64,000 nucleotides of DNA from Acidobacteriota bacterium (GTDB lineage: Bacteria > Acidobacteriota > Vicinamibacteria > Vicinamibacterales > SCN-69-37): NCBI GenBank assembly GCA_020853395.1, contig JADYYY010000016.1, positions 186,001 through 250,000 of the forward strand, read 5' to 3'. Position 1 is the first letter of the stretch. Each line of letters begins with the position of its first letter. A program made the position numbers and the translations under genes. Positions 1 to 64,000 of this stretch are shown piece by piece. Under the pieces are notes generated by a model. The model saw nothing but the letters and a program-made list of their open reading frames with translations, was not told the DNA's origin and ran no database searches.

Positions 1-803
1 AGACGGTAGTGATGCTCGTACCAGATCAGCGTGTGGCTGGTCGCCGTCTCGACGATCTGGCCGTCGAACGTATCGGTGCGGTCGTAGCAGAGGCACGCAA
101 TCTCGAATTCGGTCGCCGTGCGCGGCGTCCATCGCCAGGCGACGGCGCCCTCGAGCGACGGCGCGTCCCTCGGGGCCGCGTAGCCCGGCGAGTTGAGCGG
201 ATAGCGCCCGGGGCCGAGGTCGAGCCGGACACCGCCGAATGCGAACGTGACGTCCGCGCGAGGCCGCTGCCGCAGCACGGTGCCGGCCTGACGCGCGAAC
301 ACGACGGGCGCACGCTGGTTTCGCCAATCGATGTAGGCGCCGATCAGCGAGAACGTCAGCACGTTGCTCACGAGCGCGCTGGCGCATCCGCTCGCGTCGT
401 GGCATCCGCCGGCGAGCACCGCCGCGCCGAGCCCGGCGCCGACGGCACCGCCCTTCAGGAACCCGTCGCGCACCGGGTCGGCCTCGAAGCGGCGGACTTG
501 CTGCACGTCGCCGGCGTCGATGCGCTCGTCGTGGCCTCGAACCGACAGCACGAGCCCGGTCGGCATCGCCGCGCGAAGACGGCCGCGCAGCCAGCGGTTC
601 CGGACGTCGACGATGTCGACGCGGTCGCCAGTCCGAAGAACACCGGCGAGCTCGACGAAGTCGCGCACCGGGATCTCTGGAGCCGGCGGCGTATCGCTCT
701 GTGCGCCAGCCGCCGCGGGAGCGGACTGCGCGCTGGTGCTCGCCGGCGTCAGGACGACGATGGCGAGAAGCAGTGCGATGGAGAGCAGTGCGGGCCGGCC
801 CAT
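1..803 (-). CDS. Exported protein with glycine-zipper segment, cut at window edge
   Basis: The frame is open from an ATG at 803-801 to position 1 with no stop, so the C-terminus lies outside the window. The first 25 residues form a signal peptide (hydrophobic run LLSIALLLAIVVL, likely cleavage after ASTSAQ). Residues about 45-105 look like a small beta domain (DFVELAGVLRTGDRVDIVD). A short glycine/alanine-rich hydrophobic segment follows (KGGAVGAGLGAAVLAG), then a second short hydrophobic stretch and a region that could be strands of a barrel or lipocalin-like fold. I do not recognise a named family; proteins of this build are common in acidobacterial genomes. No function is assigned. Upstream, 804-1170 carries no gene. 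Confidence 0.7.
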   Translation of the reverse strand, partial: MGRPALLSIALLLAIVVLTPASTSAQSAPAAAGAQSDTPPAPEIPVRDFVELAGVLRTGDRVDIVDVRNRWLRGRLRAAMPTGLVLSVRGHDERIDAGDVQQVRRFEADPVRDGFLKGGAVGAGLGAAVLAGGCHDASGCASALVSNVLTFSLIGAYIDWRNQRAPVVFARQAGTVLRQRPRADVTFAFGGVRLDLGPGRYPLNSPGYAAPRDAPSLEGAVAWRWTPRTATEFEIACLCYDRTDTFDGQIVETATSHTLIWYEHHYR

Positions 804-1170
804 CGGTATGTGAGCTCGTTCGGCAGACGCTGAATGTCCATCGTGCAAGCCCACGACCACCTCGTCCGGACCGAGGGCGCGCCCCCGTCGGCTCGTCGAA
901 TCGTAGCTCACGAGAAGTTTCCGGAGGGCCCCGGCGTTGTCGCCCGAGCGCCCACCGCTGATGCGACGATGTCGACGAGGCGCGGCCAATGGGCGCCTCG
1001 CCAGTACGGCCGCCTGCAGTCCATGCATTGCCAGAAGTCGTCCTGACCGCCGCCTTCGCCGGCAATGGTGAAGCGTCGCGATGGCCGTCCGGCCGTATCG
1101 GTGCGGCGGGAAATGCGATAGGCTCGTGTCTCTGAGGTGCCGCCCGCACCTCGCCCAAGGAGGTCAGTTG
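804..1170. other. Intergenic region between divergent genes
   Basis: This 367 bp stretch separates the leftward exported protein from the rightward peroxiredoxin and should hold both promoters. Short open frames on both strands lack ribosome-binding sites and have the arginine-rich composition of noise in GC-rich DNA. A TAGGCT hexamer near 1122 is a weak candidate -10 for the peroxiredoxin. I see no RNA gene or repeat. Confidence 0.5.
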
Positions 1171-1773
1171 ATGCGAGCGTTTCTGGCGTTCGGACTGGTG
1201 GTGTGTCTCTCCGGCGCCGCCATCGCGCAGGCGCCACCCGCTGCGGCGCCACCGGTGCCGACCGTCGTCAAGGTCGGCGACATGGCACCGGACTTCACGC
1301 TGCAAGGCACCGACGGCAAGACCCACAAGCTGTCGGACTACCGCGGCAAACAGGCCGTCGTGCTCGCCTGGTTCCCGAAGGCGTTCACGGCAGGGTGCAC
1401 GATTGAGTGCAAGTCGCTGGCGGACAACGGCGACAAGATCCAGAAATACCAGGTCACCTACTTCATGGCGAGCGTCGATCCGCTGGAGGACAACATCAAG
1501 TTCGCCAAGGCGACGTCCGTCACGCTGGGGCAGGGCGCCAACGCCCGGGTCGTCGAGAAGAAGGAAGCGGACTTCCCGATGCTGAGCGACCCGACCAAAG
1601 TCACCGCGCGCGCCTACGGCGTCGTGGACGACACGCACCCGTCAGCGATGCGCTGGACGTTCTACATCGACAAGACCGGCCGCGTCGCCGCGATCGACAC
1701 GGCGGTGCGTCCGGCGACGTCGGCGGAAGACATGCTGGCGAAGCTGGCCGAGCTGAAGATCCCGCTGAAGTAA
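1171..1773 (+). CDS. Exported peroxiredoxin (AhpC/TSA, Bcp-like)
   Basis: Thiol peroxidase that reduces hydrogen peroxide or organic hydroperoxides, here outside the cytoplasmic membrane. The start at 1171 is preceded by a strong AAGGAGGT at 1158-1165. Residues 1-20 are a signal peptide ending AAIAQ, followed by a Pro/Ala linker and a thioredoxin fold starting [13 protein letters not shown]. The active-site loop is [12 protein letters not shown]: Cys76 is the peroxidatic cysteine and Cys80 is placed like the resolving cysteine of Bcp-type atypical 2-Cys enzymes, though one residue closer than the usual CxxxxC. The partner reductant is not visible nearby. At 200 residues it has family length plus export signal. 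A GC-rich hairpin follows the stop. Confidence 0.88.
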
Positions 1774-1792
1774 CCGCTGCAGCAGTCGTGGC

Positions 1793-1815
1793 CCCGGGGC
1801 TTCATCAGCCCCGGG
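1793..1815 (+). terminator. Stem-loop after peroxiredoxin gene
   Basis: A perfect 8 bp stem (CCCGGGGC/GCCCCGGG) closes a 7 nt loop, 20 nt beyond the peroxiredoxin stop. No long T-run follows, so termination may be inefficient or factor-assisted. It could act in both directions, but no leftward gene ends here. Confidence 0.5.
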
Positions 1816-1905
1816 CGCCCTCTCTCCAGGACAAGCGCACACCGATCCGGCGCGAAGCGGCCTCGCGCGCGTGCCCACCTGCGTCTCGTTCGGACGGTCT
1901 CGCCG

Positions 1906-2172
1906 CTAGCCGCCGAGCAGCTTCCCGAATTCCTGATCGTCGAGCACCGGCGTCGTCTCGAACGTCAGCAGGTCGGACCAGCCCATGACCCATTTCGCGA
2001 TCGCCGAAGCGTCCGATGTTTCGGACAGCGTCCACCCTCGATGGCCTGTGGCGTCGTGCCACCTGCCCAGCAACGTGACGCCGGCCGGCGGCGCTCCGTG
2101 GGACTGCTTGAAACGCGCGATCGCCGCGTCTCTGTTGCCGGGACCAACCGTGAAGGTCGTGATGAAGCGCAT
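1906..2172 (-). CDS. DUF3303 family small protein
   Basis: An 88-residue cytoplasmic protein starting MRFITTFTVGPGNRDAAIARF, the recognisable start of the DUF3303 group of dimeric alpha-beta barrel (ABM-like) proteins. The start at 2172 is set by an AGGAGG about 7 nt upstream; the frame runs further up, but that part looks non-coding. The family has no established reaction; related barrels are monooxygenases or small-molecule binders. The gene stands alone, 103 nt after the next leftward gene's start region (gene at 2276-4312 is upstream in the same direction is read first), so co-transcription with it is possible. I infer no specific role. Confidence 0.75.
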   Translation of the reverse strand: MRFITTFTVGPGNRDAAIARFKQSHGAPPAGVTLLGRWHDATGHRGWTLSETSDASAIAKWVMGWSDLLTFETTPVLDDQEFGKLLGG

Positions 2173-2275
2173 GCGGGCCTCCTGCCGGGCGGTCGACACC
2201 CGAGATGTCATCCGCCGTGGCGTTGTGATGTGGTGAGCGCGCCATCCTAGCACGGCTCCCGGGCCTGCGCTCGGT

Positions 2276-4312
2276 CTACGAGGCGCGCCGCCACGCCGCG
2301 ACCGCCGCGACGTAGCAGATCGCGATGATCAGCAGCAGGCCGTTGAAGCCAGTGAGGAGCGACAGGTACTCGCCGACGCCGCCCACCATCGCCCCCAGCA
2401 GGTTCGTGCCGTAGTCGCGCGCCACCGACGTGGAGTGTTTGAGCACCGTGCCGAACAGCAGGCCCGCGCAGACGATGGGGCTGAAGACGAGCGCGGCGTA
2501 GACGAGCGACTCGATCGCCCGGCTCTCGACACCGATGCGGCCGACCGGCAGCAGGTAGTTCGCCCCGAGCAGCGCGACCAGCACGCCGCAGACGAGCCAC
2601 GGCCGCCGAATCTCGACCTTCGCCACGATGAAGTTCGCGACGAGCGCCATCGTCAACACCGAGGCGATGACGAGCGACGCCACGAACCAGGTCGAGCCCC
2701 AGAGCAGCGCGAACTGGATGATCGACTTGGTCTCGAGGAGCATGAACGCCGCGCCGAGCAGGAAGGACGTCCACGACCACGTCCCGCGCTGCCCGCGCAT
2801 GGCCAGCATGACGGCGGCGACCGACACGATGAGAATCAGCGCGAGCGCCCACACGTAGTGCGCCGGCATGTGGCGATCCCGCAGGTAGAGGAACGGCCAG
2901 TCGTCGGTCGCCGGCTCGATGGAGGGATCGCGCCGGTGCACGCGCGCGGGGCTGGGGTCGTGCGACTGGCCGAAGGCGGTGACGCGATCCGGGACGACCG
3001 GATCCGCCGTCAGCGTCTTCAGCCGAGGGCCCGCCATCATGACGCCGAGGTACGACCGCGCTTCGTGCACGTGCACGCGCGGCTCCTCGCCGAACGCGAT
3101 CGCCGCCTGGTTGGCGAGCCGATCGACCAGCCAGCGCTCCCGGAAGTAGTTGTAGACGACGAGCAGGCCGTTCGGCGCGAGCCGGTCGCGCACGGATCGG
3201 AACGACTCGGTGGTGAACATGTAGCTCTCGAGCCGCACGCCCGAGAAGCTCGACTGCAACGTCAGCGAGTCGATCAGCGCGAACACCACGAGGTCGTACC
3301 GCTTCGTCGTCGTCCTGAGGAAGTGCCGCGCGTCATCGTTGATTCGCGTGACGCGCGGGTCCGAGTACGGACGATCGGGGTGGTGCTGCGCGCCGAGCCT
3401 GAGGATGACCGGATCGATCTCGACCGCGTCCACGTGCTTCGCGCCGTGCCGGAGCGCCGCCGCGACGTCGGTGCCGGACCCGGCCCCGAGCACGAGCACG
3501 TTCTCGAACGTGTCGCCGAAGGCCATGTACGGCCACTGGTAGAAGTACTCCTTCTGCTCCACCGGCGCCATCGACTGGTGGAAGATGTTGTTCACCTCGA
3601 TGACGGTATCGGGGCCGTCCTGGCCCACGGTGATCTTGTAGTAGGGCGACCAGATCGCGCCGGCCGCCATCCGCGCGACGATCGCGAGCGAGACGCCGAG
3701 CAGGAGCACGTTGACGCCGAGCAGCCAGCGGCGGGGCCGGCCGGCCGCGCCCGGTTCCGCCGACGCGAGCAGCGGCAGCGCCGCGGCGAACCCGACGCCG
3801 AACCAGGCGGCGGGCGGGAGCTCCTGCCACGACATCACGCCGAACGCGGCCACGCCCGCCAGGCTTCCGGCCAGGTTGATCGTGTAGGCCCTGAGAGGCG
3901 GCAGCTCCGCCATCTCGCGGCCCATCCGCTGCGCGAGCGTCGCGAACAACGCGGCGACGACGACGAAGATGACGGGCAGGAGGGTGGTGCTCTCGACGAG
4001 CGTGACCTTCTCGGCGGTGCCGCTCGTGAAGTAGATGCTGCCGGCCGCCTGGATCCCCACCTCGAGCCTGAACACGCGCACGAGCGCGACGACGGCCGTG
4101 ACGAGCAGCGGGAACCAGGCGAACAGCCGCGCGCGCGCCGGCGCGACCAGGCAGCCGATGCCGATGCCGAGAAACGTCGCGAGCAGGATGAAGTTCGAGA
4201 AGTAGGCGAGCAGCCGGATGTAGGCCGGCATCCAGCGGATCAGCGCCACTTCGAGAAAGAGCACGAGAAACGACGAGAGGAAGACGCGGGTCGCCTGGTG
4301 GGGATGTGTCAT
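2276..4312 (-). CDS. Integral membrane protein with spermidine-synthase-like domain
   Basis: A 678-residue protein with about seven N-terminal membrane segments (residues 1-240), a soluble Rossmann methyltransferase-like domain (about 245-470), and six or more C-terminal segments. The soluble part has the SAM-binding glycine loop VLVLGAGSGTDVAAAL, an acidic strand end (VEIDPVI) and NDDARHFL, the pattern of the spermidine synthase/SpeE superfamily. The polyamine-site motif with paired aspartates expected after YDLVVF is replaced by ALIDSLTLQ, so true polyamine synthesis is doubtful. Such fused membrane SpeE-like proteins are widespread and mostly uncharacterised. A TACAAT box (4348-4353 on the complement) about 36 nt upstream is a candidate -10. 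The substrate is unknown. Confidence 0.75.
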   Translation of the reverse strand: MTHPHQATRVFLSSFLVLFLEVALIRWMPAYIRLLAYFSNFILLATFLGIGIGCLVAPARARLFAWFPLLVTAVVALVRVFRLEVGIQAAGSIYFTSGTAEKVTLVESTTLLPVIFVVVAALFATLAQRMGREMAELPPLRAYTINLAGSLAGVAAFGVMSWQELPPAAWFGVGFAAALPLLASAEPGAAGRPRRWLLGVNVLLLGVSLAIVARMAAGAIWSPYYKITVGQDGPDTVIEVNNIFHQSMAPVEQKEYFYQWPYMAFGDTFENVLVLGAGSGTDVAAALRHGAKHVDAVEIDPVILRLGAQHHPDRPYSDPRVTRINDDARHFLRTTTKRYDLVVFALIDSLTLQSSFSGVRLESYMFTTESFRSVRDRLAPNGLLVVYNYFRERWLVDRLANQAAIAFGEEPRVHVHEARSYLGVMMAGPRLKTLTADPVVPDRVTAFGQSHDPSPARVHRRDPSIEPATDDWPFLYLRDRHMPAHYVWALALILIVSVAAVMLAMRGQRGTWSWTSFLLGAAFMLLETKSIIQFALLWGSTWFVASLVIASVLTMALVANFIVAKVEIRRPWLVCGVLVALLGANYLLPVGRIGVESRAIESLVYAALVFSPIVCAGLLFGTVLKHSTSVARDYGTNLLGAMVGGVGEYLSLLTGFNGLLLIIAICYVAAVAAWRRAS

Positions 4313-4370
4313 TCGTGTCGGCCGCGGGGCGCCGCAGAGGACGACTGATTGTAGTAGAAGCGGCAGACCG

Positions 4371-4703
4371 TCAGGATCGGCCGTGACGGTCGTCGATGTG
4401 AAAGACCTCGTGGAGCTCGCGCGAGACGGGGGAGTCGTCGGGATTCGACGGCATGATCTCCCGCATGGAGCGCCACCAGCGGCGGCAGACGTCCGTCTCG
4501 GCGATCGCCTTCCAGCGCGCTTCGTCCTCGATCTCCACGTACGCGAACAGATCGTGTGTCGCCTCGTCGAGGTAGATCGAGTACGTGCGGACGCCGTGGG
4601 CGATCAACGCGGCTTCGAGCTCGGGCCAGATGGGCCGATGCCGCTGCTCGTACTCGGCGTGCCGGCCCGGGTGCACGCTCATGCGAAAGGCTTTGCGGAT
4701 CAT
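4371..4703 (-). CDS. rhaM: L-rhamnose mutarotase
   Basis: Interconverts the alpha and beta anomers of L-rhamnose so that the isomerase gets its preferred substrate. The 110-residue protein closely follows the known family: N-terminal MIRKAF, HxxYxxRHxPIWPEL, the conserved TDVCRRWW, and [11 protein letters not shown] near the C-terminus. The start at 4703 matches the MIRKAF start of characterised homologues. It lies 68 nt downstream of the GlcG/HbpS-like gene on the same strand and opposite rhaB, so it belongs to the rhamnose regulon that continues to 22 kb. Confidence 0.93.
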
Positions 4704-4771
4704 GCGGAAGGCCGGCGACAGTGTCTCTGCCGCCGGCCAGAGGTTCGTCGAAGGTCGAGCGTCGCGGCGCG

Positions 4772-5347
4772 CTACTTCACGGCGTCGATGCCAGCCTGCG
4801 CGAAGAGCTCGTCGTTCTGCGAGCTGGATCCGCCGACGCCGATCGCGCCGACGACCTTGCCGGCCTTCACGATAGGCAGGCCGCCCTGCACGGCCATGAT
4901 GGGTGCGCCGGTGGCGGCGGCCGGCGTGACGGTGGCCGACACCGGCGTGCCGGCCGCAACGGCATCCTGGAGCGCCTTCGTCGGCACGCCGAACAGGATC
5001 GCCGCGCGCGCCTTGGCCTGCGACGCCGTCACCGCGACGCTGGCCGCGCCGTCCATCCGGCGGAAGTACACGAGATCGCCGTTCGCGTCCACGACCGCGA
5101 TCGCCACCTTCGCGTTCGCGGCGTTGGCCGCCGCTTCGGTCGCATCCATCGCCTTTTTCGCCGTCGCGAAGTCCACCTGTGCCGGCGCGCCGCCGCGGCC
5201 GCCACCGCCGCCTGGACCGCCGGCGCCGCCCTGCCTGCCCATACCGCCGGCCGGTCCCTGAACGGGCGCCTGGCCCTGCGCGAACGTGAGCGGCGAGGCG
5301 AACGCCGCCGCCGCGAACAGCATCAGTCCTACGAACCGTCGAGTCAT
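4772..5347 (-). CDS. Exported GlcG/HbpS-like (DUF336) protein
   Basis: A 191-residue protein with a clear signal peptide ([19 protein letters not shown], cleavage after LTFAQ), a glycine/arginine-rich linker of about 25 residues, and a C-terminal GlcG/HbpS domain (about 55-190) including [21 protein letters not shown] and the glycine-rich end [14 protein letters not shown]. HbpS proteins bind haem or degraded haem; GlcG is linked to glycolate use. The start at 5347 has GAGGAG about 11 nt upstream. Position between rhaM and rhaB suggests co-regulation with rhamnose use, but haem binding would also suit the nearby iron operon. The Gly-Arg linker resembles the insert in the PepSY protein at 7125-8408. 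Confidence 0.8.
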
Positions 5348-5488
5348 CGTCTCGTGCTCCTCGCTTGGCGCTTGGCACCCAGAGTCGTGGCTGCGCCGAC
5401 GCCCGCGCACGCCTCGGCGTGCCCGGGCAGGCTACCACGCCACGTCGAGCGATCGGAACACGGCCTTGCGGCCGGCGCCGGCTGCTCG

Positions 5489-5494
5489 TATATC
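5489..5494 (+). promoter_or_regulatory. Candidate -10 box of leaderless rhaB
   Basis: TATATC lies 8 nt before the rhaB start GTG at 5503 in the context GCTCGTATA, which is repeated before rhaD (12080-12088). The spacing puts the transcription start at or next to the start codon, and no Shine-Dalgarno is present. Confidence 0.4.
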
Positions 5495-5502
5495 GTGTGC
5501 GC

Positions 5503-6933
5503 GTGTCCGCCGACTTCCTGGCGTTCGACATCGGGGCCGAGAGCGGCCGGGCGATGCTCGGCCGGCTCGCCGGCGGCCGGCTCTCGCTCGACGAGCTGGC
5601 CCGCTTCTCGAACCTCCCGCGACGGATCGACGGGTCGCTTCGATGGGACTTCGACGCGATCTGGCAGGCGGTGCGTGAGGGGCTGGCCGCGGCCGTCGCG
5701 AGGGGCGTTTCGCCCGTCAGCATCGGCGTCGACGCGTGGGGCGTCGACTACGGCCTGATCGACGCCGAGGGCGATCTCGTCGAGCCGCCGTATCACTACC
5801 GCGACCATCGCACGGACGGCATGGTCGATCGCGTGAGCGCGCTCATCGGACGCGCGCGGCTGTACGAGACGACCGGCGTCCAGTGCCTCGCGATCAACAC
5901 GATCTATCAGCTCCGCGCGGCCGTCGAGCAGACGCCGGCCGTCATCGAACGGGCCGAGCGGCTCTTGACCATTCCGGACCTCGTCAACTACCGGCTCACC
6001 GGCCGCGCCGCGTGCGAGTTCACGAACGCCTCGACGACGCAGTGCGTGAACGCGAGGACGCGCCGGTGGGCGACGGACATCCTGCGCGACCTGGAGATCC
6101 CGCCGAGGCTCTTCGGCGAGATCGTCGAGCCCGGCACGGTGCTCGGCCCTCTCGCCGCGCACGCCAGCGTCGAGCTGGCCGGCACGCCCGTCGTCGCGCC
6201 GGCGTGCCACGACACCGGCTCGGCGGTGGCGGCCGTGCGCACCGGCGGCGGCACGGCGTTTCTCAGCAGCGGCACCTGGTCCTTGCTCGGCATCGAGGTG
6301 CCGGCGCCGGCGCTCACGGAAGAGGCGCGCGAGCTGAACTTCACGAACGAAGGCGGCGTCGCGGGCACGACGCGCCTGCTGAAGAACATCGCGGGATTGT
6401 GGCTGCTGCAGGCGTGCCGGCAGCGATGGGCGGCCGGGAGCGCGGCGCCCGCGTACGAGGACCTCGTCGCGGCGGCGCGCGACGCACCGCCGATCCGGAC
6501 GATCGTCGACGTGGACGATCCCGTGTTCCTGAACCCCGATGACATGCCCGCCGCCATCGCGGCGTACGCCCGCCGCACCGGCCAACCCGTGCCCGATTGC
6601 CCGGCGGCGTTCACGCGCTGCATCTTCGAGAGCTTCGCGCGCAAGTACCGCGAGGTGACCGACGCCATCGAGCGGCTCGCCGGCCAACGGATCCACACGA
6701 TCCGCGTCGTCGGCGGCGGCGCGAAGAACGCGCTGCTCACGCAGCTCACCGCCGACGCGACCGGCCGGACGGTGCTGGCCGGCCCGGTCGAGGCGACCGC
6801 GCTCGGCAACATCGCCGTTCAGATGGTCGCCACCGGGCACGCGACGTCGATCGACGAGGCCCGCGGGATCATCGAACGATCGTGGCCCGCGGACCGGTAC
6901 GAGCCGCGAGAGACGGAACCCGGACGGCGCTGA
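5503..6933 (+). CDS. rhaB: Rhamnulokinase
   Basis: Phosphorylates L-rhamnulose to L-rhamnulose 1-phosphate in the cytoplasm. The 476-residue protein is a FGGY-family carbohydrate kinase: N-terminal phosphate loop [14 protein letters not shown], substrate-contact segment [18 protein letters not shown] in the second domain, and the C-terminal nucleotide motif [11 protein letters not shown]. Length is close to E. coli RhaB (489). There is no ATG in the right place; GTG 5503 or GTG 5497 fit, and I chose 5503 because the TATATC box at 5489 gives a leaderless start there. The gene is alone on this strand, followed by a hairpin and the opposed iron operon. Confidence 0.9.
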
Positions 6934-6950
6934 GGCGCGAGGCCTCAGCG
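6928..6950. terminator. Stem-loop between convergent rhaB and piuB
   Basis: A perfect 9 bp stem (CGCTGAGGC/GCCTCAGCG) with a 5 nt loop overlaps the rhaB stop codon. It sits between converging genes and could end both transcripts, although no poly-T tract follows. Confidence 0.5.
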
Positions 6951-7124
6951 CTCTCCGTTCGATTGGTTGGACGAAGAGCGCGTTTCAAGACTCCCGGCGG
7001 GGGGCGCCGGAGGGGGCCGCTCCGCGTGGCGCGCGGGCGACGCCCGTGATCACGCGCGTTGTGCCGAGCACCACGTGGGGCTGTCCGGCGACAGGACCCG
7101 CGCTCGCCCAGTTTCGAACACGCC

Positions 7125-8408
7125 CTAGGCGACCGGCGTGCGTTGTTCGACGGCGAACCCCGGCTTCTTGGCGATCCGCTTGCGCCAGGCGAGGAATCGC
7201 CGCAGGGCGAGGGCGAGGCCCGTGTAGACCAGGACGGCGCCGCCTGCGCTGACCAGACCGGCGATCGTCTGGCCGGTGAAGCCGTAGATCTCGCCGGTGT
7301 GCGCGAACCGCAGCCAGGTGCGCATCCGGCGCCCCGGCGTCTGCGCCGAGAAGTCTTCCCACTTCTGAACGGCGCCGGTCGAGGCGTCGAGGGTCAGCGT
7401 GCCGCGGCGGTTCGGCTGCCCGGCGTCGCCCTGATCGATCGTGAAGACGACCGGCGCGCGCTCGGAGGCCGGCACCCGGAGCGCGAGCATCTGCCACCCG
7501 GGCTGGAACTGCATGGCGCGGGCGACCAGATCGTCGACGCCGGATCCAATCGACGGCGCCGGCTGGGCGCGCTCCGTGGCGCCGGGCATCGAGGCCGACT
7601 CACCGCGCGCGGGTCTCGGCTCGCCACCCGCCCGGCCGCCGCGGCCGCCGCCGCCCCGTCCACCGCCTGCGCCCGGCCCTCCGGGTCCGCCGCCACGGCC
7701 GGCCGCGGGCGCCGGCGGATCTTCGCCCATCGCGCGATAGACGAGATCGCTCGACCACGGATACGAGATCACCGTGCCGGAGTAGACGACGATCGCGAGC
7801 GGAATCGCGGACCAGAAGCCGATCACGTTGTGCCAGTTGAAGTCGCGCGCCTTCGCCCGCACCCCGCGCTTGAACCACAGCACGTTGCGGAACTGCGTCC
7901 AGGTCAGCGTGCGCGGCCACCAGAGGTACACGCCGCTCAGCACGACGAAGAGGAACATCAGGTTCGCCGCACCGGTCAGCGCCCGGCCCGTCGGACGCTG
8001 CTCGCCCGACATCGCGAGCCATCGATGCCAGTTCGTCATCGACGTGAAGAAGGCGCGCATTCGCTGGCCCGTGCCCTCGCCGTACACCTCTGCGCTGTAC
8101 GGGTTGACGTACACCGTTTGCGGCCCGATCGCGAGCGCCGCCGGCGCAGACGGATCCGACCGCCACGTGATCGTCGTCACCGGCGCGTCGGCGTCGACCG
8201 CGCGCGCGGCGGCGAGCAGGCTCGACACCGGCGCGCGCGAGTCGCCCGACCCGGGCGTCGCGCGGAAGTGCCGCGTGTCGGCCCAGAACTGCATCTCCTT
8301 CTGGTAGGTGAGCGCGACGCCCGTCACGCACATGATCAGGATGACGACGCCGCCGGCGACGCCGCAGGCGAGGTGGCACCAGAACAGGATTCGGCGCAGG
8401 ATCGCCAT
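7125..8408 (-). CDS. piuB: PepSY-associated membrane protein, iron-linked (PiuB-like)
   Basis: A 427-residue inner-membrane protein of the PepSY_TM family, thought to help reduce or release siderophore-bound iron. It has an N-terminal helix (RRILFWCHLACGVAGGVVIL) followed by GVALTYQKEM, a PepSY-like periplasmic region, a helix pair around GAANLMFLFVVLSGVYLWW, another around FWSAIPLAIVVYSGTVISYPW, and a C-terminal helix. Between residues about 225 and 275 is a Gly/Arg/Pro-rich insert (GRGGGPGGPGAGGGRGGGGR) not typical of the family. The start ATG shares its A with the TGA of the hydroxylase gene upstream (TGATG), so the two are translationally coupled. Order receptor-hydroxylase-PepSY equals Pseudomonas piuA-piuC-piuB content. 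Confidence 0.85.
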   Translation of the reverse strand: MAILRRILFWCHLACGVAGGVVILIMCVTGVALTYQKEMQFWADTRHFRATPGSGDSRAPVSSLLAAARAVDADAPVTTITWRSDPSAPAALAIGPQTVYVNPYSAEVYGEGTGQRMRAFFTSMTNWHRWLAMSGEQRPTGRALTGAANLMFLFVVLSGVYLWWPRTLTWTQFRNVLWFKRGVRAKARDFNWHNVIGFWSAIPLAIVVYSGTVISYPWSSDLVYRAMGEDPPAPAAGRGGGPGGPGAGGGRGGGGRGGRAGGEPRPARGESASMPGATERAQPAPSIGSGVDDLVARAMQFQPGWQMLALRVPASERAPVVFTIDQGDAGQPNRRGTLTLDASTGAVQKWEDFSAQTPGRRMRTWLRFAHTGEIYGFTGQTIAGLVSAGGAVLVYTGLALALRRFLAWRKRIAKKPGFAVEQRTPVA

Positions 8409-9088
8409 CACAGCTCCGCCCACTGCCGGAGCAGGTTGTGGTACACGCCCGTGAGCTGCACCGCCACCGGATGGTCGGGAAGCTCCTCGCTGAGGCGCTG
8501 AATGGCCGTGTCGAGGTCGAAGAGCAGCGTGCGCTGCCCGTCGTCGCGGATCAGGCTCTGAATCCAGAAGAAGGACGCGATGCGTGCGCCGCGGGTGACC
8601 GGCGTCACGTGGTGCAGGCTCGTGGACGGATAGAGCACCATCTGGCCCGCGGGCAGCTTGATCTGGTGCACGCCGTAGGTGTCCTCGACCGTGAGCTCAC
8701 CGCCGTCGTACTCGTCGGGCTCCGACAGGAACAGCGTGGCGGACAGATCCGTGCGCAGGCGATCGCGCCCGCCGGCCACCTGCCGGATCGCGTTGTCGAC
8801 GTGGCTGCCGAACGACCCGCCGCCTTCGTACTTGTTGAACATCGGCGGGTAGACGCGGAGCGGCAGCGCGGCCGACACGAACAGCGGATGCCGCTGCAGC
8901 GCCTGGACGATCTGGGCCCCGAGGTTGCGGGCCGTCGGATGGTCCTCCGGGATCTGCAGGTTGTCTTTCGCCCGCGCCGACTGCGGGCCTGCGGTGACGC
9001 GGCCGTCCACCCAGGGCGCGCCGTCGAGCGCGCGCCGGACGGTGGCGACCTCGGCCGCCGTGAGCACATCAGGGACTTGAAGCAGCAT
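8408..9088 (-). CDS. piuC: PKHD-type Fe(II)/2-oxoglutarate hydroxylase (PiuC/YbiX-like)
   Basis: A 226-residue iron/2-oxoglutarate dioxygenase of the PKHD group, found next to catecholate-siderophore receptors. Visible are [23 protein letters not shown] with the HxD iron ligands, GGELTVED, the third ligand in LHHVTPV, and a downstream arginine ([13 protein letters not shown]) that would bind 2-oxoglutarate. The family substrate is still uncertain; siderophore or receptor modification is usually proposed. The gene starts 2 nt after the receptor stop and overlaps piuB by one base, so all three form one operon, presumably iron-repressed. Confidence 0.92.
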
Positions 9089-9090
9089 GA

Positions 9091-11709
9091 TCAGAATCCG
9101 AAGTCAGCCGTGACCTGCACCGTGCGGCGCGGTCCGGGAATGTAGTGGCCACCGCCGACGCGGTCGACGTAGCGCTCGTCGCCGAGGTTCGTGCCGTTGA
9201 CGCGCAGCGTGAGATAGCGGTTCACGCCGTAGGAGGCCATCGCGTTCACGAGCCAGTAGCTCGGCACCTTCAGGTCGGTGGTGGTGTTGCGGAACACGGC
9301 GTCCATGTACTGCGCGCCGCCGCCGACCGACAGCCCCCGCCGTACCTCCCACGTCGTCCAGAGGCTCGCCGTGCGGCTGGGCGTCAACGCGAGGTCGCGC
9401 CCGTCCTCGACGTCGTTGGCCGAGTCCACGATCTTGCTGTCGAGCTGCGAGAAGCCGGCGAGCGCGGTCCAGCCGGGAAGGATCTGCCCCGACACGCCGA
9501 GCTCGACGCCGCGCACGCGCTGGCGTCCGGCGAGCACGAACGGATCGCTCGAGAGGTTGCGCGTGCGCGCGTTGGTCTTCTCCGTGTCGAAGACGGCGCC
9601 GGTGACGAGCAGGCGATCGCCGTAGGCCGACCACTTCGTGCCCACCTCGACGTTGCGCGACTTCTCCGGCTTCAGGTTCACGCTGTTGGCCGACGTGTCG
9701 GTGGCGCCGAGCGCCGCACCGACGGTGCCGGCGTCCGAGGACGGATTGAACGACGTGCCGTAGCCGGCATAGATGCTGCTGCCCGTCGTCGGCCTGAAGA
9801 CGATGCCGGCGCGGCCGCTCAGCATGCGGTCCACGCGCTCCAGCGCCGTCACCGCGCCGGTCGCCAGCGTCGTGAGGCGATAGTCGACGTCCGATCGATC
9901 CCACCGCAGGCCGCCCGTTGCCTGCCATCGCGCGCCGAGATCGACCGTGTCGAAGAGGTACACGCCCACCGTGGACGTCCGCGTCTCGCTCGGATTGCCG
10001 GTGATGTCGGGCATCGGGCCGAACGGCGACTGCCGCGGATCCGGACTCTGCAGCGTCACCTGCGGCTGGTTGGTCGTCTGCGCGGAGTTCTTCGTGGCCG
10101 TCTCCTCGCGCGCCACCTCGAGCCCGCCCGCGATCGCGTGCGCCAGCCCTGCGGTGCGGCCGTTCCACGACACGCTCGTCTGGTTCGCCAGCGCGTCGTT
10201 CTCCATGAACCGGCGCTGGAGCTGCCGGTTGGGCGGCCGCGGCGCGGTGATGGCGTGATCGCGTTCCGTCTGGCCGTACCGCGACAGGTTGCGCAGCGTC
10301 AGGCCCGGCCGCACGTCGTGCTCGACGCGCACCGTCGCCATGTCGTTGTCGATGTGCTCGAAGTCGTAGTTCGCGAGACCGTAGAAGTTGCTCTGGTCGA
10401 CGGCCGGCGTCGCGTTGAACGCACCGGTCGGGTAGACCTGTCCGGTCGCCGGGTCGGTGTAGGTCCCCCACGGCAGGCCGTAGTCGGGCACGTTGCGTTG
10501 CCGCAGGTGCTGAGAGCTGAGCGTCACCCGCGTCGCCCCGTCCATACCGAACGCCACGGAGGGCGCGACGGCCCAGCTCTCGTTCTCGACGACCTGCCGG
10601 CCCGGCACGCCCGCGTCCTGCCACATCACGTTGACGCGCGCGGCGGCGGGCGACCCGAGCGCCGTGAACGGCTCGTTCATGTCGAGCGTGCCGCGCCGGA
10701 AGTCGGCGCCGCCGAGGCCGGCCGTGGCCCGGCGCAGCGACCGGAGCTGTGGCGTCTTCGTCGCGAGGTTGATGGCGCCGCCCGTCGACCCGCGCCCGCC
10801 GAACGACGACGAGGGCCCTTTGATGACCTCGACCTGTTCGAGGTTGAACGCATCGCGCGAGTACGGCGCCACGTCGCGGACGCCGTCCACGTAGATGTCG
10901 CCCGAGGCGGAGAAGCCGCGCATCGTCAGCGTGTCGCCGGGCAGGCCGCCGCCGCCCTCACCGGCCTGCATCGTGATGCCCGGCACGTTGCGCAGCACGT
11001 CGCGCAGGTTCGTCGCGCCCTGCGATTCGATCACGTTCCGTGAGACGACCGTGATGGTCTGCGGCGTCTGGACGATCGGCGCCGTGAACTTGGGCGAGCT
11101 CACCGCCGGCAGCGACGCCGACACCGTCACGTCCTCGCGCGTGGCCTCGATCTCGACGATGACCGTGGTCGCATCCACGAAGCGGTGCGACAGCCGGCTG
11201 TCGCTCAGAAGCTGCGCGAGCGCCTGGCCGGGCGTGAGTGTCCCGCGCACGGCCGGATTCGTCAGCGCTCGAACCAGCTCGGGCGCCACGCGCACCGTGA
11301 TGCGCGTGAGCGCCGCGAACTGCTGGAGGCCCACCGAGAGCGGACCCGGCGCGATGTCGAACGTGAGCGTGCCCTGGACGTTCTGGGCTTGCGCCTGCGG
11401 CGCTTGCCCGGGCCAGGCCTCGGGACCGGCGGCCGCCGGCGTGAGGCCGGACCGGTAGACCGCCGCGAACACGTCTTCCGGCTTCTCCCAAGGGCCGATC
11501 AGCCGTTCGATCCGCTGGACGATGGCGTCCGAGGCCGAGCGGGTGCGCGACGGCGCCGCCGGCAGCGCCGCCGACGCGGGCGCGGGCAACGCGGCCCCGA
11601 TCGCCGCCGACGAGACGACGGCAGCCACGGTGTTCCAGGAGCGGGATCGCGTCGCAGCGACGCGGGACGGAATGGACGAGCGGGAGGACCTGACAGGATA
11701 TTTCGCCAT
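9091..11709 (-). CDS. piuA: TonB-dependent siderophore receptor with STN domain
   Basis: An 872-residue outer-membrane receptor importing ferric siderophores with TonB energy. Start 11709 is set by AGGAG 8 nt upstream. Residues 1-47 are a long signal peptide; about 113-187 are a secretin/TonB short N-terminal (STN) domain ([20 protein letters not shown]...GQALAQLL); the plug follows from about 213 ([33 protein letters not shown]) and the barrel ends in ...VTADFGF with terminal Phe. An STN domain usually signals to a FecR-type anti-sigma factor, but no fecI/fecR pair is in the window. Followed directly by piuC and piuB. The 390 bp upstream region holds a palindrome and several hairpins. Confidence 0.9.
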
Positions 11710-11802
11710 GAACGACTCCTCATGGCGTGCGACGGCCCGGAACCCGCTACAATTGCAGCGCCGGACGGACCATGCGTCACACGCGTGGATCAAAAACGGT
11801 CT

Positions 11803-11852
11803 CGCCAGACTGGCGTTCGGCAGCCCGTCGGGTGTCATCGCACCCGACGGGC
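11803..11852 (-). promoter_or_regulatory. Structured leader upstream of siderophore receptor
   Basis: On the receptor strand a perfect 12 bp stem (arms 11823-11834 and 11841-11852, 6 nt loop) is followed by a 5 bp hairpin (CGCCA/TGGCG, 11803-11815) and then a short run of Ts (GACCGTTTTTGATCC). This could be a 5' leader with an attenuator-like element. It matches no riboswitch class I can name; there is no B12-box-like consensus. Confidence 0.4.
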
Positions 11853-11864
11853 CTCTCTGTTCGT

Positions 11865-11884
11865 AACTGAGAAACGTCTCAGTT
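11865..11884. promoter_or_regulatory. Palindromic operator candidate (Fur-like) for piu operon
   Basis: AACTGAGA-N4-TCTCAGTT is a perfect 8+8 inverted repeat about 155 bp before the receptor start. Arms of this kind flank many iron-regulated promoters (TGAGAAT-N-ATTCTCA type Fur boxes), but the centre is 4 rather than 5 bp, so another metal- or redox-responsive dimer is also possible. Position in front of an iron-uptake operon supports a regulatory role. Confidence 0.45.
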
Positions 11885-12028
11885 GCCGTCGGGGAGTCTA
11901 ACTCCGACCAAATTGGTCCGTCAACTCGGGCCACCCCTGCTGTCACGTCTGCGTGCTCGAATCGGTCGAGCTCGGCCGCGTACTTCGGTGAGCCGCGGCC
12001 GGGCGCCGCGTCACCTTCTTCCCCGTAC

Positions 12029-12052
12029 GCCGCAAGCCGTGAGCCGCAAGCC
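12029..12052. repeat. Dispersed intergenic micro-repeat, copy 1
   Basis: Two copies of GCCGCAAGCC separated by GTGA. The reverse complement shares CTTGCGGCTCACG with the repeat at 56287-56318, so this is a dispersed word-repeat located only between genes. Confidence 0.4.
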
Positions 12053-12083
12053 AAAGCGCGCGGGAGGCGTCGGACTCCGCTCG

Positions 12084-12089
12084 TATACT
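12084..12089 (+). promoter_or_regulatory. Candidate -10 box of leaderless rhaD
   Basis: TATACT lies 8 nt before the rhaD ATG, in the same GCTCGTATA context as the box before rhaB. No Shine-Dalgarno precedes the ATG. Confidence 0.45.
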
Positions 12090-12097
12090 TGCGGGCG

Positions 12098-14356
12098 ATG
12101 GAGAACACGGCGAAGCACGGATCCGCGGGCCAGGCGGTGGGGACGGCCCGGTGGCCGTTGAAGGCGCTGACCGATCTCTGGGACGACGGCGAGGCGGCGC
12201 GGCTGGCCGCGACGCCGCTCGAGCTCCTGCGCTATCGATCGAACCTGCTCGGCGCGGACCTGCGGATCACGAACTTCGGCGGCGGCAACACCAGCTCGAA
12301 GTACACCGCGGTGGATCCGCTGACCGGCGAGCCGGTGCGCGTCATGGCCGTCAAGGGGAGCGGCGGCGATCTGCGATCGATCACCTCGGCCGGCTTCGCC
12401 GTGCTGTACCTCGACGCGCTCGAGCGGCTGATCGGCCGCTATCGGGGCGAGGCGCACGAGGACGAGATGGTCGCGTGCTACCCGCTCTGCACCTGCGGCG
12501 AGCGCGGCGCTGCGCCGTCCATCGACACGCCGCTCCACGCGTTCCTGCCGTTCGATCACGTCGATCACCTGCACCCGGACTGGGCGATCGCGCTCGCGGC
12601 CAGCGCCAACGGGCTCGCACGGCTCGACGAGTTCAACGCGCACTACGGGCGCCGCATCGCCTGGCTGCCGTGGCAGCGTCCGGGCTTCGAGCTGGGGCTC
12701 ATGCTGCGGCGCGCGGTCGAGGCCCATCCCGGCTGCGACGGCATCCTCCTCGGCGGCCACGGCCTGTTCACGTGGGGCGCGACGCCGCGCGAGTGCTACC
12801 GATCGAGCCTCGAGACCATCGACCAGATGGGCGACTTCATCGCCGCGCACGACACGAGGCGGCGCGTGCCGCGGTTCGGCGGCGCACGATACGCGACGTC
12901 ATCGCTCGATCGCGACGCGGCGGCCGGCGCGATCCTTCCGGTGCTTCGCGGTGTCGTCTCGACGGGACGCCGGACGATCGGTCACTGGGACTCGTCGGAC
13001 GACGCGCTGACGTTCGCCGGCTCGGTGTGGGCCGACGAACTGTGCCGCCTCGGGACGAGCTGCCCCGATCACTTCCTGCGGACGCGGATCTGCCCGATGT
13101 ACGTGCCGTGGGACCCGTCCTCCGGCCTCGCCGCGCTGGAGGCGCTCGTTCGCGAGCGGGTCGTGCAGTACCGCACCGACTACACGGCGTACTACGAATC
13201 GTTCGCGGCGCCGGACAGCCCGGCACTCCGCGATCGCAACCCGTCGGTCGTCGTCGTTCCCGGGCTGGGCGTGTTCGGCTTCGCCAGGGACAGGCGCGAA
13301 GCGCGCATCACCACCGAGTTCTTTCTGAACGCGATCCGGGTGATGGCTGGGGCGAACGCGCTCGAGGGTGACGCGGTGGACGGCCCGGTGCCGCAAGCAC
13401 GCCGGCCCGATCGAGCCGAGGGCTTCGCCCACGCGCACAATTACGTGGCGCTGCCGCGACGCGAGGCGTTCCGGATCGAGTACTGGGCGCTCGAGGAAGC
13501 CAAGCTCCAGCGCATGCCGCCGGAGAAGGAGCTCAGCCGGCGGATTGCGCTCGTCGTCGGCGCGTCGAGCGGCATCGGACGGGAAGTGGCCGTCGAGCTC
13601 GCGCGGCGCGGCGCGCACGTCGTGCTCGCCGATCTCGACGAGGCCGGCGCCGCGGCGGCGGCACGGGATGCGGCGGCCGTCTCGTCCGGCGAACACGTGA
13701 TGGCGGCCGCAGCCGATCTCTCGTCGCGCGCGAGCCTGCGCGCGACGATCGACCGCGCCCTCCGGCACTTCGGCGGGATCGACGTCGTGATCAACACGGC
13801 CGCGATCTACCCGACGCCGCCGCCGGGCACGCCGATCGAGCAGGTGTGGGCGCAGGCGCTGGCGCTCAACGTCACGAGCAACCACGTGCTGGCCGACGAG
13901 GCGGCGCGCGTGTTCCGCGCGCAGCAGCTCCCCGCGTCGATCGTCCTCACCAGCTCGGCGAACGCCGTCGTGCCGAAGTCGGGCAGCGAGCCCTACGACG
14001 TCAGCAAGGCGGCGGTGAACCACCTGATCCACGAGCTGGCGATCGGCCTCGGCCCGCTCGTGCGCGTCAACGGCATCGCGCCGGCGACGGTCGTCGCCGG
14101 CTCCGCGATGTTCCCGCGCGATCGGGTGATCGTCTCGTTGGAGAAGTACAAGATCCCGTTCGACGCGACGGAGCCGACGGAGAGCCTTCGAGCGAAGCTC
14201 GCGCAGTTCTATGCCGGCCGCACGATCACGCGCCAGCCGATCACCCCGGCCGACTGCGCGCGCGCGATCGTCTGGCTCGCCGGCGACCAGAGTGCCCGGA
14301 CGACCGGGCACGTCATCCCGGTGGACGGGGGGCTCGCCGAGGCGTTCCTGAGATGA
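12098..14356 (+). CDS. rhaD: Bifunctional rhamnulose-1-phosphate aldolase/lactaldehyde dehydrogenase
   Basis: A 752-residue fusion. The N-terminal class II aldolase domain (about 20-430) splits L-rhamnulose 1-phosphate to dihydroxyacetone phosphate and L-lactaldehyde; it has NFGGGNTSSK, MAVKGSGGDL, the zinc-ligand pair HVDHLHPD, and GGHGLFTWG. The C-terminal short-chain dehydrogenase (about 480-750) oxidises or reduces lactaldehyde; it has VVGASSGIGREVA, the ADLDEAG cofactor strand end, NTAAIYP in place of NNAG, and an S/YxxxK site (SSANAV...YDVSKAA). Start 12098 is the first ATG after the TATACT box. It is separated from rhaI by gdhA on the other strand, but a decayed rhaI start follows the stop directly. 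Confidence 0.92.
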   Translation: MENTAKHGSAGQAVGTARWPLKALTDLWDDGEAARLAATPLELLRYRSNLLGADLRITNFGGGNTSSKYTAVDPLTGEPVRVMAVKGSGGDLRSITSAGFAVLYLDALERLIGRYRGEAHEDEMVACYPLCTCGERGAAPSIDTPLHAFLPFDHVDHLHPDWAIALAASANGLARLDEFNAHYGRRIAWLPWQRPGFELGLMLRRAVEAHPGCDGILLGGHGLFTWGATPRECYRSSLETIDQMGDFIAAHDTRRRVPRFGGARYATSSLDRDAAAGAILPVLRGVVSTGRRTIGHWDSSDDALTFAGSVWADELCRLGTSCPDHFLRTRICPMYVPWDPSSGLAALEALVRERVVQYRTDYTAYYESFAAPDSPALRDRNPSVVVVPGLGVFGFARDRREARITTEFFLNAIRVMAGANALEGDAVDGPVPQARRPDRAEGFAHAHNYVALPRREAFRIEYWALEEAKLQRMPPEKELSRRIALVVGASSGIGREVAVELARRGAHVVLADLDEAGAAAAARDAAAVSSGEHVMAAAADLSSRASLRATIDRALRHFGGIDVVINTAAIYPTPPPGTPIEQVWAQALALNVTSNHVLADEAARVFRAQQLPASIVLTSSANAVVPKSGSEPYDVSKAAVNHLIHELAIGLGPLVRVNGIAPATVVAGSAMFPRDRVIVSLEKYKIPFDATEPTESLRAKLAQFYAGRTITRQPITPADCARAIVWLAGDQSARTTGHVIPVDGGLAEAFLR

Positions 14357-14365
14357 GCCGACCGG

Positions 14366-14457
14366 CCGACGTCCCCTGACCTCTCGAGCCGAACGACGCG
14401 ACGTCCGAACAGCAGATTGCCGCGGCGCTGGACCGTTTCCGCATCGAGCTCTCGTCC
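14366..14457 (+). pseudogene. Relic of the 5' end of rhaI
   Basis: About 90 bp just after rhaD match 16154-16246, the last 35 bp before rhaI plus its first 55 bp or so, with only a few differences. The start codon has become ACG (ATG in the intact copy), one base is missing before it, and identity ends after the codons for FRIEL. It is too short to be expressed. The intact copy is on the far side of gdhA, so gdhA with its flanks lies between two direct repeats. Confidence 0.8.
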
Positions 14458-14513
14458 ACCGCTTCGAACGCGACTCGAGCGCCCGCCTCCGGCGGCCGTA
14501 CTCGCCTGCCGGC

Positions 14514-17403
<2,890 letters not shown>

Positions 17404-17443
17404 TCGAAGTCCGATCCGCGGGAACCTCGGAGCCGTGCCCTCG

Positions 17444-18964
17444 ATGCTCGTCGCCTCGGCGCTCCGCAAGTCGTTCGCGGGCGTCCGGGCCCTGACGGAT
17501 CTCTCCTTCACCCTCGAGGCCGGCGAGGTACACGCGCTCGTCGGCGAGAACGGCGCCGGCAAGTCCACGTTCGTCCGGATCCTCACCGGGGCCGAGACGC
17601 CTGACAGCGGGTCGCTCGCGATCGGCGGCCAGGCCGTGTCCGGGTTGACGCCCGCGATCGCGAAGGCGCTCGGCATCGCCGCGATCCACCAGCATCCGGC
17701 GCTCTTCCCGCACCTGACCGTGGCGGAGAACGTCGCGCTCGTGCTCGAGTCGGGCCGACCGTGGACGCGCGTGGACTGGCGCGCGCGCACGACGCGCGCC
17801 GGCGAGCTGCTCGGGCGGATCGGCGCGGCGATCGATCCCGGCCGCTGCGTCGAGACGCTGAGCCTGCCCGAGCAGCAGCTCGTCGAGATCGCGAAGGCCG
17901 TCGGCGCGGACGCGCGAATCGTCCTCATGGACGAGCCGACCGCCTCGCTCACCGGCCGCGAGGTCGACACCCTCTTCGACGTCGTCGATCGCCTGCGCCG
18001 GGCGGGCACGGGCGTGATCTACATCTCGCACCGGCTGGAGGAGATCCCGCGCGTGGCCGGCCGCGTCACGGTGATTCGCGACGGGCGCACGATGGCCGCC
18101 GGCCTGCCGCCCGACACCGACAGCCGGCAGCTCGTCCGGCTGATGGCCGGGCGCGGCGACGAAGACGCTCGGATCGTCGTTCCCGTGCGGGCGCGGCCGG
18201 AGCCGGCCGCGCCCGTGCTCGAGCTCCGTCACGTCAGCAGCCGCGCGGCCGGTGTGCGCGACGTAACGTTCGGCGTCAGCCGCGGCGAGATCGTCGGCCT
18301 GGCCGGCCTCGTCGGTGCCGGCCGGACGGAGCTGGCCGAAGCGCTGTTCGGCCTGCGCCCGGTCGACGACGGCGAGGTCGTGATCGAGGGACGTCCGATG
18401 CGGTTCGCTTCGCCAACCGAGGCCATCGACGCCGGCGTCGCGTACCTTCCCGAGGATCGCCGCCGGCACGGCGTGCTGGCGGAGATGAGCGTCACGGCGA
18501 ACACGAGCTTGGCGAGCCTCGGCAGGATCTCGCGCGGCGGCCTCGTCGACCGCGCCGCGGAATCGAGGCTGGCGCAGTCGTTCGTCGGTCGCTTCGCGAT
18601 CAAGACCCCGTCGATCGCCGCGTTGGCCGGCACGCTCTCGGGCGGCAACCAGCAGAAGGTGGCGCTCGCCCGCTGGCTGGCGACGGGGCCGTCGCTTCTC
18701 ATCCTCGACGAGCCCACGCAAGGCGTCGACGTCGCCGCGAAAGCCGAGATCCACCAGCTCATCCGCGAGCTGTCCGCGGACGGCCTCGCGGTGCTGCTCA
18801 TCTCGTCCGAGCTGGCCGAGCTGCTCGTGTTGAGCGACCGGGTCGTCGTCATGCGCCGCGGCCGTGTTGCCGGCATCGTGGCGGGGGGGACGGCCACCGA
18901 GGAATCGATCGCGGCGCTCGCGATCGCGCCGGGCGACACGTTGGGCGGGAGGCCCTCCGCGTGA
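17444..18964 (+). CDS. rhaT: Sugar ABC transporter ATPase, two nucleotide-binding domains
   Basis: A 506-residue CUT2-type ATPase with two tandem nucleotide-binding domains. The first (1-235) has Walker A GENGAGKST, Q-loop, signature LSLPEQQLVEIAKA and Walker B IVLMDEPTAS. The second (about 250-505) has the degenerate GLVGAGRTEL in place of Walker A, signature LSGGNQQKVALA and ILDEPTQGVD, as in RbsA/RhaT. It should power L-rhamnose import; the assignment to rhamnose rests on the operon. ATG 17444 or GTG 17435 may start it. Its TGA overlaps the GTG of the permease by 4 nt. Confidence 0.9.
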   Translation: MLVASALRKSFAGVRALTDLSFTLEAGEVHALVGENGAGKSTFVRILTGAETPDSGSLAIGGQAVSGLTPAIAKALGIAAIHQHPALFPHLTVAENVALVLESGRPWTRVDWRARTTRAGELLGRIGAAIDPGRCVETLSLPEQQLVEIAKAVGADARIVLMDEPTASLTGREVDTLFDVVDRLRRAGTGVIYISHRLEEIPRVAGRVTVIRDGRTMAAGLPPDTDSRQLVRLMAGRGDEDARIVVPVRARPEPAAPVLELRHVSSRAAGVRDVTFGVSRGEIVGLAGLVGAGRTELAEALFGLRPVDDGEVVIEGRPMRFASPTEAIDAGVAYLPEDRRRHGVLAEMSVTANTSLASLGRISRGGLVDRAAESRLAQSFVGRFAIKTPSIAALAGTLSGGNQQKVALARWLATGPSLLILDEPTQGVDVAAKAEIHQLIRELSADGLAVLLISSELAELLVLSDRVVVMRRGRVAGIVAGGTATEESIAALAIAPGDTLGGRPSA

Positions 18965-19929
18965 CGCGCCTCTCGCGCATCGAGATCACGCTTGCCGTGA
19001 TCGTCGCCGCCGCGGCCGGCGTGCTGGCGATCGCCGCGCCGCGGTTCTTCGAGCCGGCGAATCTGCGCGACGTCCTGCTGGCCAATCTGCCGGTCGCGAT
19101 CGTGGCCGTTGGCGCGACGATCGTCGTGCTCACCGGCGAGATCGACATCTCGGTCGGATCGACGTTCGCGGTGTGCAGCGTGGCGGCCGGCGCGCTCGCG
19201 TCGGCGGGCGCGCCGCTGCCGCTGGCGCTCGCGACGGCGCTCGTGGCCGGCGGCGTCATCGGCGCGGCGAACGGCGCGCTCGTCGCGTACGCGCGGATGC
19301 CGTCGATCGTCGTCACGCTGGCCGCGATGGTCGCGTTGCGCGACGGGCTGCGCTGGGTCACCGAAGGAGCGTGGATCCAGGATCTGCCTGCCGGATTCCA
19401 GTGGTTCGGCTTGTCGCAGGCCGCGTATCCCTACGTCGCGTTCGCGGCCGTGGCCGCGCTCGTCGCCGGCGCGGCCTGGGGGCTCGCCATGACGCGCGGA
19501 GGCCGCGCGGTGTACGCCACCGGCTCCAATCCCGTCGCGGCGCGGCTGGCGGCCATCGACGTGCCGCGCGTGCGCTTCGCCGTGTTCGTCGCGGCCGGCG
19601 CGCTCACCGCGCTCGCGGCCGTCGTCAACGCGGTGCGCTTCAACCAGATTCCGAGCAACACGGGTCTCGGCCTGGAGATGAAGGTCATCGCGGCCGTGGT
19701 CGTCGGCGGCGCCGCGACCAGCGGCGGACGCGGATCGATCCTCGGGACGATGCTGGGCGTCGTGCTGCTCGGCATCTCCGGGCCGGCGCTGACGTTTCTG
19801 GGCGCGAGCCCGTACTGGGAGCGTGCGCTGCAGGGCGTCATCGTGCTCGCGGCCGTGGGCGCGGACGCCATCCGGTCGGCGCGGCCGTTCGCGCGGCGGC
19901 TCCAGGGGACGCACCGTGAGCTCGCGTGA
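18961..19929 (+). CDS. rhaP: Sugar ABC transporter permease
   Basis: A 322-residue CUT2-family permease of eight to ten membrane helices. It starts with GTG overlapping the ATPase stop (GTGA). Family markers are the short segment TGEIDISVGS after the third helix, RMPSIVVTLAAM, GLEMKVIAAVVVGGA and GGRGSILGTMLGV. It forms one half of the membrane channel with the next permease, whose frame overlaps it by 14 nt. RhaP is named by order and context. Confidence 0.87.
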   Translation: MTRLSRIEITLAVIVAAAAGVLAIAAPRFFEPANLRDVLLANLPVAIVAVGATIVVLTGEIDISVGSTFAVCSVAAGALASAGAPLPLALATALVAGGVIGAANGALVAYARMPSIVVTLAAMVALRDGLRWVTEGAWIQDLPAGFQWFGLSQAAYPYVAFAAVAALVAGAAWGLAMTRGGRAVYATGSNPVAARLAAIDVPRVRFAVFVAAGALTALAAVVNAVRFNQIPSNTGLGLEMKVIAAVVVGGAATSGGRGSILGTMLGVVLLGISGPALTFLGASPYWERALQGVIVLAAVGADAIRSARPFARRLQGTHRELA

Positions 19930-21946
19930 ACGCACGCCGGCCGCCGAATGGCGGCTCGCCGCCGTGCTCGCAGTCGAGTGCGCCGTGTTCGCGCTCGTGG
20001 CCGAGCGGTTCGCCACGGCGGGCAACGTGTTCGAGATCGCGCGGCTCAGCGTCGAGCTCGGTCTCATTGCGATCGCGTTGACGCCGGTGATCGTCACCGG
20101 CGGCATCGACGTGTCGGTCGGATCGCTGCTCGGCCTGTCGGCCGTCGTGTTCGGCAGCGCGATGGTGGACGCGAAGCTGCCGCCCCTCGCGGCCATTGCC
20201 GCGACGATCGCGGTAGGCGCGGCGGGCGGCGCGCTCAACGCGCTGTTCGTCGCGCGCTTCCGGATTCCGCCGCTCATCGTCACGCTCGGCACGATGGCCC
20301 TGTTTCGCGGCATCGCCGAGGGCGTGACCGAGGGAGCCCGCAACTACTCGGGGTTTCCCGAGCGGCTGGTCGCGCTCGGGCAGGGGTACCTGTGGGGCGG
20401 CGTGCCGGCGCAACTGCCGATTCTGATCGCCGCGGCCGCCGGCTACGCCATCCTGCTGCACCGCTCGATCGTGGGGCGCGGATGGCAGGCGATCGGGTTC
20501 GGCGAAGCGGGCGCCCTCTACGCCGGCATCCCCGTGAGCCGTCGTCTCGCCCAGGCGTACGTGCTGACGGGCGCGGTCACGGGCCTGGCGGCGGTGATCT
20601 ACGTCGCGCACCTCGGCCAGGCGCGCGCGGACGCGGGCACGGGCTACGAGCTGTCGGCCATCACGGCGGTCGTGCTCGGCGGCGCGTCGGTCGCCGGCGG
20701 CCGTGGCACGATCGGCGGCACGCTGCTCGGGTTGTTCATCGTGGCCGTCCTGCAGAACGGCCTGCAGCTCGCGGCGCTGCCGTCCGAGCTCGTCGGCGTG
20801 CTGACCGGCGTCGTGCTCATCGCGGCGATCGCGCTCGACCGCCGGCGCGGTGCGGGCGTCGCGGCTCGATCGCCGGCAGTCGTCGAAGGAGAGATGCCCG
20901 TGAAGAACAGTCAAGTGGCCGTCCTCTGCGCCGCCATGCTCGCGGCCGCGCTGATCGTGGCCGGGACGAACGTGTGGATGGTGCAGACGTTCCGCTTCGC
21001 CGGCGCGCCCGCCGCGGCGCCGACGCCCTCGGCCGCGGGACGACGTCCCGTGATCGCGATGATGCCGAAGGCGAAAGGCGATCCGTACTTCGTGAGCTGC
21101 CGGGCCGGGGCGGAGGAAGCCGCACGCGATCTCGGGGTCGAGCTGATCTGGGACGGCCCAACGGCCCTCGACGCCGCGAAACAGAACGAGCTCGTCGAGA
21201 GCTGGATCACGCGACAGGTGGACGCGATTGCCGTGTCGGTCGAGAACCGCGCCGGCATCTCGACCGTGCTGCGCAAGGCGCGGGCGCGCGGCATCAGGGT
21301 GCTCGCCTGGGACGCGGACGCAGAGCCCGACGCGCGCGACTACTTCGTGAACCAGGCCACGCCCGAGGGCATCGGCCGCACGCTCGTCGACGAGGCGGCG
21401 CGGCTGATGGGCGATCGCGGCGCGTTCGCGATCGTCACCGGCGCGCTCAGCGCGGCGAATCAGAACGCGTGGATCGCCGCCATCAGAGAACGGCTCGCGG
21501 CGGCGCACCCGGCAATGACGCTGGCCGTGATCCGTCCGAGCGACGACGACCGGGACAAGGCGTTCGCCGAGACGCAGACGATCCTGCGCACGCACCCTGA
21601 GGCGACGCTCGTGATGGCGATCTCCGCACCCGCGGTGCCGGGCGCGGCCGAAGCGGTCCGCCAGGCCGGGCGCACGGACGTGAAGGTCATGGGCCTGTCG
21701 CTGCCGAACATGAACAAGCCGTACGTCCACGGCGGCGTGGTGCAGACGGTGGTGCTCTGGAACACCACGAACCTCGGCTACCTGACGGTACAGGCCGCCG
21801 CCCAGGCCGTGCGCGGCCAGCTCGGTCCCAACGCGACGTCGATGACCGCCGGCCGCCTCGGCCCGATCGAGATCCGCGGCGCCGAGATCGTTCTCGGCGA
21901 TCCGCTCGTGATGACGAAGGCGAACATCGATCAGTTCGACTTCTGA
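19916..21946 (+). CDS. Permease fused in frame to sugar-binding protein (RhaQ-RhaS)
   Basis: One uninterrupted frame of up to 676 residues. Residues 1-325 are a second CUT2 permease (VTGGIDVSVGS, RIPPLIVTLGTMALFRG, GYELSAITAVVLGGASVAGG, GGTLLGLF). Then, with no stop codon, a 25-residue hydrophobic segment (about 335-355) and a periplasmic-binding-protein domain of the RbsB/RhaS type (PVIAMMPKAKGDPYFVSCRAGAEEAA...AIAVSVENRAGIS...GLSLPNMNKPYV). These are normally two genes. At the joint an AAGGAG stands 8 nt before an in-frame GTG (20900), so a separate, membrane-anchored binding protein could also be made. Rhamnose as substrate is inferred from the operon. Confidence 0.85.
   Translation: MSSRERTPAAEWRLAAVLAVECAVFALVAERFATAGNVFEIARLSVELGLIAIALTPVIVTGGIDVSVGSLLGLSAVVFGSAMVDAKLPPLAAIAATIAVGAAGGALNALFVARFRIPPLIVTLGTMALFRGIAEGVTEGARNYSGFPERLVALGQGYLWGGVPAQLPILIAAAAGYAILLHRSIVGRGWQAIGFGEAGALYAGIPVSRRLAQAYVLTGAVTGLAAVIYVAHLGQARADAGTGYELSAITAVVLGGASVAGGRGTIGGTLLGLFIVAVLQNGLQLAALPSELVGVLTGVVLIAAIALDRRRGAGVAARSPAVVEGEMPVKNSQVAVLCAAMLAAALIVAGTNVWMVQTFRFAGAPAAAPTPSAAGRRPVIAMMPKAKGDPYFVSCRAGAEEAARDLGVELIWDGPTALDAAKQNELVESWITRQVDAIAVSVENRAGISTVLRKARARGIRVLAWDADAEPDARDYFVNQATPEGIGRTLVDEAARLMGDRGAFAIVTGALSAANQNAWIAAIRERLAAAHPAMTLAVIRPSDDDRDKAFAETQTILRTHPEATLVMAISAPAVPGAAEAVRQAGRTDVKVMGLSLPNMNKPYVHGGVVQTVVLWNTTNLGYLTVQAAAQAVRGQLGPNATSMTAGRLGPIEIRGAEIVLGDPLVMTKANIDQFDF
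20886..20902 (+). promoter_or_regulatory. Internal ribosome-binding site and GTG at permease/binding-protein joint
   Basis: AAGGAG at 20886-20891 precedes an in-frame ATG (20894, spacing 2) and GTG (20900, spacing 8). Initiation at the GTG would give a protein beginning VKNSQVAVLCAAMLAAALI, a good signal peptide or anchor. This suggests the binding protein was, or still is, a separate translation product. Confidence 0.5.
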
Positions 21947-22133
21947 GAGCCGAACGGGTTCGACGAGCACGACCGTCGAGGTGCTCGTTGAATCGGGGCG
22001 CCGCGGGGTGGCCGACGGCGGCGCGAACGGTCGCCGCCTCGTCGTGCGCGAGCAGGCGAGGGTCCGTTGGGCGAGCTCGCTCGATTCCGCGAACGACGCC
22101 CGTCACGAACGCGAGCGATGCTGGTTTCCGCTG

Positions 22134-23198
22134 TTACTTCGCGAAGTACGTATAGGTCAGCGTCCACGCGGTCGTGGCGCCCGGTGCGGTCGACACGTCG
22201 ACGAACGGCTCCATCGACACCACGCTGCGGATCGACCAGAACGCCAGACGCGCGAGCGGGCAGTCGGCGGTCACGCGAACGCCCGCACCGGTGGCCGTGT
22301 TCTCCGTCGTGATGTCGTAGTCGGCCGGGGTCGTGCCGAACCCGGTGATCGAGAACGTCACCCGGTCCTCGCCGGACAGCACCTTCTTGTAGAGGATCTG
22401 CTTCCCGCGAATCTCGGCGAACGCCGGATCGGGCGGCGTGGTGGTCTTGATGTCGAACGGCACGCTGATGCGGATGTCCGGGCCCGTCGTGCCGCCGTCG
22501 AGCGTCAGGAAGTTGTGGTTGTACTGCGTGGCCTGGATCGGCTGTCGGCCGACGTTCGTCAGGCGGTGCTCGATCGTCATCTCGGGCCGGCCGGGCGACA
22601 GGCGCAGCGTCTTCTCATAGCGGTAGCCGTAGCCCGAGGCCGGATCGTTCACTTCTTGTGTGAACGACACGCGGTCGGCCGCCGGCGTCACGGTCCATTT
22701 CCCGGCATCGACGATCTCGTAGTTGGCGTAGCCGCTGTAGTTCGCGTCGGTCGCGCGGCGCAGCACGCCGACGCCGATCTTGACGAACGTGCCGCCGACG
22801 CTGGCTGCCGTGTAGCCCAGCGCGGGCTGGAACTCCTCGGCCGGTCCGGTCATCGTGCTCTGCGCGCCGGTCACGATCTCGCCGTCGCGGTACACGAAGT
22901 CCCGCACGGGCGGATCGCTCTTCGCGAACCACGGACCGTAGAAGTCGTGCCCCTTGTGCTCGAGGGAGGCGACGACGCCGGACCAGTCGAAGCGCGTGGA
23001 CCGATAGAAGCCGCGCGCCGCGTCGGGCAGATGGATGCGCGCGCGGATCTGGCCGTTGGTGATGAGCGCGTCGGGAGGCTGCGGCTGGACGATGGTCACG
23101 GTGGAGGCGTCTCCGGGAAGAAGGCCGGCGCGCGGCCCGGCGCCGAGGCACACGAACGCGGCGGCCGCCGCGGCTGACGTCAGGGTTGTCCGGGTCAT
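22134..23198 (-). CDS. Exported protein of unknown function, mutarotase-like fold possible
   Basis: A 354-residue protein with a signal peptide (TLTSAAAAAAFVCLGAGPRAG) and a beta-rich body. Segments such as LITNGQIRARIHLPDAARGFYRSTRFDWSG and the paired MTIEHRLTNVGRQPI...YNHNFLTLDGG recall galactose-mutarotase-like beta-sandwich proteins, but I cannot identify the usual catalytic His/Glu with certainty. Start 23198 is the ATG nearest the signal peptide; a longer frame upstream adds only ten residues. It stands alone between the rhamnose transporter and a divergent oxidoreductase, and may act on sugars in the periplasm. Confidence 0.7.
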   Translation of the reverse strand: MTRTTLTSAAAAAAFVCLGAGPRAGLLPGDASTVTIVQPQPPDALITNGQIRARIHLPDAARGFYRSTRFDWSGVVASLEHKGHDFYGPWFAKSDPPVRDFVYRDGEIVTGAQSTMTGPAEEFQPALGYTAASVGGTFVKIGVGVLRRATDANYSGYANYEIVDAGKWTVTPAADRVSFTQEVNDPASGYGYRYEKTLRLSPGRPEMTIEHRLTNVGRQPIQATQYNHNFLTLDGGTTGPDIRISVPFDIKTTTPPDPAFAEIRGKQILYKKVLSGEDRVTFSITGFGTTPADYDITTENTATGAGVRVTADCPLARLAFWSIRSVVSMEPFVDVSTAPGATTAWTLTYTYFAK

Positions 23199-23221
23199 GC
23201 GGCGGAGAATAGCATTGCGCC

Positions 23222-24241
23222 ATGTCAAAAGTCCGCTGGGGTGTGATCAGCACCGCCAACATCGGCCTCGCGAAAGTGATTCCCGGCATGCAGAAGGGGC
23301 GGCACACCGCCGTCACCGCCATCGCGTCGCGCGACCAGTCGAGGGCCGACGCGGCGGCCGCCATGCTCGGCCTCGCGAAGGCCTACGGGTCGTACGAAGC
23401 GCTGCTGGCCGATCCCGACGTCGATGTCGTGTACATCCCGACGCCGAACCACCTCCACGTGCCGCTCGCGCTCCAATCGATCGACGCCGGCAAGCACGTG
23501 CTCGTCGAGAAACCCGTGGCGCTCGATGCCACGCAGGCCCGCGAGCTGGCCGCCGCCGCGGCGGCTCACCCCACGCTCAAGATCATGGAGGCGTTCATGT
23601 ACCGCCATCACCCGCAGTGGGTGATGGCGAAAGAGCTCGCCACCAACGGATCGATCGGCGAGCTGCGCACCGTGCAGACGGCGTTCTCCTACTACAACGT
23701 CGATCCGGCGAACGTTCGCAACATGGGCAGCCTCGGCGGAGGCGGTGGGCTGATGGACATCGGCTGCTACCCGATCTCGCTCTCCCGGTTCCTCTTCGAC
23801 GCCGAGCCCTCGCGCGTCGCCGCCATCGTCGACGTCGATCCGGCGTTCAACGTGGATCGGCTGGCGTCGGGCATCATGGACTTCGGGCGCGGCACCGCGA
23901 CCTTCACCGTGGGCACGCAGATCGTGCCCTACCAGCGGGTGACGATCTTCGGCACCGACGGCTGCGTCGAGATCGAGATCCCGTTCAACGCGCCGCCGTC
24001 CGGTTCGCATTGCTTGTGGCATCGGCGAGGCGACGAGACGACCACGCACGATGTCGGCGGGCACGACCAGTACACGATCCAGGGCGACCTCATGTCGCGC
24101 GCGATTCTCGACGACGCGCCCGTTCCCACGCCCATCGGCGATGCCGTCGCCAACATGGCCGTGATCGACGCCATGTTCGAGAGCGCGAAGACGCGGTCCT
24201 GGGTCCTGGGTCCCGGGTCCCGGGTTCCAGGAACGCGCTGA
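23222..24241 (+). CDS. Gfo/Idh/MocA family oxidoreductase
   Basis: A 339-residue NAD(P)-dependent sugar or inositol dehydrogenase-like protein. The N-terminal Rossmann domain begins VRWGVISTANIGLAKVIPGM; VVYIPTPNHLH and the family signature HVLVEKPVALD (catalytic Lys) follow, then EAFMYRHHPQW and the C-terminal beta domain with GGGGGLMDIGCYPIS. The substrate is unknown. It has no ribosome-binding site; TAGCAT ends 6 nt before the ATG. The last 13 or so codons run through a 7 bp tandem repeat (24197-24228), so the C-terminus has probably been extended or replaced by the repeat. Confidence 0.88.
   Translation: MSKVRWGVISTANIGLAKVIPGMQKGRHTAVTAIASRDQSRADAAAAMLGLAKAYGSYEALLADPDVDVVYIPTPNHLHVPLALQSIDAGKHVLVEKPVALDATQARELAAAAAAHPTLKIMEAFMYRHHPQWVMAKELATNGSIGELRTVQTAFSYYNVDPANVRNMGSLGGGGGLMDIGCYPISLSRFLFDAEPSRVAAIVDVDPAFNVDRLASGIMDFGRGTATFTVGTQIVPYQRVTIFGTDGCVEIEIPFNAPPSGSHCLWHRRGDETTTHDVGGHDQYTIQGDLMSRAILDDAPVPTPIGDAVANMAVIDAMFESAKTRSWVLGPGSRVPGTR
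24197..24228. repeat. 7-bp tandem repeat at a gene 3' end
   Basis: Four copies of CCTGGGT or CCCGGGT in a row at the end of the oxidoreductase gene, read as VLGPGSRVPG. Confidence 0.6.
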
Positions 24242-24260
24242 CGCTGGCCCACCTCAGATC

Positions 24261-24317
24261 TTCCGATTTCCCGATAATCCGATGTCCCTATGCTCGATCA
24301 CCCGATATCCCGATACG
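24261..24317. repeat. Degenerate CCGATA word repeat before PPIase gene
   Basis: At least six copies of (C)CCGAT(A/T) or CGAT words within 57 bp, at irregular 8-12 bp spacing. Similar low-complexity strings elsewhere in the window use other words (24197, 56287, 57380). Confidence 0.45.
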
Positions 24318-24319
24318 CC

Positions 24320-24916
24320 ATGCGCCGATACACGATCGCGATTGTCGCTGTTCTCGCCACCGTTACGTCGTGCGCACCTGCCGGCAACCCGAAGGTTCCG
24401 GCTGGTGCCAAGAGCTCGGGCGGCCTTCACGGCGTCATCCAGACGGACAAAGGACCGATCGAGATCGAGTTCCTCCCCGCCGACGCGCCGCGCGCGGTCG
24501 AGAACTTCCGGCTGCTGGCCGAGCACGGCTACTACGACGGCTTGACGTTCCACCGCATCGTGAGAGGCTTCATGATTCAGGGCGGCGATCCGGCCGGCGA
24601 CGGCACGGGAGGAGAGAGCGCGTGGGGCGATCCGTTTCCGGACGAGATCGCGCCCGGGTCGCCTCTCTACCGCGGCGGCTATCGCCGCGGCCTCGTCGCG
24701 ATGGCCAATGCCGGCCCGAATACCAATGGCAGCCAGTTCTTCATCCTCCAGCAGGACTACCCGCTGCCGCCGGCGTACGTGATCTTCGCGAGGGTCACGT
24801 CCGGCATGGCCGTCGTGGACGCGCTCGCCGAGACGCCGACGAGTCTCGGACCGGATGGCGAGATGAGCCGCCCGGTGACGCCCCCGGTGATCAGGACCGT
24901 GCACATCAAGCCCTGA
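24320..24916 (+). CDS. Cyclophilin-type peptidyl-prolyl isomerase lipoprotein
   Basis: A 198-residue cis-trans prolyl isomerase helping proteins fold in the envelope. The N-terminus MRRYTIAIVAVLATVTSC is a lipoprotein signal with lipobox VTSC (Cys18). The cyclophilin domain shows the active-site FHRIVRGFMIQGGDP, NTNGSQFFI and a VIFARVTSGMAVVDAL end. ATG 24320 was preferred to an ATG ten codons upstream because it gives a compact lipoprotein signal. It is separated by only 78 nt from the oxidoreductase and ends before a bidirectional hairpin. Confidence 0.9.
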   Translation: MRRYTIAIVAVLATVTSCAPAGNPKVPAGAKSSGGLHGVIQTDKGPIEIEFLPADAPRAVENFRLLAEHGYYDGLTFHRIVRGFMIQGGDPAGDGTGGESAWGDPFPDEIAPGSPLYRGGYRRGLVAMANAGPNTNGSQFFILQQDYPLPPAYVIFARVTSGMAVVDALAETPTSLGPDGEMSRPVTPPVIRTVHIKP

Positions 24917-24977
24917 CGTGGCGGGCCCATCGTGCAGCGTTCCCGGCGGCATCGGCCGTTTCGGTGCGTGCACTGGA

Positions 24978-25001
24978 ATCTCGGTGCCGCCGCACCGAGA
25001 T
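24978..25001. terminator. Stem-loop between convergent genes
   Basis: A perfect 10 bp stem (ATCTCGGTGC/GCACCGAGAT) with a 4 nt loop lies between the rightward PPIase and a leftward gene. It can serve both directions; no T-run is evident. Confidence 0.55.
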
Positions 25002-25071
25002 CATCTCGACGGCATCGTCGATATCACGCTTCGACTGGCAGGATCGTCTGGCCGCGCAACGGCGTTCGCCG

Positions 25072-26292
25072 CTAACGCGACAGCCATGCGCGCACGGCCG
25101 TCCAGTCCAACGAGTCGATGAGCGCGCGGTTGATGACGCAGCCACCGCGTCCGGTCTCTGCCATCGACTGCGCGGTGAGGCAGCGGGTGAAGCTCCCGAT
25201 CATCAGCACCTGAGGCGCGGATCGCGGCAGCGTCTTGTCGAAGTACGCCCAGTTCGGTTTGACGAGCGCGCGACACGGCGACGGTGCCGCCGCCTTCGCC
25301 TTGAACCTGCCATCGATGGATCCGGCGTCCTTGTCGTAGCACGACGCGGCATCGCGTGCCGCGGGCGACAGCGTGGCCAATGCCCGCTCGGCCGCGCGGT
25401 ACTCCTCCTCGACGGCGCGGACGGCGCGATCCTCCGGTCCGCCTGGCGCCAGCCGTTCGCGATTGGCGGCCTCGATCTGCCGGTCGGCCGCCTCCATGTT
25501 GGCGAGCAGTTCCGGCCCGTTCGGGACCGTGGCTGCCGCCTGTGTCCATCCCGCCCGGCGGGCGGCGCGCTTTGCCGGCGTCTGCCACTCGGCGAACTCG
25601 GCGACCTGCTTCGCAAAGGCGTTCCGTTGGGTCTCGTACGCGAGGCGTCGTTCGGCGACGGCCGGGGCCAAGGCGTCGCCGAGCGGCACCGGCAGCCAGA
25701 GCGGCCGGTCGTGTCTCTTCAGCACGTACACATCGTCGAAGCGTGAAAGGCCGGCCACCGACGTCCCGCCCTCCGGCTCGACGAAACCTTCGAGAGCGTC
25801 GGCCTGCCATTCCGTTGGGCGTCTTCCCGTGAACACGTCGCTGCCGATCCTGTTGACGAAGAACTGGAGCAACGCCGTTTCGCCACCTTTCAGATCTTCG
25901 TTCGCGAGCTTGCCGTTCCGCATGTACTCGATGAGCGGGAACGCGCCGAAGGAGAGGCCGCCCGCGAGCGGGACGGCTCGTCCCGCCGGCTGACCCGGCG
26001 CCGGCGCGGCGTAACCGTCGAGATGCCCCCAGATCTCGGCCGCGAACCCGATGGGCTCGGCCACCGCCGGCGCGCGCTTGACGATCGCGCCAAGTTCCTG
26101 GAGCCGCGCCTCATAGGCCTGGACTTCCGCCGGCGTGGCGCCACGCGCGGCACGTGCCGTGGCGATGGCCGTGAACGACCACGGCCGCCACGGCCCACGT
26201 TCCGTGGGTCGATAACGGAGCTGCGCGGCGAGCGTGGCCGAGACGAGGACGCCGATGACGAGGAGGCTGACGACGAGCGCGGGGAGACGCAT
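25072..26292 (-). CDS. Membrane-anchored or exported protein of unknown function
   Basis: A 406-residue protein with an N-terminal hydrophobic segment (residues 4-26, ALVVSLLVIGVLVSATLAAQ) and a soluble body rich in Ala, Arg and charged helices (about 240-330 is coiled-coil-like). The C-terminal part has four spaced cysteines (CYDKDAG, SPCRALV, TRCLTAQ, GGCVINR) that could form disulphides in the periplasm. I do not recognise the family. Start 26292 gives the signal segment at the N-terminus; further upstream codons look non-coding. It is convergent with the PPIase gene. Confidence 0.65.
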   Translation of the reverse strand: MRLPALVVSLLVIGVLVSATLAAQLRYRPTERGPWRPWSFTAIATARAARGATPAEVQAYEARLQELGAIVKRAPAVAEPIGFAAEIWGHLDGYAAPAPGQPAGRAVPLAGGLSFGAFPLIEYMRNGKLANEDLKGGETALLQFFVNRIGSDVFTGRRPTEWQADALEGFVEPEGGTSVAGLSRFDDVYVLKRHDRPLWLPVPLGDALAPAVAERRLAYETQRNAFAKQVAEFAEWQTPAKRAARRAGWTQAAATVPNGPELLANMEAADRQIEAANRERLAPGGPEDRAVRAVEEEYRAAERALATLSPAARDAASCYDKDAGSIDGRFKAKAAAPSPCRALVKPNWAYFDKTLPRSAPQVLMIGSFTRCLTAQSMAETGRGGCVINRALIDSLDWTAVRAWLSR

Positions 26293-26503
26293 GGCGTATT
26301 GTCCCGCATCTATCCGGACGCCGAACCTGGCGATCATCCCCGGCCGTTCTTTGATATCGTTCGCGCACGCGAACAACCAACGGACGGACGGGCGATGCCC
26401 AAATCCGATGTCCAAGGCCACTGTCCCAATGGATGTGCCTCTCTCGAACGGCACCTAGCCCGTTCAATGTCCACATGACACCTCAGCGAATCCGGAACTG
26501 TCC

Positions 26504-28213
26504 ATGCAGGTGATTCGATCTCCACGCGTGTACGACGTCTGCATCGTCGGCTCCGGCGCAGGCGGTGGCACCGTCGCGAAGGTGCTGACCGAGGCTGGGG
26601 CGAACGTCGTGATGCTCGAGGGCGGGCCGATGTGGGACTCGGCGAAGGACTCCGCCATGTTCGCGTGGAACTACGAGTCGCCGACGCGCGGCTATGGCGG
26701 CGACAAGAAGCCGTTCGGCGCGTTCGACGGGTGCATCGGCGGCTGGGAGATCGAGGGCGAGCCCTACACGGTGGGGCGTGGGGCCTGGCGCTGGTTCCGC
26801 GGCCGCATGCTCGGCGGCCGCACGCACCACTGGGGACGCATCTCCCTCAGGTTCGGCCCCGACGACTTCCGGCGGAAGAGCCTCGACGGGTTGGGCGACG
26901 ACTGGCCCATCACGTACGACGACATGAAGCCGTACTACGACAAGCTCGACAGCTTCGTCGGCATCTTCGGCGAGAACCACGCCGCCCGCACCGGCCTGCA
27001 CAACGAGCCCGACGGCATCTTCCTGCCGCCGCCGAGGCCGCGCGCCCACGAGCTGCTGATCAAGAGAGCGTGCGACCAGCTCAGGATTCCGATTGTCGCG
27101 TCCCGGCTGTCGATCCTCACGCGCGCGCACAACGGCCGCGCCGCCTGCCACTACTGCGGGCAATGCGGGCGCGGCTGCGCGACGCACTCCAACTTCTCGA
27201 GCGTCTCGGTGATGCTGCCGCCCGCGCTGAAGACCGGGCAGCTCACCATCGTCCCGAACGCGATGGCGCGCGAGGTGACGACCGGCGACGACGGCCTGGC
27301 CACCGGCGTCGCGTACGTCGACACGCAGAAGCTCACCGACCACCACGTGCGCGCGCGCGTCGTCGTCGTGGCCGCGAGCTGCGGCGAGTCGGCGCGCCTG
27401 CTGCTCAACTCCAAATCGCCGCGCCATCCGAACGGCCTCGCGAACTCGAGCGGCGTCGTCGGCAAGTACCTCACCGACTCCACCGGGCTGAGCGTCGGCG
27501 GTCATGTCCCCGCGCTCGCGGGCCTGCCGCGATACAACGCCGACGGCACCGGCGGCGCGCATCTCTACCTCCCGTGGTGGGGCGACAACAAGGCGCTCGG
27601 GTTTCCGCGCGGGTATCACGTCGAGCTCGGCGGCGGGTACGGCATGCCGGGCTACGGGTTCCTGTCGGGCATTCACAACTTCCCGGGCAGCCGCGGCGGC
27701 GGGTACGGCGCGGAGCTCAAGGACGAGTACCGGCGCTACTACGGATCGTTCGTGAACTTCGCCGGGCGCGGCGAACAGGTCGCGCGCGCGGACAACTACG
27801 TCGAGATCGATCCGAACGTCGTGGACAAGTACGGCATTCCGGTGCTGCGCTTCCACCACACGTGGAGCGACCACGAGCGGCTGCAGGCGAAGCACATGCA
27901 GGAGACGTTCAGGTCGATCATCGAGGCGATGGGCGGCACGCCCACGTCGCCGATGCCGACGGCCGCCGAGGACTATGGGCTCGCGGTCGGCGGGCTCATC
28001 ATCCACGAGGCCGGCGCCGTGCGGATGGGCCACGACGCCACGACGTCGGCGCTCAACCGGTACTGCCAGGCGCACGACGCGAAGAACCTGTTCGTCGCCG
28101 ACGGCGCGCCGTTCGTCTCGCAAGCCGACAAGAACCTCACCTGGACGATCATGGCGCTCGCCTGGCGCACGGCCGAGTACATCGCGGACGAGCGGCGGAA
28201 GGGGAACCTCTGA
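26504..28213 (+). CDS. GMC-family flavoprotein sugar/gluconate dehydrogenase
   Basis: A 569-residue FAD-dependent oxidoreductase, large subunit of a gluconate/sorbitol/fructose dehydrogenase-like complex. The ADP-binding motif is CIVGSGAGGGTVAKVL (residues about 12-27), followed by VVMLEGG; RMLGGRTHHWGRI is the GMC signature; CHYCGQCGRGCATH may bind a metal cluster as in related dehydrogenases; the C-terminal HEAGAVRMGHD and NLFVADGAPFVSQADKN carry the active-site His/Asn region. The sugar or alcohol substrate is not predictable. Its TGA overlaps the ATG of the small subunit. A 19 bp motif shared with the rhaI upstream region lies 138 nt before the start. Confidence 0.9.
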   Translation: MQVIRSPRVYDVCIVGSGAGGGTVAKVLTEAGANVVMLEGGPMWDSAKDSAMFAWNYESPTRGYGGDKKPFGAFDGCIGGWEIEGEPYTVGRGAWRWFRGRMLGGRTHHWGRISLRFGPDDFRRKSLDGLGDDWPITYDDMKPYYDKLDSFVGIFGENHAARTGLHNEPDGIFLPPPRPRAHELLIKRACDQLRIPIVASRLSILTRAHNGRAACHYCGQCGRGCATHSNFSSVSVMLPPALKTGQLTIVPNAMAREVTTGDDGLATGVAYVDTQKLTDHHVRARVVVVAASCGESARLLLNSKSPRHPNGLANSSGVVGKYLTDSTGLSVGGHVPALAGLPRYNADGTGGAHLYLPWWGDNKALGFPRGYHVELGGGYGMPGYGFLSGIHNFPGSRGGGYGAELKDEYRRYYGSFVNFAGRGEQVARADNYVEIDPNVVDKYGIPVLRFHHTWSDHERLQAKHMQETFRSIIEAMGGTPTSPMPTAAEDYGLAVGGLIIHEAGAVRMGHDATTSALNRYCQAHDAKNLFVADGAPFVSQADKNLTWTIMALAWRTAEYIADERRKGNL

Positions 28214-28821
28214 TGGCGAAGCTCACTCGGCGCACGATGCTGCAGGCCGTAGGCGCCACCGCTGCCGCCGCGTTCACGTGGACGGCGGAGGAGGCGACGG
28301 CGGCCGCAACGCAGGCCCAGCAGGCCCGGGCGCAGGCGGCCGCGACCGGCAAACCCTACGCGCGCAAGTTCTTCACTGCTCACGAATACGCGACGGTCAC
28401 CGTGCTCTCGAACCTCATCATCCCGAAGGATGCGCGCTCGGGGAGCGCCTCGGACGCCGGCGTGCCGGAGTTCATCGACTTCATCGTCTCCGATCAACCG
28501 GCGCGGCAGACGGCGGCGCGCGGCGGCCTGCGCTGGCTCGACGCCGAGTGCACGGCGCGCTTCGATCGCCGGTTCACCGACTGCACCGACGTTCAACGGC
28601 GACAGGTGCTCGACGACATCGCGTGGCCGCGCCGCGCGCGGCCGGAGCTCAGCCAGGGTGTTGCGTTCTTCACGGCGATGCGCGACCTCGTGGCGACGGG
28701 ATTCTGGTCGAGCCGGGTCGGCGTCGCGGACATCGGCTACCAGGGCAACCGTCCGGTCGCCGAATGGACGGGCGCGCCGGCGGACGTGCTGAGCAGGTTG
28801 GGCGTCGCGTACGAGTCGTAG
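28213..28821 (+). CDS. Gluconate 2-dehydrogenase subunit 3 family protein, Tat-exported
   Basis: A 202-residue small subunit that assists export and activity of the GMC dehydrogenase. It begins with a twin-arginine signal (TRRTMLQAVGATAAAAF), and the large subunit lacks its own signal, so the pair probably crosses the membrane together. The body contains TVTVLSNLIIPKD, AGVPEFIDFIVSD and the C-terminal GVADIGYQGNRP typical of the family. Start shares one base with the upstream stop (TGATG). Confidence 0.88.
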   Translation: MAKLTRRTMLQAVGATAAAAFTWTAEEATAAATQAQQARAQAAATGKPYARKFFTAHEYATVTVLSNLIIPKDARSGSASDAGVPEFIDFIVSDQPARQTAARGGLRWLDAECTARFDRRFTDCTDVQRRQVLDDIAWPRRARPELSQGVAFFTAMRDLVATGFWSSRVGVADIGYQGNRPVAEWTGAPADVLSRLGVAYES

Positions 28822-28940
28822 GTCGTCCTTCGAGGTTCGTTCCGAGGGGTTGAGACTCTCGAGACAGCCACCGCCACGGGTCTTCGGCCTCGGGGCAGTC
28901 GCCGCCTTCAGGGTACGGACAGCGTCCAGGAGGTTGGCCG

Positions 28941-29969
28941 ATGAAGCGCTGGCAGCGAGTTCTCGCGTACACCTTCGTCGTGCTGCTGGTCGTGCTGGCC
29001 GGCGGCATTTCCGCGACGGTCGGCTGGCGTCCCGTGCTGGGTCCGCGGGCGCGGCCGCTGACGGATCGCACGTTCACGCCGAGTCCGGAGCGGCTGGCGC
29101 GCGGCGCCTATCTCCTGTCCGCGGTGACGCCGTGTCTCGCGTGTCACTCGGAATCGGTCGAGCCCGGCGCCATGTGGGTGCCGAAACCTGGCACCGAAGG
29201 CGGCGGGCAGCCCTGGCCCGAACCGGCGCTGTCCTGGGTCGTCACGCCGAACATCACGCCGGATCGGGACACCGGGATCGGCGGTTGGTCCGACGATGCG
29301 ATCGCGCGCGCCGTGCGGGAGGGGATCGGCCATGACGGTCGGGCGCTCTTCCCGTTGATGCCGTACCAGAAGTTCCGCCGGATGTCGGATGAAGATCTCG
29401 CGTCGGTGGTGACCTACCTCCGCACGCTGTCGCCGCTGCGGCGCGAACGCCCGCGGTCCGCCATTCCGTTTCCCGTGAACCGGCTGATCAACGCGGCGCC
29501 GGAGCCGCTCGACGCTCCGGTGCCCGAGCCGGATCGTTCGACGCCGGAGAAGCGCGGCGCCTACCTCGTGAACCTCGCCGTCTGCGCCGATTGCCACACG
29601 CCCGTCGACGCGAACAATCAGCCGATCGCCGGCATGGACCTCGCCGGCGGCAACACCGTCGAACTGCCGGGCCGGCCGATCGTGGCGGCAGCCAACCTCA
29701 CGCCGGCGCCCAACGGGATCCCGTACTACACCGAGGAGATCTTCGCCGGCGCGCTCCGCACCGGCCACGTCGGTGCACGAGAGCTCTCGGAGGTCATGCC
29801 GTGGCGCTTCTTCCGCCACATGACCGACGAGGATCTCGCGTCGATCTTCGCGTATCTCGAGACGCTGCCGCCGGTCGATCACTACGTCGACAACGCGCTC
29901 GCGCCGACGATGTGCGCCCGCTGCGGACACGTGCACGGTGGCGGCGAGCGGAACAAGAAGCCCGCGTAG
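28941..29969 (+). CDS. Membrane-anchored dihaem cytochrome c
   Basis: A 342-residue electron acceptor for the dehydrogenase encoded just upstream. One N-terminal membrane segment (VLAYTFVVLLVVLAGGIS) is followed by two cytochrome c domains with haem sites CLACH (about 63-67) and CADCH (about 214-218); downstream methionine ligands lie in FPLMPYQKF and EVMPWRF. Gluconate dehydrogenase cytochromes usually carry three haems. Here a C-terminal CARCGH has an extra residue before the His and no room for a third domain, so it should not bind haem. Electrons would pass to quinone or an oxidase. Confidence 0.87.
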   Translation: MKRWQRVLAYTFVVLLVVLAGGISATVGWRPVLGPRARPLTDRTFTPSPERLARGAYLLSAVTPCLACHSESVEPGAMWVPKPGTEGGGQPWPEPALSWVVTPNITPDRDTGIGGWSDDAIARAVREGIGHDGRALFPLMPYQKFRRMSDEDLASVVTYLRTLSPLRRERPRSAIPFPVNRLINAAPEPLDAPVPEPDRSTPEKRGAYLVNLAVCADCHTPVDANNQPIAGMDLAGGNTVELPGRPIVAAANLTPAPNGIPYYTEEIFAGALRTGHVGARELSEVMPWRFFRHMTDEDLASIFAYLETLPPVDHYVDNALAPTMCARCGHVHGGGERNKKPA

Positions 29970-30093
29970 CGAGCGTGTGTTCTCCCGGCACGCGACGTTC
30001 ATCTGCGGCGGCTGAGGGTTTCCGGCGACGACGGTCGGGCGTCGCTCCAGGCTGACGGCGACTCGAGCGAACCCGTGCGACACTGGTCGTTCG

Positions 30094-30744
30094 ATGAGCG
30101 AATGGCAGTCGGCTGAGCACGCGGCGGCGTATCTCCAGCGGGCGGATCACGTGGCCCATCGTGCGGAGGGAGAAGCGGCGCTCGTCGACGAGATTCCCGC
30201 CGGCGTGCGGCGCGTGCTCGACCTCGGGGCGGGCGACGGCCGGCTGCTGGATCTCGTGCTCCGCGCGCGACCGCAAGCATCCGGCGTCGCCGTGGATTTC
30301 TCGCCGGTGATGCTCGATCGCCTCGCAGAGCGGTACGGCGGTGCTGCGCGCGTGGACGTCGTGGCGCACGATCTCCAGCATCCGTTGCCTGCCGCGCTCG
30401 GACCGTTCGACGCGGTGATCTCCAGCTTCGCGATCCACCATCTGGAGCACGACAGAAAGCGAGCGCTGTACGGGGAGATCTTCGCGCGGTTGCAGCCCGG
30501 CGGCGTCTTCTGCAATCTCGAGCACGTCGCATCGGCGTCGCCGTACGGGCACGCGCGGTTCCTGGCGGACATGGGCATCACGGCCGCCGACGAGGACCCG
30601 TCGAACAGGCTGCTGGACGTGCACACGCAGCTCGAGTGGTTGCGCGAGATCGGTTTCGTGAACGTCGACTGCTACTGGAAATGGCGCGAGCTGGCGCTTC
30701 TGGCGGGCAGCGCCCCTGACGTATCATCGACACGAGTGGCATGA
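30094..30744 (+). CDS. SAM-dependent methyltransferase
   Basis: A 216-residue class I methyltransferase. Motif I is VLDLGAGDGRLLDLV, motif II VAVDFSPVMLDRL, and DAVISSFAIHHLEH is the post-II/motif IV region. It resembles the Methyltransf_12/25 group acting on small molecules; the acceptor is unknown. The start overlaps nothing upstream; the stop overlaps the next gene by 4 nt (ATGA), indicating co-translation with a DinB protein. Confidence 0.85.
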   Translation: MSEWQSAEHAAAYLQRADHVAHRAEGEAALVDEIPAGVRRVLDLGAGDGRLLDLVLRARPQASGVAVDFSPVMLDRLAERYGGAARVDVVAHDLQHPLPAALGPFDAVISSFAIHHLEHDRKRALYGEIFARLQPGGVFCNLEHVASASPYGHARFLADMGITAADEDPSNRLLDVHTQLEWLREIGFVNVDCYWKWRELALLAGSAPDVSSTRVA

Positions 30745-31265
30745 TGCGACCCGCCGCCGGCGACTATCCGTCGTCCTTTCAGGCCTACGTCGACCGCGTT
30801 CCCGAGACCGATATCGTCCCTGCGCTCGCTGCGCAGATCGACGTCGTCAGGCGCTTCGCAGCGGCGGTGCCGGCCGACACGGAGCGGTTTGCGTACGCGC
30901 CCGGGAAGTGGACGCTTCGGCAAGCGGTCGGGCACCTCGGCGACATCGAGCGCGTCTTCGGCTACCGGGCGCTCGCGTTCAGCCGGGGCGACACGGCCGC
31001 GCTGCCCGGGATCGACGAGAACGCGTACGTCGAGCACGCCACGTTCAACGACGCGACGCTCGCGGATCTCGTCGAGGAGCTCGCGCTGCTGCGCCGAGCG
31101 AACGTGTGCATGTTCCGGACGCTGACCGAGGCGCAGTGGGCGGCTTCCGGCGTGGCGAACGGCCGGAGCATCACGGTGCGCGCGCTCGCCTTCGTGCTGG
31201 CCGGCCACGTGCGACATCACCTCGACCTCTTCCGCGACCGTTACGGCGTGGCCATCGACGGCTGA
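30741..31265 (+). CDS. DinB-family four-helix protein
   Basis: A 174-residue DinB/DUF664-like four-helix bundle. The metal-site histidines are suggested by AVGHLGDIERVF and by AGHVRHHLDLFRDRY near the C-terminus, with YAPGKWTLRQ preceding, a very common arrangement in this family. Such proteins include thiol-dependent S-transferases (bacillithiol, mycothiol), but most are uncharacterised. Coupled to the methyltransferase upstream. Confidence 0.85.
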   Translation: MMRPAAGDYPSSFQAYVDRVPETDIVPALAAQIDVVRRFAAAVPADTERFAYAPGKWTLRQAVGHLGDIERVFGYRALAFSRGDTAALPGIDENAYVEHATFNDATLADLVEELALLRRANVCMFRTLTEAQWAASGVANGRSITVRALAFVLAGHVRHHLDLFRDRYGVAIDG

Positions 31266-31298
31266 CGGCCTGCAGCGCGTGTGTTCCAGGAGCGTGAC

Positions 31299-32108
31299 AT
31301 GTTCCGTATCGTGATGCTGCTGCTCCTGTGCTCGGTCGCGCTCGGGGCGCAGGGGGCGCGGCCGCCGGTCTCCACGTCGAAGCCGGCCCCGGCCGCGAAA
31401 CCCGTTCCGGCTCCCAAGCCCGCGAGCCCTCGCACACCCGCCGCGCCGGTGCCGGCCCAGCCTCCGCCGCCATCGTCGAGTGCTCCGGCCTCGCAGGCGA
31501 TGGCCCCGCTTTCCGATGAGCAGAAGACGATCTACGCGCTCGGCCTCCTCATGCAGCGGTCGATCCGCCAGTTCGACCTCTCGCCGGAGGAGATCGAGAT
31601 CATCAAGCGCGCGCTCGTCGACGGCGCGGCCGGCACGCCGGCGATCGACCTCAACGAGTGGGGGCCGACGATCGAGCCGTTCGCGACGGTGCGCGGAGAG
31701 CGTGCGATGACGAGGGAAAAGGCGGTGGCAGCCGCCTACCTCGAGCGAGCGGCATCCGAGCTCGGGGCGGTGAAGACCGCGTCGGGCCTCGTCTATCGCG
31801 ACATCACCGCCGGCACCGGGGCATCGCCGAGCGCGCGCGACACCGTCAAGGTCCACTATCGCGGGACGCTCGTCAACGGCACCGTGTTCGACAGCTCCTA
31901 CGATCGCGGCGAGCCGGCCACGTTTCCGCTGACCGGCGTCGTGCCGTGCTGGACCGAAGGCGTGCAGCGGATGAAGGTCGGCGGCAAGGCACGGCTGGTG
32001 TGCCCGTCCGATCTCGCGTACGGCGATGCCGGAGCGCCAACGATACCCGCGGGCGCGGCGCTCGTGTTCGACATCGAACTGCTGGAGATCGTCAGGACGG
32101 TTCCCTAG
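31299..32108 (+). CDS. Exported FKBP-type peptidyl-prolyl isomerase
   Basis: A 269-residue periplasmic prolyl isomerase. It has a signal peptide (MFRIVMLLLLCSVALGAQG), a Pro/Ala-rich linker (about 22-70), an FKBP_N helical dimerisation domain (about 75-150), and an FKBP catalytic domain starting DTVKVHYRGTLVNG with FDSSYDRG, WTEGVQRMKVGGKA, LAYGDAG and ALVFDIELLEI. AGGAG lies 6 nt before ATG 31299. Its stop overlaps the convergent kinase gene by 4 nt. Confidence 0.9.
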   Translation: MFRIVMLLLLCSVALGAQGARPPVSTSKPAPAAKPVPAPKPASPRTPAAPVPAQPPPPSSSAPASQAMAPLSDEQKTIYALGLLMQRSIRQFDLSPEEIEIIKRALVDGAAGTPAIDLNEWGPTIEPFATVRGERAMTREKAVAAAYLERAASELGAVKTASGLVYRDITAGTGASPSARDTVKVHYRGTLVNGTVFDSSYDRGEPATFPLTGVVPCWTEGVQRMKVGGKARLVCPSDLAYGDAGAPTIPAGAALVFDIELLEIVRTVP

Positions 32109-32983
32109 CGCGATCTCGGATTCCGTCGCCCGTCGTACCCGTCGTACCCGCGAGCTATCCGTCTCAACCCGTCCGCGACGCGCCGAAGGCTGCCGCGGCC
32201 GGTCGCCAGCCGAAAGACGCCGACCGTCGCGAGCGCCGTCGCAATCCAGAACGTCCGGTTGTCGAGATATGCCCGCACCGGCCCTCCGGCGGCGGCGTAA
32301 CCGGCGAGCAGCTCGCGCTCGAGCGTGGGCGTCAGCGGCCAGCTCGTGACGGCCCTCGCGAGGTCGAACGCCGGCGGACGAAGCGACAGCCGTTCCTCGT
32401 CGATCAGCCGCAGTCGTCCGGCCCGCGTGCGCACGATGTTGCCGGGGGACGGATCGCCATGGCTGATCGCCGTTCGCGTGTCGGTCGGCAGCGCGAGGCG
32501 CATGAGCGCGCGAGCCTCCGCCTCGCTGAGCAATGCCCGCGCGCGGAACGCTCTCGCCACGCGGGTCACGAGCCATCGCGTGTTCACGTAGGTCGTCGGG
32601 GCGACGGGCGGCGCGGGCGCTCGATGGAGCCGCGCGAGAAGGCGGCCAACGCCGCGGACGAGCCGGGCCGTTCCGGTGGCGGACGCACCGGTGCGCAGCC
32701 GGTCGAGCGGTGTCCCCTCGACGTACTCCACGACGAGGCAGCGCCCGAGCCGCAGGATTGGTCGAGGCAGCGTCGTGCCCGCGACCTGCAGCATTCGCCA
32801 GACGTCGTCGGCTCGCGCCGCCGTCGGGTAGAGGCGCATCTTCACGCGTCGGCCGTCCACCAGATCGAGCCCTGACACCGGCGACTCGGCGCGGCTCGAC
32901 AGGCGCGCCTCGCGAGCCACGTGCAGGCCGTGAGCGGCCAGCAGTCTCGCGCGCCGGGCTGTCAGCACGGCCGCTCCAGGCAC
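32105..32983 (-). CDS. APH/lipopolysaccharide-kinase-like phosphotransferase
   Basis: A 292-residue protein of the aminoglycoside-phosphotransferase fold. The catalytic segment SHGDPSPGNIV (His175-Gly-Asp177, Asn182) and LIDEERL (Asp195 as metal ligand) are present, as is a hinge-like CLVVEYVEGTPLDRL. The N-lobe lysine is probably in RVKMRLYP. It overlaps the HPr-kinase-like gene upstream by 22 nt. The last residues (RGYDGYDGRRNPRS) are encoded by the GTCGTACCC repeat found in bulk at 56.7-57.6 kb. A sugar, lipid or peptide hydroxyl is the likely acceptor; the true substrate is unknown. Confidence 0.75.
   Translation of the reverse strand: MPGAAVLTARRARLLAAHGLHVAREARLSSRAESPVSGLDLVDGRRVKMRLYPTAARADDVWRMLQVAGTTLPRPILRLGRCLVVEYVEGTPLDRLRTGASATGTARLVRGVGRLLARLHRAPAPPVAPTTYVNTRWLVTRVARAFRARALLSEAEARALMRLALPTDTRTAISHGDPSPGNIVRTRAGRLRLIDEERLSLRPPAFDLARAVTSWPLTPTLERELLAGYAAAGGPVRAYLDNRTFWIATALATVGVFRLATGRGSLRRVADGLRRIARGYDGYDGRRNPRSR
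32124..32154. repeat. GTCGTACCC repeat inside a gene 3' end
   Basis: Two tandem GTCGTACCC units preceded by CGTCGCCC, the same words as the arrays at 56741-57645, here coding for the C-terminus of the APH-like kinase. Confidence 0.6.
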
Positions 32984-34047
32984 GCCGCGATCAACGTCGC
33001 CAGCGAGGCATTGGCCCTCACGTCAGGCACGCCGATCGCGTAGCAGGCGACCGCGGGCACCAGCGCGCGACAGCGGCGCATCATCTCGTTCGCCTCCGGC
33101 GGCGTGGCGCCGAGCGTGAAGACCTCCGAGCAGAATCGCCCGCTGGCGCGGCACAACAACGCTCCGTCGATCGCCGTGGCCGCCCGCTCGTCGTCGAGCC
33201 TGTCGACGAAAGCGCTTTCGCGATCCGCGTTCGGGAACACCACGGCGCCAACGGGGGCGCACGCCTCGGACGCGCACGGCAGCGCCGCGCAGAGCTGCGG
33301 CGGGCTGATGTGCCACGCGTCCTGCCATGTCCGCGGCGGTCGCGGTCCAGCCGCCAGCCTTGCCTCGCGATGCTGGAGCAGATCCCCGCAATGCGCCAGC
33401 CTCGCGGCGATGGACGGCAACAGCTCGCGCGACCCCGACCGGATCGCGACGACGGTCGGCACGGCCAGCGCAGCAGGCGGCGTACCGTGCCGCACGACCA
33501 CGCGATCGTTCGACAGGAAACCGACGCCTGTCTGCTCCAGCAGCCGCAGCATCGTCGTTGTCTTCCCCGAGTGCTTGGGGCCGGCGATCAGCACCGCACG
33601 ACCGCGGGTCACGATCGCCGCCGCGTGCAGCACGACCGCGCCGCGTGCGATCGAGTGGTTGTGGGCGTACTCGCGCACGACGCGCAGCACGTGGGCTCGT
33701 GCCTGGAGCCGATCGCCGTAGACACCCACTCTGGTCGAGCGGCCATCGTCTTCGACGGCGTAGACGATGCCGTCGGTGGCGTCGTGCACAGCCAGACCGC
33801 GGGACGTCCGCCGGACCGGCAGCTCGAGCGGGCTCGAGTCCTGTGCGAACGCCACGCACGTGTCCGAATCGCGATCGCCGGCCGTGGGGGGCGCAATCGG
33901 ATCGAGCCCGACGCGCACGTCGACGGCTTGCATTGGAACGTCCGCGACAGCGAAGGCTGGCGTCAGGAACTCCTCGAGCCACGTGTGCTCGTCGGCATCT
34001 GCCTCGATGCCGATCGTGAGCCCGTTGTGCGCGTAGGCCCGAATCAT
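32962..34047 (-). CDS. HPr-kinase-like P-loop protein
   Basis: A 361-residue protein with a Walker A loop GPKHSGKTTT (about 156-165) preceded by HAAAIVTRGRAVLIA, then SNDRVVV as a Walker B-like strand, the layout of HprK-related kinases. In other bacteria such proteins occur in lasso-peptide and exopolysaccharide clusters, where some phosphorylate a serine of a peptide. The N-terminal 130 residues resemble the variable domain of these proteins. The ATG overlaps the TGA of the transporter gene upstream (ATGA). With the adjacent NTP_transf_5 gene it forms a pair seen in such clusters. No precursor peptide was found here. Confidence 0.72.
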   Translation of the reverse strand: MIRAYAHNGLTIGIEADADEHTWLEEFLTPAFAVADVPMQAVDVRVGLDPIAPPTAGDRDSDTCVAFAQDSSPLELPVRRTSRGLAVHDATDGIVYAVEDDGRSTRVGVYGDRLQARAHVLRVVREYAHNHSIARGAVVLHAAAIVTRGRAVLIAGPKHSGKTTTMLRLLEQTGVGFLSNDRVVVRHGTPPAALAVPTVVAIRSGSRELLPSIAARLAHCGDLLQHREARLAAGPRPPRTWQDAWHISPPQLCAALPCASEACAPVGAVVFPNADRESAFVDRLDDERAATAIDGALLCRASGRFCSEVFTLGATPPEANEMMRRCRALVPAVACYAIGVPDVRANASLATLIAACLERPC

Positions 34048-35387
34048 GGCGGCGCGTCCCACGCCGCGATCGCGTGCGGGCGACGTCCGAGCGCTGTGGC
34101 CGCCCGCCAGAAATGGACCGCGCCCCACGCCAGGCAACCCGCCGTCACGACGATCGACGCCTGGAGCCCGTCAGTGGACGCGCGGGCGCAGGCATCCGCG
34201 ATCGCCGGCACGGCGCCGGCGCCAAAGCACGACGTCCGGTAGTCGCCGAGCATGAAGGCGCGGCTGGCGAAGGCGTCGCTGGCCACGCCCATCAGCGTCG
34301 GCCCGAGACCCTGGCCGAGCACGTTCATGGCGAGGAGCACGACGGCAGATGCCGACGCCCGCATGCGCGCGCTGACGATGTTCTGCGCCAGCGCGAACGT
34401 CGGTCCCATGTACGTCGTCAGGCTCACCGCGCCGGCGACCAGATAGCCGAGCGTCGCGGCCACCGTCTCCTGGCGAAACGCGACGACGTACAGCGGGAAC
34501 GCGAGCGCGACGCCAAACGCCGGGATGCCGGCGTACCATCGGACGTGTCTTCGTGCGGCGAGATCGGTCATGAAGCCGCCGGCCAGGATGCCCGCCACGC
34601 CCGATGCGCCTGCGACGACGCCGAACCAGAGACCCGCATCCGCCATACCGATGCCGAACCGACGCACGAGATAGGTCGGTCCGAACAGGTTGATGCCGGT
34701 CGCCGCCACGCTCGTGAGCGAGGCCCCCATCACCATGTGGCCGAAGACCGGATCGCGGAAAAGACCGCGCATCATGTTGCGGAACGGCGGCGGCGCGGCG
34801 GCCGCGCCGTGCCGATCCAGCGCTCCGCGGACGGGTTCACGGAGCGTGACGATCACGAGCAGCGCGAGGACGAGACCCGGCAGCCCGACCGCGGCCATGG
34901 CCGTCCGCCAGCCGTACATCTGGCTGAGCCATCCGCCGGCGACGCTGCCGGCCACCGCTCCGAGCGGCGCGCCCAACGTGAACAGCGCGAGCATCGAGGC
35001 GCGGCGGTGAGCGGGAAACGTGTCCGAGAGCAGCGAATGCGACGCGGGGACGACGCCCGCTTCGCCGATTCCGACGCCGAGGCGATAGATCAGCAGGCCG
35101 GCGTAGGACCGTGCCGTGCCGAACAGCGCGGTCATGAGCGACCACACCGCGATCGACGAACCGATGATGAGGACACGGCTGCGTCGCTCGGCGAGCCGCG
35201 CCACCGGAATACCGCAGGCCGAGAAGAGGAGGGCGAAGGCGAGGCCGCCCAGCAGGCCGAACTCGACGTCGCTCAGTCCGAACTCCCTGATGATGGCCGG
35301 GCCGATCACGGCGACGATGACGCGATCGACGAAGGCGAACGTGTAGGCGGTGATCAGCACCACCATCAGCCAGAGCCGGTACGCCAC
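34044..35387 (-). CDS. MFS transporter (spinster-like)
   Basis: A 447-residue twelve-helix major facilitator. The N-terminus has FVDRVIVAVIGPAIIREFGLSD, and the loop between helices 2 and 3 reads GIPVARLAERRSR; helix 4-5 carries GIGEAGVVPASHSLLSD, typical of the spinster-like subgroup. A GTG at 35387 right after the upstream stop gives the best N-terminus. It likely exports a small molecule or lipid. Position between the HPr-kinase-like and NTP_transf_5 genes suggests it moves the product of this island. Confidence 0.85.
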   Translation of the reverse strand: MAYRLWLMVVLITAYTFAFVDRVIVAVIGPAIIREFGLSDVEFGLLGGLAFALLFSACGIPVARLAERRSRVLIIGSSIAVWSLMTALFGTARSYAGLLIYRLGVGIGEAGVVPASHSLLSDTFPAHRRASMLALFTLGAPLGAVAGSVAGGWLSQMYGWRTAMAAVGLPGLVLALLVIVTLREPVRGALDRHGAAAAPPPFRNMMRGLFRDPVFGHMVMGASLTSVAATGINLFGPTYLVRRFGIGMADAGLWFGVVAGASGVAGILAGGFMTDLAARRHVRWYAGIPAFGVALAFPLYVVAFRQETVAATLGYLVAGAVSLTTYMGPTFALAQNIVSARMRASASAVVLLAMNVLGQGLGPTLMGVASDAFASRAFMLGDYRTSCFGAGAVPAIADACARASTDGLQASIVVTAGCLAWGAVHFWRAATALGRRPHAIAAWDAPP

Positions 35388-35389
35388 GA

Positions 35390-36505
35390 TCAGGCGCCCC
35401 CTGCCGAGTGCGGCGCTCTCGCGACGCGCATCTGCCAGGCGACGCGTCCACCGGAGATCAGCCGGCGGACGCTGACGTCGCGAACGTTGGCGGGGAAGCC
35501 GGCCCACCAAAACGCGGCGAGATAGCGCGCCAGCGAGCCCGGGTAGATCCGGGCGAACCAGCGGAGGTTGGCCGGCGTGCGCGGCGGCGCGAACACCAGC
35601 GTGAGCCGTTCATCGGCGGTCAGCGGCACGATCGCGGACCGCCATGCTGCCAACATCGACACGAGATGAGGCAGTTCGTCCCGGACCTCGAAGAGCTCGA
35701 TCACGAGCATCAGCACGTTCGCGAAGACACCGGCGAGCCGCGCGGCATCACGGCGCGCGAAGAATCGATCCCAGTCGACGCGGGCATCGACATCGCGCAG
35801 CAGCAGGTAGAGATCGACCAGTGCCCGAAGCTGCGTCGATCCATGCGCGAGCTCCTCGAAGATCGACAGCGCGATCAGGACGATGGTCCACTCGTCCGAG
35901 AGCGTACGGCAGCGCACGCCGTCGATCGTGAGGTCCACCGCCTCGTCCCAGATCGGTCGTTCCTCCAGATGGAACGCGGGCGCGCCGCGCAGGCAGCGAT
36001 GGACGTCCAGCTTGATCGTGGCGAGCGCGAAGGTCACCGCGTGGGCGTCGTAGCCGAGACGGACGCATCCGTGCGTCCTGAGCACCGCGCTGGCGCGGCG
36101 CCTGTCGTTCTGCCGCACCAGCAGATCGATGTCGTGCTGCGGCCGCCCCTCGAGGCTGCCGTACAGCCGGACCGCAAGGGGAAACCCTTTGAGCAGCAGC
36201 ACGTTCACGCCCGCTGCGGCCAGGTGCCGCTGTAGCTCGTCGAAGGTTCGAAGCAGCGCCGCGTTGGACGGCCATGGTTTCGCCCGCCACGACTCGAACC
36301 GTTCGGCGAGCGCCGGCGCGAGGGCGCGCGAGAGATCCTCGGCGCTCGTCGCGTTCAGGATCAGGCGGATGAGCCGGTGCGTGCCGAGGACGCGAATGAT
36401 CTCATCGGGATCCTCCGTCAGCCGCTGCAGCGCCTCGACGAGCGGGCCGGAGTGGCGCCGGCCGGCGTGCCTGGCCACCTGGACGTAGCGCTCGCGTTCG
36501 GACAT
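35390..36505 (-). CDS. Nucleotidyltransferase, NTP_transf_5 family
   Basis: A 371-residue protein. The core has LLLKGFPLAVRLYGSLEGRPQHDIDLLV (in the stretch 102-130), with Lys106 and the metal-binding pair Asp125/Asp127, the hallmark of NTP_transf_5 (PF14907). Members are common beside HPr-kinase-like proteins in lasso-peptide and exopolysaccharide loci, but their acceptor is not known. ATG 36505 lies only 19 bp from the divergent glycosyltransferase start, so promoters must overlap the neighbouring gene. First gene of a four-gene leftward operon. Confidence 0.8.
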   Translation of the reverse strand: MSERERYVQVARHAGRRHSGPLVEALQRLTEDPDEIIRVLGTHRLIRLILNATSAEDLSRALAPALAERFESWRAKPWPSNAALLRTFDELQRHLAAAGVNVLLLKGFPLAVRLYGSLEGRPQHDIDLLVRQNDRRRASAVLRTHGCVRLGYDAHAVTFALATIKLDVHRCLRGAPAFHLEERPIWDEAVDLTIDGVRCRTLSDEWTIVLIALSIFEELAHGSTQLRALVDLYLLLRDVDARVDWDRFFARRDAARLAGVFANVLMLVIELFEVRDELPHLVSMLAAWRSAIVPLTADERLTLVFAPPRTPANLRWFARIYPGSLARYLAAFWWAGFPANVRDVSVRRLISGGRVAWQMRVARAPHSAGGA

Positions 36506-36511
36506 GCGCGA

Positions 36512-36517
36512 TATAAG
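36512..36517 (+). promoter_or_regulatory. Candidate -10 box of leaderless glycosyltransferase
   Basis: TATAAG 7 nt before ATG 36525, in the 19 bp between divergent starts. Confidence 0.4.
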
Positions 36518-36524
36518 GTATGCG

Positions 36525-37745
36525 ATGGGTCGACCGGCCGCCGCGGTGTTCTGCATGCCCGACCGCGGCCACTTCCAGCAGCTCCGGCCGGTGATCGCCG
36601 GGCTCTCCCGGACGGGCTTCCGCCCTCACGTCTACACGCACGAGCGCTTCCGGCCAGACATCGAACGCCTCGGGGGCGTGTGCGTCGATCTGTTCTCGCG
36701 CTACGCGATCGAGCAGGCCGACGGCGAGTCGTGGCCGTTCGCCTGCCGGTACGTGACGTTTGCGGCGGCCTACGGCGACGCCATCGCGCAGGAGGTTCGC
36801 GCCATCGCGCCGACCGTCGTCGTCCACGACACGTTCGCGGTGATCGGCCGCGTCGTCGCCCACGTGTTGCGGCTCCCGCGCGTGAACGTCTGCGCGGGAC
36901 ACAACGTCGACCCGGACCGGTACATCCCCATCATGGCGGCGCACCCTCGAGTCCACGTGTCGCCGCAGTGCAAGGCGGCCGTGGCGCGCCTACGCGATGA
37001 CTACGGCGTCGCGGACGCTTCGCCGTTCTCGTACGTATCGAACCTCAGCCCGGATCTCAATCTCTACGGCGAGCCGCCGGAGTTCTTGCCCGAGGCCGGG
37101 CGCGCGTGCTTCGAGCCGGTGGCGTTCTTCGGATCGATTCTCGAGGAGGACGCGGCCCGTGACGTGCCGGCTCGCCCGTACTTCGATGGCCGCCCTCGTG
37201 TCGGGCTGAAGGTGTACGTGTCGTTCGGATCCTTCATCGTGCCGTTTCGTCTTCAGGAAGCGACCGCGGCGTTCGAGGCGATCGCCGCCGGCGTGTCGCG
37301 TCATCCCGGGATGCAGGCGGTCATCACGCTCGGCGGCGTGACGGTGCCCGCCGAGGTCGGCGCGTCGATCGCGCGACGCGGTGTGCGGATCGAGCCGAAC
37401 GTGGACCAGCGGCGCATCCTCCAGGAGGCCGACGTCTTCGTCACGCACCACGGCTTGAACTCGACGCACGAGAGCATCGTGCACCGGGTGCCGATGCTCT
37501 CGTATCCGTTCATCTGGGATCAGCCTGCGCTGGCGGCGACGTGCCAGCGGCTCGGCCTCGCAATTTCGCTCACCACCTCGCCGATGGCGCCGCTCTCGGA
37601 GGAGGATGTCGATCGAGCCTTCGCGACGTTTGCGGCCGGGCGCGATCGATTGACGGCGAACCTGGCGCGAGCGCGCGATTGGGAAATGGCCGTGATCGCC
37701 TCGAGGCCGGTCGTGCTTCGACGCATCAGGGAGCTGTGCGCGTAG
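36525..37745 (+). CDS. UGT-type glycosyltransferase (MGT-like)
   Basis: A 406-residue GT-B fold enzyme of family 1 type. The acceptor domain begins AAVFCMPDRGHFQQLRPVIAGL; the donor domain has VYVSFGSF, RIEPNVDQRRILQEADVFVTHHG and the nucleotide-sugar motif HHGLNSTHES...PFIWDQPALA with conserved Asp-Gln. Family members glycosylate macrolides, terpenoids or other lipophilic small molecules. ATG 36525 follows a TATAAG box; an ATG at 36504 is also open but overlaps the divergent gene. First gene of the rightward half of the island. Confidence 0.87.
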   Translation: MGRPAAAVFCMPDRGHFQQLRPVIAGLSRTGFRPHVYTHERFRPDIERLGGVCVDLFSRYAIEQADGESWPFACRYVTFAAAYGDAIAQEVRAIAPTVVVHDTFAVIGRVVAHVLRLPRVNVCAGHNVDPDRYIPIMAAHPRVHVSPQCKAAVARLRDDYGVADASPFSYVSNLSPDLNLYGEPPEFLPEAGRACFEPVAFFGSILEEDAARDVPARPYFDGRPRVGLKVYVSFGSFIVPFRLQEATAAFEAIAAGVSRHPGMQAVITLGGVTVPAEVGASIARRGVRIEPNVDQRRILQEADVFVTHHGLNSTHESIVHRVPMLSYPFIWDQPALAATCQRLGLAISLTTSPMAPLSEEDVDRAFATFAAGRDRLTANLARARDWEMAVIASRPVVLRRIRELCA

Positions 37746-37800
37746 GCCGGTACGCGCGTGCCGCGGGCGCCCGATCGCGATCCGGCACGAGGATCGTGAT

Positions 37801-37806
37801 TAGATT
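37801..37806 (+). promoter_or_regulatory. Candidate -10 box of leaderless SET-domain gene
   Basis: TAGATT 6 nt before GTG 37813; no Shine-Dalgarno. Confidence 0.35.
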
Positions 37807-37812
37807 CTCCTC

Positions 37813-38220
37813 GTGACGACACTTCCACGCCTGCAACGGCGCCCCTCGGCGATCTCCGGATGGGGCGTGTATGCCGCCGAAAACATCGCCGCCGGCACCC
37901 GCATCGTCGAGTACAAAGGCGAGCTGATCTCGCAGGCCGAGGCGTGGCGGCGCGAGCAGCGCTATCTGCCTCGCCATCGGATCTGGATCTTCATCATCAA
38001 CGATCGCTGGTCTCGGGATGCGGCTGTCGGCGGCAACATCGCGCGGTACATCAACCACTCGTGCCGGCCGAACTGCCATGTGGACATCATCGGGCGCTCG
38101 GTCTGGATCTTCGCGTCGCGCCGCCTCCGCAAAGGCGAAGAGCTGACCTACGACTACAACACCGACGGGGTCGCCGAGATCGAATGCCGATGCCGGAAAG
38201 GGTGCCGGCGGATCCTCTGA
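37813..38220 (+). CDS. Minimal SET-domain lysine methyltransferase
   Basis: A 135-residue protein that is almost only a SET domain. SAM-site GWGVYAAENIAAG (16-28), knot motif YINHSCRPNC (79-88), catalytic TYDYN (112-116) and a post-SET cysteine group (Cys125, 127, 131) after it. The cysteine spacing CxCxxxC is one residue shorter than the eukaryotic CxCxxxxC. The fold methylates protein lysines; bacterial targets are mostly unknown. GTG 37813 starts it. It lies alone between a glycosyltransferase and a membrane protein, and no histone-like partner is nearby. Confidence 0.87.
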   Translation: MTTLPRLQRRPSAISGWGVYAAENIAAGTRIVEYKGELISQAEAWRREQRYLPRHRIWIFIINDRWSRDAAVGGNIARYINHSCRPNCHVDIIGRSVWIFASRRLRKGEELTYDYNTDGVAEIECRCRKGCRRIL

Positions 38221-38483
38221 GGACGGATCGCACGCGCATCGCCGCCCTGAGCAGAATCTAGTGCAGTTCGCGCGGCCGCGTGGTTTCGTCACCGCACCGA
38301 TACTCTGCCAGCGTGGTGCGCTCGGACATGGACGCCTCCCGACGACGCTCTCATCGTTGAACGGGCGAGTCGAGCGTCGTCCGGCGCATGTTCTCGTGCT
38401 GCGCGTTCCCGAAGGTCCGGACGAAAATTCGCCGGCCGACACCGCGTTCGGCTGGCATAAGCTAGCCGCTACCGGAGCGCCCC

Positions 38484-38885
38484 ATGGGCTCATCACAGGA
38501 CGCGGCGTCGTTCGCGCTGGTGGCGGGATGGATCGGCATGCTCGCCGGCGTCGTCTCGGGTGCGGGCATCGGCCTCTTCTTCCACGACGAACGCTGGCTG
38601 GGCGGGTACGGCACGTTCAGGCGGCGGCTGCTCCGGCTGGGCCACATCTCGTTCTTCGGGCTCGGATTCCTCAACATCCTCTTCGGCCTGACGGTCACGA
38701 CCGCGGGTCTCGGCGGATCGACCGTGCCGGTCGCGTCCGTCGCGCTCGTCATCGGCGCCATCACGATGCCGGCGTGCTGTTTCCTCTCGGCATGGCGAGA
38801 GCCGTTTCGGCAGTTGTTTCCGATTCCCGTGATTGCGGTCGGGAGCGGCATCGTCTGCACGCTCCTCGCGTGGAGCCGGCCATGA
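38484..38885 (+). CDS. Small four-helix membrane protein
   Basis: A 133-residue protein with four predicted membrane helices (about 10-30, 48-68, 78-98, 108-128) and a polar loop FFHDERWLGGYGTFRRR. I do not recognise a family. Its stop overlaps the radical SAM start (ATGA), so they are coupled and it may work with that enzyme. The 263 bp before it show no gene. Confidence 0.7.
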   Translation: MGSSQDAASFALVAGWIGMLAGVVSGAGIGLFFHDERWLGGYGTFRRRLLRLGHISFFGLGFLNILFGLTVTTAGLGGSTVPVASVALVIGAITMPACCFLSAWREPFRQLFPIPVIAVGSGIVCTLLAWSRP

Positions 38886-40225
38886 GGATCGGGTTGATCG
38901 CCATGAGCGGCGTGCGGGCGTACAACCCCGAGCTGACGGCGCTGGGGCTGACGCTGCCGGGCTTCGTCGAGCGGAACAGGACGATCGCGTCGCTGCCGAG
39001 TCTCGGTCTGCTCACGCTCGCCGGCCTCACGCCACCGTCCGTCGCCGTCGAGTACCGCGACGTGCCGGAGCCGGACGCGCTCGACGCGCTGCCCGGCCCG
39101 TTCGACGTCGTGGCGATCTCGAGCTTCACGGCGCAGATGCCGGAAGCCTACCGGCTCGCCGATCGCTACCGGGCGGCCGGCACGCACGTCGTGCTCGGCG
39201 GCCTGCACGTGACGGCCGTGCCCGACGACGCGCGCGCGCACGCCGACACGATCGTGCTGGGCGAGGGTGAGCTCGCCTGGCCGCGCGTCGTCGCGGATCT
39301 CGCTCGGAAGACCGCGGCGCCGGTGTACGACGCGCGCGCGGCGAGCTTCGACTTGGCGCACGCCCCCATGCCGCGGTTCGATCTTCTCGACGTTCGCCGC
39401 TACAACCGGCTCACGGTCCAGACGCAGCGCGGGTGCCCGTTCCGCTGCGAGTTCTGCGCCGCGTCGATCCGGATCTCGCCGCGCTACAAGGTCAAACCGG
39501 TCGACAGGGTGATGCGTGAGATCCGCGAGATCCGGTCGATCTGGCCGTCGCCGTTCATCGAGTTCGCCGACGACAACACCTTCGTCAACAAGACCCACGC
39601 GAAGGCGCTCATGCGGGCGCTGGCCCGCGAAGGCGTGCGGTGGTTCACCGAAACCGACATCTCGGTGGCCGACGATGAGGAGCTGCTCGGGCTGATGCGC
39701 GACAGCGGCTGCGCGCAGGTGCTCATCGGCCTGGAGAGCCCGACGGCGGCCGGGCTCGACGGGCTGGAGCAACGATCGAACTGGAAGGCGCGGCAGCTCG
39801 CGCGCTACGGGCGGGCGATCGAGCGGATCCAGGATCACGGCATCACGGTGAACGGGTGCTTCATCCTCGGCCTGGACGGCGCCGGCGCGGACAGCTTCGA
39901 ATCGATCTGGACGTTCGTCCGCGACAGCGGCTTGTACGAGGTGCAGATCACCGTGCAGACGGCGTTTCCCGGCACGCCGCTCTACGAGCGCCTTCGCCGC
40001 GAAGGACGGCTGATCCGCGAGGGCGCGTGGGAGCTGTGCACGCTGTTCGACGTGAACTTCCGGCCAACCCACATGAGCGTCGCCGACCTGGAAACGGGTT
40101 TGCGGGATCTCGCTGCCCGTCTGTACAGCGACGAAGCGACGCGTGAACGGCGCCGCCGCTTCTTCCGGCGCCGCCGCGCCCTCCGGCCGGAGAAGGGCGC
40201 GCCCATCCGAAGCGAGGCCTCATGA
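38882..40225 (+). CDS. Radical SAM enzyme with cobalamin-binding-like N-domain
   Basis: A 447-residue radical SAM protein with the iron-sulfur motif CPFRCEFC (Cys185, 189, 192) followed by GLESPTAAGLDGL and TAFPGTPLYERL, close to the B12-binding class B (Mmp10/HpnJ-like) methylases and rearrangement enzymes. Residues 1-140 form a Rossmann-like domain (VVLGGLHVTAVPDDA...VLGEGE), but the cobalamin-ligand motif DxHxxG is not visible, so B12 may be bound base-off or not at all. The C-terminus is basic (RRRRFFRRRRA). Coupled by 4 nt overlaps to small membrane proteins on both sides. Substrate unknown. Confidence 0.85.
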   Translation: MRIGLIAMSGVRAYNPELTALGLTLPGFVERNRTIASLPSLGLLTLAGLTPPSVAVEYRDVPEPDALDALPGPFDVVAISSFTAQMPEAYRLADRYRAAGTHVVLGGLHVTAVPDDARAHADTIVLGEGELAWPRVVADLARKTAAPVYDARAASFDLAHAPMPRFDLLDVRRYNRLTVQTQRGCPFRCEFCAASIRISPRYKVKPVDRVMREIREIRSIWPSPFIEFADDNTFVNKTHAKALMRALAREGVRWFTETDISVADDEELLGLMRDSGCAQVLIGLESPTAAGLDGLEQRSNWKARQLARYGRAIERIQDHGITVNGCFILGLDGAGADSFESIWTFVRDSGLYEVQITVQTAFPGTPLYERLRREGRLIREGAWELCTLFDVNFRPTHMSVADLETGLRDLAARLYSDEATRERRRRFFRRRRALRPEKGAPIRSEAS

Positions 40226-40602
40226 CGCCGTCCTGGATTCGCCCCCTGTTTCTCGTCGCTGCGTTGTTCGACGGCGTGCTCGGCGTCGCCGTCCTGCTGT
40301 TCGCCAGGCCGATCTTCGCGCTGTTCGGCGTCGAGCCGCCGAATCACCTTGGCTACGTGCAGTTTCCGGCGATGCTCCTGATCGTCTTCGCGGCGATGTT
40401 CGTTCGCATCGCGAACGATCCGGTGTCGCGCCGCGATCTCATCCCGTACGGGATCGGCTTGAAGCTGGCGTACACGATCTCCGTCTTCTGGCACGAGCTC
40501 ACCGGCGGCGTGCCATGGATGTGGATCCCCTGGGCCTGGGCCGACGTCGTGTTCCTCGTGCTGTTCGTCATCGCGTGGCGGCAGACGAAGCCGGCGCGGT
40601 AG
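40222..40602 (+). CDS. Small membrane protein
   Basis: A 126-residue protein with four predicted helices (about 8-28, 46-62, 75-92, 98-118), containing FALFGVEPPNHLGYVQFPAM and FWHELTGGVPWMWIPWAWAD. Not recognised. It overlaps the radical SAM stop (ATGA), so with the protein at 38484 it brackets that enzyme, hinting at a membrane-associated reaction. Confidence 0.7.
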   Translation: MTPSWIRPLFLVAALFDGVLGVAVLLFARPIFALFGVEPPNHLGYVQFPAMLLIVFAAMFVRIANDPVSRRDLIPYGIGLKLAYTISVFWHELTGGVPWMWIPWAWADVVFLVLFVIAWRQTKPAR

Positions 40603-40724
40603 AGCGGGACGCCCCGATTATCTGAATCTCTCCGCTATGAGGCCGATCACAGAGCCGAAACGCCGTGCGCACCCGGCGGTCTGCTCGATCGCGTTCGTGT
40701 GAGAGCTCCGCAGCCTGGCGAAAC

Positions 40725-41474
40725 ATGCGGTCCCGTATAGACGAGCCGCGGTTTCTCTTCGTCCTCACCCAGCCGTATTCGGGGTCCACGGCACTGGCCC
40801 GCGTGCTGAGCACCGCGTCGGGCGCCGCGCTGCTGCACCCGAGCGGCGAAGGACAGTGGCTCGTGCCGGAGATGTCCGATGCCGCCCGCTGGGATCCGGC
40901 AAAGGTGATGGACTGGGCGGCGATTCGCGCGGCGTGGCTCGCCCGGATCGACGAGCTCTGCCAGACGACGCCCGTCACCGTGGTGATCGAGAAGAGCCCG
41001 CCGAACCTCGTTCGAATCGACCAACTGATGCGCGTGTTCCCGAACCACCTGCTGATGGCGCTCACCCGGCATCCGCTCGCACAGTGCGCCAGCGTGCTCG
41101 TGCGTCATCACGCTCCGGAGCAGAAGACCCCGGACGAGCGCGTCGAGATCGTCCGTCGTCTCGCGGACATCTGGCTCGAACGGGCACGGTGGATGCAGCA
41201 TTGGATCGGGCAGTTCGACGTGACGCGGTGTTCGTACGAGGCGTTCTGTGCGCGTCCTGCTGCGTGCATCGAGGCGCTCACGCCTGGCGCGCCGGAGTTC
41301 GCGACGGTCGACGTGCACGCGACCTTCGACGTCAAGGACTACCCGCGACAGGGGCTGCTGGATCAGAACCGTCGTCAGATCGAGATGCTGACGAGCCTGG
41401 AGCGTGACGCGATTGCGCAGCAGCTCGGGCGCGATGCCGCGCTCGTTTCGTTCTTCGGCTACGACGTCGGCTGA
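40725..41474 (+). CDS. Sulfotransferase-domain protein
   Basis: A 249-residue PAPS-dependent sulfotransferase-like protein. The 5'-phosphosulfate loop is QPYSGSTALARVL (residues about 13-25); the 3'-phosphate segment is ALTRHPLAQCASVL, with the conserved Arg. Sulfotransferases of this small type decorate sugars, peptides or lipids. ATG 40725 was chosen because the phosphosulfate loop then sits near the N-terminus as in the family. In a cluster with glycosyltransferases it likely sulfates a glycosylated product. Confidence 0.8.
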   Translation: MRSRIDEPRFLFVLTQPYSGSTALARVLSTASGAALLHPSGEGQWLVPEMSDAARWDPAKVMDWAAIRAAWLARIDELCQTTPVTVVIEKSPPNLVRIDQLMRVFPNHLLMALTRHPLAQCASVLVRHHAPEQKTPDERVEIVRRLADIWLERARWMQHWIGQFDVTRCSYEAFCARPAACIEALTPGAPEFATVDVHATFDVKDYPRQGLLDQNRRQIEMLTSLERDAIAQQLGRDAALVSFFGYDVG

Positions 41475-41813
41475 GTCCGACGCAGTTCTCGTCCGTCCTC
41501 GTCGCCTCGGAGGAACGATCGATCTCGCTGCTGCCGCGTCTCGGATACGATCGCTGCATCGCCGACGCTTGGCGGCGCGACAGCGCGACCTCCGCGCGGG
41601 CGCGTTCGGCTCGCCATCATCATCGCGCGCGGCGTGGGCTGCTGCGCCATCCGTTCGGAGGCGCCGGCGCTATACTCACGGCCCTGAGACCCGTGCACCG
41701 GTTTTCCATCACGCGCTGGACCCTGTGGGCGTAGGCCATCACGCTGTGAACCGCACGACGCGGCTGGCCGAGGCTGTGGTGGCGGCCGTCTCTCCGGTGC
41801 TCTGATCGTGACG
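41475..41813. other. Gene-free stretch before glycosyltransferase
   Basis: These 339 bp have no convincing reading frame. A TATACT at 41671-41676 is a possible -10, which would leave a leader of about 130 nt before the family-2 glycosyltransferase. No hairpin or repeat stands out. Confidence 0.45.
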
Positions 41814-42977
41814 ATGTCGGCCGAACTGGTGTCGTGGACGCTCCTCGCGGCCGTAGCCTACGCCTACGTTGGCTATCCGCTCCTGGTGTGGGCAGCGAGC
41901 CGCGTCATGCCTCCGCGCACGATGGCGCCCGTCGACCTTGCCGCCGCGCACGTTCCGTCGATCGCCATCGTGTTCGCGTCGCGCGACGAGCTGGCCACGG
42001 TGGCCAGCCGGCTGCGGAACCTCACGTCGCTCAACTACCCGCCAGCACGGCTCGAGCTGCTGGTCGGCCTCGATGGCGCTGCCAGCCCGGCCGGCGAGCT
42101 CGACGAGTGGCTGGCGGATCCACGCGTGACGATCGTCCGATCCGCGGACCGGGTGGGCAAGACCGCGTTGCTCAACAGGCTGATCGCCAGCTCGTCGGCC
42201 GACCTCGTCGTCTTCACGGACGCGAACGCCGAGTTCGATCGCGACGCGCTGCGGTATCTGGCCGCGCGGTTCGACGACCCCGGCGTCGGCTGCGTGACGG
42301 GCGAGCTCGTGTACTGCAACGACGCGGAGCCGGTCGTGCGCGCGGGAGAGGGGTTGTACTGGCGGCTCGAGAATGCGATCAAGAAGGCCGAGAGCCGTTT
42401 CGGCGGCACGCTCGTCGTCTCCGGTGCCATCTACGCGATCAGGCGTTCGCTCGTCGCGCCGCTGCCGCCAGACGTTTCCGACGACTCGACGAACCCGCTG
42501 CGCGCGCTCGCCGCCGGCCGCCGCGTCGAGGTCGAGCCGCGCGCGCGGGCGTACGAACGGGCCGCGACTCGTCTCGATGAGGAGTTCCAGCGGAAGGCGC
42601 GCATGGTGACGCGCCAGCTCGGCGCGCACGCGCAGGTCGGGTTCTTCCTCGTGCCATTCCGGCCGCTGCTCGCCCTTCGGCTCGCGAGCCACAAATGGCT
42701 GCGCTGGCTGGTGCCGTATTTCCTTCTTGCATCCGCCGCGATCAATCTCGCCGTCGGCGGCCCGCTGCAGCGCGCTATGCTGCTGACGCTGGCGGTCGGC
42801 GTGTCGGCGCTGTGCGCCGGCACGTTCCTGCAGAAACGGAGGGCGCGCGTCCCTTCGATCCTACGGTTGTGGACGTATTTCTGTACCGTGAACGCCGCGG
42901 CGTTCGTTGGCGTGTTCGACTTCATCCGGCGGCGCCAGCGCGTCGTGTGGGCCATCAGCCCGAGCACGCGGAGCTGA
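41814..42977 (+). CDS. Membrane glycosyltransferase, family 2
   Basis: A 387-residue GT-A enzyme. One N-terminal helix (LLAAVAYAYVGYPLLVWAA), catalytic domain with FASRDELATVASRL, the DxD-type FTDANAEFD, GALYAIRRS-like VVSGAIYAIRRS, and the QxxRW-like EEFQRKARMV, then three C-terminal helices. This is the layout of processive or undecaprenyl-linked sugar transferases in exopolysaccharide synthesis. Start is GTG 41808 or ATG 41814. Its 3' end overlaps the convergent ATP-grasp gene by 117 nt. Confidence 0.87.
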   Translation: MSAELVSWTLLAAVAYAYVGYPLLVWAASRVMPPRTMAPVDLAAAHVPSIAIVFASRDELATVASRLRNLTSLNYPPARLELLVGLDGAASPAGELDEWLADPRVTIVRSADRVGKTALLNRLIASSSADLVVFTDANAEFDRDALRYLAARFDDPGVGCVTGELVYCNDAEPVVRAGEGLYWRLENAIKKAESRFGGTLVVSGAIYAIRRSLVAPLPPDVSDDSTNPLRALAAGRRVEVEPRARAYERAATRLDEEFQRKARMVTRQLGAHAQVGFFLVPFRPLLALRLASHKWLRWLVPYFLLASAAINLAVGGPLQRAMLLTLAVGVSALCAGTFLQKRRARVPSILRLWTYFCTVNAAAFVGVFDFIRRRQRVVWAISPSTRS

Positions 42978-44024
42978 CGGCAGGTCGTGCGAGGGCGACG
43001 CCGAACCTGCCGCGCGGATGCCGGACCGATGGGCGTACATCTTCCACAGGCCCTGTGTCGCGCGCACGCTCCTGAAGGCCCATGACGGCAGCAGGCCGCG
43101 CCGCGGACGCAGCGCGATCGTCTCGCCTGCCTTCGCTCGCGGCCCATCCGCGTCGAGCGCGCGGAACGCATCGACCAGCCGATCGACGAGGATCTGCCGC
43201 TTCGGACGCCGGCTCGCGTGCGGCGCCTGCCGGCGTCCCATGACGGTCGGGTTGGTGTTGATCTCGTACACCTGCAACCGCCCGTCGGCGAACCCGTAAT
43301 CGATGCGGCCGTAGTCGATGCCGGCCAGCTCGAACAGGGGAGCCAGCCGCGCCGCGTGCGGGTTGTCGCGCACGTACTCGTACTCTTCCGTCGCGATGTC
43401 CGCAGTGACCACGCGGTAGTGGCCCTTGACCAGCCAGGAGCGGGCGACGATGAGATGGCTGGGAATGATGCGGCCGCGGACGAACAGGGCGCCGTACTTG
43501 CGGTAGAGCCCGTCGCCGTCTGGCGTGGCCACGCACTCGGTCACGATCAGTTGCTCACGCCAGGAGCGGCGGCGGCCGAGCCGGTCGATCGCCGACGCCA
43601 GATCCGACGGGTTGGAAATCAGCGGCGTTCTCGGCCCGCCGTGATCGTGTTCGCATCGCACGAAGACGGGGAACCGCACGCCGCCGAGGTCATCGGATGC
43701 GCGGAACACGCGGAAGTCGTTCACGCCGCGGTCGTGCAGGAGGCGGAGCAAATCGTACCGGAGCAGGACGCGGCGCGGGTCGTTCAGCACGCGCGCCGCG
43801 CCGGTCGCGGACAGCGCCGCGGCCAGATCGCGCACGGCGGCGGCATCGGCGCCGGGTACACGGTCGAGATCGGCGAAGAGGTACGTTCCCGGATCGACCT
43901 GCCGGCGCGTGAGGATGTACGGATACGTGACGATCCGGATCGTGTCATCGAGCGCGCCGCCGCAGTTGGCGGTGAGGTTGCGAATCGGCCGATCGAACTG
44001 GGGGGTGACGAGAACGTGAATCAC
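42861..44024 (-). CDS. ATP-grasp ligase-like protein
   Basis: A 387-residue protein of the ATP-grasp fold (RimK/D-Ala ligase type). Features are FPVFVRCEHDHGG as the ATP-lysine region, GIDYGRIDYGFADG and YEINTNPTVMG with acidic and Asn metal ligands. Such enzymes join a carboxylate to an amine or phosphorylate sugars. Residues after about 335 are low-complexity (SPSHDLPSAPRARADG) and overlap the convergent glycosyltransferase by 117 nt, so the C-terminus may be a read-through extension. It follows the methyltransferase by 15 nt and ends the Tct-linked operon. Confidence 0.75.
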   Translation of the reverse strand: MIHVLVTPQFDRPIRNLTANCGGALDDTIRIVTYPYILTRRQVDPGTYLFADLDRVPGADAAAVRDLAAALSATGAARVLNDPRRVLLRYDLLRLLHDRGVNDFRVFRASDDLGGVRFPVFVRCEHDHGGPRTPLISNPSDLASAIDRLGRRRSWREQLIVTECVATPDGDGLYRKYGALFVRGRIIPSHLIVARSWLVKGHYRVVTADIATEEYEYVRDNPHAARLAPLFELAGIDYGRIDYGFADGRLQVYEINTNPTVMGRRQAPHASRRPKRQILVDRLVDAFRALDADGPRAKAGETIALRPRRGLLPSWAFRSVRATQGLWKMYAHRSGIRAAGSASPSHDLPSAPRARADGPHDALAPPDEVEHANERRGVHGTEIRPQP

Positions 44025-44039
44025 GGGCGAGGAGTGCGA

Positions 44040-44894
44040 TCAGCCGCGGATCGCGACGAGCCCGACCCGGTCGGGTTGACCCGCCGCGCTTCCGCGGAAC
44101 GGCGTCAGCGTCGTCTGCCGGAATCCGGCCGCGTCGAACAGCGCGTAGAGCTCGTCGGTTGATCGGAGCGGCCGGACAGTCTTGCGGCGCAGCCATTCCT
44201 CCGCCCATGCCTGGGCGATCGGCCGCGTGATGCCGAGCGCCACGCACGCCGACTCGTCGATGTTGCGGATCCGCATCGAGATGGCCGGCGCGTCGGCCAG
44301 ATCCATCTGCCGGGCGACCTCCGTGGTCGCGAGGTGCGGGCGGAGCCGGCCGGCGGTCACGACCGTGCCGCCGGGCGCGAGCAGGTCGTACCAGTGCCGG
44401 ACGAGGCCGGCGCGTGCCTCGGGCTCGAACTGCCCGATGAACGAGTGGGTGCAAATCAGATCGAACGCGCCTTGGCGATCGAGCGAGCGCACGTCGCCGT
44501 GGTGGACGTCGACGGCCGCGCCGGCGCTGCAGGCGTACGCCAGGCACGCCTCGAGCGGCGTCCGACAGCAGTCGGCGACGGTCACGTGCGGGCTGCGGCC
44601 GGCCGCGCGGAAGGCTGCCAGCACGCAGCTCAACGTGCCGGCATCTGCGGCCCCAGAGACGAGCACCCGCTCGCCCCGGGCGGCTGCGGCCGACGCGGCG
44701 ATCGCGTCGACGAGGAACTCGCGGTCCTTCGCGACGCCGGCGATGACGCCGAGCGCGCGAAGGTATTGCCGCGGCCCGTGGTACCACCAGCACGAGTCCT
44801 TGCAGAATCGATCGGCCAGCGCCAACTGCAGCGGCGCGCCCTCGGCCAGCCGCTCGTCGACGTTCAACGACGCGCCAGGCACGGAGGCGGTCAC
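44040..44894 (-). CDS. SAM-dependent methyltransferase-like protein
   Basis: A 284-residue protein with a Rossmann core: VLVSGAADAGTLSCVLAAF in motif I position (an altered glycine loop), VTVADCCRTPLEACLAYA for motif II, and DLICTHSFIGQFEPEAR then LLAPGGTVVTAGRL. The N-terminal 60 residues (FCKDSCWWYHGPRQYLRALGV) look like a substrate lid. GTG 44894 overlaps the tctB stop (GTGA), so it is translationally coupled to a transporter, an unusual pairing. Acceptor unknown. Confidence 0.75.
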   Translation of the reverse strand: MTASVPGASLNVDERLAEGAPLQLALADRFCKDSCWWYHGPRQYLRALGVIAGVAKDREFLVDAIAASAAAARGERVLVSGAADAGTLSCVLAAFRAAGRSPHVTVADCCRTPLEACLAYACSAGAAVDVHHGDVRSLDRQGAFDLICTHSFIGQFEPEARAGLVRHWYDLLAPGGTVVTAGRLRPHLATTEVARQMDLADAPAISMRIRNIDESACVALGITRPIAQAWAEEWLRRKTVRPLRSTDELYALFDAAGFRQTTLTPFRGSAAGQPDRVGLVAIRG

Positions 44895-45337
44895 CTCAGC
44901 ATTCCCTCGTAGAGCACCAGGCCGAGCCCACGCTCGAGGACGACGTGCAGCAGGAGCGCGACGGCGAATGCCGATGCCGCCGCCCACGCGATCGACTCTC
45001 GCTCGCGAACGCGAAGGAAGCCGAAGAGGAACAACAGCGAGCCGGCGAGCACGCCGAGCGCGCTCACGAGCACGATCGCGCCGAGGAGCCAGCCGAGCAT
45101 CACCAGATGCGGCCGGAGCGGCGTCGCCGGGCGGCTGCGGTGCGGCGCGGCGCGGAGTCCGCGGACGAGCTGCGCGAGGCACAGCGCCACGCCCATGCCG
45201 CCGACGAGGAGAGGGAAGGTGCGTGCCGCTCCGGGATAGCCCACTGCCGTCCACGTCATCGCGGCGAAGACGGCCAGCAGCACCGTCGTCAGCCCGACGT
45301 CGGGTCGCTCACTGTTTCGAGAGTCGACCGCGGGCAT
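44891..45337 (-). CDS. tctB: Tripartite tricarboxylate transporter small membrane subunit
   Basis: A 148-residue four-helix subunit of a TTT-family carboxylate importer (TVLLAVFAAMTWTAVGYP..., LGVLAGSLLFLFGFLRV, ALLLHVVLERGLGLVLYEG). Start ATG 45337 lies inside the end of tctA (29 nt overlap). Stop overlaps the methyltransferase start. Together with tctA and tctC it imports a carboxylate by an ion gradient. Confidence 0.85.
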   Translation of the reverse strand: MPAVDSRNSERPDVGLTTVLLAVFAAMTWTAVGYPGAARTFPLLVGGMGVALCLAQLVRGLRAAPHRSRPATPLRPHLVMLGWLLGAIVLVSALGVLAGSLLFLFGFLRVRERESIAWAAASAFAVALLLHVVLERGLGLVLYEGMLR

Positions 45338-46790
45338 GGTAAGCGACACTGCCGAGCACGAGCACGAGCAGGATGATAGCACCCGGTCTGAAGAGGAACC
45401 GCGCGCCCCAGAGCGACAGCGACTGGTGAAGCGCCCGCTCGGCGACGTTGCCGAGCACGATGCCGATGGCGAACGGCGCGCGCGGCCAACCCGCGCGCGC
45501 GAGCCAGACGCCGAGCATCGAGAGCACCGCGAGCACGAAGAGCGACGATGCGCCCGCGGTGCCGACCAGGCAGCCGAGCAGCGTGAAGACCAGCACGAAC
45601 GGCGCGAGCCGCCCTCCCGGCACCCGCGTGACGGTCGTCAGCCAGCGCGCCACGGCCGCGAGCATCACGGCGCCGAGCACGTTCGCGATCACCAGCGTCC
45701 AGACGAGCGTCCAGGCCAGGTTGACGTGTCCGAGCACGACTTGAGGTCCCGGCTGCACGCCGAGCGCCACGAGCGCGCCGAGCAGGATCGACATGCCCGA
45801 GCTGCCGGGAATGCCGAGGAACAGCGTCGGCAGCAAGGCGCCGCCTTCCTTCGAGTTGTTCGCGGCGTCGGGGGCGATCACGCCTTCGACGGCGCCCTGC
45901 CCGAATCGCGCCGGGTCGCGCGCGGTCTGCACGGCATGGCCGTAGCAGACCCACGCCGCGACCTCGCCGCCGAGGCCCGGCACGACGCCGATCAATGCGC
46001 CGAGCACCGACGTGCGCAGGGCGAGCCAGCGATGGCGGATGACGTCCATCGCCCCCGTCAGCATCTCGCCGGATCGGATGACCGCGTCCGTGGCCGCGCG
46101 CGCGGCGATCGGTGCGCGCGAGGCGCCGATCGCGATCGTCTCCGGCACGGCGAACATCGCGGCGATCGCGGGGATGACGCCGAGACCATCCCACAGGAAC
46201 GTCTGGCCGAAGGTGAAGCGCGGGATGCCCAGCTCGGGATCGCGGCCGATGAACGACAACATGAGGCCGAGCGATCCCACGATCATCCCCTTCAGCAGGT
46301 TCGCCCCGCTCACCGCCGTCATGAACGTGATGCCGACGAGCGCCAGCAGGAAGATCTCGGGCGGACCGAACGAGAACATCAGCCAGGACACGAGCGGCAG
46401 CGACGTGGCGAGCAGCGCCGCGCCGACGATCCCGCCGAGCGCCGACGCCGCCAGGCTCGCGCCGATCGCTCGGCCCGCCTCGCCCCGGCGCGCCATCGGG
46501 TAACCATCGACCACGGTGGCGGCATCGGGTCCCGATCCGATGCCGAGCAGGATGCTCGGGACCGACCCGCCGGTGTGGACGACGGCGTGCATGGCCACGA
46601 GGAAGACGGCGCCAGCCACGGCATCGAGGTGCAGCACGAACGGGATCGCCACGATCAACCCGAACCGGCCGCCAATCCCTGGAATGACGCCCAGCGCGAG
46701 GCCGAACGGCACGCCGGCGCAGATGAGCGCGACGAGCTGCGGTGACGAGAGCAGGGCGAAGAGGCTGTCGAGCGGCGACGACGCGATCAC
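45309..46790 (-). CDS. tctA: Tripartite tricarboxylate transporter large membrane subunit
   Basis: A 493-residue TctA protein with about twelve helices. Family hallmarks are FGLALGVIPGIGG near the N-terminus, GGSVPSILLGIGSGPDAATVVDG (normally PGTP), the repeat ALIGVVPGLGGEVAAW, and PTLFLGIPGSSGMSILLGAL. Starts with GTG overlapping the tctC stop (GTGA). The PGTP-type motifs are slightly altered, which may reflect substrate preference. Confidence 0.92.
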   Translation of the reverse strand: MIASSPLDSLFALLSSPQLVALICAGVPFGLALGVIPGIGGRFGLIVAIPFVLHLDAVAGAVFLVAMHAVVHTGGSVPSILLGIGSGPDAATVVDGYPMARRGEAGRAIGASLAASALGGIVGAALLATSLPLVSWLMFSFGPPEIFLLALVGITFMTAVSGANLLKGMIVGSLGLMLSFIGRDPELGIPRFTFGQTFLWDGLGVIPAIAAMFAVPETIAIGASRAPIAARAATDAVIRSGEMLTGAMDVIRHRWLALRTSVLGALIGVVPGLGGEVAAWVCYGHAVQTARDPARFGQGAVEGVIAPDAANNSKEGGALLPTLFLGIPGSSGMSILLGALVALGVQPGPQVVLGHVNLAWTLVWTLVIANVLGAVMLAAVARWLTTVTRVPGGRLAPFVLVFTLLGCLVGTAGASSLFVLAVLSMLGVWLARAGWPRAPFAIGIVLGNVAERALHQSLSLWGARFLFRPGAIILLVLVLGSVAYHARGRLSKQ

Positions 46791-47836
46791 GGAGCGGCGA
46801 CCTGCAATCCACGGTGGGGCGAGAGCGCGCGGAGCCACGCGACCGCCTCGGCGGACGCATCGAGGGCGTGCCGCACGCGCTCGGCGACGGCCTCGCCGTC
46901 CAGCGGATCGATTGGCAATCTGAGGCGGGCCGCGTCCGCAAGCAGCTCGGGGTCCTGGAGCGCGGCCGAGTAGGCGCGGCGCAGCACGTCGAGCCGGGCC
47001 TGCGGGATGCCGGGCGGCCCGACGGTCAGGCGGCCGATCAGCGATTGCGCCGCGAGGAGCGCTACGAGGGCGCGGCCTCGATCGGTCGTGGCGAAATCGG
47101 CGGCCGCCGCGACGCTTGCCGTGTCCGGGCTGTCGCCGACGCGCAGGACCATGTGCGCGAGGCCCTGGTCGATGACGGGACGCAGCGACGACGGCGAGGC
47201 GATGAGGCCATGGACGTCGCCTCTGAGCATCGCGAGCTGGCCTTCGTCCTCGTCGAAGCCGGGGACGACATCGATCTTGAAACCCACCGCCTCCGCGAGA
47301 ATCTGCGTCGCGTAGAACGCCGACGTGCCGGGCGGCGTCGTCGCGAGCCGGATCGGCGTCGTGGATCGGAGAAGGTCGTCGGCGGTGGCGATCCCCGTCG
47401 CTCGGCCGAGCGCCAGGATGCGCGGCTCGGAGGCCGCCTTGCCGATCCAGGACATCTGCTCGAGGTCGAGCTGGCCGTCGAGATCGCCCACGAGCTGCGG
47501 ATACAGGAAACCGAACGTGAACGTTCCGATCGTCAGCCCGTCGGGCCTGGCTCTGTAGATCTCGTTCGCGCCGATGAGGCCGCCAGCGCCAGGGGCGTTG
47601 CGCACCACGACGCGGCTGCCTGGCAGGTGCCGGGCGAGCGACTTCGCGACGATGCGCGCATAGGTGTCGTATCCGCCGCCGGCGTTGGACGCGACGACGT
47701 AGGTGATGGTGCGCCCGCCGAAGAAGTCCCCCGATCCCGCCGGCCGATCGCGCGAACAGGCGGTCGCGATCACGAGCGCCAGGAGCAGCGGCAGCACGCG
47801 GGCGCGCACGCACGAGGTCGGACTGTGGTCGGACAC
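46787..47836 (-). CDS. tctC: Tripartite tricarboxylate transporter substrate-binding lipoprotein
   Basis: A 349-residue TctC/Bug-type periplasmic binding protein, probably a lipoprotein (LPLLLALVIATAC, Cys about 23). The ligand-carboxylate loops ASNAGGGYDTYARI and NAPGAGGLIGANEIYRARPDGLTIG are clear. The GTG at 47836 starts it best. First gene of a five-gene operon tctC-tctA-tctB-methyltransferase-ATP-grasp. The bound acid is unknown. Confidence 0.88.
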   Translation of the reverse strand: MSDHSPTSCVRARVLPLLLALVIATACSRDRPAGSGDFFGGRTITYVVASNAGGGYDTYARIVAKSLARHLPGSRVVVRNAPGAGGLIGANEIYRARPDGLTIGTFTFGFLYPQLVGDLDGQLDLEQMSWIGKAASEPRILALGRATGIATADDLLRSTTPIRLATTPPGTSAFYATQILAEAVGFKIDVVPGFDEDEGQLAMLRGDVHGLIASPSSLRPVIDQGLAHMVLRVGDSPDTASVAAAADFATTDRGRALVALLAAQSLIGRLTVGPPGIPQARLDVLRRAYSAALQDPELLADAARLRLPIDPLDGEAVAERVRHALDASAEAVAWLRALSPHRGLQVAAP

Positions 47837-47994
47837 GCGGCGACAAGTGTACGCCGAGCAGGGAATGTCGCGGTCGGCGAGAGGCTCAGCCACTCCGCCG
47901 TGCGTCGCTCAGGATGCCAGGCGCTGGCGGGCAGGAGGTGAGCCGGCAGGCATCGACCGCGCGATTCGTTTCGACCGCGCTGACGCGTCGAGCG

Positions 47995-48000
47995 TATAGT
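47995..48000 (+). promoter_or_regulatory. Candidate -10 box of MauG-like gene
   Basis: TATAGT 10 nt before ATG 48011; near-leaderless spacing. Confidence 0.35.
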
Positions 48001-48010
48001 GAAGCCACCC

Positions 48011-49837
48011 ATGGCCACGTTCGTCCGCTTCCGTCGCGCGGCCGGTTGGAGCCTGGCGCTCGTCTGGATGTCGGCGAGCGTCTGGGCGGCGCAGCAGAAC
48101 GCGCGCATCACGTCGCTCAAGACCGTCGCGGTGCCCAAGCCGCCCGATCTCGGGCGCTACGTGCGAGACGAGCGCATGCTCGTCGTCCTCGGGAAGGCGC
48201 TCTTCTGGGACGTGCAGATCTCGAGCGACAACCGCGTGGCCTGCGCCACGTGTCACTTCCACGCCGGCGCCGATCATCGCCGTCAGCACCAGTTGTCCAC
48301 GACGAAGGATCCGGTGACGCCGAACTGGACGCTCGGTCCCGGCGATTTCCCGTTCAGCACGGCGTTCATGGCGGCCGGGCATCGCGCGGGATCGGCGGGG
48401 ATGGTGGCGCGCCGGTTCGCCGGCGTGAGCACCGGCGGCGGCGCCGACGCGGCGGCGGACGTGGACGATCGCGCGCTGCCGGGCGCGCCCGGCCTGGCGC
48501 TGCGTCACGTGACGCCGCGGAACGCGCCGACCGTGATCAACGCCGTGTTCATGTTCCGCAACTTCTGGGACGGGCGCGCGAGCGACGTGTTCAACGGCGC
48601 CACGCCGTTCGGCGAGTCCGATCCGCGCCCGCACGTGCTCGTCGACACGCCGTCGGGCCTGGCGCTGCAGGCGATGCGCATCGAGCAGGCGAGCCTCGCG
48701 TCGCAGGCCGTCGGCCCGCCGCTCGACGACGGCGAGATGTCGTATCAGGGGCGCACGTGGGCGTGGCTCGGCCGCAAGGTGCTCGACGCGGCGCCCCTCG
48801 CGCTGCAGCAGGTCGCGCCCGACGACAGCGTGCTCGGTCCGTTCGCGAACGCCGACGGCCGCGGTCTGCGGCCCGGTTACACGTACTCGTCGCTCGTGCA
48901 CGCCGCGTTTCAGCCGCAGTACTTCCGGTCGCTGTCGCTCGTGAACGAGCACGGCGCGGATCTCGGCCGCCGGACCCGCCGCCAAGGCGAGGCGGCGTTT
49001 CGACAGGACGAGTACAACTTCGGCTTCTTCTTCGGCCTCGCCATCCAGGCCTACGAGGCCACGCTCGTGTCGGACGACTCGCCGTACGACCGGTATCTCG
49101 ACGGCCAGCGCGACGCGCTCACGAACCAGCAGCTCATCGGGATGGAAATGTTCCAGCGCCGGGCGTGCGCGTCGTGTCACGTCGATCCCGAGCTGTCGCT
49201 CGCGACCTACAGCGGCGTGTTCGGGGCGTTCGGCTTCAAGGGGATGGGGCCGGACGCCGGGTTCTTCTTCACGGGCGTCGAGCCGGTGGACAACGACCCA
49301 GGCCTCGGCGCGAAAGACCCGTTCGGCGCCTGGCTGTCGCGAACCGCGCAGGCGAATCCCGCGCAGGCTCCGTCGTGGCGCGGGCTCTTCAAGACGCCGA
49401 GCCTGCGCAACGTCGAGCTCACGGGGCCCTACTTCCACTCCGGCAGCAAGTCGTCGCTCGAGCAGATCGTCGACTTCTACACGATCGGGGGCGACTACGG
49501 ATCGGGCGCGCTGCGGCGCTGGGCGCCCGACGCGAGCGAGCGCGTCGCGATGCCGGCGTTCATGGCGTCGTTCACCGACGACCGCGTGAAGTTCGAGCGC
49601 GCGCCGTTCGATCATCCCGAGCTGTGCGTCGCGATCGGCCACGCCGTGAGCGAGCCCGACGGCGCGACGCCTCAGGCGGCGCCCCCGCGGCTCGCCGACG
49701 AACGGTGGGCGCGCGTGCCCGCGATCGGCGCGGGCGGCAACCGCGTGCCGCTGCAGACGTTCGAGGAGCTGCTGCGCGGCATCGGGATCGACGGGACCCG
49801 CGCGCACGCGCTCACCGAACCCTGTCGGAGCTGGTAG
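48011..49837 (+). CDS. Exported dihaem cytochrome c peroxidase/MauG-like protein
   Basis: A 608-residue periplasmic dihaem protein. Signal peptide (residues 1-27, WSLALVWMSASVWAAQ); first haem site CATCH at about 79-83 after LGKALFWDVQISSDNRVAC, the classic MauG/CcpA start; second haem site CASCH at about 391-395; SLRNVELTGPYFHSGS downstream is the usual C-terminal marker. At about 600 residues it is longer than CcpA (about 340), with an insert between the haem domains. It could detoxify peroxide or oxidise a protein or substrate. GTG 47999 is an alternative start. Confidence 0.88.
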   Translation: MATFVRFRRAAGWSLALVWMSASVWAAQQNARITSLKTVAVPKPPDLGRYVRDERMLVVLGKALFWDVQISSDNRVACATCHFHAGADHRRQHQLSTTKDPVTPNWTLGPGDFPFSTAFMAAGHRAGSAGMVARRFAGVSTGGGADAAADVDDRALPGAPGLALRHVTPRNAPTVINAVFMFRNFWDGRASDVFNGATPFGESDPRPHVLVDTPSGLALQAMRIEQASLASQAVGPPLDDGEMSYQGRTWAWLGRKVLDAAPLALQQVAPDDSVLGPFANADGRGLRPGYTYSSLVHAAFQPQYFRSLSLVNEHGADLGRRTRRQGEAAFRQDEYNFGFFFGLAIQAYEATLVSDDSPYDRYLDGQRDALTNQQLIGMEMFQRRACASCHVDPELSLATYSGVFGAFGFKGMGPDAGFFFTGVEPVDNDPGLGAKDPFGAWLSRTAQANPAQAPSWRGLFKTPSLRNVELTGPYFHSGSKSSLEQIVDFYTIGGDYGSGALRRWAPDASERVAMPAFMASFTDDRVKFERAPFDHPELCVAIGHAVSEPDGATPQAAPPRLADERWARVPAIGAGGNRVPLQTFEELLRGIGIDGTRAHALTEPCRSW

Positions 49838-49933
49838 GTCCGGCGGCCGCCTCGGCGGCGCTTTCCGTGAGCACAGACGACGCCGTGCTCGGTCGGGCCG
49901 CTGCGGCCTGCGCGGCCAAGCAGGCCCGCACGG

Positions 49934-49939
49934 TAGAAT
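49934..49939 (+). promoter_or_regulatory. Candidate -10 box of amidohydrolase gene
   Basis: TAGAAT 8 nt before GTG 49948, with no Shine-Dalgarno; leaderless spacing. Confidence 0.35.
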
Positions 49940-49947
49940 GCCGTGCC

Positions 49948-51420
49948 GTGCTCCTCCGCATCGTTCGCCTGCTCTGGCCGCTGTCGTGCTGTGCGGCGGC
50001 CTTGCTCCTCTCGACCTGTTCGTCCCGCACCTACGACCTCGTGATCGCGAACGGCCGCGTGATGGATCCCGAAACCGGGTTCGACCGCGTGGCACACGTC
50101 GGGATCGCCGGCGATCGCATCGACGCCATCAGCGATCGCCCGCTGCAGGGCGCGCGCGTCATCGACGCCGCCGGTCTGGTCGTCGCGCCGGGGCTGATCG
50201 ACATCCACAGTCACGGCGTCGACAACCTGAACTACGGATTCCGCGCGCTCGACGGCGTCACGTCGATGCTCGACGTCGAGAACGGCACGGTGGACGTCGA
50301 CCGCTGGTATGCGGAGCGGCAGGGGAAGACCATCGTCAACGTCGGCATCGCGGCCGGCCATGCGCCGGCACGCGTGCAGGTGATGAAGGACGAGTACCAC
50401 GGATGGCACTTCTCCGGACCCGCGCGGACGAGCGCGGCGTCGCCGGAACAGATCGATCGGATGGTCTCGCTGATCGGCAAGGGCCTCGCGCAGGGCGCCG
50501 TGGGCGTCGGCCTGACGCTCTTCTACACCCCAGCCGCGAGCGAAGAAGAAGTCACCCGCGTGTTCCGGGCGGCCGCCGAGGTGCCGGGCACCGTTGTCTA
50601 CGTGCACCTGAGGTTCACCGGCCTCGGCACGAAGACGACGCGCAGCAGCGCGGACGCGTTGAAGGAGGTCCTGGCGCTCGCGGAGAAGACGCGGGTGCCG
50701 CTGCACGTGTGCCACGTCAGCACGAGCGGCCTGTCCGCGACGCGCGATCTGCTCGCGGCGATCAACGACGCGCGGGCGAGGGGACAGGACGTCACGACCG
50801 AGTTCTATCCGTACACGGCGGCGATGAGCGGTATCCGGTCCACGTGGTTCGATCCCGGCTGGCAGGAGACGCTCGGCATCGGCTACGACGAGCTGCAGTG
50901 GCCGGCGACGGGCGAGTTCCTGACGGCCGAGACGTTCGCCACGCTGCAGCGCGAGCATCCCGACAAGGAAGTCGTCATCCACGCGATCCCCGAGTCGGCG
51001 CTCGAGGCCGCCGCGCGCGACCCGGCGACGCTCGTCGTGAGCGACGGGCTGGTCTTCCCGGATCTCGTCGCGCATCCGCGTGCGGTCGGCACCTCCGGCC
51101 GCGTGCTCGGTCAGCTCGTGCGCGAGAAGGGCTGGCTGACGCTCATGGATGGGCTCCGGAAGATGACGCTGCTGCCGGCTCGCCGGCTGGAGCCGCGCGT
51201 ACCGGGCATGAAGAAGAAAGGCCGCGTGCAGGAAGGTGCCGATGCCGACCTCACGATCTTCGATCCCGCGCGCGTGACGGATCGATCGGACTTCAACCAT
51301 CCGACGGAGCACTCGGTCGGATTCGAGTACGTGCTCGTCGCGGGCGTGCCGGTCGTGGTCAAGGGCGAACTGCGGCAGGGCGTCACGTCCGGCCGTCCGA
51401 TCCGCGCGGCCCTGCGGTGA
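49948..51420 (+). CDS. Amidohydrolase lipoprotein (D-aminoacylase/dihydroorotase-like)
   Basis: A 490-residue metal-dependent hydrolase outside the cytoplasm. N-terminal lipoprotein signal with lipobox LSTC (about residue 24); amidohydrolase core with DLVIANGRVMDPETG, metal-binding DIHSHGVD (HxH), HLRFTGLG, PLHVCHVSTSG and the C-terminal GRVQEGADADLTIFD. Closest to D-aminoacylases. Substrate likely an N-acyl amino acid or cyclic amide. No ATG is available; GTG 49948 lies 8 nt after a TAGAAT box. Confidence 0.82.
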   Translation: MLLRIVRLLWPLSCCAAALLLSTCSSRTYDLVIANGRVMDPETGFDRVAHVGIAGDRIDAISDRPLQGARVIDAAGLVVAPGLIDIHSHGVDNLNYGFRALDGVTSMLDVENGTVDVDRWYAERQGKTIVNVGIAAGHAPARVQVMKDEYHGWHFSGPARTSAASPEQIDRMVSLIGKGLAQGAVGVGLTLFYTPAASEEEVTRVFRAAAEVPGTVVYVHLRFTGLGTKTTRSSADALKEVLALAEKTRVPLHVCHVSTSGLSATRDLLAAINDARARGQDVTTEFYPYTAAMSGIRSTWFDPGWQETLGIGYDELQWPATGEFLTAETFATLQREHPDKEVVIHAIPESALEAAARDPATLVVSDGLVFPDLVAHPRAVGTSGRVLGQLVREKGWLTLMDGLRKMTLLPARRLEPRVPGMKKKGRVQEGADADLTIFDPARVTDRSDFNHPTEHSVGFEYVLVAGVPVVVKGELRQGVTSGRPIRAALR

Positions 51421-51579
51421 GGTCGGCTCGCCACACCGCGGCGGCCGCTGATCCGCTCCTGGACGATCGGGCGAGGCGGTTGGCGACGTGGGCGCGATCG
51501 GCGATCGCGTCCGTTCCCACGTGCGCGCGGCCTGGCGGAAGCTGAAGACGTCGACGTTCCCGAGGAGTCATCGCGGATC

Positions 51580-52467
51580 ATGACGGCGCCGGACCCGTTC
51601 CTCGGTCGATGGAACTTCAACGTCCAGACCCCGGTGGGTCAGCGCGGCGCCTGGCTCGCCGTCGTCGACAGGGAGGGTGAGCACGAGGTCTGGCATCAAC
51701 CTACCGGCGGGCACGTCGTGCGGCTGGCCGACGCGGCCTTCTCCGGCCCGCGCCTGACGTTCGTTTCGCCAGGGTCGGCTCGGCGCCCGGCCGCGGTGTG
51801 GGACCTCGAGGCGCGGGGCGACATGCTGATCGGCGTGCAGCGGCACGACGGCTGGTCCGTCCCCTTGCTCGGCATGCGCGCGCCGGACCTGCGGCGGGAT
51901 CCGCCTGCCGCGTGGTCGGCGCCGATACCGCTCTTCGACGGCAGGACGCTCGACGGTTGGATTCCGGTGGGTGAGCGCAGCGAGTGGATCGCGCGCGACG
52001 GCCTGCTGGTGAACCAGGCCGCGGGCGCCAACCTCAGATCGGCGCGTGTGTTCGACGACTTCGTCCTGCACTTCGAGGTGAGAGGCGAGGCGGGGACGAA
52101 CAGCGGGTTCTACCTCCGCGGCCGCTACGAGGTGCAGATCGAGTTCGAGCCGCTGACGCGCAATCCGCCCGAGCGGCGCATCGGGTCGATCTACGGCCGC
52201 ATCGCCCCCATGCCGGAGTTGCCGCGGCGGCCAGGCGAATGGCACCGGTTCGACGTCACGCTCGTCGGCCGCACGGTCACGATCGCGCACGACGGCGTCA
52301 CGACGGTGAACGAGCGAGAGATCGACGGCATCACCGGCGGCGCGCTCGACGCCGACGAAGGCGCGCCCGGCCCGTTCTACGTCCAGGGCGACCACACCGG
52401 CGGGCTCGCGTATCGTCACATCACCGTCGCGGTACCGCTGCCGCAGGCCGCGCCGCGGGACGTGTAG
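51580..52467 (+). CDS. DUF1080 (3-keto-disaccharide hydrolase-like) protein
   Basis: A 295-residue protein without a signal peptide. Residues about 115-290 form the DUF1080 concanavalin-like domain (PIPLFDGRTLDGW, DFVLHFEVRGEAGTNSGFYLRGRYEVQ, GEWHRFDVTLVGRTV, GPFYVQGDH). The first 100 residues are an extra beta domain. Some DUF1080 members act on 3-keto-glycosides. GAGGAG lies 12 nt before ATG 51580. The stop TAG is part of the -10-like box of the regulator gene that follows. Confidence 0.82.
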   Translation: MTAPDPFLGRWNFNVQTPVGQRGAWLAVVDREGEHEVWHQPTGGHVVRLADAAFSGPRLTFVSPGSARRPAAVWDLEARGDMLIGVQRHDGWSVPLLGMRAPDLRRDPPAAWSAPIPLFDGRTLDGWIPVGERSEWIARDGLLVNQAAGANLRSARVFDDFVLHFEVRGEAGTNSGFYLRGRYEVQIEFEPLTRNPPERRIGSIYGRIAPMPELPRRPGEWHRFDVTLVGRTVTIAHDGVTTVNEREIDGITGGALDADEGAPGPFYVQGDHTGGLAYRHITVAVPLPQAAPRDV

Positions 52468-52480
52468 GATCACCCGCGAG

Positions 52481-53860
52481 ATGCCGCGCTATCGCTTCGG
52501 CGACTTCGTGTTGTCGCCGCGCCGGCGGGTCCTCGTGCGCGGTACGAGCGAAGCGCCGCTCATCCCCCGCTACTTCGACCTGCTGGTGTTCCTCGTCGAG
52601 CACCGCCACGAAGCCGTCCATCGCCGCGACATCTTCGATCGCGTCTGGAGCGATGTCGTCGTGTCGGACAGCGCGTTGAGCCAGGCCATCCGCACGATCC
52701 GCCGTACGCTCGGCGACGATTCCCGCGAGCCGCGCTTCATCCGCACGGTGGCGCGTCACGGGTACCGCTTCGTCTTCGACGGCGTGATCGAGGAGGACGA
52801 GGAGAGCACGTGGCCGGCCGCCGCCGGCGCCGCCGCGCCGGCGCCAGCCGTCGTCGTCGAGATCGAGCCGGCCGGCGCCGACGATCCATTCGAGCCGCTG
52901 CTGCAGCGGTTGAGCGCCGGTGCCGGCGAGACCGATCACGAAGACCGCCGGGAGGCCGCCGAGCTGCTGCACCATCTGGGCACGCGCGAGGCGCTGTCAC
53001 GCCTCGGCACGCGGCCTGGCCATGTGCTCGCGCGGGCCATGCTGCGCGACGCGAGGTGGGACGTCCCGTCGGCGGGTGAGGTGCCGATCGCCGGCACGGC
53101 GGAGTCCTGGCGAACCGCGGCGGCGCTCGTTCGGCTGAGGCTCCGCCGGGCCGCGCGCATCGCCGCCAGCCGTGGTGTGGCCGCGTCGATTGGCGGGTTC
53201 GTCGCCGGAGGCCTCGCAGGGCTGGCGGGTGGCACCCTGCTCGCTCTCCTGCCAGACAGCACGTCACCGCCGGCGCTGGCCGGCGTCCTCGCGGCCATCG
53301 GCAGCGCGTGCGGCGCGTGTGGCGGCGCTGGCGTGGGGGCCGGGATCTCGATGGCCGAGGCAGCCGTCCGCTCGCGGCGCGCCGCGGCGCTGCTCGCAGG
53401 CGCGGCGATCGGCGGCGGCCTGGTCGGCGGGCTGACGCAGTGGCTCGGGCGCTGGTCGCTCTCGACGCTCGTTGGCGTGGAAGTGCCGATCGGCGGCGCG
53501 CTGGAGGGCCTGGCGCTCGGCGCCGCCGCGGGGCTCGGGTATGCCGCCGGCACGCCGCGGGCCGACGGTGGTCTCGCGGCGCCGCGGGGACGGCGCCGTG
53601 CCAAGGCCGTCGCCGTGATCGCCGCTGCCTGTTCGCTGACCGCCTGCGCGCTGACGTTCATGGGCCGTCCGCTCGTCGGCGGCACGATCCACCAGATCGC
53701 CAAGACGTCCAACGGATCCCGGGCCGCGCTCACGTCATTGGGACGGCTCGTCGGCGAACCGGACTTCGGTCCCGTCTCCGGCACCTTGCTGGGGATGGCC
53801 GAGGGCGGTCTGTTCGGCGCCGGCGTGGCGATTGGCCTCACACGCCGGCGCCGGGCCTGA
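52481..53860 (+). CDS. Winged-helix regulator fused to a membrane domain
   Basis: A 459-residue one-component regulator. Residues 1-100 form an OmpR/ToxR-type winged-helix DNA-binding domain (RYFDLLVFLVEHRHEAVHR...SDSALSQAIRTIRRTLGDD...RTVARHGYRFVF). A helical linker (about 130-215) leads to a C-terminal region of glycine/alanine-rich helices (about 225-455, e.g. GGFVAGGLAGLAGGTLLALL). CadC/ToxR proteins have one helix and a periplasmic sensor; here the whole C-terminus seems embedded in the membrane. Signal and targets are unknown; neighbouring genes are candidates. Confidence 0.82.
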   Translation: MPRYRFGDFVLSPRRRVLVRGTSEAPLIPRYFDLLVFLVEHRHEAVHRRDIFDRVWSDVVVSDSALSQAIRTIRRTLGDDSREPRFIRTVARHGYRFVFDGVIEEDEESTWPAAAGAAAPAPAVVVEIEPAGADDPFEPLLQRLSAGAGETDHEDRREAAELLHHLGTREALSRLGTRPGHVLARAMLRDARWDVPSAGEVPIAGTAESWRTAAALVRLRLRRAARIAASRGVAASIGGFVAGGLAGLAGGTLLALLPDSTSPPALAGVLAAIGSACGACGGAGVGAGISMAEAAVRSRRAAALLAGAAIGGGLVGGLTQWLGRWSLSTLVGVEVPIGGALEGLALGAAAGLGYAAGTPRADGGLAAPRGRRRAKAVAVIAAACSLTACALTFMGRPLVGGTIHQIAKTSNGSRAALTSLGRLVGEPDFGPVSGTLLGMAEGGLFGAGVAIGLTRRRRA

Positions 53861-53947
53861 CTGCTCACCGAGATCTCACGCCGCGCTCACCGGTCTCTGA
53901 AGACATTTGCCGCCGGCTCCTTCGATGCTCTGGAGCGAGGAGCCTGC

Positions 53948-54421
53948 ATGGACACGATCACGCCCGTTACCGTCACACGACACGTTCACTTCACCATCGC
54001 GACCAGCCAGCCCACCGAGTTCACCGACATCACCGATCGGCTCGCCGCCATCGTCGCCGTCTCGGGCCTGCGCACCGGGGTCGTCAGCGTGCAGACCCAG
54101 CACACGACCACCGCCATCGTCGTCAACGAGCACGAGCCGCTGCTGCTCGACGACTTCGCGGCCGTCCTCGAACGCACCGCGCCGCGCGATGCCTGCTACG
54201 CGCACGACGACCCGCAGCGGCGCGTGGACAACGTCGTCGCCGGCGAGCGGCCCAACGGGCACGCGCACTGTCGCGCGCTGTTCCTGCCGTCCTCGGCGTG
54301 TCTCAACGTGGTCAGGGGTACCTTGCAGCTCGGCCGCTGGCAACGCGTGTTTCTCGTGGAGCTCGACGGCCCGCGTGAGCGCGGCGTGTCGGTGGGGCTC
54401 GTCGGCGAGGGGTGGCGATGA
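53948..54421 (+). CDS. YjbQ (UPF0047) family protein
   Basis: A 157-residue soluble protein of the YjbQ family, described as having weak thiamine-phosphate synthase activity. Signatures are VQTQHTTTAIVVNEHEP, GERPNGHAHCRALFLPSS and the C-terminal LGRWQRVFLVELDGPRERG. GAGGAG lies 8 nt before ATG 53948. True role in cells is not settled. Confidence 0.9.
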   Translation: MDTITPVTVTRHVHFTIATSQPTEFTDITDRLAAIVAVSGLRTGVVSVQTQHTTTAIVVNEHEPLLLDDFAAVLERTAPRDACYAHDDPQRRVDNVVAGERPNGHAHCRALFLPSSACLNVVRGTLQLGRWQRVFLVELDGPRERGVSVGLVGEGWR

Positions 54422-54555
54422 CGCGAGCCCCGAGAGCCGCTGAGCCCGATGCGTGGCTCGAACGCAGCGGGAAATGATCTCGCGCGACGGGGGCCTGCAC
54501 GGCGACGCCCCGCTCATCTCGCGGCGCGGCGCGTGATCATGCAGTCGGCGGCGCG

Positions 54556-55437
54556 TCAGCCCACCGTGTGCTTCGCGAGGGCCTCGAGCGCGGTGACCAT
54601 CGCCGAGTGATCCTGTTTGCCGCGGCCGTGCGCCTGGCAGGCGTTGAACAGCTCCTGGGCGGTCGCCGTGTTCGGCAGGCTGACGCCAAGTGCGCGGGCG
54701 CTCGACAGCGCGAGGTGCAGATCCTTCTGGTGCAGCTCGATCCGGAAGCCCGGATCGAACGTCCGTTTGATCATGCGGTCGCCGTGAACGTCCAGCACGC
54801 GCGACGAGGCGAAGCCGCCCATCAGCGCGTCGCGCACCTTCGCCGGATCGACGCCGGCTTTGGCGGCGAACAGCAGCGCCTCGGCCACGGCTTCGATGTT
54901 GAGCGCAACGATGATCTGGTTCGCGACCTTGCAGGTCTGGCCGGCGCCGACGTCGCCGACGTGTGTGATGTGCTTGCCGAGCACCTCGAAGATCGGCGTC
55001 ACGCGCGCGAACGCCTCGGCCGAGCCGCCGGCCATGATCGTCAGCGTCGCGTTCTTCGCGCCGACCTGACCGCCCGACACGGGCGCGTCGACGTAGCCGA
55101 CGCCCTTCGCATCCAGGCGCTCGGCGAACGCGCGCGTCTCGATCGGGGAAATCGAGCTCATGTCCACGACGAGCTTGCCGGCGGCGATCCCCTCGGCCAC
55201 GCCGGCCGGCCCGAACAGCACGCGCTCGACGTCCGGCGTGTCCGGCACCATCAGGATGACGACGTCGGCGTGCTCGGCGACCTCGCGGGAGGAGGCGCAC
55301 GCACGGCCCCCGGCGGTCACGAGCGCTTCCGGCACGCCGCTCCGGCTGAAGAGATGCAGCGTGCGGCCCGCCCCGAGCAGGTTGGCCGCCATGGGCGTAC
55401 CCATGATGCCGAGTCCGATGAAACCGATGCTGTCCAT
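54556..55437 (-). CDS. garR: Tartronate semialdehyde/3-hydroxyacid reductase
   Basis: A 293-residue beta-hydroxyacid dehydrogenase. N-terminal IGFIGLGIMGTPMAANLL binds NAD(P)H; VDAPVSGGQVGAKNATLTIM is the substrate signature; TCKVANQI carries the catalytic Lys. Probably reduces tartronate semialdehyde to glycerate, supported by the hydroxypyruvate isomerase gene directly upstream. ATG 55437 gives the family N-terminus. Last gene of the SDR-cupin-hyi-garR series. Confidence 0.87.
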   Translation of the reverse strand: MDSIGFIGLGIMGTPMAANLLGAGRTLHLFSRSGVPEALVTAGGRACASSREVAEHADVVILMVPDTPDVERVLFGPAGVAEGIAAGKLVVDMSSISPIETRAFAERLDAKGVGYVDAPVSGGQVGAKNATLTIMAGGSAEAFARVTPIFEVLGKHITHVGDVGAGQTCKVANQIIVALNIEAVAEALLFAAKAGVDPAKVRDALMGGFASSRVLDVHGDRMIKRTFDPGFRIELHQKDLHLALSSARALGVSLPNTATAQELFNACQAHGRGKQDHSAMVTALEALAKHTVG

Positions 55438-55484
55438 GATCGATGTCCCGAGATGTTCGTGGCCTGCCGTGATTGCGCTCTGAG

Positions 55485-56264
55485 CTAGAGGTATTCCCGC
55501 ATCCACCCCAGCCCTTCTTCCGTCGTCCTCTTCGGCCGATATTCGCAGCCGATCCATCCCGCGTAGCCGATGTCGTCCAGCCAGCGGAACAGGAACGGGA
55601 AGTTGATCTCGCCGGTGTCGGCCGGCTCGTGGCGGAGCGGCGGGTTGGCGACTTGGATATGTCCGATCGTCGCAAGATGCTTCCGGATCGTCGCCGCGAG
55701 ATCGCCCTCCATGATCTGCATGTGGTAGACGTCGTACTGGAAGAAGACGTTGGGCTCGCCGGCGTAGTGAATCAGGTCGAGGGCCTGGCGTGACGTGTTC
55801 AGGTAGAAGCCGGGGACGTCGCGCGTATTGATGGCTTCGAGCATCAGCCGCAGCCCGTGCGCGGCCAGCTCGCGGGCGGCGAACTGCACGTTGGCCAGGT
55901 AGGTGTCGCGCATCGCGTCGTCATTGACGCCGCGCGGGCGCACGCCGGCCATCATGTGCACCTGGCCGACGCCGAGCGCCTTCGCGTACTCGAGGGCGGC
56001 GCCGACGCCGTCGCGGCACTCGTTGACGCGTGCCGGATCGCAGGCCAGGCCGCGGTCGCCCGCCGCCCAGTCGCCGGGCGGCAGGTTGAAGAGCACGAGC
56101 TCCAGCCCGTGCTGCTCCAGCAGCTCGCGGAGCTGCCCGGGCGGGTAGTCGTAGGGAAACAGGAACTCGACCGCACGGAACCCCGCGCGCGCCGCGGCGC
56201 CGAACCGCTCGAGGAACGGCACCTCCGTGAACATCATCGACAGGTTGGCGGCGAACTTCGGCAT
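55485..56264 (-). CDS. hyi: Hydroxypyruvate isomerase
   Basis: A 259-residue TIM-barrel enzyme interconverting hydroxypyruvate and tartronate semialdehyde. Recognised by [53 protein letters not shown] with the catalytic Glu, and [26 protein letters not shown], and the C-terminal Glu in GCEYRP. It is 47 nt upstream of garR, its pathway partner. Confidence 0.93.
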
Positions 56265-56286
56265 CCGGCTCCTCGCAGGGCTCGAG

Positions 56287-56318
56287 ACTTGCGGCTCACG
56301 ACTTACGACTTGCGGCTT
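56287..56318. repeat. Dispersed intergenic micro-repeat, copy 2
   Basis: ACTTGCGGC / ACGACTT words repeated between hyi and the cupin gene; shares CTTGCGGCTCACG with the complement of 12029-12052. Confidence 0.4.
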
Positions 56319-56327
56319 CCCATCGGC

Positions 56328-56726
56328 TCACCGAAGCGTCCGCCACGGCTCCTCGTTTCCCACCTCGACCGCGACGTAGCCCGCCTCCGTGACCGCCGGC
56401 CCGAGGATTGCCAGCACGCGCGCCGGCCGGCCCGACACATTGAAGGACGCATGGACCACGTTCTTGCCGATGAACACCGCATCGCCCTTCCGCAGCACGC
56501 GCATCTCGCGCTCGAGCCACTGCTCGATTTCTCCGTCGACGACGAAGATGACCTCTTCCTGGTCGGGATGTCGATGGAAGTTGTGGCCGAACCCTGGGGT
56601 CAGGTCCACGTCCAGGACGGTGAGCGCTTTGGCGCCGGTCGCCGCCGGCCGGCTCACCCATCCAAGCGAGCCCCAGTCGAGCACGTCACGAACCACGTCA
56701 GCATTGGTGAGGAAACGTCCGGTCAT
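56328..56726 (-). CDS. Cupin-domain protein
   Basis: A 132-residue single-domain cupin. Motif 1 is [21 protein letters not shown], with metal-binding His/His/Glu, and motif 2 is [19 protein letters not shown]. Many such proteins bind metals and act on sugars or acids; no reaction is assigned. ATG 56726 has AAGGA 7 nt upstream. The ATG overlaps the TGA of a repeat-derived open frame running through the tandem array upstream. Confidence 0.85.
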
Positions 56727-56740
56727 TGGAGATCCTTTTC

Positions 56741-57100
56741 GGGTACGACGGGTACGACGGGGACGGCGGGTACGACGGGCGAGAGGAACGAACTCACGCG
56801 GGTCATCTTCTTCTCGGGTACGACGGGTACGACCGGTACGACGGGTACGACAGGCGAGAGGAACGGACTGACGCCGGCCATCTTCTTCTCGGGTACGACG
56901 GGTACGACCGGTACGACGGGCGACAGGAACGAACTCACGCGGGTCATCTTCTTCTCGGGTACGACGGGTGCGACCGGGACGACGGGTACGACGGGCGACA
57001 GGAACGAGCTGGCGCGGGTCATCTTCTTCTCGGGTACGACAGATACGACAGGTACGACCGGTGCGACGGGTACGACGGGCGAGAGGGACGAGTTGAGGTT
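56741..57100. repeat. Nested tandem repeat array 1 (66/75-bp units of 9-bp words)
   Basis: Five copies of a unit made of two to four GGTACGACG words plus a segment like GCGAGAGGAACGAACTCACG and ATCTTCTTCTCG. Unit borders after TTCTTCTC are at 56816, 56891, 56957 and 57032, giving lengths of 75, 66 and 75 bp, differing by one 9-bp word. All lengths are multiples of three, so several frames stay open; the leftward one reads [19 protein letters not shown] repeatedly. Related to array 2 in opposite orientation. Confidence 0.85.
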
Positions 57101-57379
57101 CATTACGTGTTGTTTGACAGACAGGGATTACAGCGAATGTCCATCTGACGTAACGAATACTGTCCACCGATGAAACAGGCCTTTGGAGTTGATCCACGTG
57201 CCCGACGGATTGGACCATTCGGTGCTGGTGAATGAAGCCGACGGTCCTCGTGATTCCCTGCTGCTGCCCTCGAGACATCCTTCGCAGCCGGCTGCTGCCG
57301 TGGCCGCAAAGAAGTAGCCGGAAGATCGCGCTCGTTTCAGCACGTTCGTCGAGAACGATAGCCCAGCGGAGGCCGTCCC
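57101..57379. other. Spacer between the two repeat arrays
   Basis: About 280 bp, visibly less GC-rich near 57101-57180 than the surroundings. At 57136-57168 it contains AATGTCC...TGTCCAC, resembling 26466-26504 and possibly an old transposon end. No convincing gene. Confidence 0.4.
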
Positions 57380-57645
57380 TGTCGCCCGTCGTACCACTCG
57401 TACCTGTCGTACCCGAGGCTCTTTGAAAAAGCCGACGAACGTCAGTTCGCTCCTCTCGCCTGTCGTACCTATCGTACCCGTCGTACCCGAGGCTCTTTGA
57501 AAAAGCCGACAGACGTCAGTTCGTTCCTCTCGCCTGTCGTACCTATCGTACCCGTCGTACCGGAAGCTCTTTGAAGAAGCCGACGAACGTCAGTTCGCTC
57601 CTCTCGCCTGTCGCACCTATCGTACCCGTCGTACCCGAAGCTCTT
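57380..57645. repeat. Tandem repeat array 2 (74-bp period), inverted relative to array 1
   Basis: Nearly four copies of a 74-bp unit: landmarks ACCCGAGGCTCTTTGAAAAA start at 57411, 57485, 57559 (variant) and 57633. Each unit holds GTCGTACCC words, a GGCT...AGCC hairpin and AGTTCG followed by CTCTCGCC, the reverse complement of parts of array 1. The array runs right up to the SDR stop codon. The 74-bp period breaks reading frames, so this array is non-coding. Confidence 0.85.
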
Positions 57646-58419
57646 TCATGTCGCGAACCGTGCGCCGAGGCCGCAGTCGACGGCGAGCGAGGCGCCGGTG
57701 ATCGCGGAGGCTTCGTCCGACGCGACGAACACGACGAGATTCGCGACCTCCGCCGGCGTGGCGATCCGTTTCATCGGGTGCGCGTCGAGCACGTGGGCTT
57801 CGGCGGCCGCCGGGTCGGGCTGCTGCGCGATCCACTCCTCGACGAGCCGGGTGCGCGTCCAGCCCGGCAGGACGGCGTTCACCCGGATGCCTGCGGCGGC
57901 GTAGTCGAGCGCAAGGCTTCGCGTCAGGCCGACGAGGCCCGACTTCGCGGCGGCGTACGGGAACATGCCGGCCATCGTCAGCGACGCGTGGATGGACGCG
58001 ATGTTGACGATCGACCCGCGGCCGGCCGCGCGCATGGCCGGCAGCACGTGCTTCGCGCACAGCCACGCGCCCTTCAGATCCACCGCGAACACCTCGTCCC
58101 ACTCGTCGCCCGTCATCGTCGTCGCGTCGTAGTACGCGTTCACGCCGGCGTTGTTGACGAGGACGTCGACCGTGCCCTCGTGCGCGATCACCGACGCGAC
58201 CGCTTCCTGGACATCGGCCTCGAGCGTCACGTCCGCGCCGACGAACCGGACCGGCCAGCCGTCGCGCGTGAGGCCGGCGACGGTGTCGGCCGCCGTGCGG
58301 GCGTCCAGATCGAGAAACGTCACGCGCGCGCCTTCGCGGGCGCCAGCCTCGACGATCGCGCGGCCGATGCCCCGCGCGCCGCCGGTGACGATCATGGCTT
58401 TGCCGTCGAGGCGTCCCAT
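57646..58419 (-). CDS. Short-chain dehydrogenase/reductase
   Basis: A 257-residue classical SDR. Cofactor loop IVTGGARGIGRAIVEAG, acidic FLDLDA after strand 2 (NAD preference), VLVNNAGVN, catalytic Ser in NIASIHAS and YAAAKSG (YxxxK). The C-terminus has the usual DGG position altered to DCGLGARF. Similar to sugar or hydroxyacid dehydrogenases (L-fucose/L-rhamnose type). Start 58419 was preferred over 58431 because a TATTAT box lies immediately upstream of the latter. Divergent from galM; upstream of the repeat arrays and the cupin-hyi-garR genes. Confidence 0.88.
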   Translation of the reverse strand: MGRLDGKAMIVTGGARGIGRAIVEAGAREGARVTFLDLDARTAADTVAGLTRDGWPVRFVGADVTLEADVQEAVASVIAHEGTVDVLVNNAGVNAYYDATTMTGDEWDEVFAVDLKGAWLCAKHVLPAMRAAGRGSIVNIASIHASLTMAGMFPYAAAKSGLVGLTRSLALDYAAAGIRVNAVLPGWTRTRLVEEWIAQQPDPAAAEAHVLDAHPMKRIATPAEVANLVVFVASDEASAITGASLAVDCGLGARFAT

Positions 58420-58450
58420 GCGCGGCTGCATGATAATACTTGTCGCCATC

Positions 58451-59596
58451 ATGCGAAGCCGTCTGGCTGTTGCGATCGCCGCCACGGCGCTCGTCGCCGC
58501 GTGCGGCCGGGACACGACGATGCCCGAGTCCGCCGCTCACGTGAGCGCCACGCCGTTCGGCCAGACGCCGGGCGGCCAGGCCATCCAGCTCTTCACCTTC
58601 ACCAACCGGCACGGCGTCGAACTGCGCGTGATGAACTACGGCGCGATTATCGTGTCGGTGAAGACACCGGATCGCACCGGCCAGCTCGCTGACGTCGTGC
58701 TCGGACACGACACGGCCGCCGAGTACTTCACGAGCCGGTCGTTCTTGGGCGCGGTGGCCGGACGTTATGCGAACCGCATCGCCGGCGGCCGCTTCACGCT
58801 CGACGGGCAGACCTACACGCTCGCGAAGAACGACGGCCCCAACCACCTGCATGGCGGCATCAAGGGGTGGGACAAGGTCGTCTGGGACGCCGACCCGTTC
58901 AACGACGCGCGCGGCGTCGGGCTGCGGCTGTCGTACACGAGCGCCGACGGCGAGGAGGGCTACCCGGGCAGGGTCGCGGCGAGCGTCATCTACACGCTCA
59001 CGGACGAGAACGCGCTGCGCGTCGAGTACGGCGCGACGACCGACGAGCCCACGGTGATCAATCTCACGCAGCACAGCTACTTCAATCTCGCCGGCGCGCT
59101 GAAGGCAGCGCCGATCCTCGATCACGAGCTGACGATCGACGCCGACCGCTTCACGCCGGTCGACGCCGGGCTGATTCCGACCGGCGAGCTTCGGCCCGTG
59201 GCCGGCACGCCGTTCGACTTCCGCACGCCCACGCGGATCGGCGCCCGGATCGCCGATAACGACGAGCAGCTCCGCCTCGGGCGCGGCTACGACCACAACT
59301 TCGTGCTCAACCGTACGGGGCCTGGCCTCAGCCTCGCCGCGCGCGTGTACGAGCCGACGACGGGACGGACGCTGGAGGTGCTGACGACCGAGCCGGGGCT
59401 GCAGTTCTACTCGGGGAACTTCCTCGACGGGACGGTCACGGGCAAAGGCGGCGTCACGTACGCGCAACGCACCGGGTTCTGCCTCGAGACCCAGCATTTC
59501 CCGAATTCTCCGAATGCACCGGCCTTCCCGTCCGCGGTCCTCCGGCCGGGGGACACCTACACCTCCACCACGGTCTTCCGCTTCGGCGTGCGCTGA
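58451..59596 (+). CDS. galM: Aldose 1-epimerase lipoprotein
   Basis: A 381-residue galactose mutarotase exported as a lipoprotein (lipobox VAAC, Cys about 18). The enzyme interconverts sugar anomers. Catalytic residues are visible: His in NDGPNHLHGGIKGWD, His in LTQHSYFNLAG, Asp in GRGYDHNFVL, and the base Glu in GFCLETQHFPNSPN. Length equals the family plus signal. AATACT about 10 nt before the ATG is a candidate -10 in the short divergent space with the SDR gene. Confidence 0.93.
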   Translation: MRSRLAVAIAATALVAACGRDTTMPESAAHVSATPFGQTPGGQAIQLFTFTNRHGVELRVMNYGAIIVSVKTPDRTGQLADVVLGHDTAAEYFTSRSFLGAVAGRYANRIAGGRFTLDGQTYTLAKNDGPNHLHGGIKGWDKVVWDADPFNDARGVGLRLSYTSADGEEGYPGRVAASVIYTLTDENALRVEYGATTDEPTVINLTQHSYFNLAGALKAAPILDHELTIDADRFTPVDAGLIPTGELRPVAGTPFDFRTPTRIGARIADNDEQLRLGRGYDHNFVLNRTGPGLSLAARVYEPTTGRTLEVLTTEPGLQFYSGNFLDGTVTGKGGVTYAQRTGFCLETQHFPNSPNAPAFPSAVLRPGDTYTSTTVFRFGVR

Positions 59597-59696
59597 CGCG
59601 TCGGGCCATGGAGGCCTACTGGCGTCGAGCCGCGTCCGGTACACCGCTCCATCCTCGAACCACTTCGCCGTCGGCGGCGTCTTGCAGGTGAGCGCC

Positions 59697-60248
59697 ATGA
59701 ATGAGCGTGCCGTGCGGCTGGCGGGGGAGTTGGTGAGCGACGCGGACGAGGCCGCGCGGGAGTTCGAGCGGCGGCTCGCCGACTCGTCGCGCCTCGCGGT
59801 CCGTGTCGCATTCAGCGTCCTGCGCAATCGTGCGGATGCCGAAGACGTGGCGCAGGATGCGTTCGTGCGGGCCTACCGGCGCTTTGCCTCGCTGCGCGAC
59901 CGCGACCGGTTCCGCGGCTGGCTCGTGCGGATGACGTGGCGGCTGGCGCTCGACTGGAAGCGCGGGCACCGCCGTCGCGGCGCGCGCGAGGAGGCGCTGG
60001 CGCGCGCGATGCCGGCCTTCGGCGACGCCGAGCGCGACGCCGTCGACACCGACCGGGCCGCGCGCCTCTGGGCCGCGATCGACCGGCTGCCCCGGCGGCT
60101 GCGGCTCGTGATCGTGCTTGCCGCCATCGATGGCCACGGCGTCCGCGACGTGGCGCAGTTGCTCGGCGTGGCCGAGGGCACCGTCAAGTCTCGATTGTTC
60201 GACGCACGACAACGTCTGAGGGAGCTGCTCGATGGCCCACGATCCTGA
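59697..60248 (+). CDS. ECF-type RNA polymerase sigma factor
   Basis: A 183-residue sigma-70 family factor with regions 2 and 4 only. Region 2: LRNRADAEDVAQDAFVRAYRRFASL (within 45-72) and FRGWLVRMTWRLALDWKR; region 4: LPRRLRLVIVLAAIDGHGV followed by GVAEGTVKSRLFDARQRL, the helix-turn-helix. AGGTGA lies about 6 nt before the ATG. It overlaps the next gene by 17 nt, the usual sigma/anti-sigma coupling. Confidence 0.93.
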   Translation: MNERAVRLAGELVSDADEAAREFERRLADSSRLAVRVAFSVLRNRADAEDVAQDAFVRAYRRFASLRDRDRFRGWLVRMTWRLALDWKRGHRRRGAREEALARAMPAFGDAERDAVDTDRAARLWAAIDRLPRRLRLVIVLAAIDGHGVRDVAQLLGVAEGTVKSRLFDARQRLRELLDGPRS

Positions 60249-60813
60249 CGACGACCTGGCCACGCTGCGCACGGCGCTCGAGGTCGACCCGAGCCCCGCG
60301 TTCACCGCAGGCGTGTGGCGGCGAATCGAGACGGATCGGCCGCGCGCGTGGCGTCCGCTGGTTTTCACTGCGGTCGGCGCGCTCGCCCTGGCGGCGGTGG
60401 CGATCATCGCCCGGCGAGACGCTGCCGAGTGGGATCGGATCGCGCCGGCGCCGGCCGTCACGGCGCGCGACGCGGCATCGGCGGCAGACGTGCCGCGGGG
60501 CGTGGAAGCGCAGCCGCTCGCGGCGCCTCGATCGCCATCGCAGGTTCCGGCATCAGCACCCGCCAGCGCGTCGATGCCGAGGCGGAGCGCGGCACGCTCG
60601 AGATCGGAGCCCGAGGTGCTGATTTCTCACGCGGAGGCCCGCGCGTTCGTGCGCCTGGTGGCCGCCGTGCGCGAGCGTCGCGTCGTGGTGCCGGCCGACG
60701 ACGACCCGGTGAGACAGGCCGTTGTGACGGCGATCGGCGGTCCTCAGCCGGTGCCGATCGTGCGTGTCGTCGTGCCGTTCGCAATCGAACCGTACCCTGA
60801 TCTGGAGAACTGA
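60232..60813 (+). CDS. Membrane protein, probable anti-sigma factor
   Basis: A 193-residue protein with one membrane helix (residues about 44-60, VFTAVGALALAAVAII). Short cytoplasmic N-terminus (DDDLATLRTALEVDPSPAFTAGVWRRI), then a Pro/Ala-rich periplasmic region. No zinc HxxxCxxC motif is present, so it is not a ZAS-type anti-sigma. Coupling to the sigma gene supports a regulatory role; sequence alone does not prove it. Confidence 0.7.
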   Translation: MAHDPDDDLATLRTALEVDPSPAFTAGVWRRIETDRPRAWRPLVFTAVGALALAAVAIIARRDAAEWDRIAPAPAVTARDAASAADVPRGVEAQPLAAPRSPSQVPASAPASASMPRRSAARSRSEPEVLISHAEARAFVRLVAAVRERRVVVPADDDPVRQAVVTAIGGPQPVPIVRVVVPFAIEPYPDLEN

Positions 60814-60815
60814 CC

Positions 60816-61352
60816 ATGCGTTACGTGACGTCCGCCATCGCGGCGTGTGTGCTGCTCGCAAGTGCAGAAGGTGTCGTCATCTCGGCTGGACAATCGGCCA
60901 CGGCGCACGGATCCGCGCCCACGTTCCAAACCGCGCGTGTCGACCTGGTGCTGTCGCGGTTCCAGGGCGAGAAGGCGGATAAGAAGATCAGCAGCCTGCC
61001 CTATACCGTGTACGTCAGGGAGGGAAGTCCGACGACGCTGATGCTCGGCAACAACGTGCCGATCCCCACGCGAGCCGAAAGCGGAGCGACCAGCTTCAAC
61101 TACCAGAACGTCGGCGTGAACATCATCTGTCGGTTGGAAACCGCCGGGGAGAACCAGTACTGGCTGTCGCTCAACATCACCGACTCGGCCGTCGCCGGCG
61201 ACACCGGCACGATGCCGCCCGTCATCCGCTCGATGAGCCTTCAGAACACGCTGATGTTGCGCAACGGCCAGACTCTGCAGTTCGGCTCGGCGGTCGACAA
61301 GATCACCGGCGAGACGTTGAAGACGGAAGTGACGCTGACGATCGTCAAGTGA
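60816..61352 (+). CDS. Exported protein of unknown function
   Basis: A 178-residue protein with a signal peptide (TSAIAACVLLASAEGVVISAG) and a beta-rich body containing VDLVLSRFQGEKADKKISSLPY and NYQNVGVNIICRLETAGENQYWL, with terminal KTEVTLTIVK. GGAG lies 8 nt before ATG 60816, two nt after the upstream stop. As third gene of the sigma operon it may be the sensed or regulated envelope component. Family not recognised. Confidence 0.75.
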   Translation: MRYVTSAIAACVLLASAEGVVISAGQSATAHGSAPTFQTARVDLVLSRFQGEKADKKISSLPYTVYVREGSPTTLMLGNNVPIPTRAESGATSFNYQNVGVNIICRLETAGENQYWLSLNITDSAVAGDTGTMPPVIRSMSLQNTLMLRNGQTLQFGSAVDKITGETLKTEVTLTIVK

Positions 61353-61468
61353 CGCGTCACGCGGCGCGCGCCTGGAGCCGCCGGCCGAGCGGTCGGCAGC
61401 GGGCCGATCGGTCGCGCGACCGTGCCGCGCGGCTGGATCGCTGACCCGCACCGCGCGTCGTCATCGCA

Positions 61469-63052
61469 TCAGTGCCGTCCGAGCTGCCCGTCGACCATCC
61501 GTTGAATGCCGAGCGGGTTGCCGTCCTTGAGCGGATCGGGCAAGAGCGGCGCCGGGAAGTCCTGGTAGCAGATCGGCCGGACGAAGCGGAGCAGCGCCGC
61601 GGTGCCGACCGACGTGAAGCGCACGTCGGTCGTGGCCGGATACGGGCCGCCGTGATTCATCGACGGGCAGACCTCGACGCCCGTTGGAAAGCCGTTGACG
61701 ATCAAACGGCCGACGCGCTGCTCGAGGATCCTCAGCAGCGTGCGGGCGCGCGCCAGATCGTCCGGCGTACCGTGCACGGTCGCCGTGAGCTGTCCGCTCA
61801 TGCGCGAGGCCACGAGCTCGAGCTCCTCGAGATTCGCGCCGGCGACGAGCAGCGTGAACGGCCCGAACACTTCCTCGGCCAGCGCGCCCGTCGCGAGGAA
61901 GTGCGCGGCCGTCGTGCGCGCGACCACGGCCTCGGCGTGCGTCTCCGTCCGATTCGGGGCGATCGCCGACCGCGCCATCGTCTCGACGCCCGCGCCGAGC
62001 ACGTGCGACAGGTTCTGTTGGAACGACTCGTAGATGCCCGCGTGCAGCATGGTCGCCGGCGGCACGTCGCGCACGAGCGACGCGACGTCCTGCTGGAACG
62101 CCGCGAACGCATCGTCCTGCAGCCCGAACACGAGGCCCGGCTTCGTGCAGAACTGGCCGACGCCCATCGTGACCGACGTCCGCAGACCTTCGGCGATCCG
62201 GCGGCCGCGCTGCTGAAGCGCCTCGGGCAGCACGAAGACCGGATTCAGGCTGCTCATCTCCGCGAAGACCGGAATCGGATGCGGGCGCGCTGACGCGGCA
62301 TCGAAGAGGGCGCGGCCCGCCGCGAACGAGCCCGTGAACCCTACGGCACGTGCGAGTGGATGACGGACGAGCGCCGTGCCGATGACCTTGCCCGAGCCGT
62401 GGAGCATCGAGAAGACGCCAGGGGGCAGACCGCAGGCCGCGGCGGCACGGCCGATCGCCGTCGCGACCAGCTCGGACGTGCCCGGATGGCCGCTGTGTGC
62501 CTTGACGATCACCGGATTGCCGGTGGCCAGCGCCGACGCGGTGTCGCCGCCGGCTACCGAGAAGGCGAACGGAAAGTTGCTCGAGCCGAAGACGATCACC
62601 GGGCCGATCGAGATCAGCATGCGCCGCAGGTCTGGCTTGGGCGCGGGCTGGCGGTCGGGGATCGCCGTGTCGATGCGTGCATCGACCCACGAGCCCTCGC
62701 GCGCGACGCCCGCGAACATGCGGAGCTGGCCGACGGTGCGGCCGCGCTCGCCGACGAGCCGGGCCTCGGGCAGGCCGGTCTCCTCGTGCGCGCGGCGGAT
62801 CAGCGCGTCCCCGAGCGCGAGGATCTCGTCGGCGACGCGCTCGAGGAACACGGCGCGGTCCGTGCCGCTGGCCTCACGGAAGACGCCGAACGCCGCCTCC
62901 GCCGCCTCGAGCGCGTCGTCGACGTCGGCTTGGGTGGCCTGATGGAACGTGCCGTCGAGCGGCGTGGACGTCAGCGGGCTGACGGCGTGGCTCGTGCCGC
63001 CAGAGGACGCGCGCAGGTGGCCGCCGACGAAGTTCTGGCCGTGCAGGGTCAT
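61469..63052 (-). CDS. 2-oxoglutarate semialdehyde dehydrogenase
   Basis: A 527-residue aldehyde dehydrogenase of the (NADP+) branch that oxidises 2,5-dioxovalerate (2-oxoglutarate semialdehyde) to 2-oxoglutarate. Features are GPVIVFGSSNFPFAFSVAGGD, KAHSGHPGTSELV, the Glu motif FAEMSSLNPVF, and catalytic Cys in GVGQFCTKPGLVF. The upstream partner is a FAH-family dehydratase, which fits the last two steps of oxidative pentose (Weimberg-type) catabolism. Start 63052 is 19 nt after that gene. Confidence 0.9.
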   Translation of the reverse strand: MTLHGQNFVGGHLRASSGGTSHAVSPLTSTPLDGTFHQATQADVDDALEAAEAAFGVFREASGTDRAVFLERVADEILALGDALIRRAHEETGLPEARLVGERGRTVGQLRMFAGVAREGSWVDARIDTAIPDRQPAPKPDLRRMLISIGPVIVFGSSNFPFAFSVAGGDTASALATGNPVIVKAHSGHPGTSELVATAIGRAAAACGLPPGVFSMLHGSGKVIGTALVRHPLARAVGFTGSFAAGRALFDAASARPHPIPVFAEMSSLNPVFVLPEALQQRGRRIAEGLRTSVTMGVGQFCTKPGLVFGLQDDAFAAFQQDVASLVRDVPPATMLHAGIYESFQQNLSHVLGAGVETMARSAIAPNRTETHAEAVVARTTAAHFLATGALAEEVFGPFTLLVAGANLEELELVASRMSGQLTATVHGTPDDLARARTLLRILEQRVGRLIVNGFPTGVEVCPSMNHGGPYPATTDVRFTSVGTAALLRFVRPICYQDFPAPLLPDPLKDGNPLGIQRMVDGQLGRH

Positions 63053-63071
63053 CTCACAGTCTCCGTGCGCG

Positions 63072-63929
63072 TCAGACGACGGTCACCGTGTTGTCGAGGA
63101 CGCCGATCCCGTCGATCCCGATGGAGATCCGATCGCCCGGCGCGAGCGTGAAGCTCTCGTCCGGCACTACGCCCGTGCCGGTCAGGAGCACGGCGCCGTT
63201 CGGGAACGCCTGCGACCGGAAGAGATAGCCGACGAGCTCGTCGAAACGCCGCTTGATCTGGCCGACGGAGGTCTGGCCCGAGAACACTGTCTGTCCGCCG
63301 CGCGTGATGTCGAGCCGGATCGTCCAGGTGCGGATCTCGTCTTCCGCGCTGCCGATCGTGATCCACGGGCCGAGCGCGCACGACCGGGCGTACACCTTCG
63401 CTTGTGGCAGGTACAGAAGGTTCTCGCCCTCGATGTCGCGCGAGCTCATGTCGTTGCCGATCGTGCAGCCGACGAGCCGGCCGCGGGAGTTGATGACGAG
63501 CGCCAGCTCGGGCTCGGGCACGTTCCAGCGCGCGTCGGCGCGGATGCCTACCGTGTCGCCGGGCCCGACGACCTTCTCGGGCAGCGACTTGAAGAAGATT
63601 TCGGGCCGCTCTGCGTCGTAGACGCGATCGTAGGCCGTCGCGCTGAAGTCCGATTCTTCCATCCTCGCGGTCTTGCTCCGGAGGTAGGTCACGCCCGCCG
63701 CCCAGACTTCCTGCTGTTCGACCGGGGCGAGCAGGTGCACCGTCGCCAGCGCCACCGACGGCAGCGTGTCGCGGATCACGTCGGAGACGGCCGCCATCAC
63801 GTCGTCGGCCTCGAGCAGCGGCGTCAGCCGATCGACGCCGGCCCCGGTCAGATCGAAGATCGTGCGATCGGTGGCGGCGAGGCCGACGCGCACCTTGCCG
63901 CTGCCCTTCGTGAACCGGCACAGTCTCAT
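63072..63929 (-). CDS. FAH-family 2-keto-3-deoxy-pentonate dehydratase-like protein
   Basis: A 285-residue fumarylacetoacetate-hydrolase-fold protein. The segment VWAAGVTYLRSKTARMEES, FFKSLPEKVVGPG, the metal-binding PEPELALVIN and NDMSSRDIEGEN match the 2-dehydro-3-deoxy-arabinonate dehydratase branch (KdaD), making 2-oxoglutarate semialdehyde from 2-keto-3-deoxy-pentonates. The adjacent semialdehyde dehydrogenase supports this. A related substrate (L-fuconate or L-rhamnonate derivative) is possible. A GATACG box lies about 12 nt before the ATG; the right window edge prevents seeing more of the promoter. Confidence 0.85.
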   Translation of the reverse strand: MRLCRFTKGSGKVRVGLAATDRTIFDLTGAGVDRLTPLLEADDVMAAVSDVIRDTLPSVALATVHLLAPVEQQEVWAAGVTYLRSKTARMEESDFSATAYDRVYDAERPEIFFKSLPEKVVGPGDTVGIRADARWNVPEPELALVINSRGRLVGCTIGNDMSSRDIEGENLLYLPQAKVYARSCALGPWITIGSAEDEIRTWTIRLDITRGGQTVFSGQTSVGQIKRRFDELVGYLFRSQAFPNGAVLLTGTGVVPDESFTLAPGDRISIGIDGIGVLDNTVTVV

Positions 63930-64000
63930 GGCGCAAATCGTATCAGGTGCCGTCGTCCGTCCCGCGGTGTTAGGCTACGCTGACTCCGCGGGAGCGCACG

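Follow-up and report, generated by a model that had tools for sequence, protein, structure and literature searches.

The stretch of DNA analysed here (the window; 64,000 nucleotides, contig C16:186001–250000) comes from a genome of 4.28 Mb that is 99.9% complete, and contains a region where kinase, transferase, radical SAM and sulfotransferase genes lie side by side. This raises the question of whether they form one tailoring pathway, as a preliminary description proposed for eleven of them, and on what such enzymes would act. Genes were predicted with a codon-usage gene caller and families were assigned by Pfam and NCBIfam scans; the relatives returned by the searches were Acidobacteria MAGs. 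GC content over the region is even (67.6–72.2% in 2-kb steps), with no hint of recently acquired DNA. The leftward series of kinase, P-loop kinase, MFS transporter and nucleotidyltransferase was recovered by the gene caller and the family scans, and the short divergent start region agrees with the gene calls (Table 1). Adjacent leftward genes share 7 or 4 bp or lie 2 bp from each other, a spacing as in an operon. The rightward genes follow in the order GT1, SET, orf133, B12-radical SAM, orf126, sulfotransferase and GT2, beyond which the ATP-grasp-like gene, a methyltransferase and a tripartite tricarboxylate transporter are again directed leftward.

Table 1. Features of the region (positions within the window)
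Feature	Position	Strand	Evidence	Assignment
APH-type kinase (choline/thiamine/aminoglycoside kinase fold; small-molecule kinase)	32105–32968	-	PF01636, 3e-18	cassette core
HprK/PEPCK-fold kinase	32962–34047	-	AlphaFold2 model; Walker A GxxxxGKT; invariant N-D-R	cassette core
MFS transporter	34044–35387	-	PF07690, 1e-40; ATGA overlap	non-conserved in cassette
NTP_transf_5 enzyme	35390–36505	-	PF14907, 4e-39; invariant K-G and D-x-D	cassette core
19-bp gap between divergent NTP_transf_5 and GT1 starts	36506–36524		gene calls	
GT1 glycosyltransferase, macrolide/YjiC type (HHGLNSTHE...DQP)	36525–37745	+	UDPGT, 2e-8	cassette core
SET-domain protein	37813–38220	+	PF00856, 4e-25	neighbour
orf133	38484–38885	+		part of separate radical-SAM module, 38484–40602
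B12-radical SAM with DUF4070	38882–40225	+		middle gene of the same module
orf126	40222–40602	+		last gene of the same module
Sulfotransferase (Sulfotransfer_3)	40725–41474	+	4e-14	neighbour
GT2 glycosyltransferase	41808–42977	+	2e-11	neighbour
Probable ATP-grasp protein	42861–44024	-	EINTNP motif reading only	neighbour

The segment 32105–37745 is a real compact cassette that recurs across phyla in distantly related bacteria. Scanning 84,980 species with a GT1 profile yielded 19 loci, six of which carry a compact block of HprK, APH, NTP_transf_5 and GT1 genes, so that seven such loci are known with the window. The six belong to Acidobacteria (L035, L042 and L045), Planctomycetales (L043), Binatia (L047) and the gammaproteobacterium Haliea (L052). 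APH and GT1 homologues adjoin HprK homologues in related genomes, and the catalytic motifs are largely intact across the seven loci. This type of HprK is itself rare, being present in 3 of 396 Acidobacteria genomes at E 1e-20 and, in a scan of 398 Pseudomonadota genomes with five candidates scored per genome, in Haliea alone. Since six of the 19 GT1 loci carry the full set and the HprK type is rare, chance adjacency is negligible; the occurrence of the four families together in seven loci bears out the earlier impression of a non-random tailoring set. Four of the loci (L042, L043, L045 and L047) additionally encode a 241-aa protein, absent from the window, which has no Pfam family and a poor structure model (pLDDT 50); its DDDDW motif suggests a transferase. 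Two further acidobacterial loci, L026 and L074, comprise the HprK and NTP_transf_5 pair alone.

The right half of the region behaves differently. Eleven genes are indeed present, as the preliminary description listed, but they do not make a single island: HprK, APH, NTP_transf_5 and GT1 recur in the other cassette loci without the SET, radical SAM, sulfotransferase, GT2 and ATP-grasp genes. No counterpart of SET, sulfotransferase or GT2 was found in any other cassette locus. Independent occurrence in related genomes, named beforehand as evidence against a common unit, was observed for part of the right half, namely the radical-SAM triad and the ATP-grasp gene, which have contexts of their own, and the whole-island reading is thus rejected. 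The triad of orf133, radical SAM and orf126 keeps its order in L068 and L069 at 53–69% identity (67–69% for the radical SAM protein alone), with no cassette nearby. In its own right this triad is a B12-radical SAM protein with DUF4070 flanked by two small, probably membrane, proteins, and it is shared with at least two related genomes. Relatives of the ATP-grasp-like protein, which has no Pfam or NCBIfam match and is labelled from a motif reading, stand alone in unrelated surroundings in the genome G048 at about 40% identity. The SET, radical SAM, sulfotransferase, GT2 and ATP-grasp genes are most likely neighbours that lie outside the cassette, judging by these gene contexts. The sulfotransferase family call holds (Sulfotransfer_3); the sulfated product envisaged in the preliminary description gains no support.

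The P-loop kinase has no Pfam match above cut-off, and its NCBIfam matches, HprK_rel_B (TIGR04355, 40.5 bits) and HprK_rel_A (TIGR04352, 20.6 bits), are both weak. Among curated families, TIGR04355 scores highest for most of the HprK proteins in the cassettes, at 23–54 bits, all far below the 200-bit cut-off. An AlphaFold2 model of the protein, built with seven homologues (pLDDT 83, pTM 0.86), aligns to PEPCK with Z of about 16 and to HPr kinase/phosphorylase with Z of 12.6–13.0 (1ko7, 13.0; 1jb1, 12.7). The weak family matches together with the model confirm the HprK-like identity originally read from the sequence, and both the fold and the Walker A motif of the HprK/PEPCK superfamily are present. 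All eight aligned members share, without exception, the P-loop, the preceding histidine (H141) and the second residue of the Asp-Asp pair that characterizes HprK/P. In 8/8, Asn replaces the first residue of that pair (N-D-R), the ADDR of the Lactobacillus casei enzyme lying opposite (S/A/T)NDR of the cassette proteins in a profile alignment to 1jb1. Such a replacement could alter the normal kinase activity or eliminate it.

The other core enzymes are assigned more readily. The APH-type kinase scores 67 bits against a cut-off of 23.2, and a profile search matches it to aminoglycoside 3'-phosphotransferases and choline kinase; the H-x-D...N motif and a downstream Asp are invariant in seven cassette members. 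The NTP_transf_5 call was upheld at 135 bits (gathering cut-off 31.2), with an invariant D-x-D (D125, D127), and a structure search by sequence found no solved structure for the family. The source genome encodes three more NTP_transf_5 copies above cut-off; in a tree of cassette copies sampled before the addition of L047, the cassette copies form one group separate from these three (support 96/98). GT1 matches the MGT family (TIGR01426) at 74.9 bits, below its 260-bit cut-off, and YjiC/OleD-type structures in a profile search; it is 45–50% identical to the GT1 proteins of the six other cassettes. The MFS transporter, co-transcribed by position, is a member of the cassette in the source genome only; the other cassette loci have nothing closer to it than a 25% match in L035.

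The core genes appear to have travelled largely together. Pairwise identities of HprK, APH and NTP_transf_5 agree with each other (r 0.85, 0.72 and 0.74; permutation p at most 0.003). GT1 distances agree poorly with those of the other three genes (r 0.17–0.32) and GT1 switches contexts, which suggests that it may be a looser partner of the cassette. The window is closest to L045, from a different family of the same class (HprK 37%, APH 41%, NTP_transf_5 47%), rather than to L035 of its own family (genome G003; 27%, 27% and 28%, respectively), and this argues for joint transfer. The NTP_transf_5 of L047 falls into a subgroup other than that of its HprK and APH. Transfer of the genes as a group, with some reassortment affecting the L047 NTP_transf_5 and GT1, seems the best account of the sequence distances; the HprK tree gave no decision on whether the cassette copies form one group.

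Among the GT1 loci, the gene is also found in other associations. In L036, L039, L044, L048 and L051, distributed over Acidobacteria, Planctomycetota, Syntrophobacteraceae and Armatimonadota, GT1 relatives are paired with a class I methyltransferase conserved at 61–64%, in some cases alongside a likely adenylate-forming enzyme that has no Pfam match. In L040 (3761–5890) and L028 (2915–5060), from Rheinheimera and an acidobacterium, GT1 relatives adjoin both a chorismate-binding enzyme and a 264–278 aa protein with ferritin-like E..H motifs.

A possible scheme for the cassette is offered by pseudomycoidin, in which the C-terminal Ser receives a phosphate from a kinase, and a nucleotidyltransferase then attaches one or two hexoses to it (PMC8498205). 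NTP_transf_5 activity is known from a single in vivo study of a distantly related protein. By analogy, the HprK-fold kinase would place a phosphate on a hydroxyl of the acceptor, and the NTP_transf_5 enzyme would attach a sugar (or a nucleotide) to that phosphate. GT1, in some loci together with the 241-aa protein, could add a further sugar, the APH-type kinase could phosphorylate the acceptor or the attached sugar, and the MFS transporter of the source genome could move the substrate or product. These enzymes probably act on a small molecule or a glycan that is produced elsewhere in the cell rather than on an RRE-dependent peptide. The other GT1 loci mostly have methyltransferases, a chorismate-binding enzyme or an O-methyltransferase beside GT1, and these neighbours point to small-molecule acceptors. 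We tentatively favour, as a reading that may well be right, a recurrent cassette that phosphorylates and glycosylates a non-RRE acceptor, the right-half genes being mere neighbours. That it represents a hitherto undescribed pathway of phosphoglycosylation that spreads horizontally, with HprK and NTP_transf_5 re-used alongside APH and GT1 to give a small-molecule or glycan product with no peptide precursor, is a more doubtful though still reasonable proposal.

An alternative that we consider rather unlikely is decoration of a surface glycan or glycolipid, the kinases and transferases putting phospho-sugars on an envelope polymer. It would fit L026, which adjoins PMT_2 and a likely GT2 gene, and a locus on contig C10 of the source genome, where an exosortase gene is accompanied by HprK-related kinase A, a PqqD-like gene and NTP_transf_5. 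Most cassette loci, read at the level of gene starts and lengths, nevertheless show no polymerase, flippase or other glycan gene that could be recognised, and small aglycones are the usual substrates of GT1 enzymes of this type.

The source genome contains three further loci in which these families meet. On C10 (L033, G000:C10:244000-263000, 10427–14799), the exosortase (EpsH) gene adjoins the HprK-related kinase A, PqqD-like and NTP_transf_5 genes; this kinase is bona fide at 330 bits, versus 20.6 for the cassette HprK and a TIGR04352 cut-off of 200. On C3 (L031, G000:C3:33000-52000, 9724–15031), a lasso-type cluster comprises PqqD, a Transglut_core3 peptidase, a further PqqD, Asn synthetase, a 58-aa putative precursor (...SPRLEQLGSLRDFVREGNAFGKSGPGADGM...) and an HprK-like kinase, with NTP_transf_5 about 5 kb upstream. 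The fourth HprK/PqqD/NTP_transf_5 locus, on C13 (L032, G000:C13:63000-82000, 7730–13081), has neither an exosortase nor a lasso gene that could be recognised in its vicinity.

Tailoring in trans of a peptide encoded elsewhere, such as the C3 lasso precursor, is improbable. HprK and NTP-transferase enzymes do tailor lasso and LPP peptides (PMC8498205; PMC13381572) and the source genome carries the C3 cluster, but that cluster has its own HprK and NTP_transf_5, and APH and a macrolide-type GT1 would be unusual RiPP tailoring enzymes. Contig C16 contains no PqqD, lasso peptidase (Transglut_core3) or Asn synthetase, and the absence of lasso synthetase, PqqD and exosortase genes from the locus agrees with the first description. 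The only Transglut_core3 match in the source genome is on C3, and PF05402 (PqqD), a profile that would miss more diverged RREs, matches only on C3 and C13. Neither family was found in two cassette carriers, G425 (Haliea) and G429 (Acidobacteria), each of which has a single NTP_transf_5, the cassette copy, nor in G039, which has only the HprK and NTP_transf_5 pair; Transglut_core3 was likewise not found in G427. A conserved precursor peptide was sought as a candidate and none emerged: no small ORF is common to nine cassette loci, a comparison that unrelated precursors could escape. The earlier suggestion of a precursor outside the window thus finds no support.

Detoxification or self-resistance, in which a phosphotransferase, nucleotidyltransferase, glycosyltransferase and MFS transporter would inactivate an antibiotic or xenobiotic and pump it out, is slightly more improbable still. 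The APH, MGT-type GT1 and nucleotidyltransferase families include antibiotic-inactivating members, the resemblance extending to aminoglycoside 3'-phosphotransferases for APH, to MGT for GT1 and, weakly, to FomB for HprK, and the MFS gene lies within the same operon. The scores, however, are far under the resistance-family cut-offs, the MFS gene is unconserved, GT1 and NTP_transf_5 gave no match on plasmids at the thresholds used, and the joint conservation of four enzymes is easier to reconcile with a pathway than with several enzymes inactivating the same drug in parallel. Anti-phage defence was rejected, there being no meaningful PADLOC match.

The phosphorylation and glycosylation of a non-RRE acceptor, the reading preferred here, bears on a family whose biochemistry is almost unknown: a compact four-gene unit, seemingly outside peptide pathways, offers a route to the acceptor and reaction of NTP_transf_5, and its occurrence in a named strain, Haliea sp. 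E1-2-M8, provides a direct way to both. In open-access full text, no paper names NTP_transf_5 by its Pfam name or accession, nor "HprK-related kinase", and "HprK-like kinase" occurs only in PMC13381572; descriptions elsewhere are possible.

Among known systems, HprK-related kinase B (TIGR04355) is the closest curated family, yet the window HprK remains far below its cut-off. The exosortase-associated set, as on C10, shares the kinase superfamily and the NTP_transf_5 family with the cassette, but has PqqD and exosortase, neither of which lies near the cassette. Lasso tailoring of the paeninodin/pseudomycoidin type (K and N) likewise combines an HprK-fold kinase and an NTP-transferase; the cassette differs in lacking lasso B/C proteins, a recognisable precursor and an RRE, in its additional APH and GT1, and in the Asn of the Asp-Asp pair. 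The LPP RiPP family, which comprises an HprK-like kinase, NTP transferase, discrete RRE, SpI peptidase and MsbA-like transporter (PMC13381572), resembles the cassette in combining the first two enzymes without a lasso cyclase, whereas no PqqD-type RRE, precursor or ABC exporter was seen with the cassette and its carriers are not Bacillota. The HprK and NTP-transferase pair is thus already known from pseudomycoidin and the LPP peptides, and the context of APH and GT1 is the added variation.
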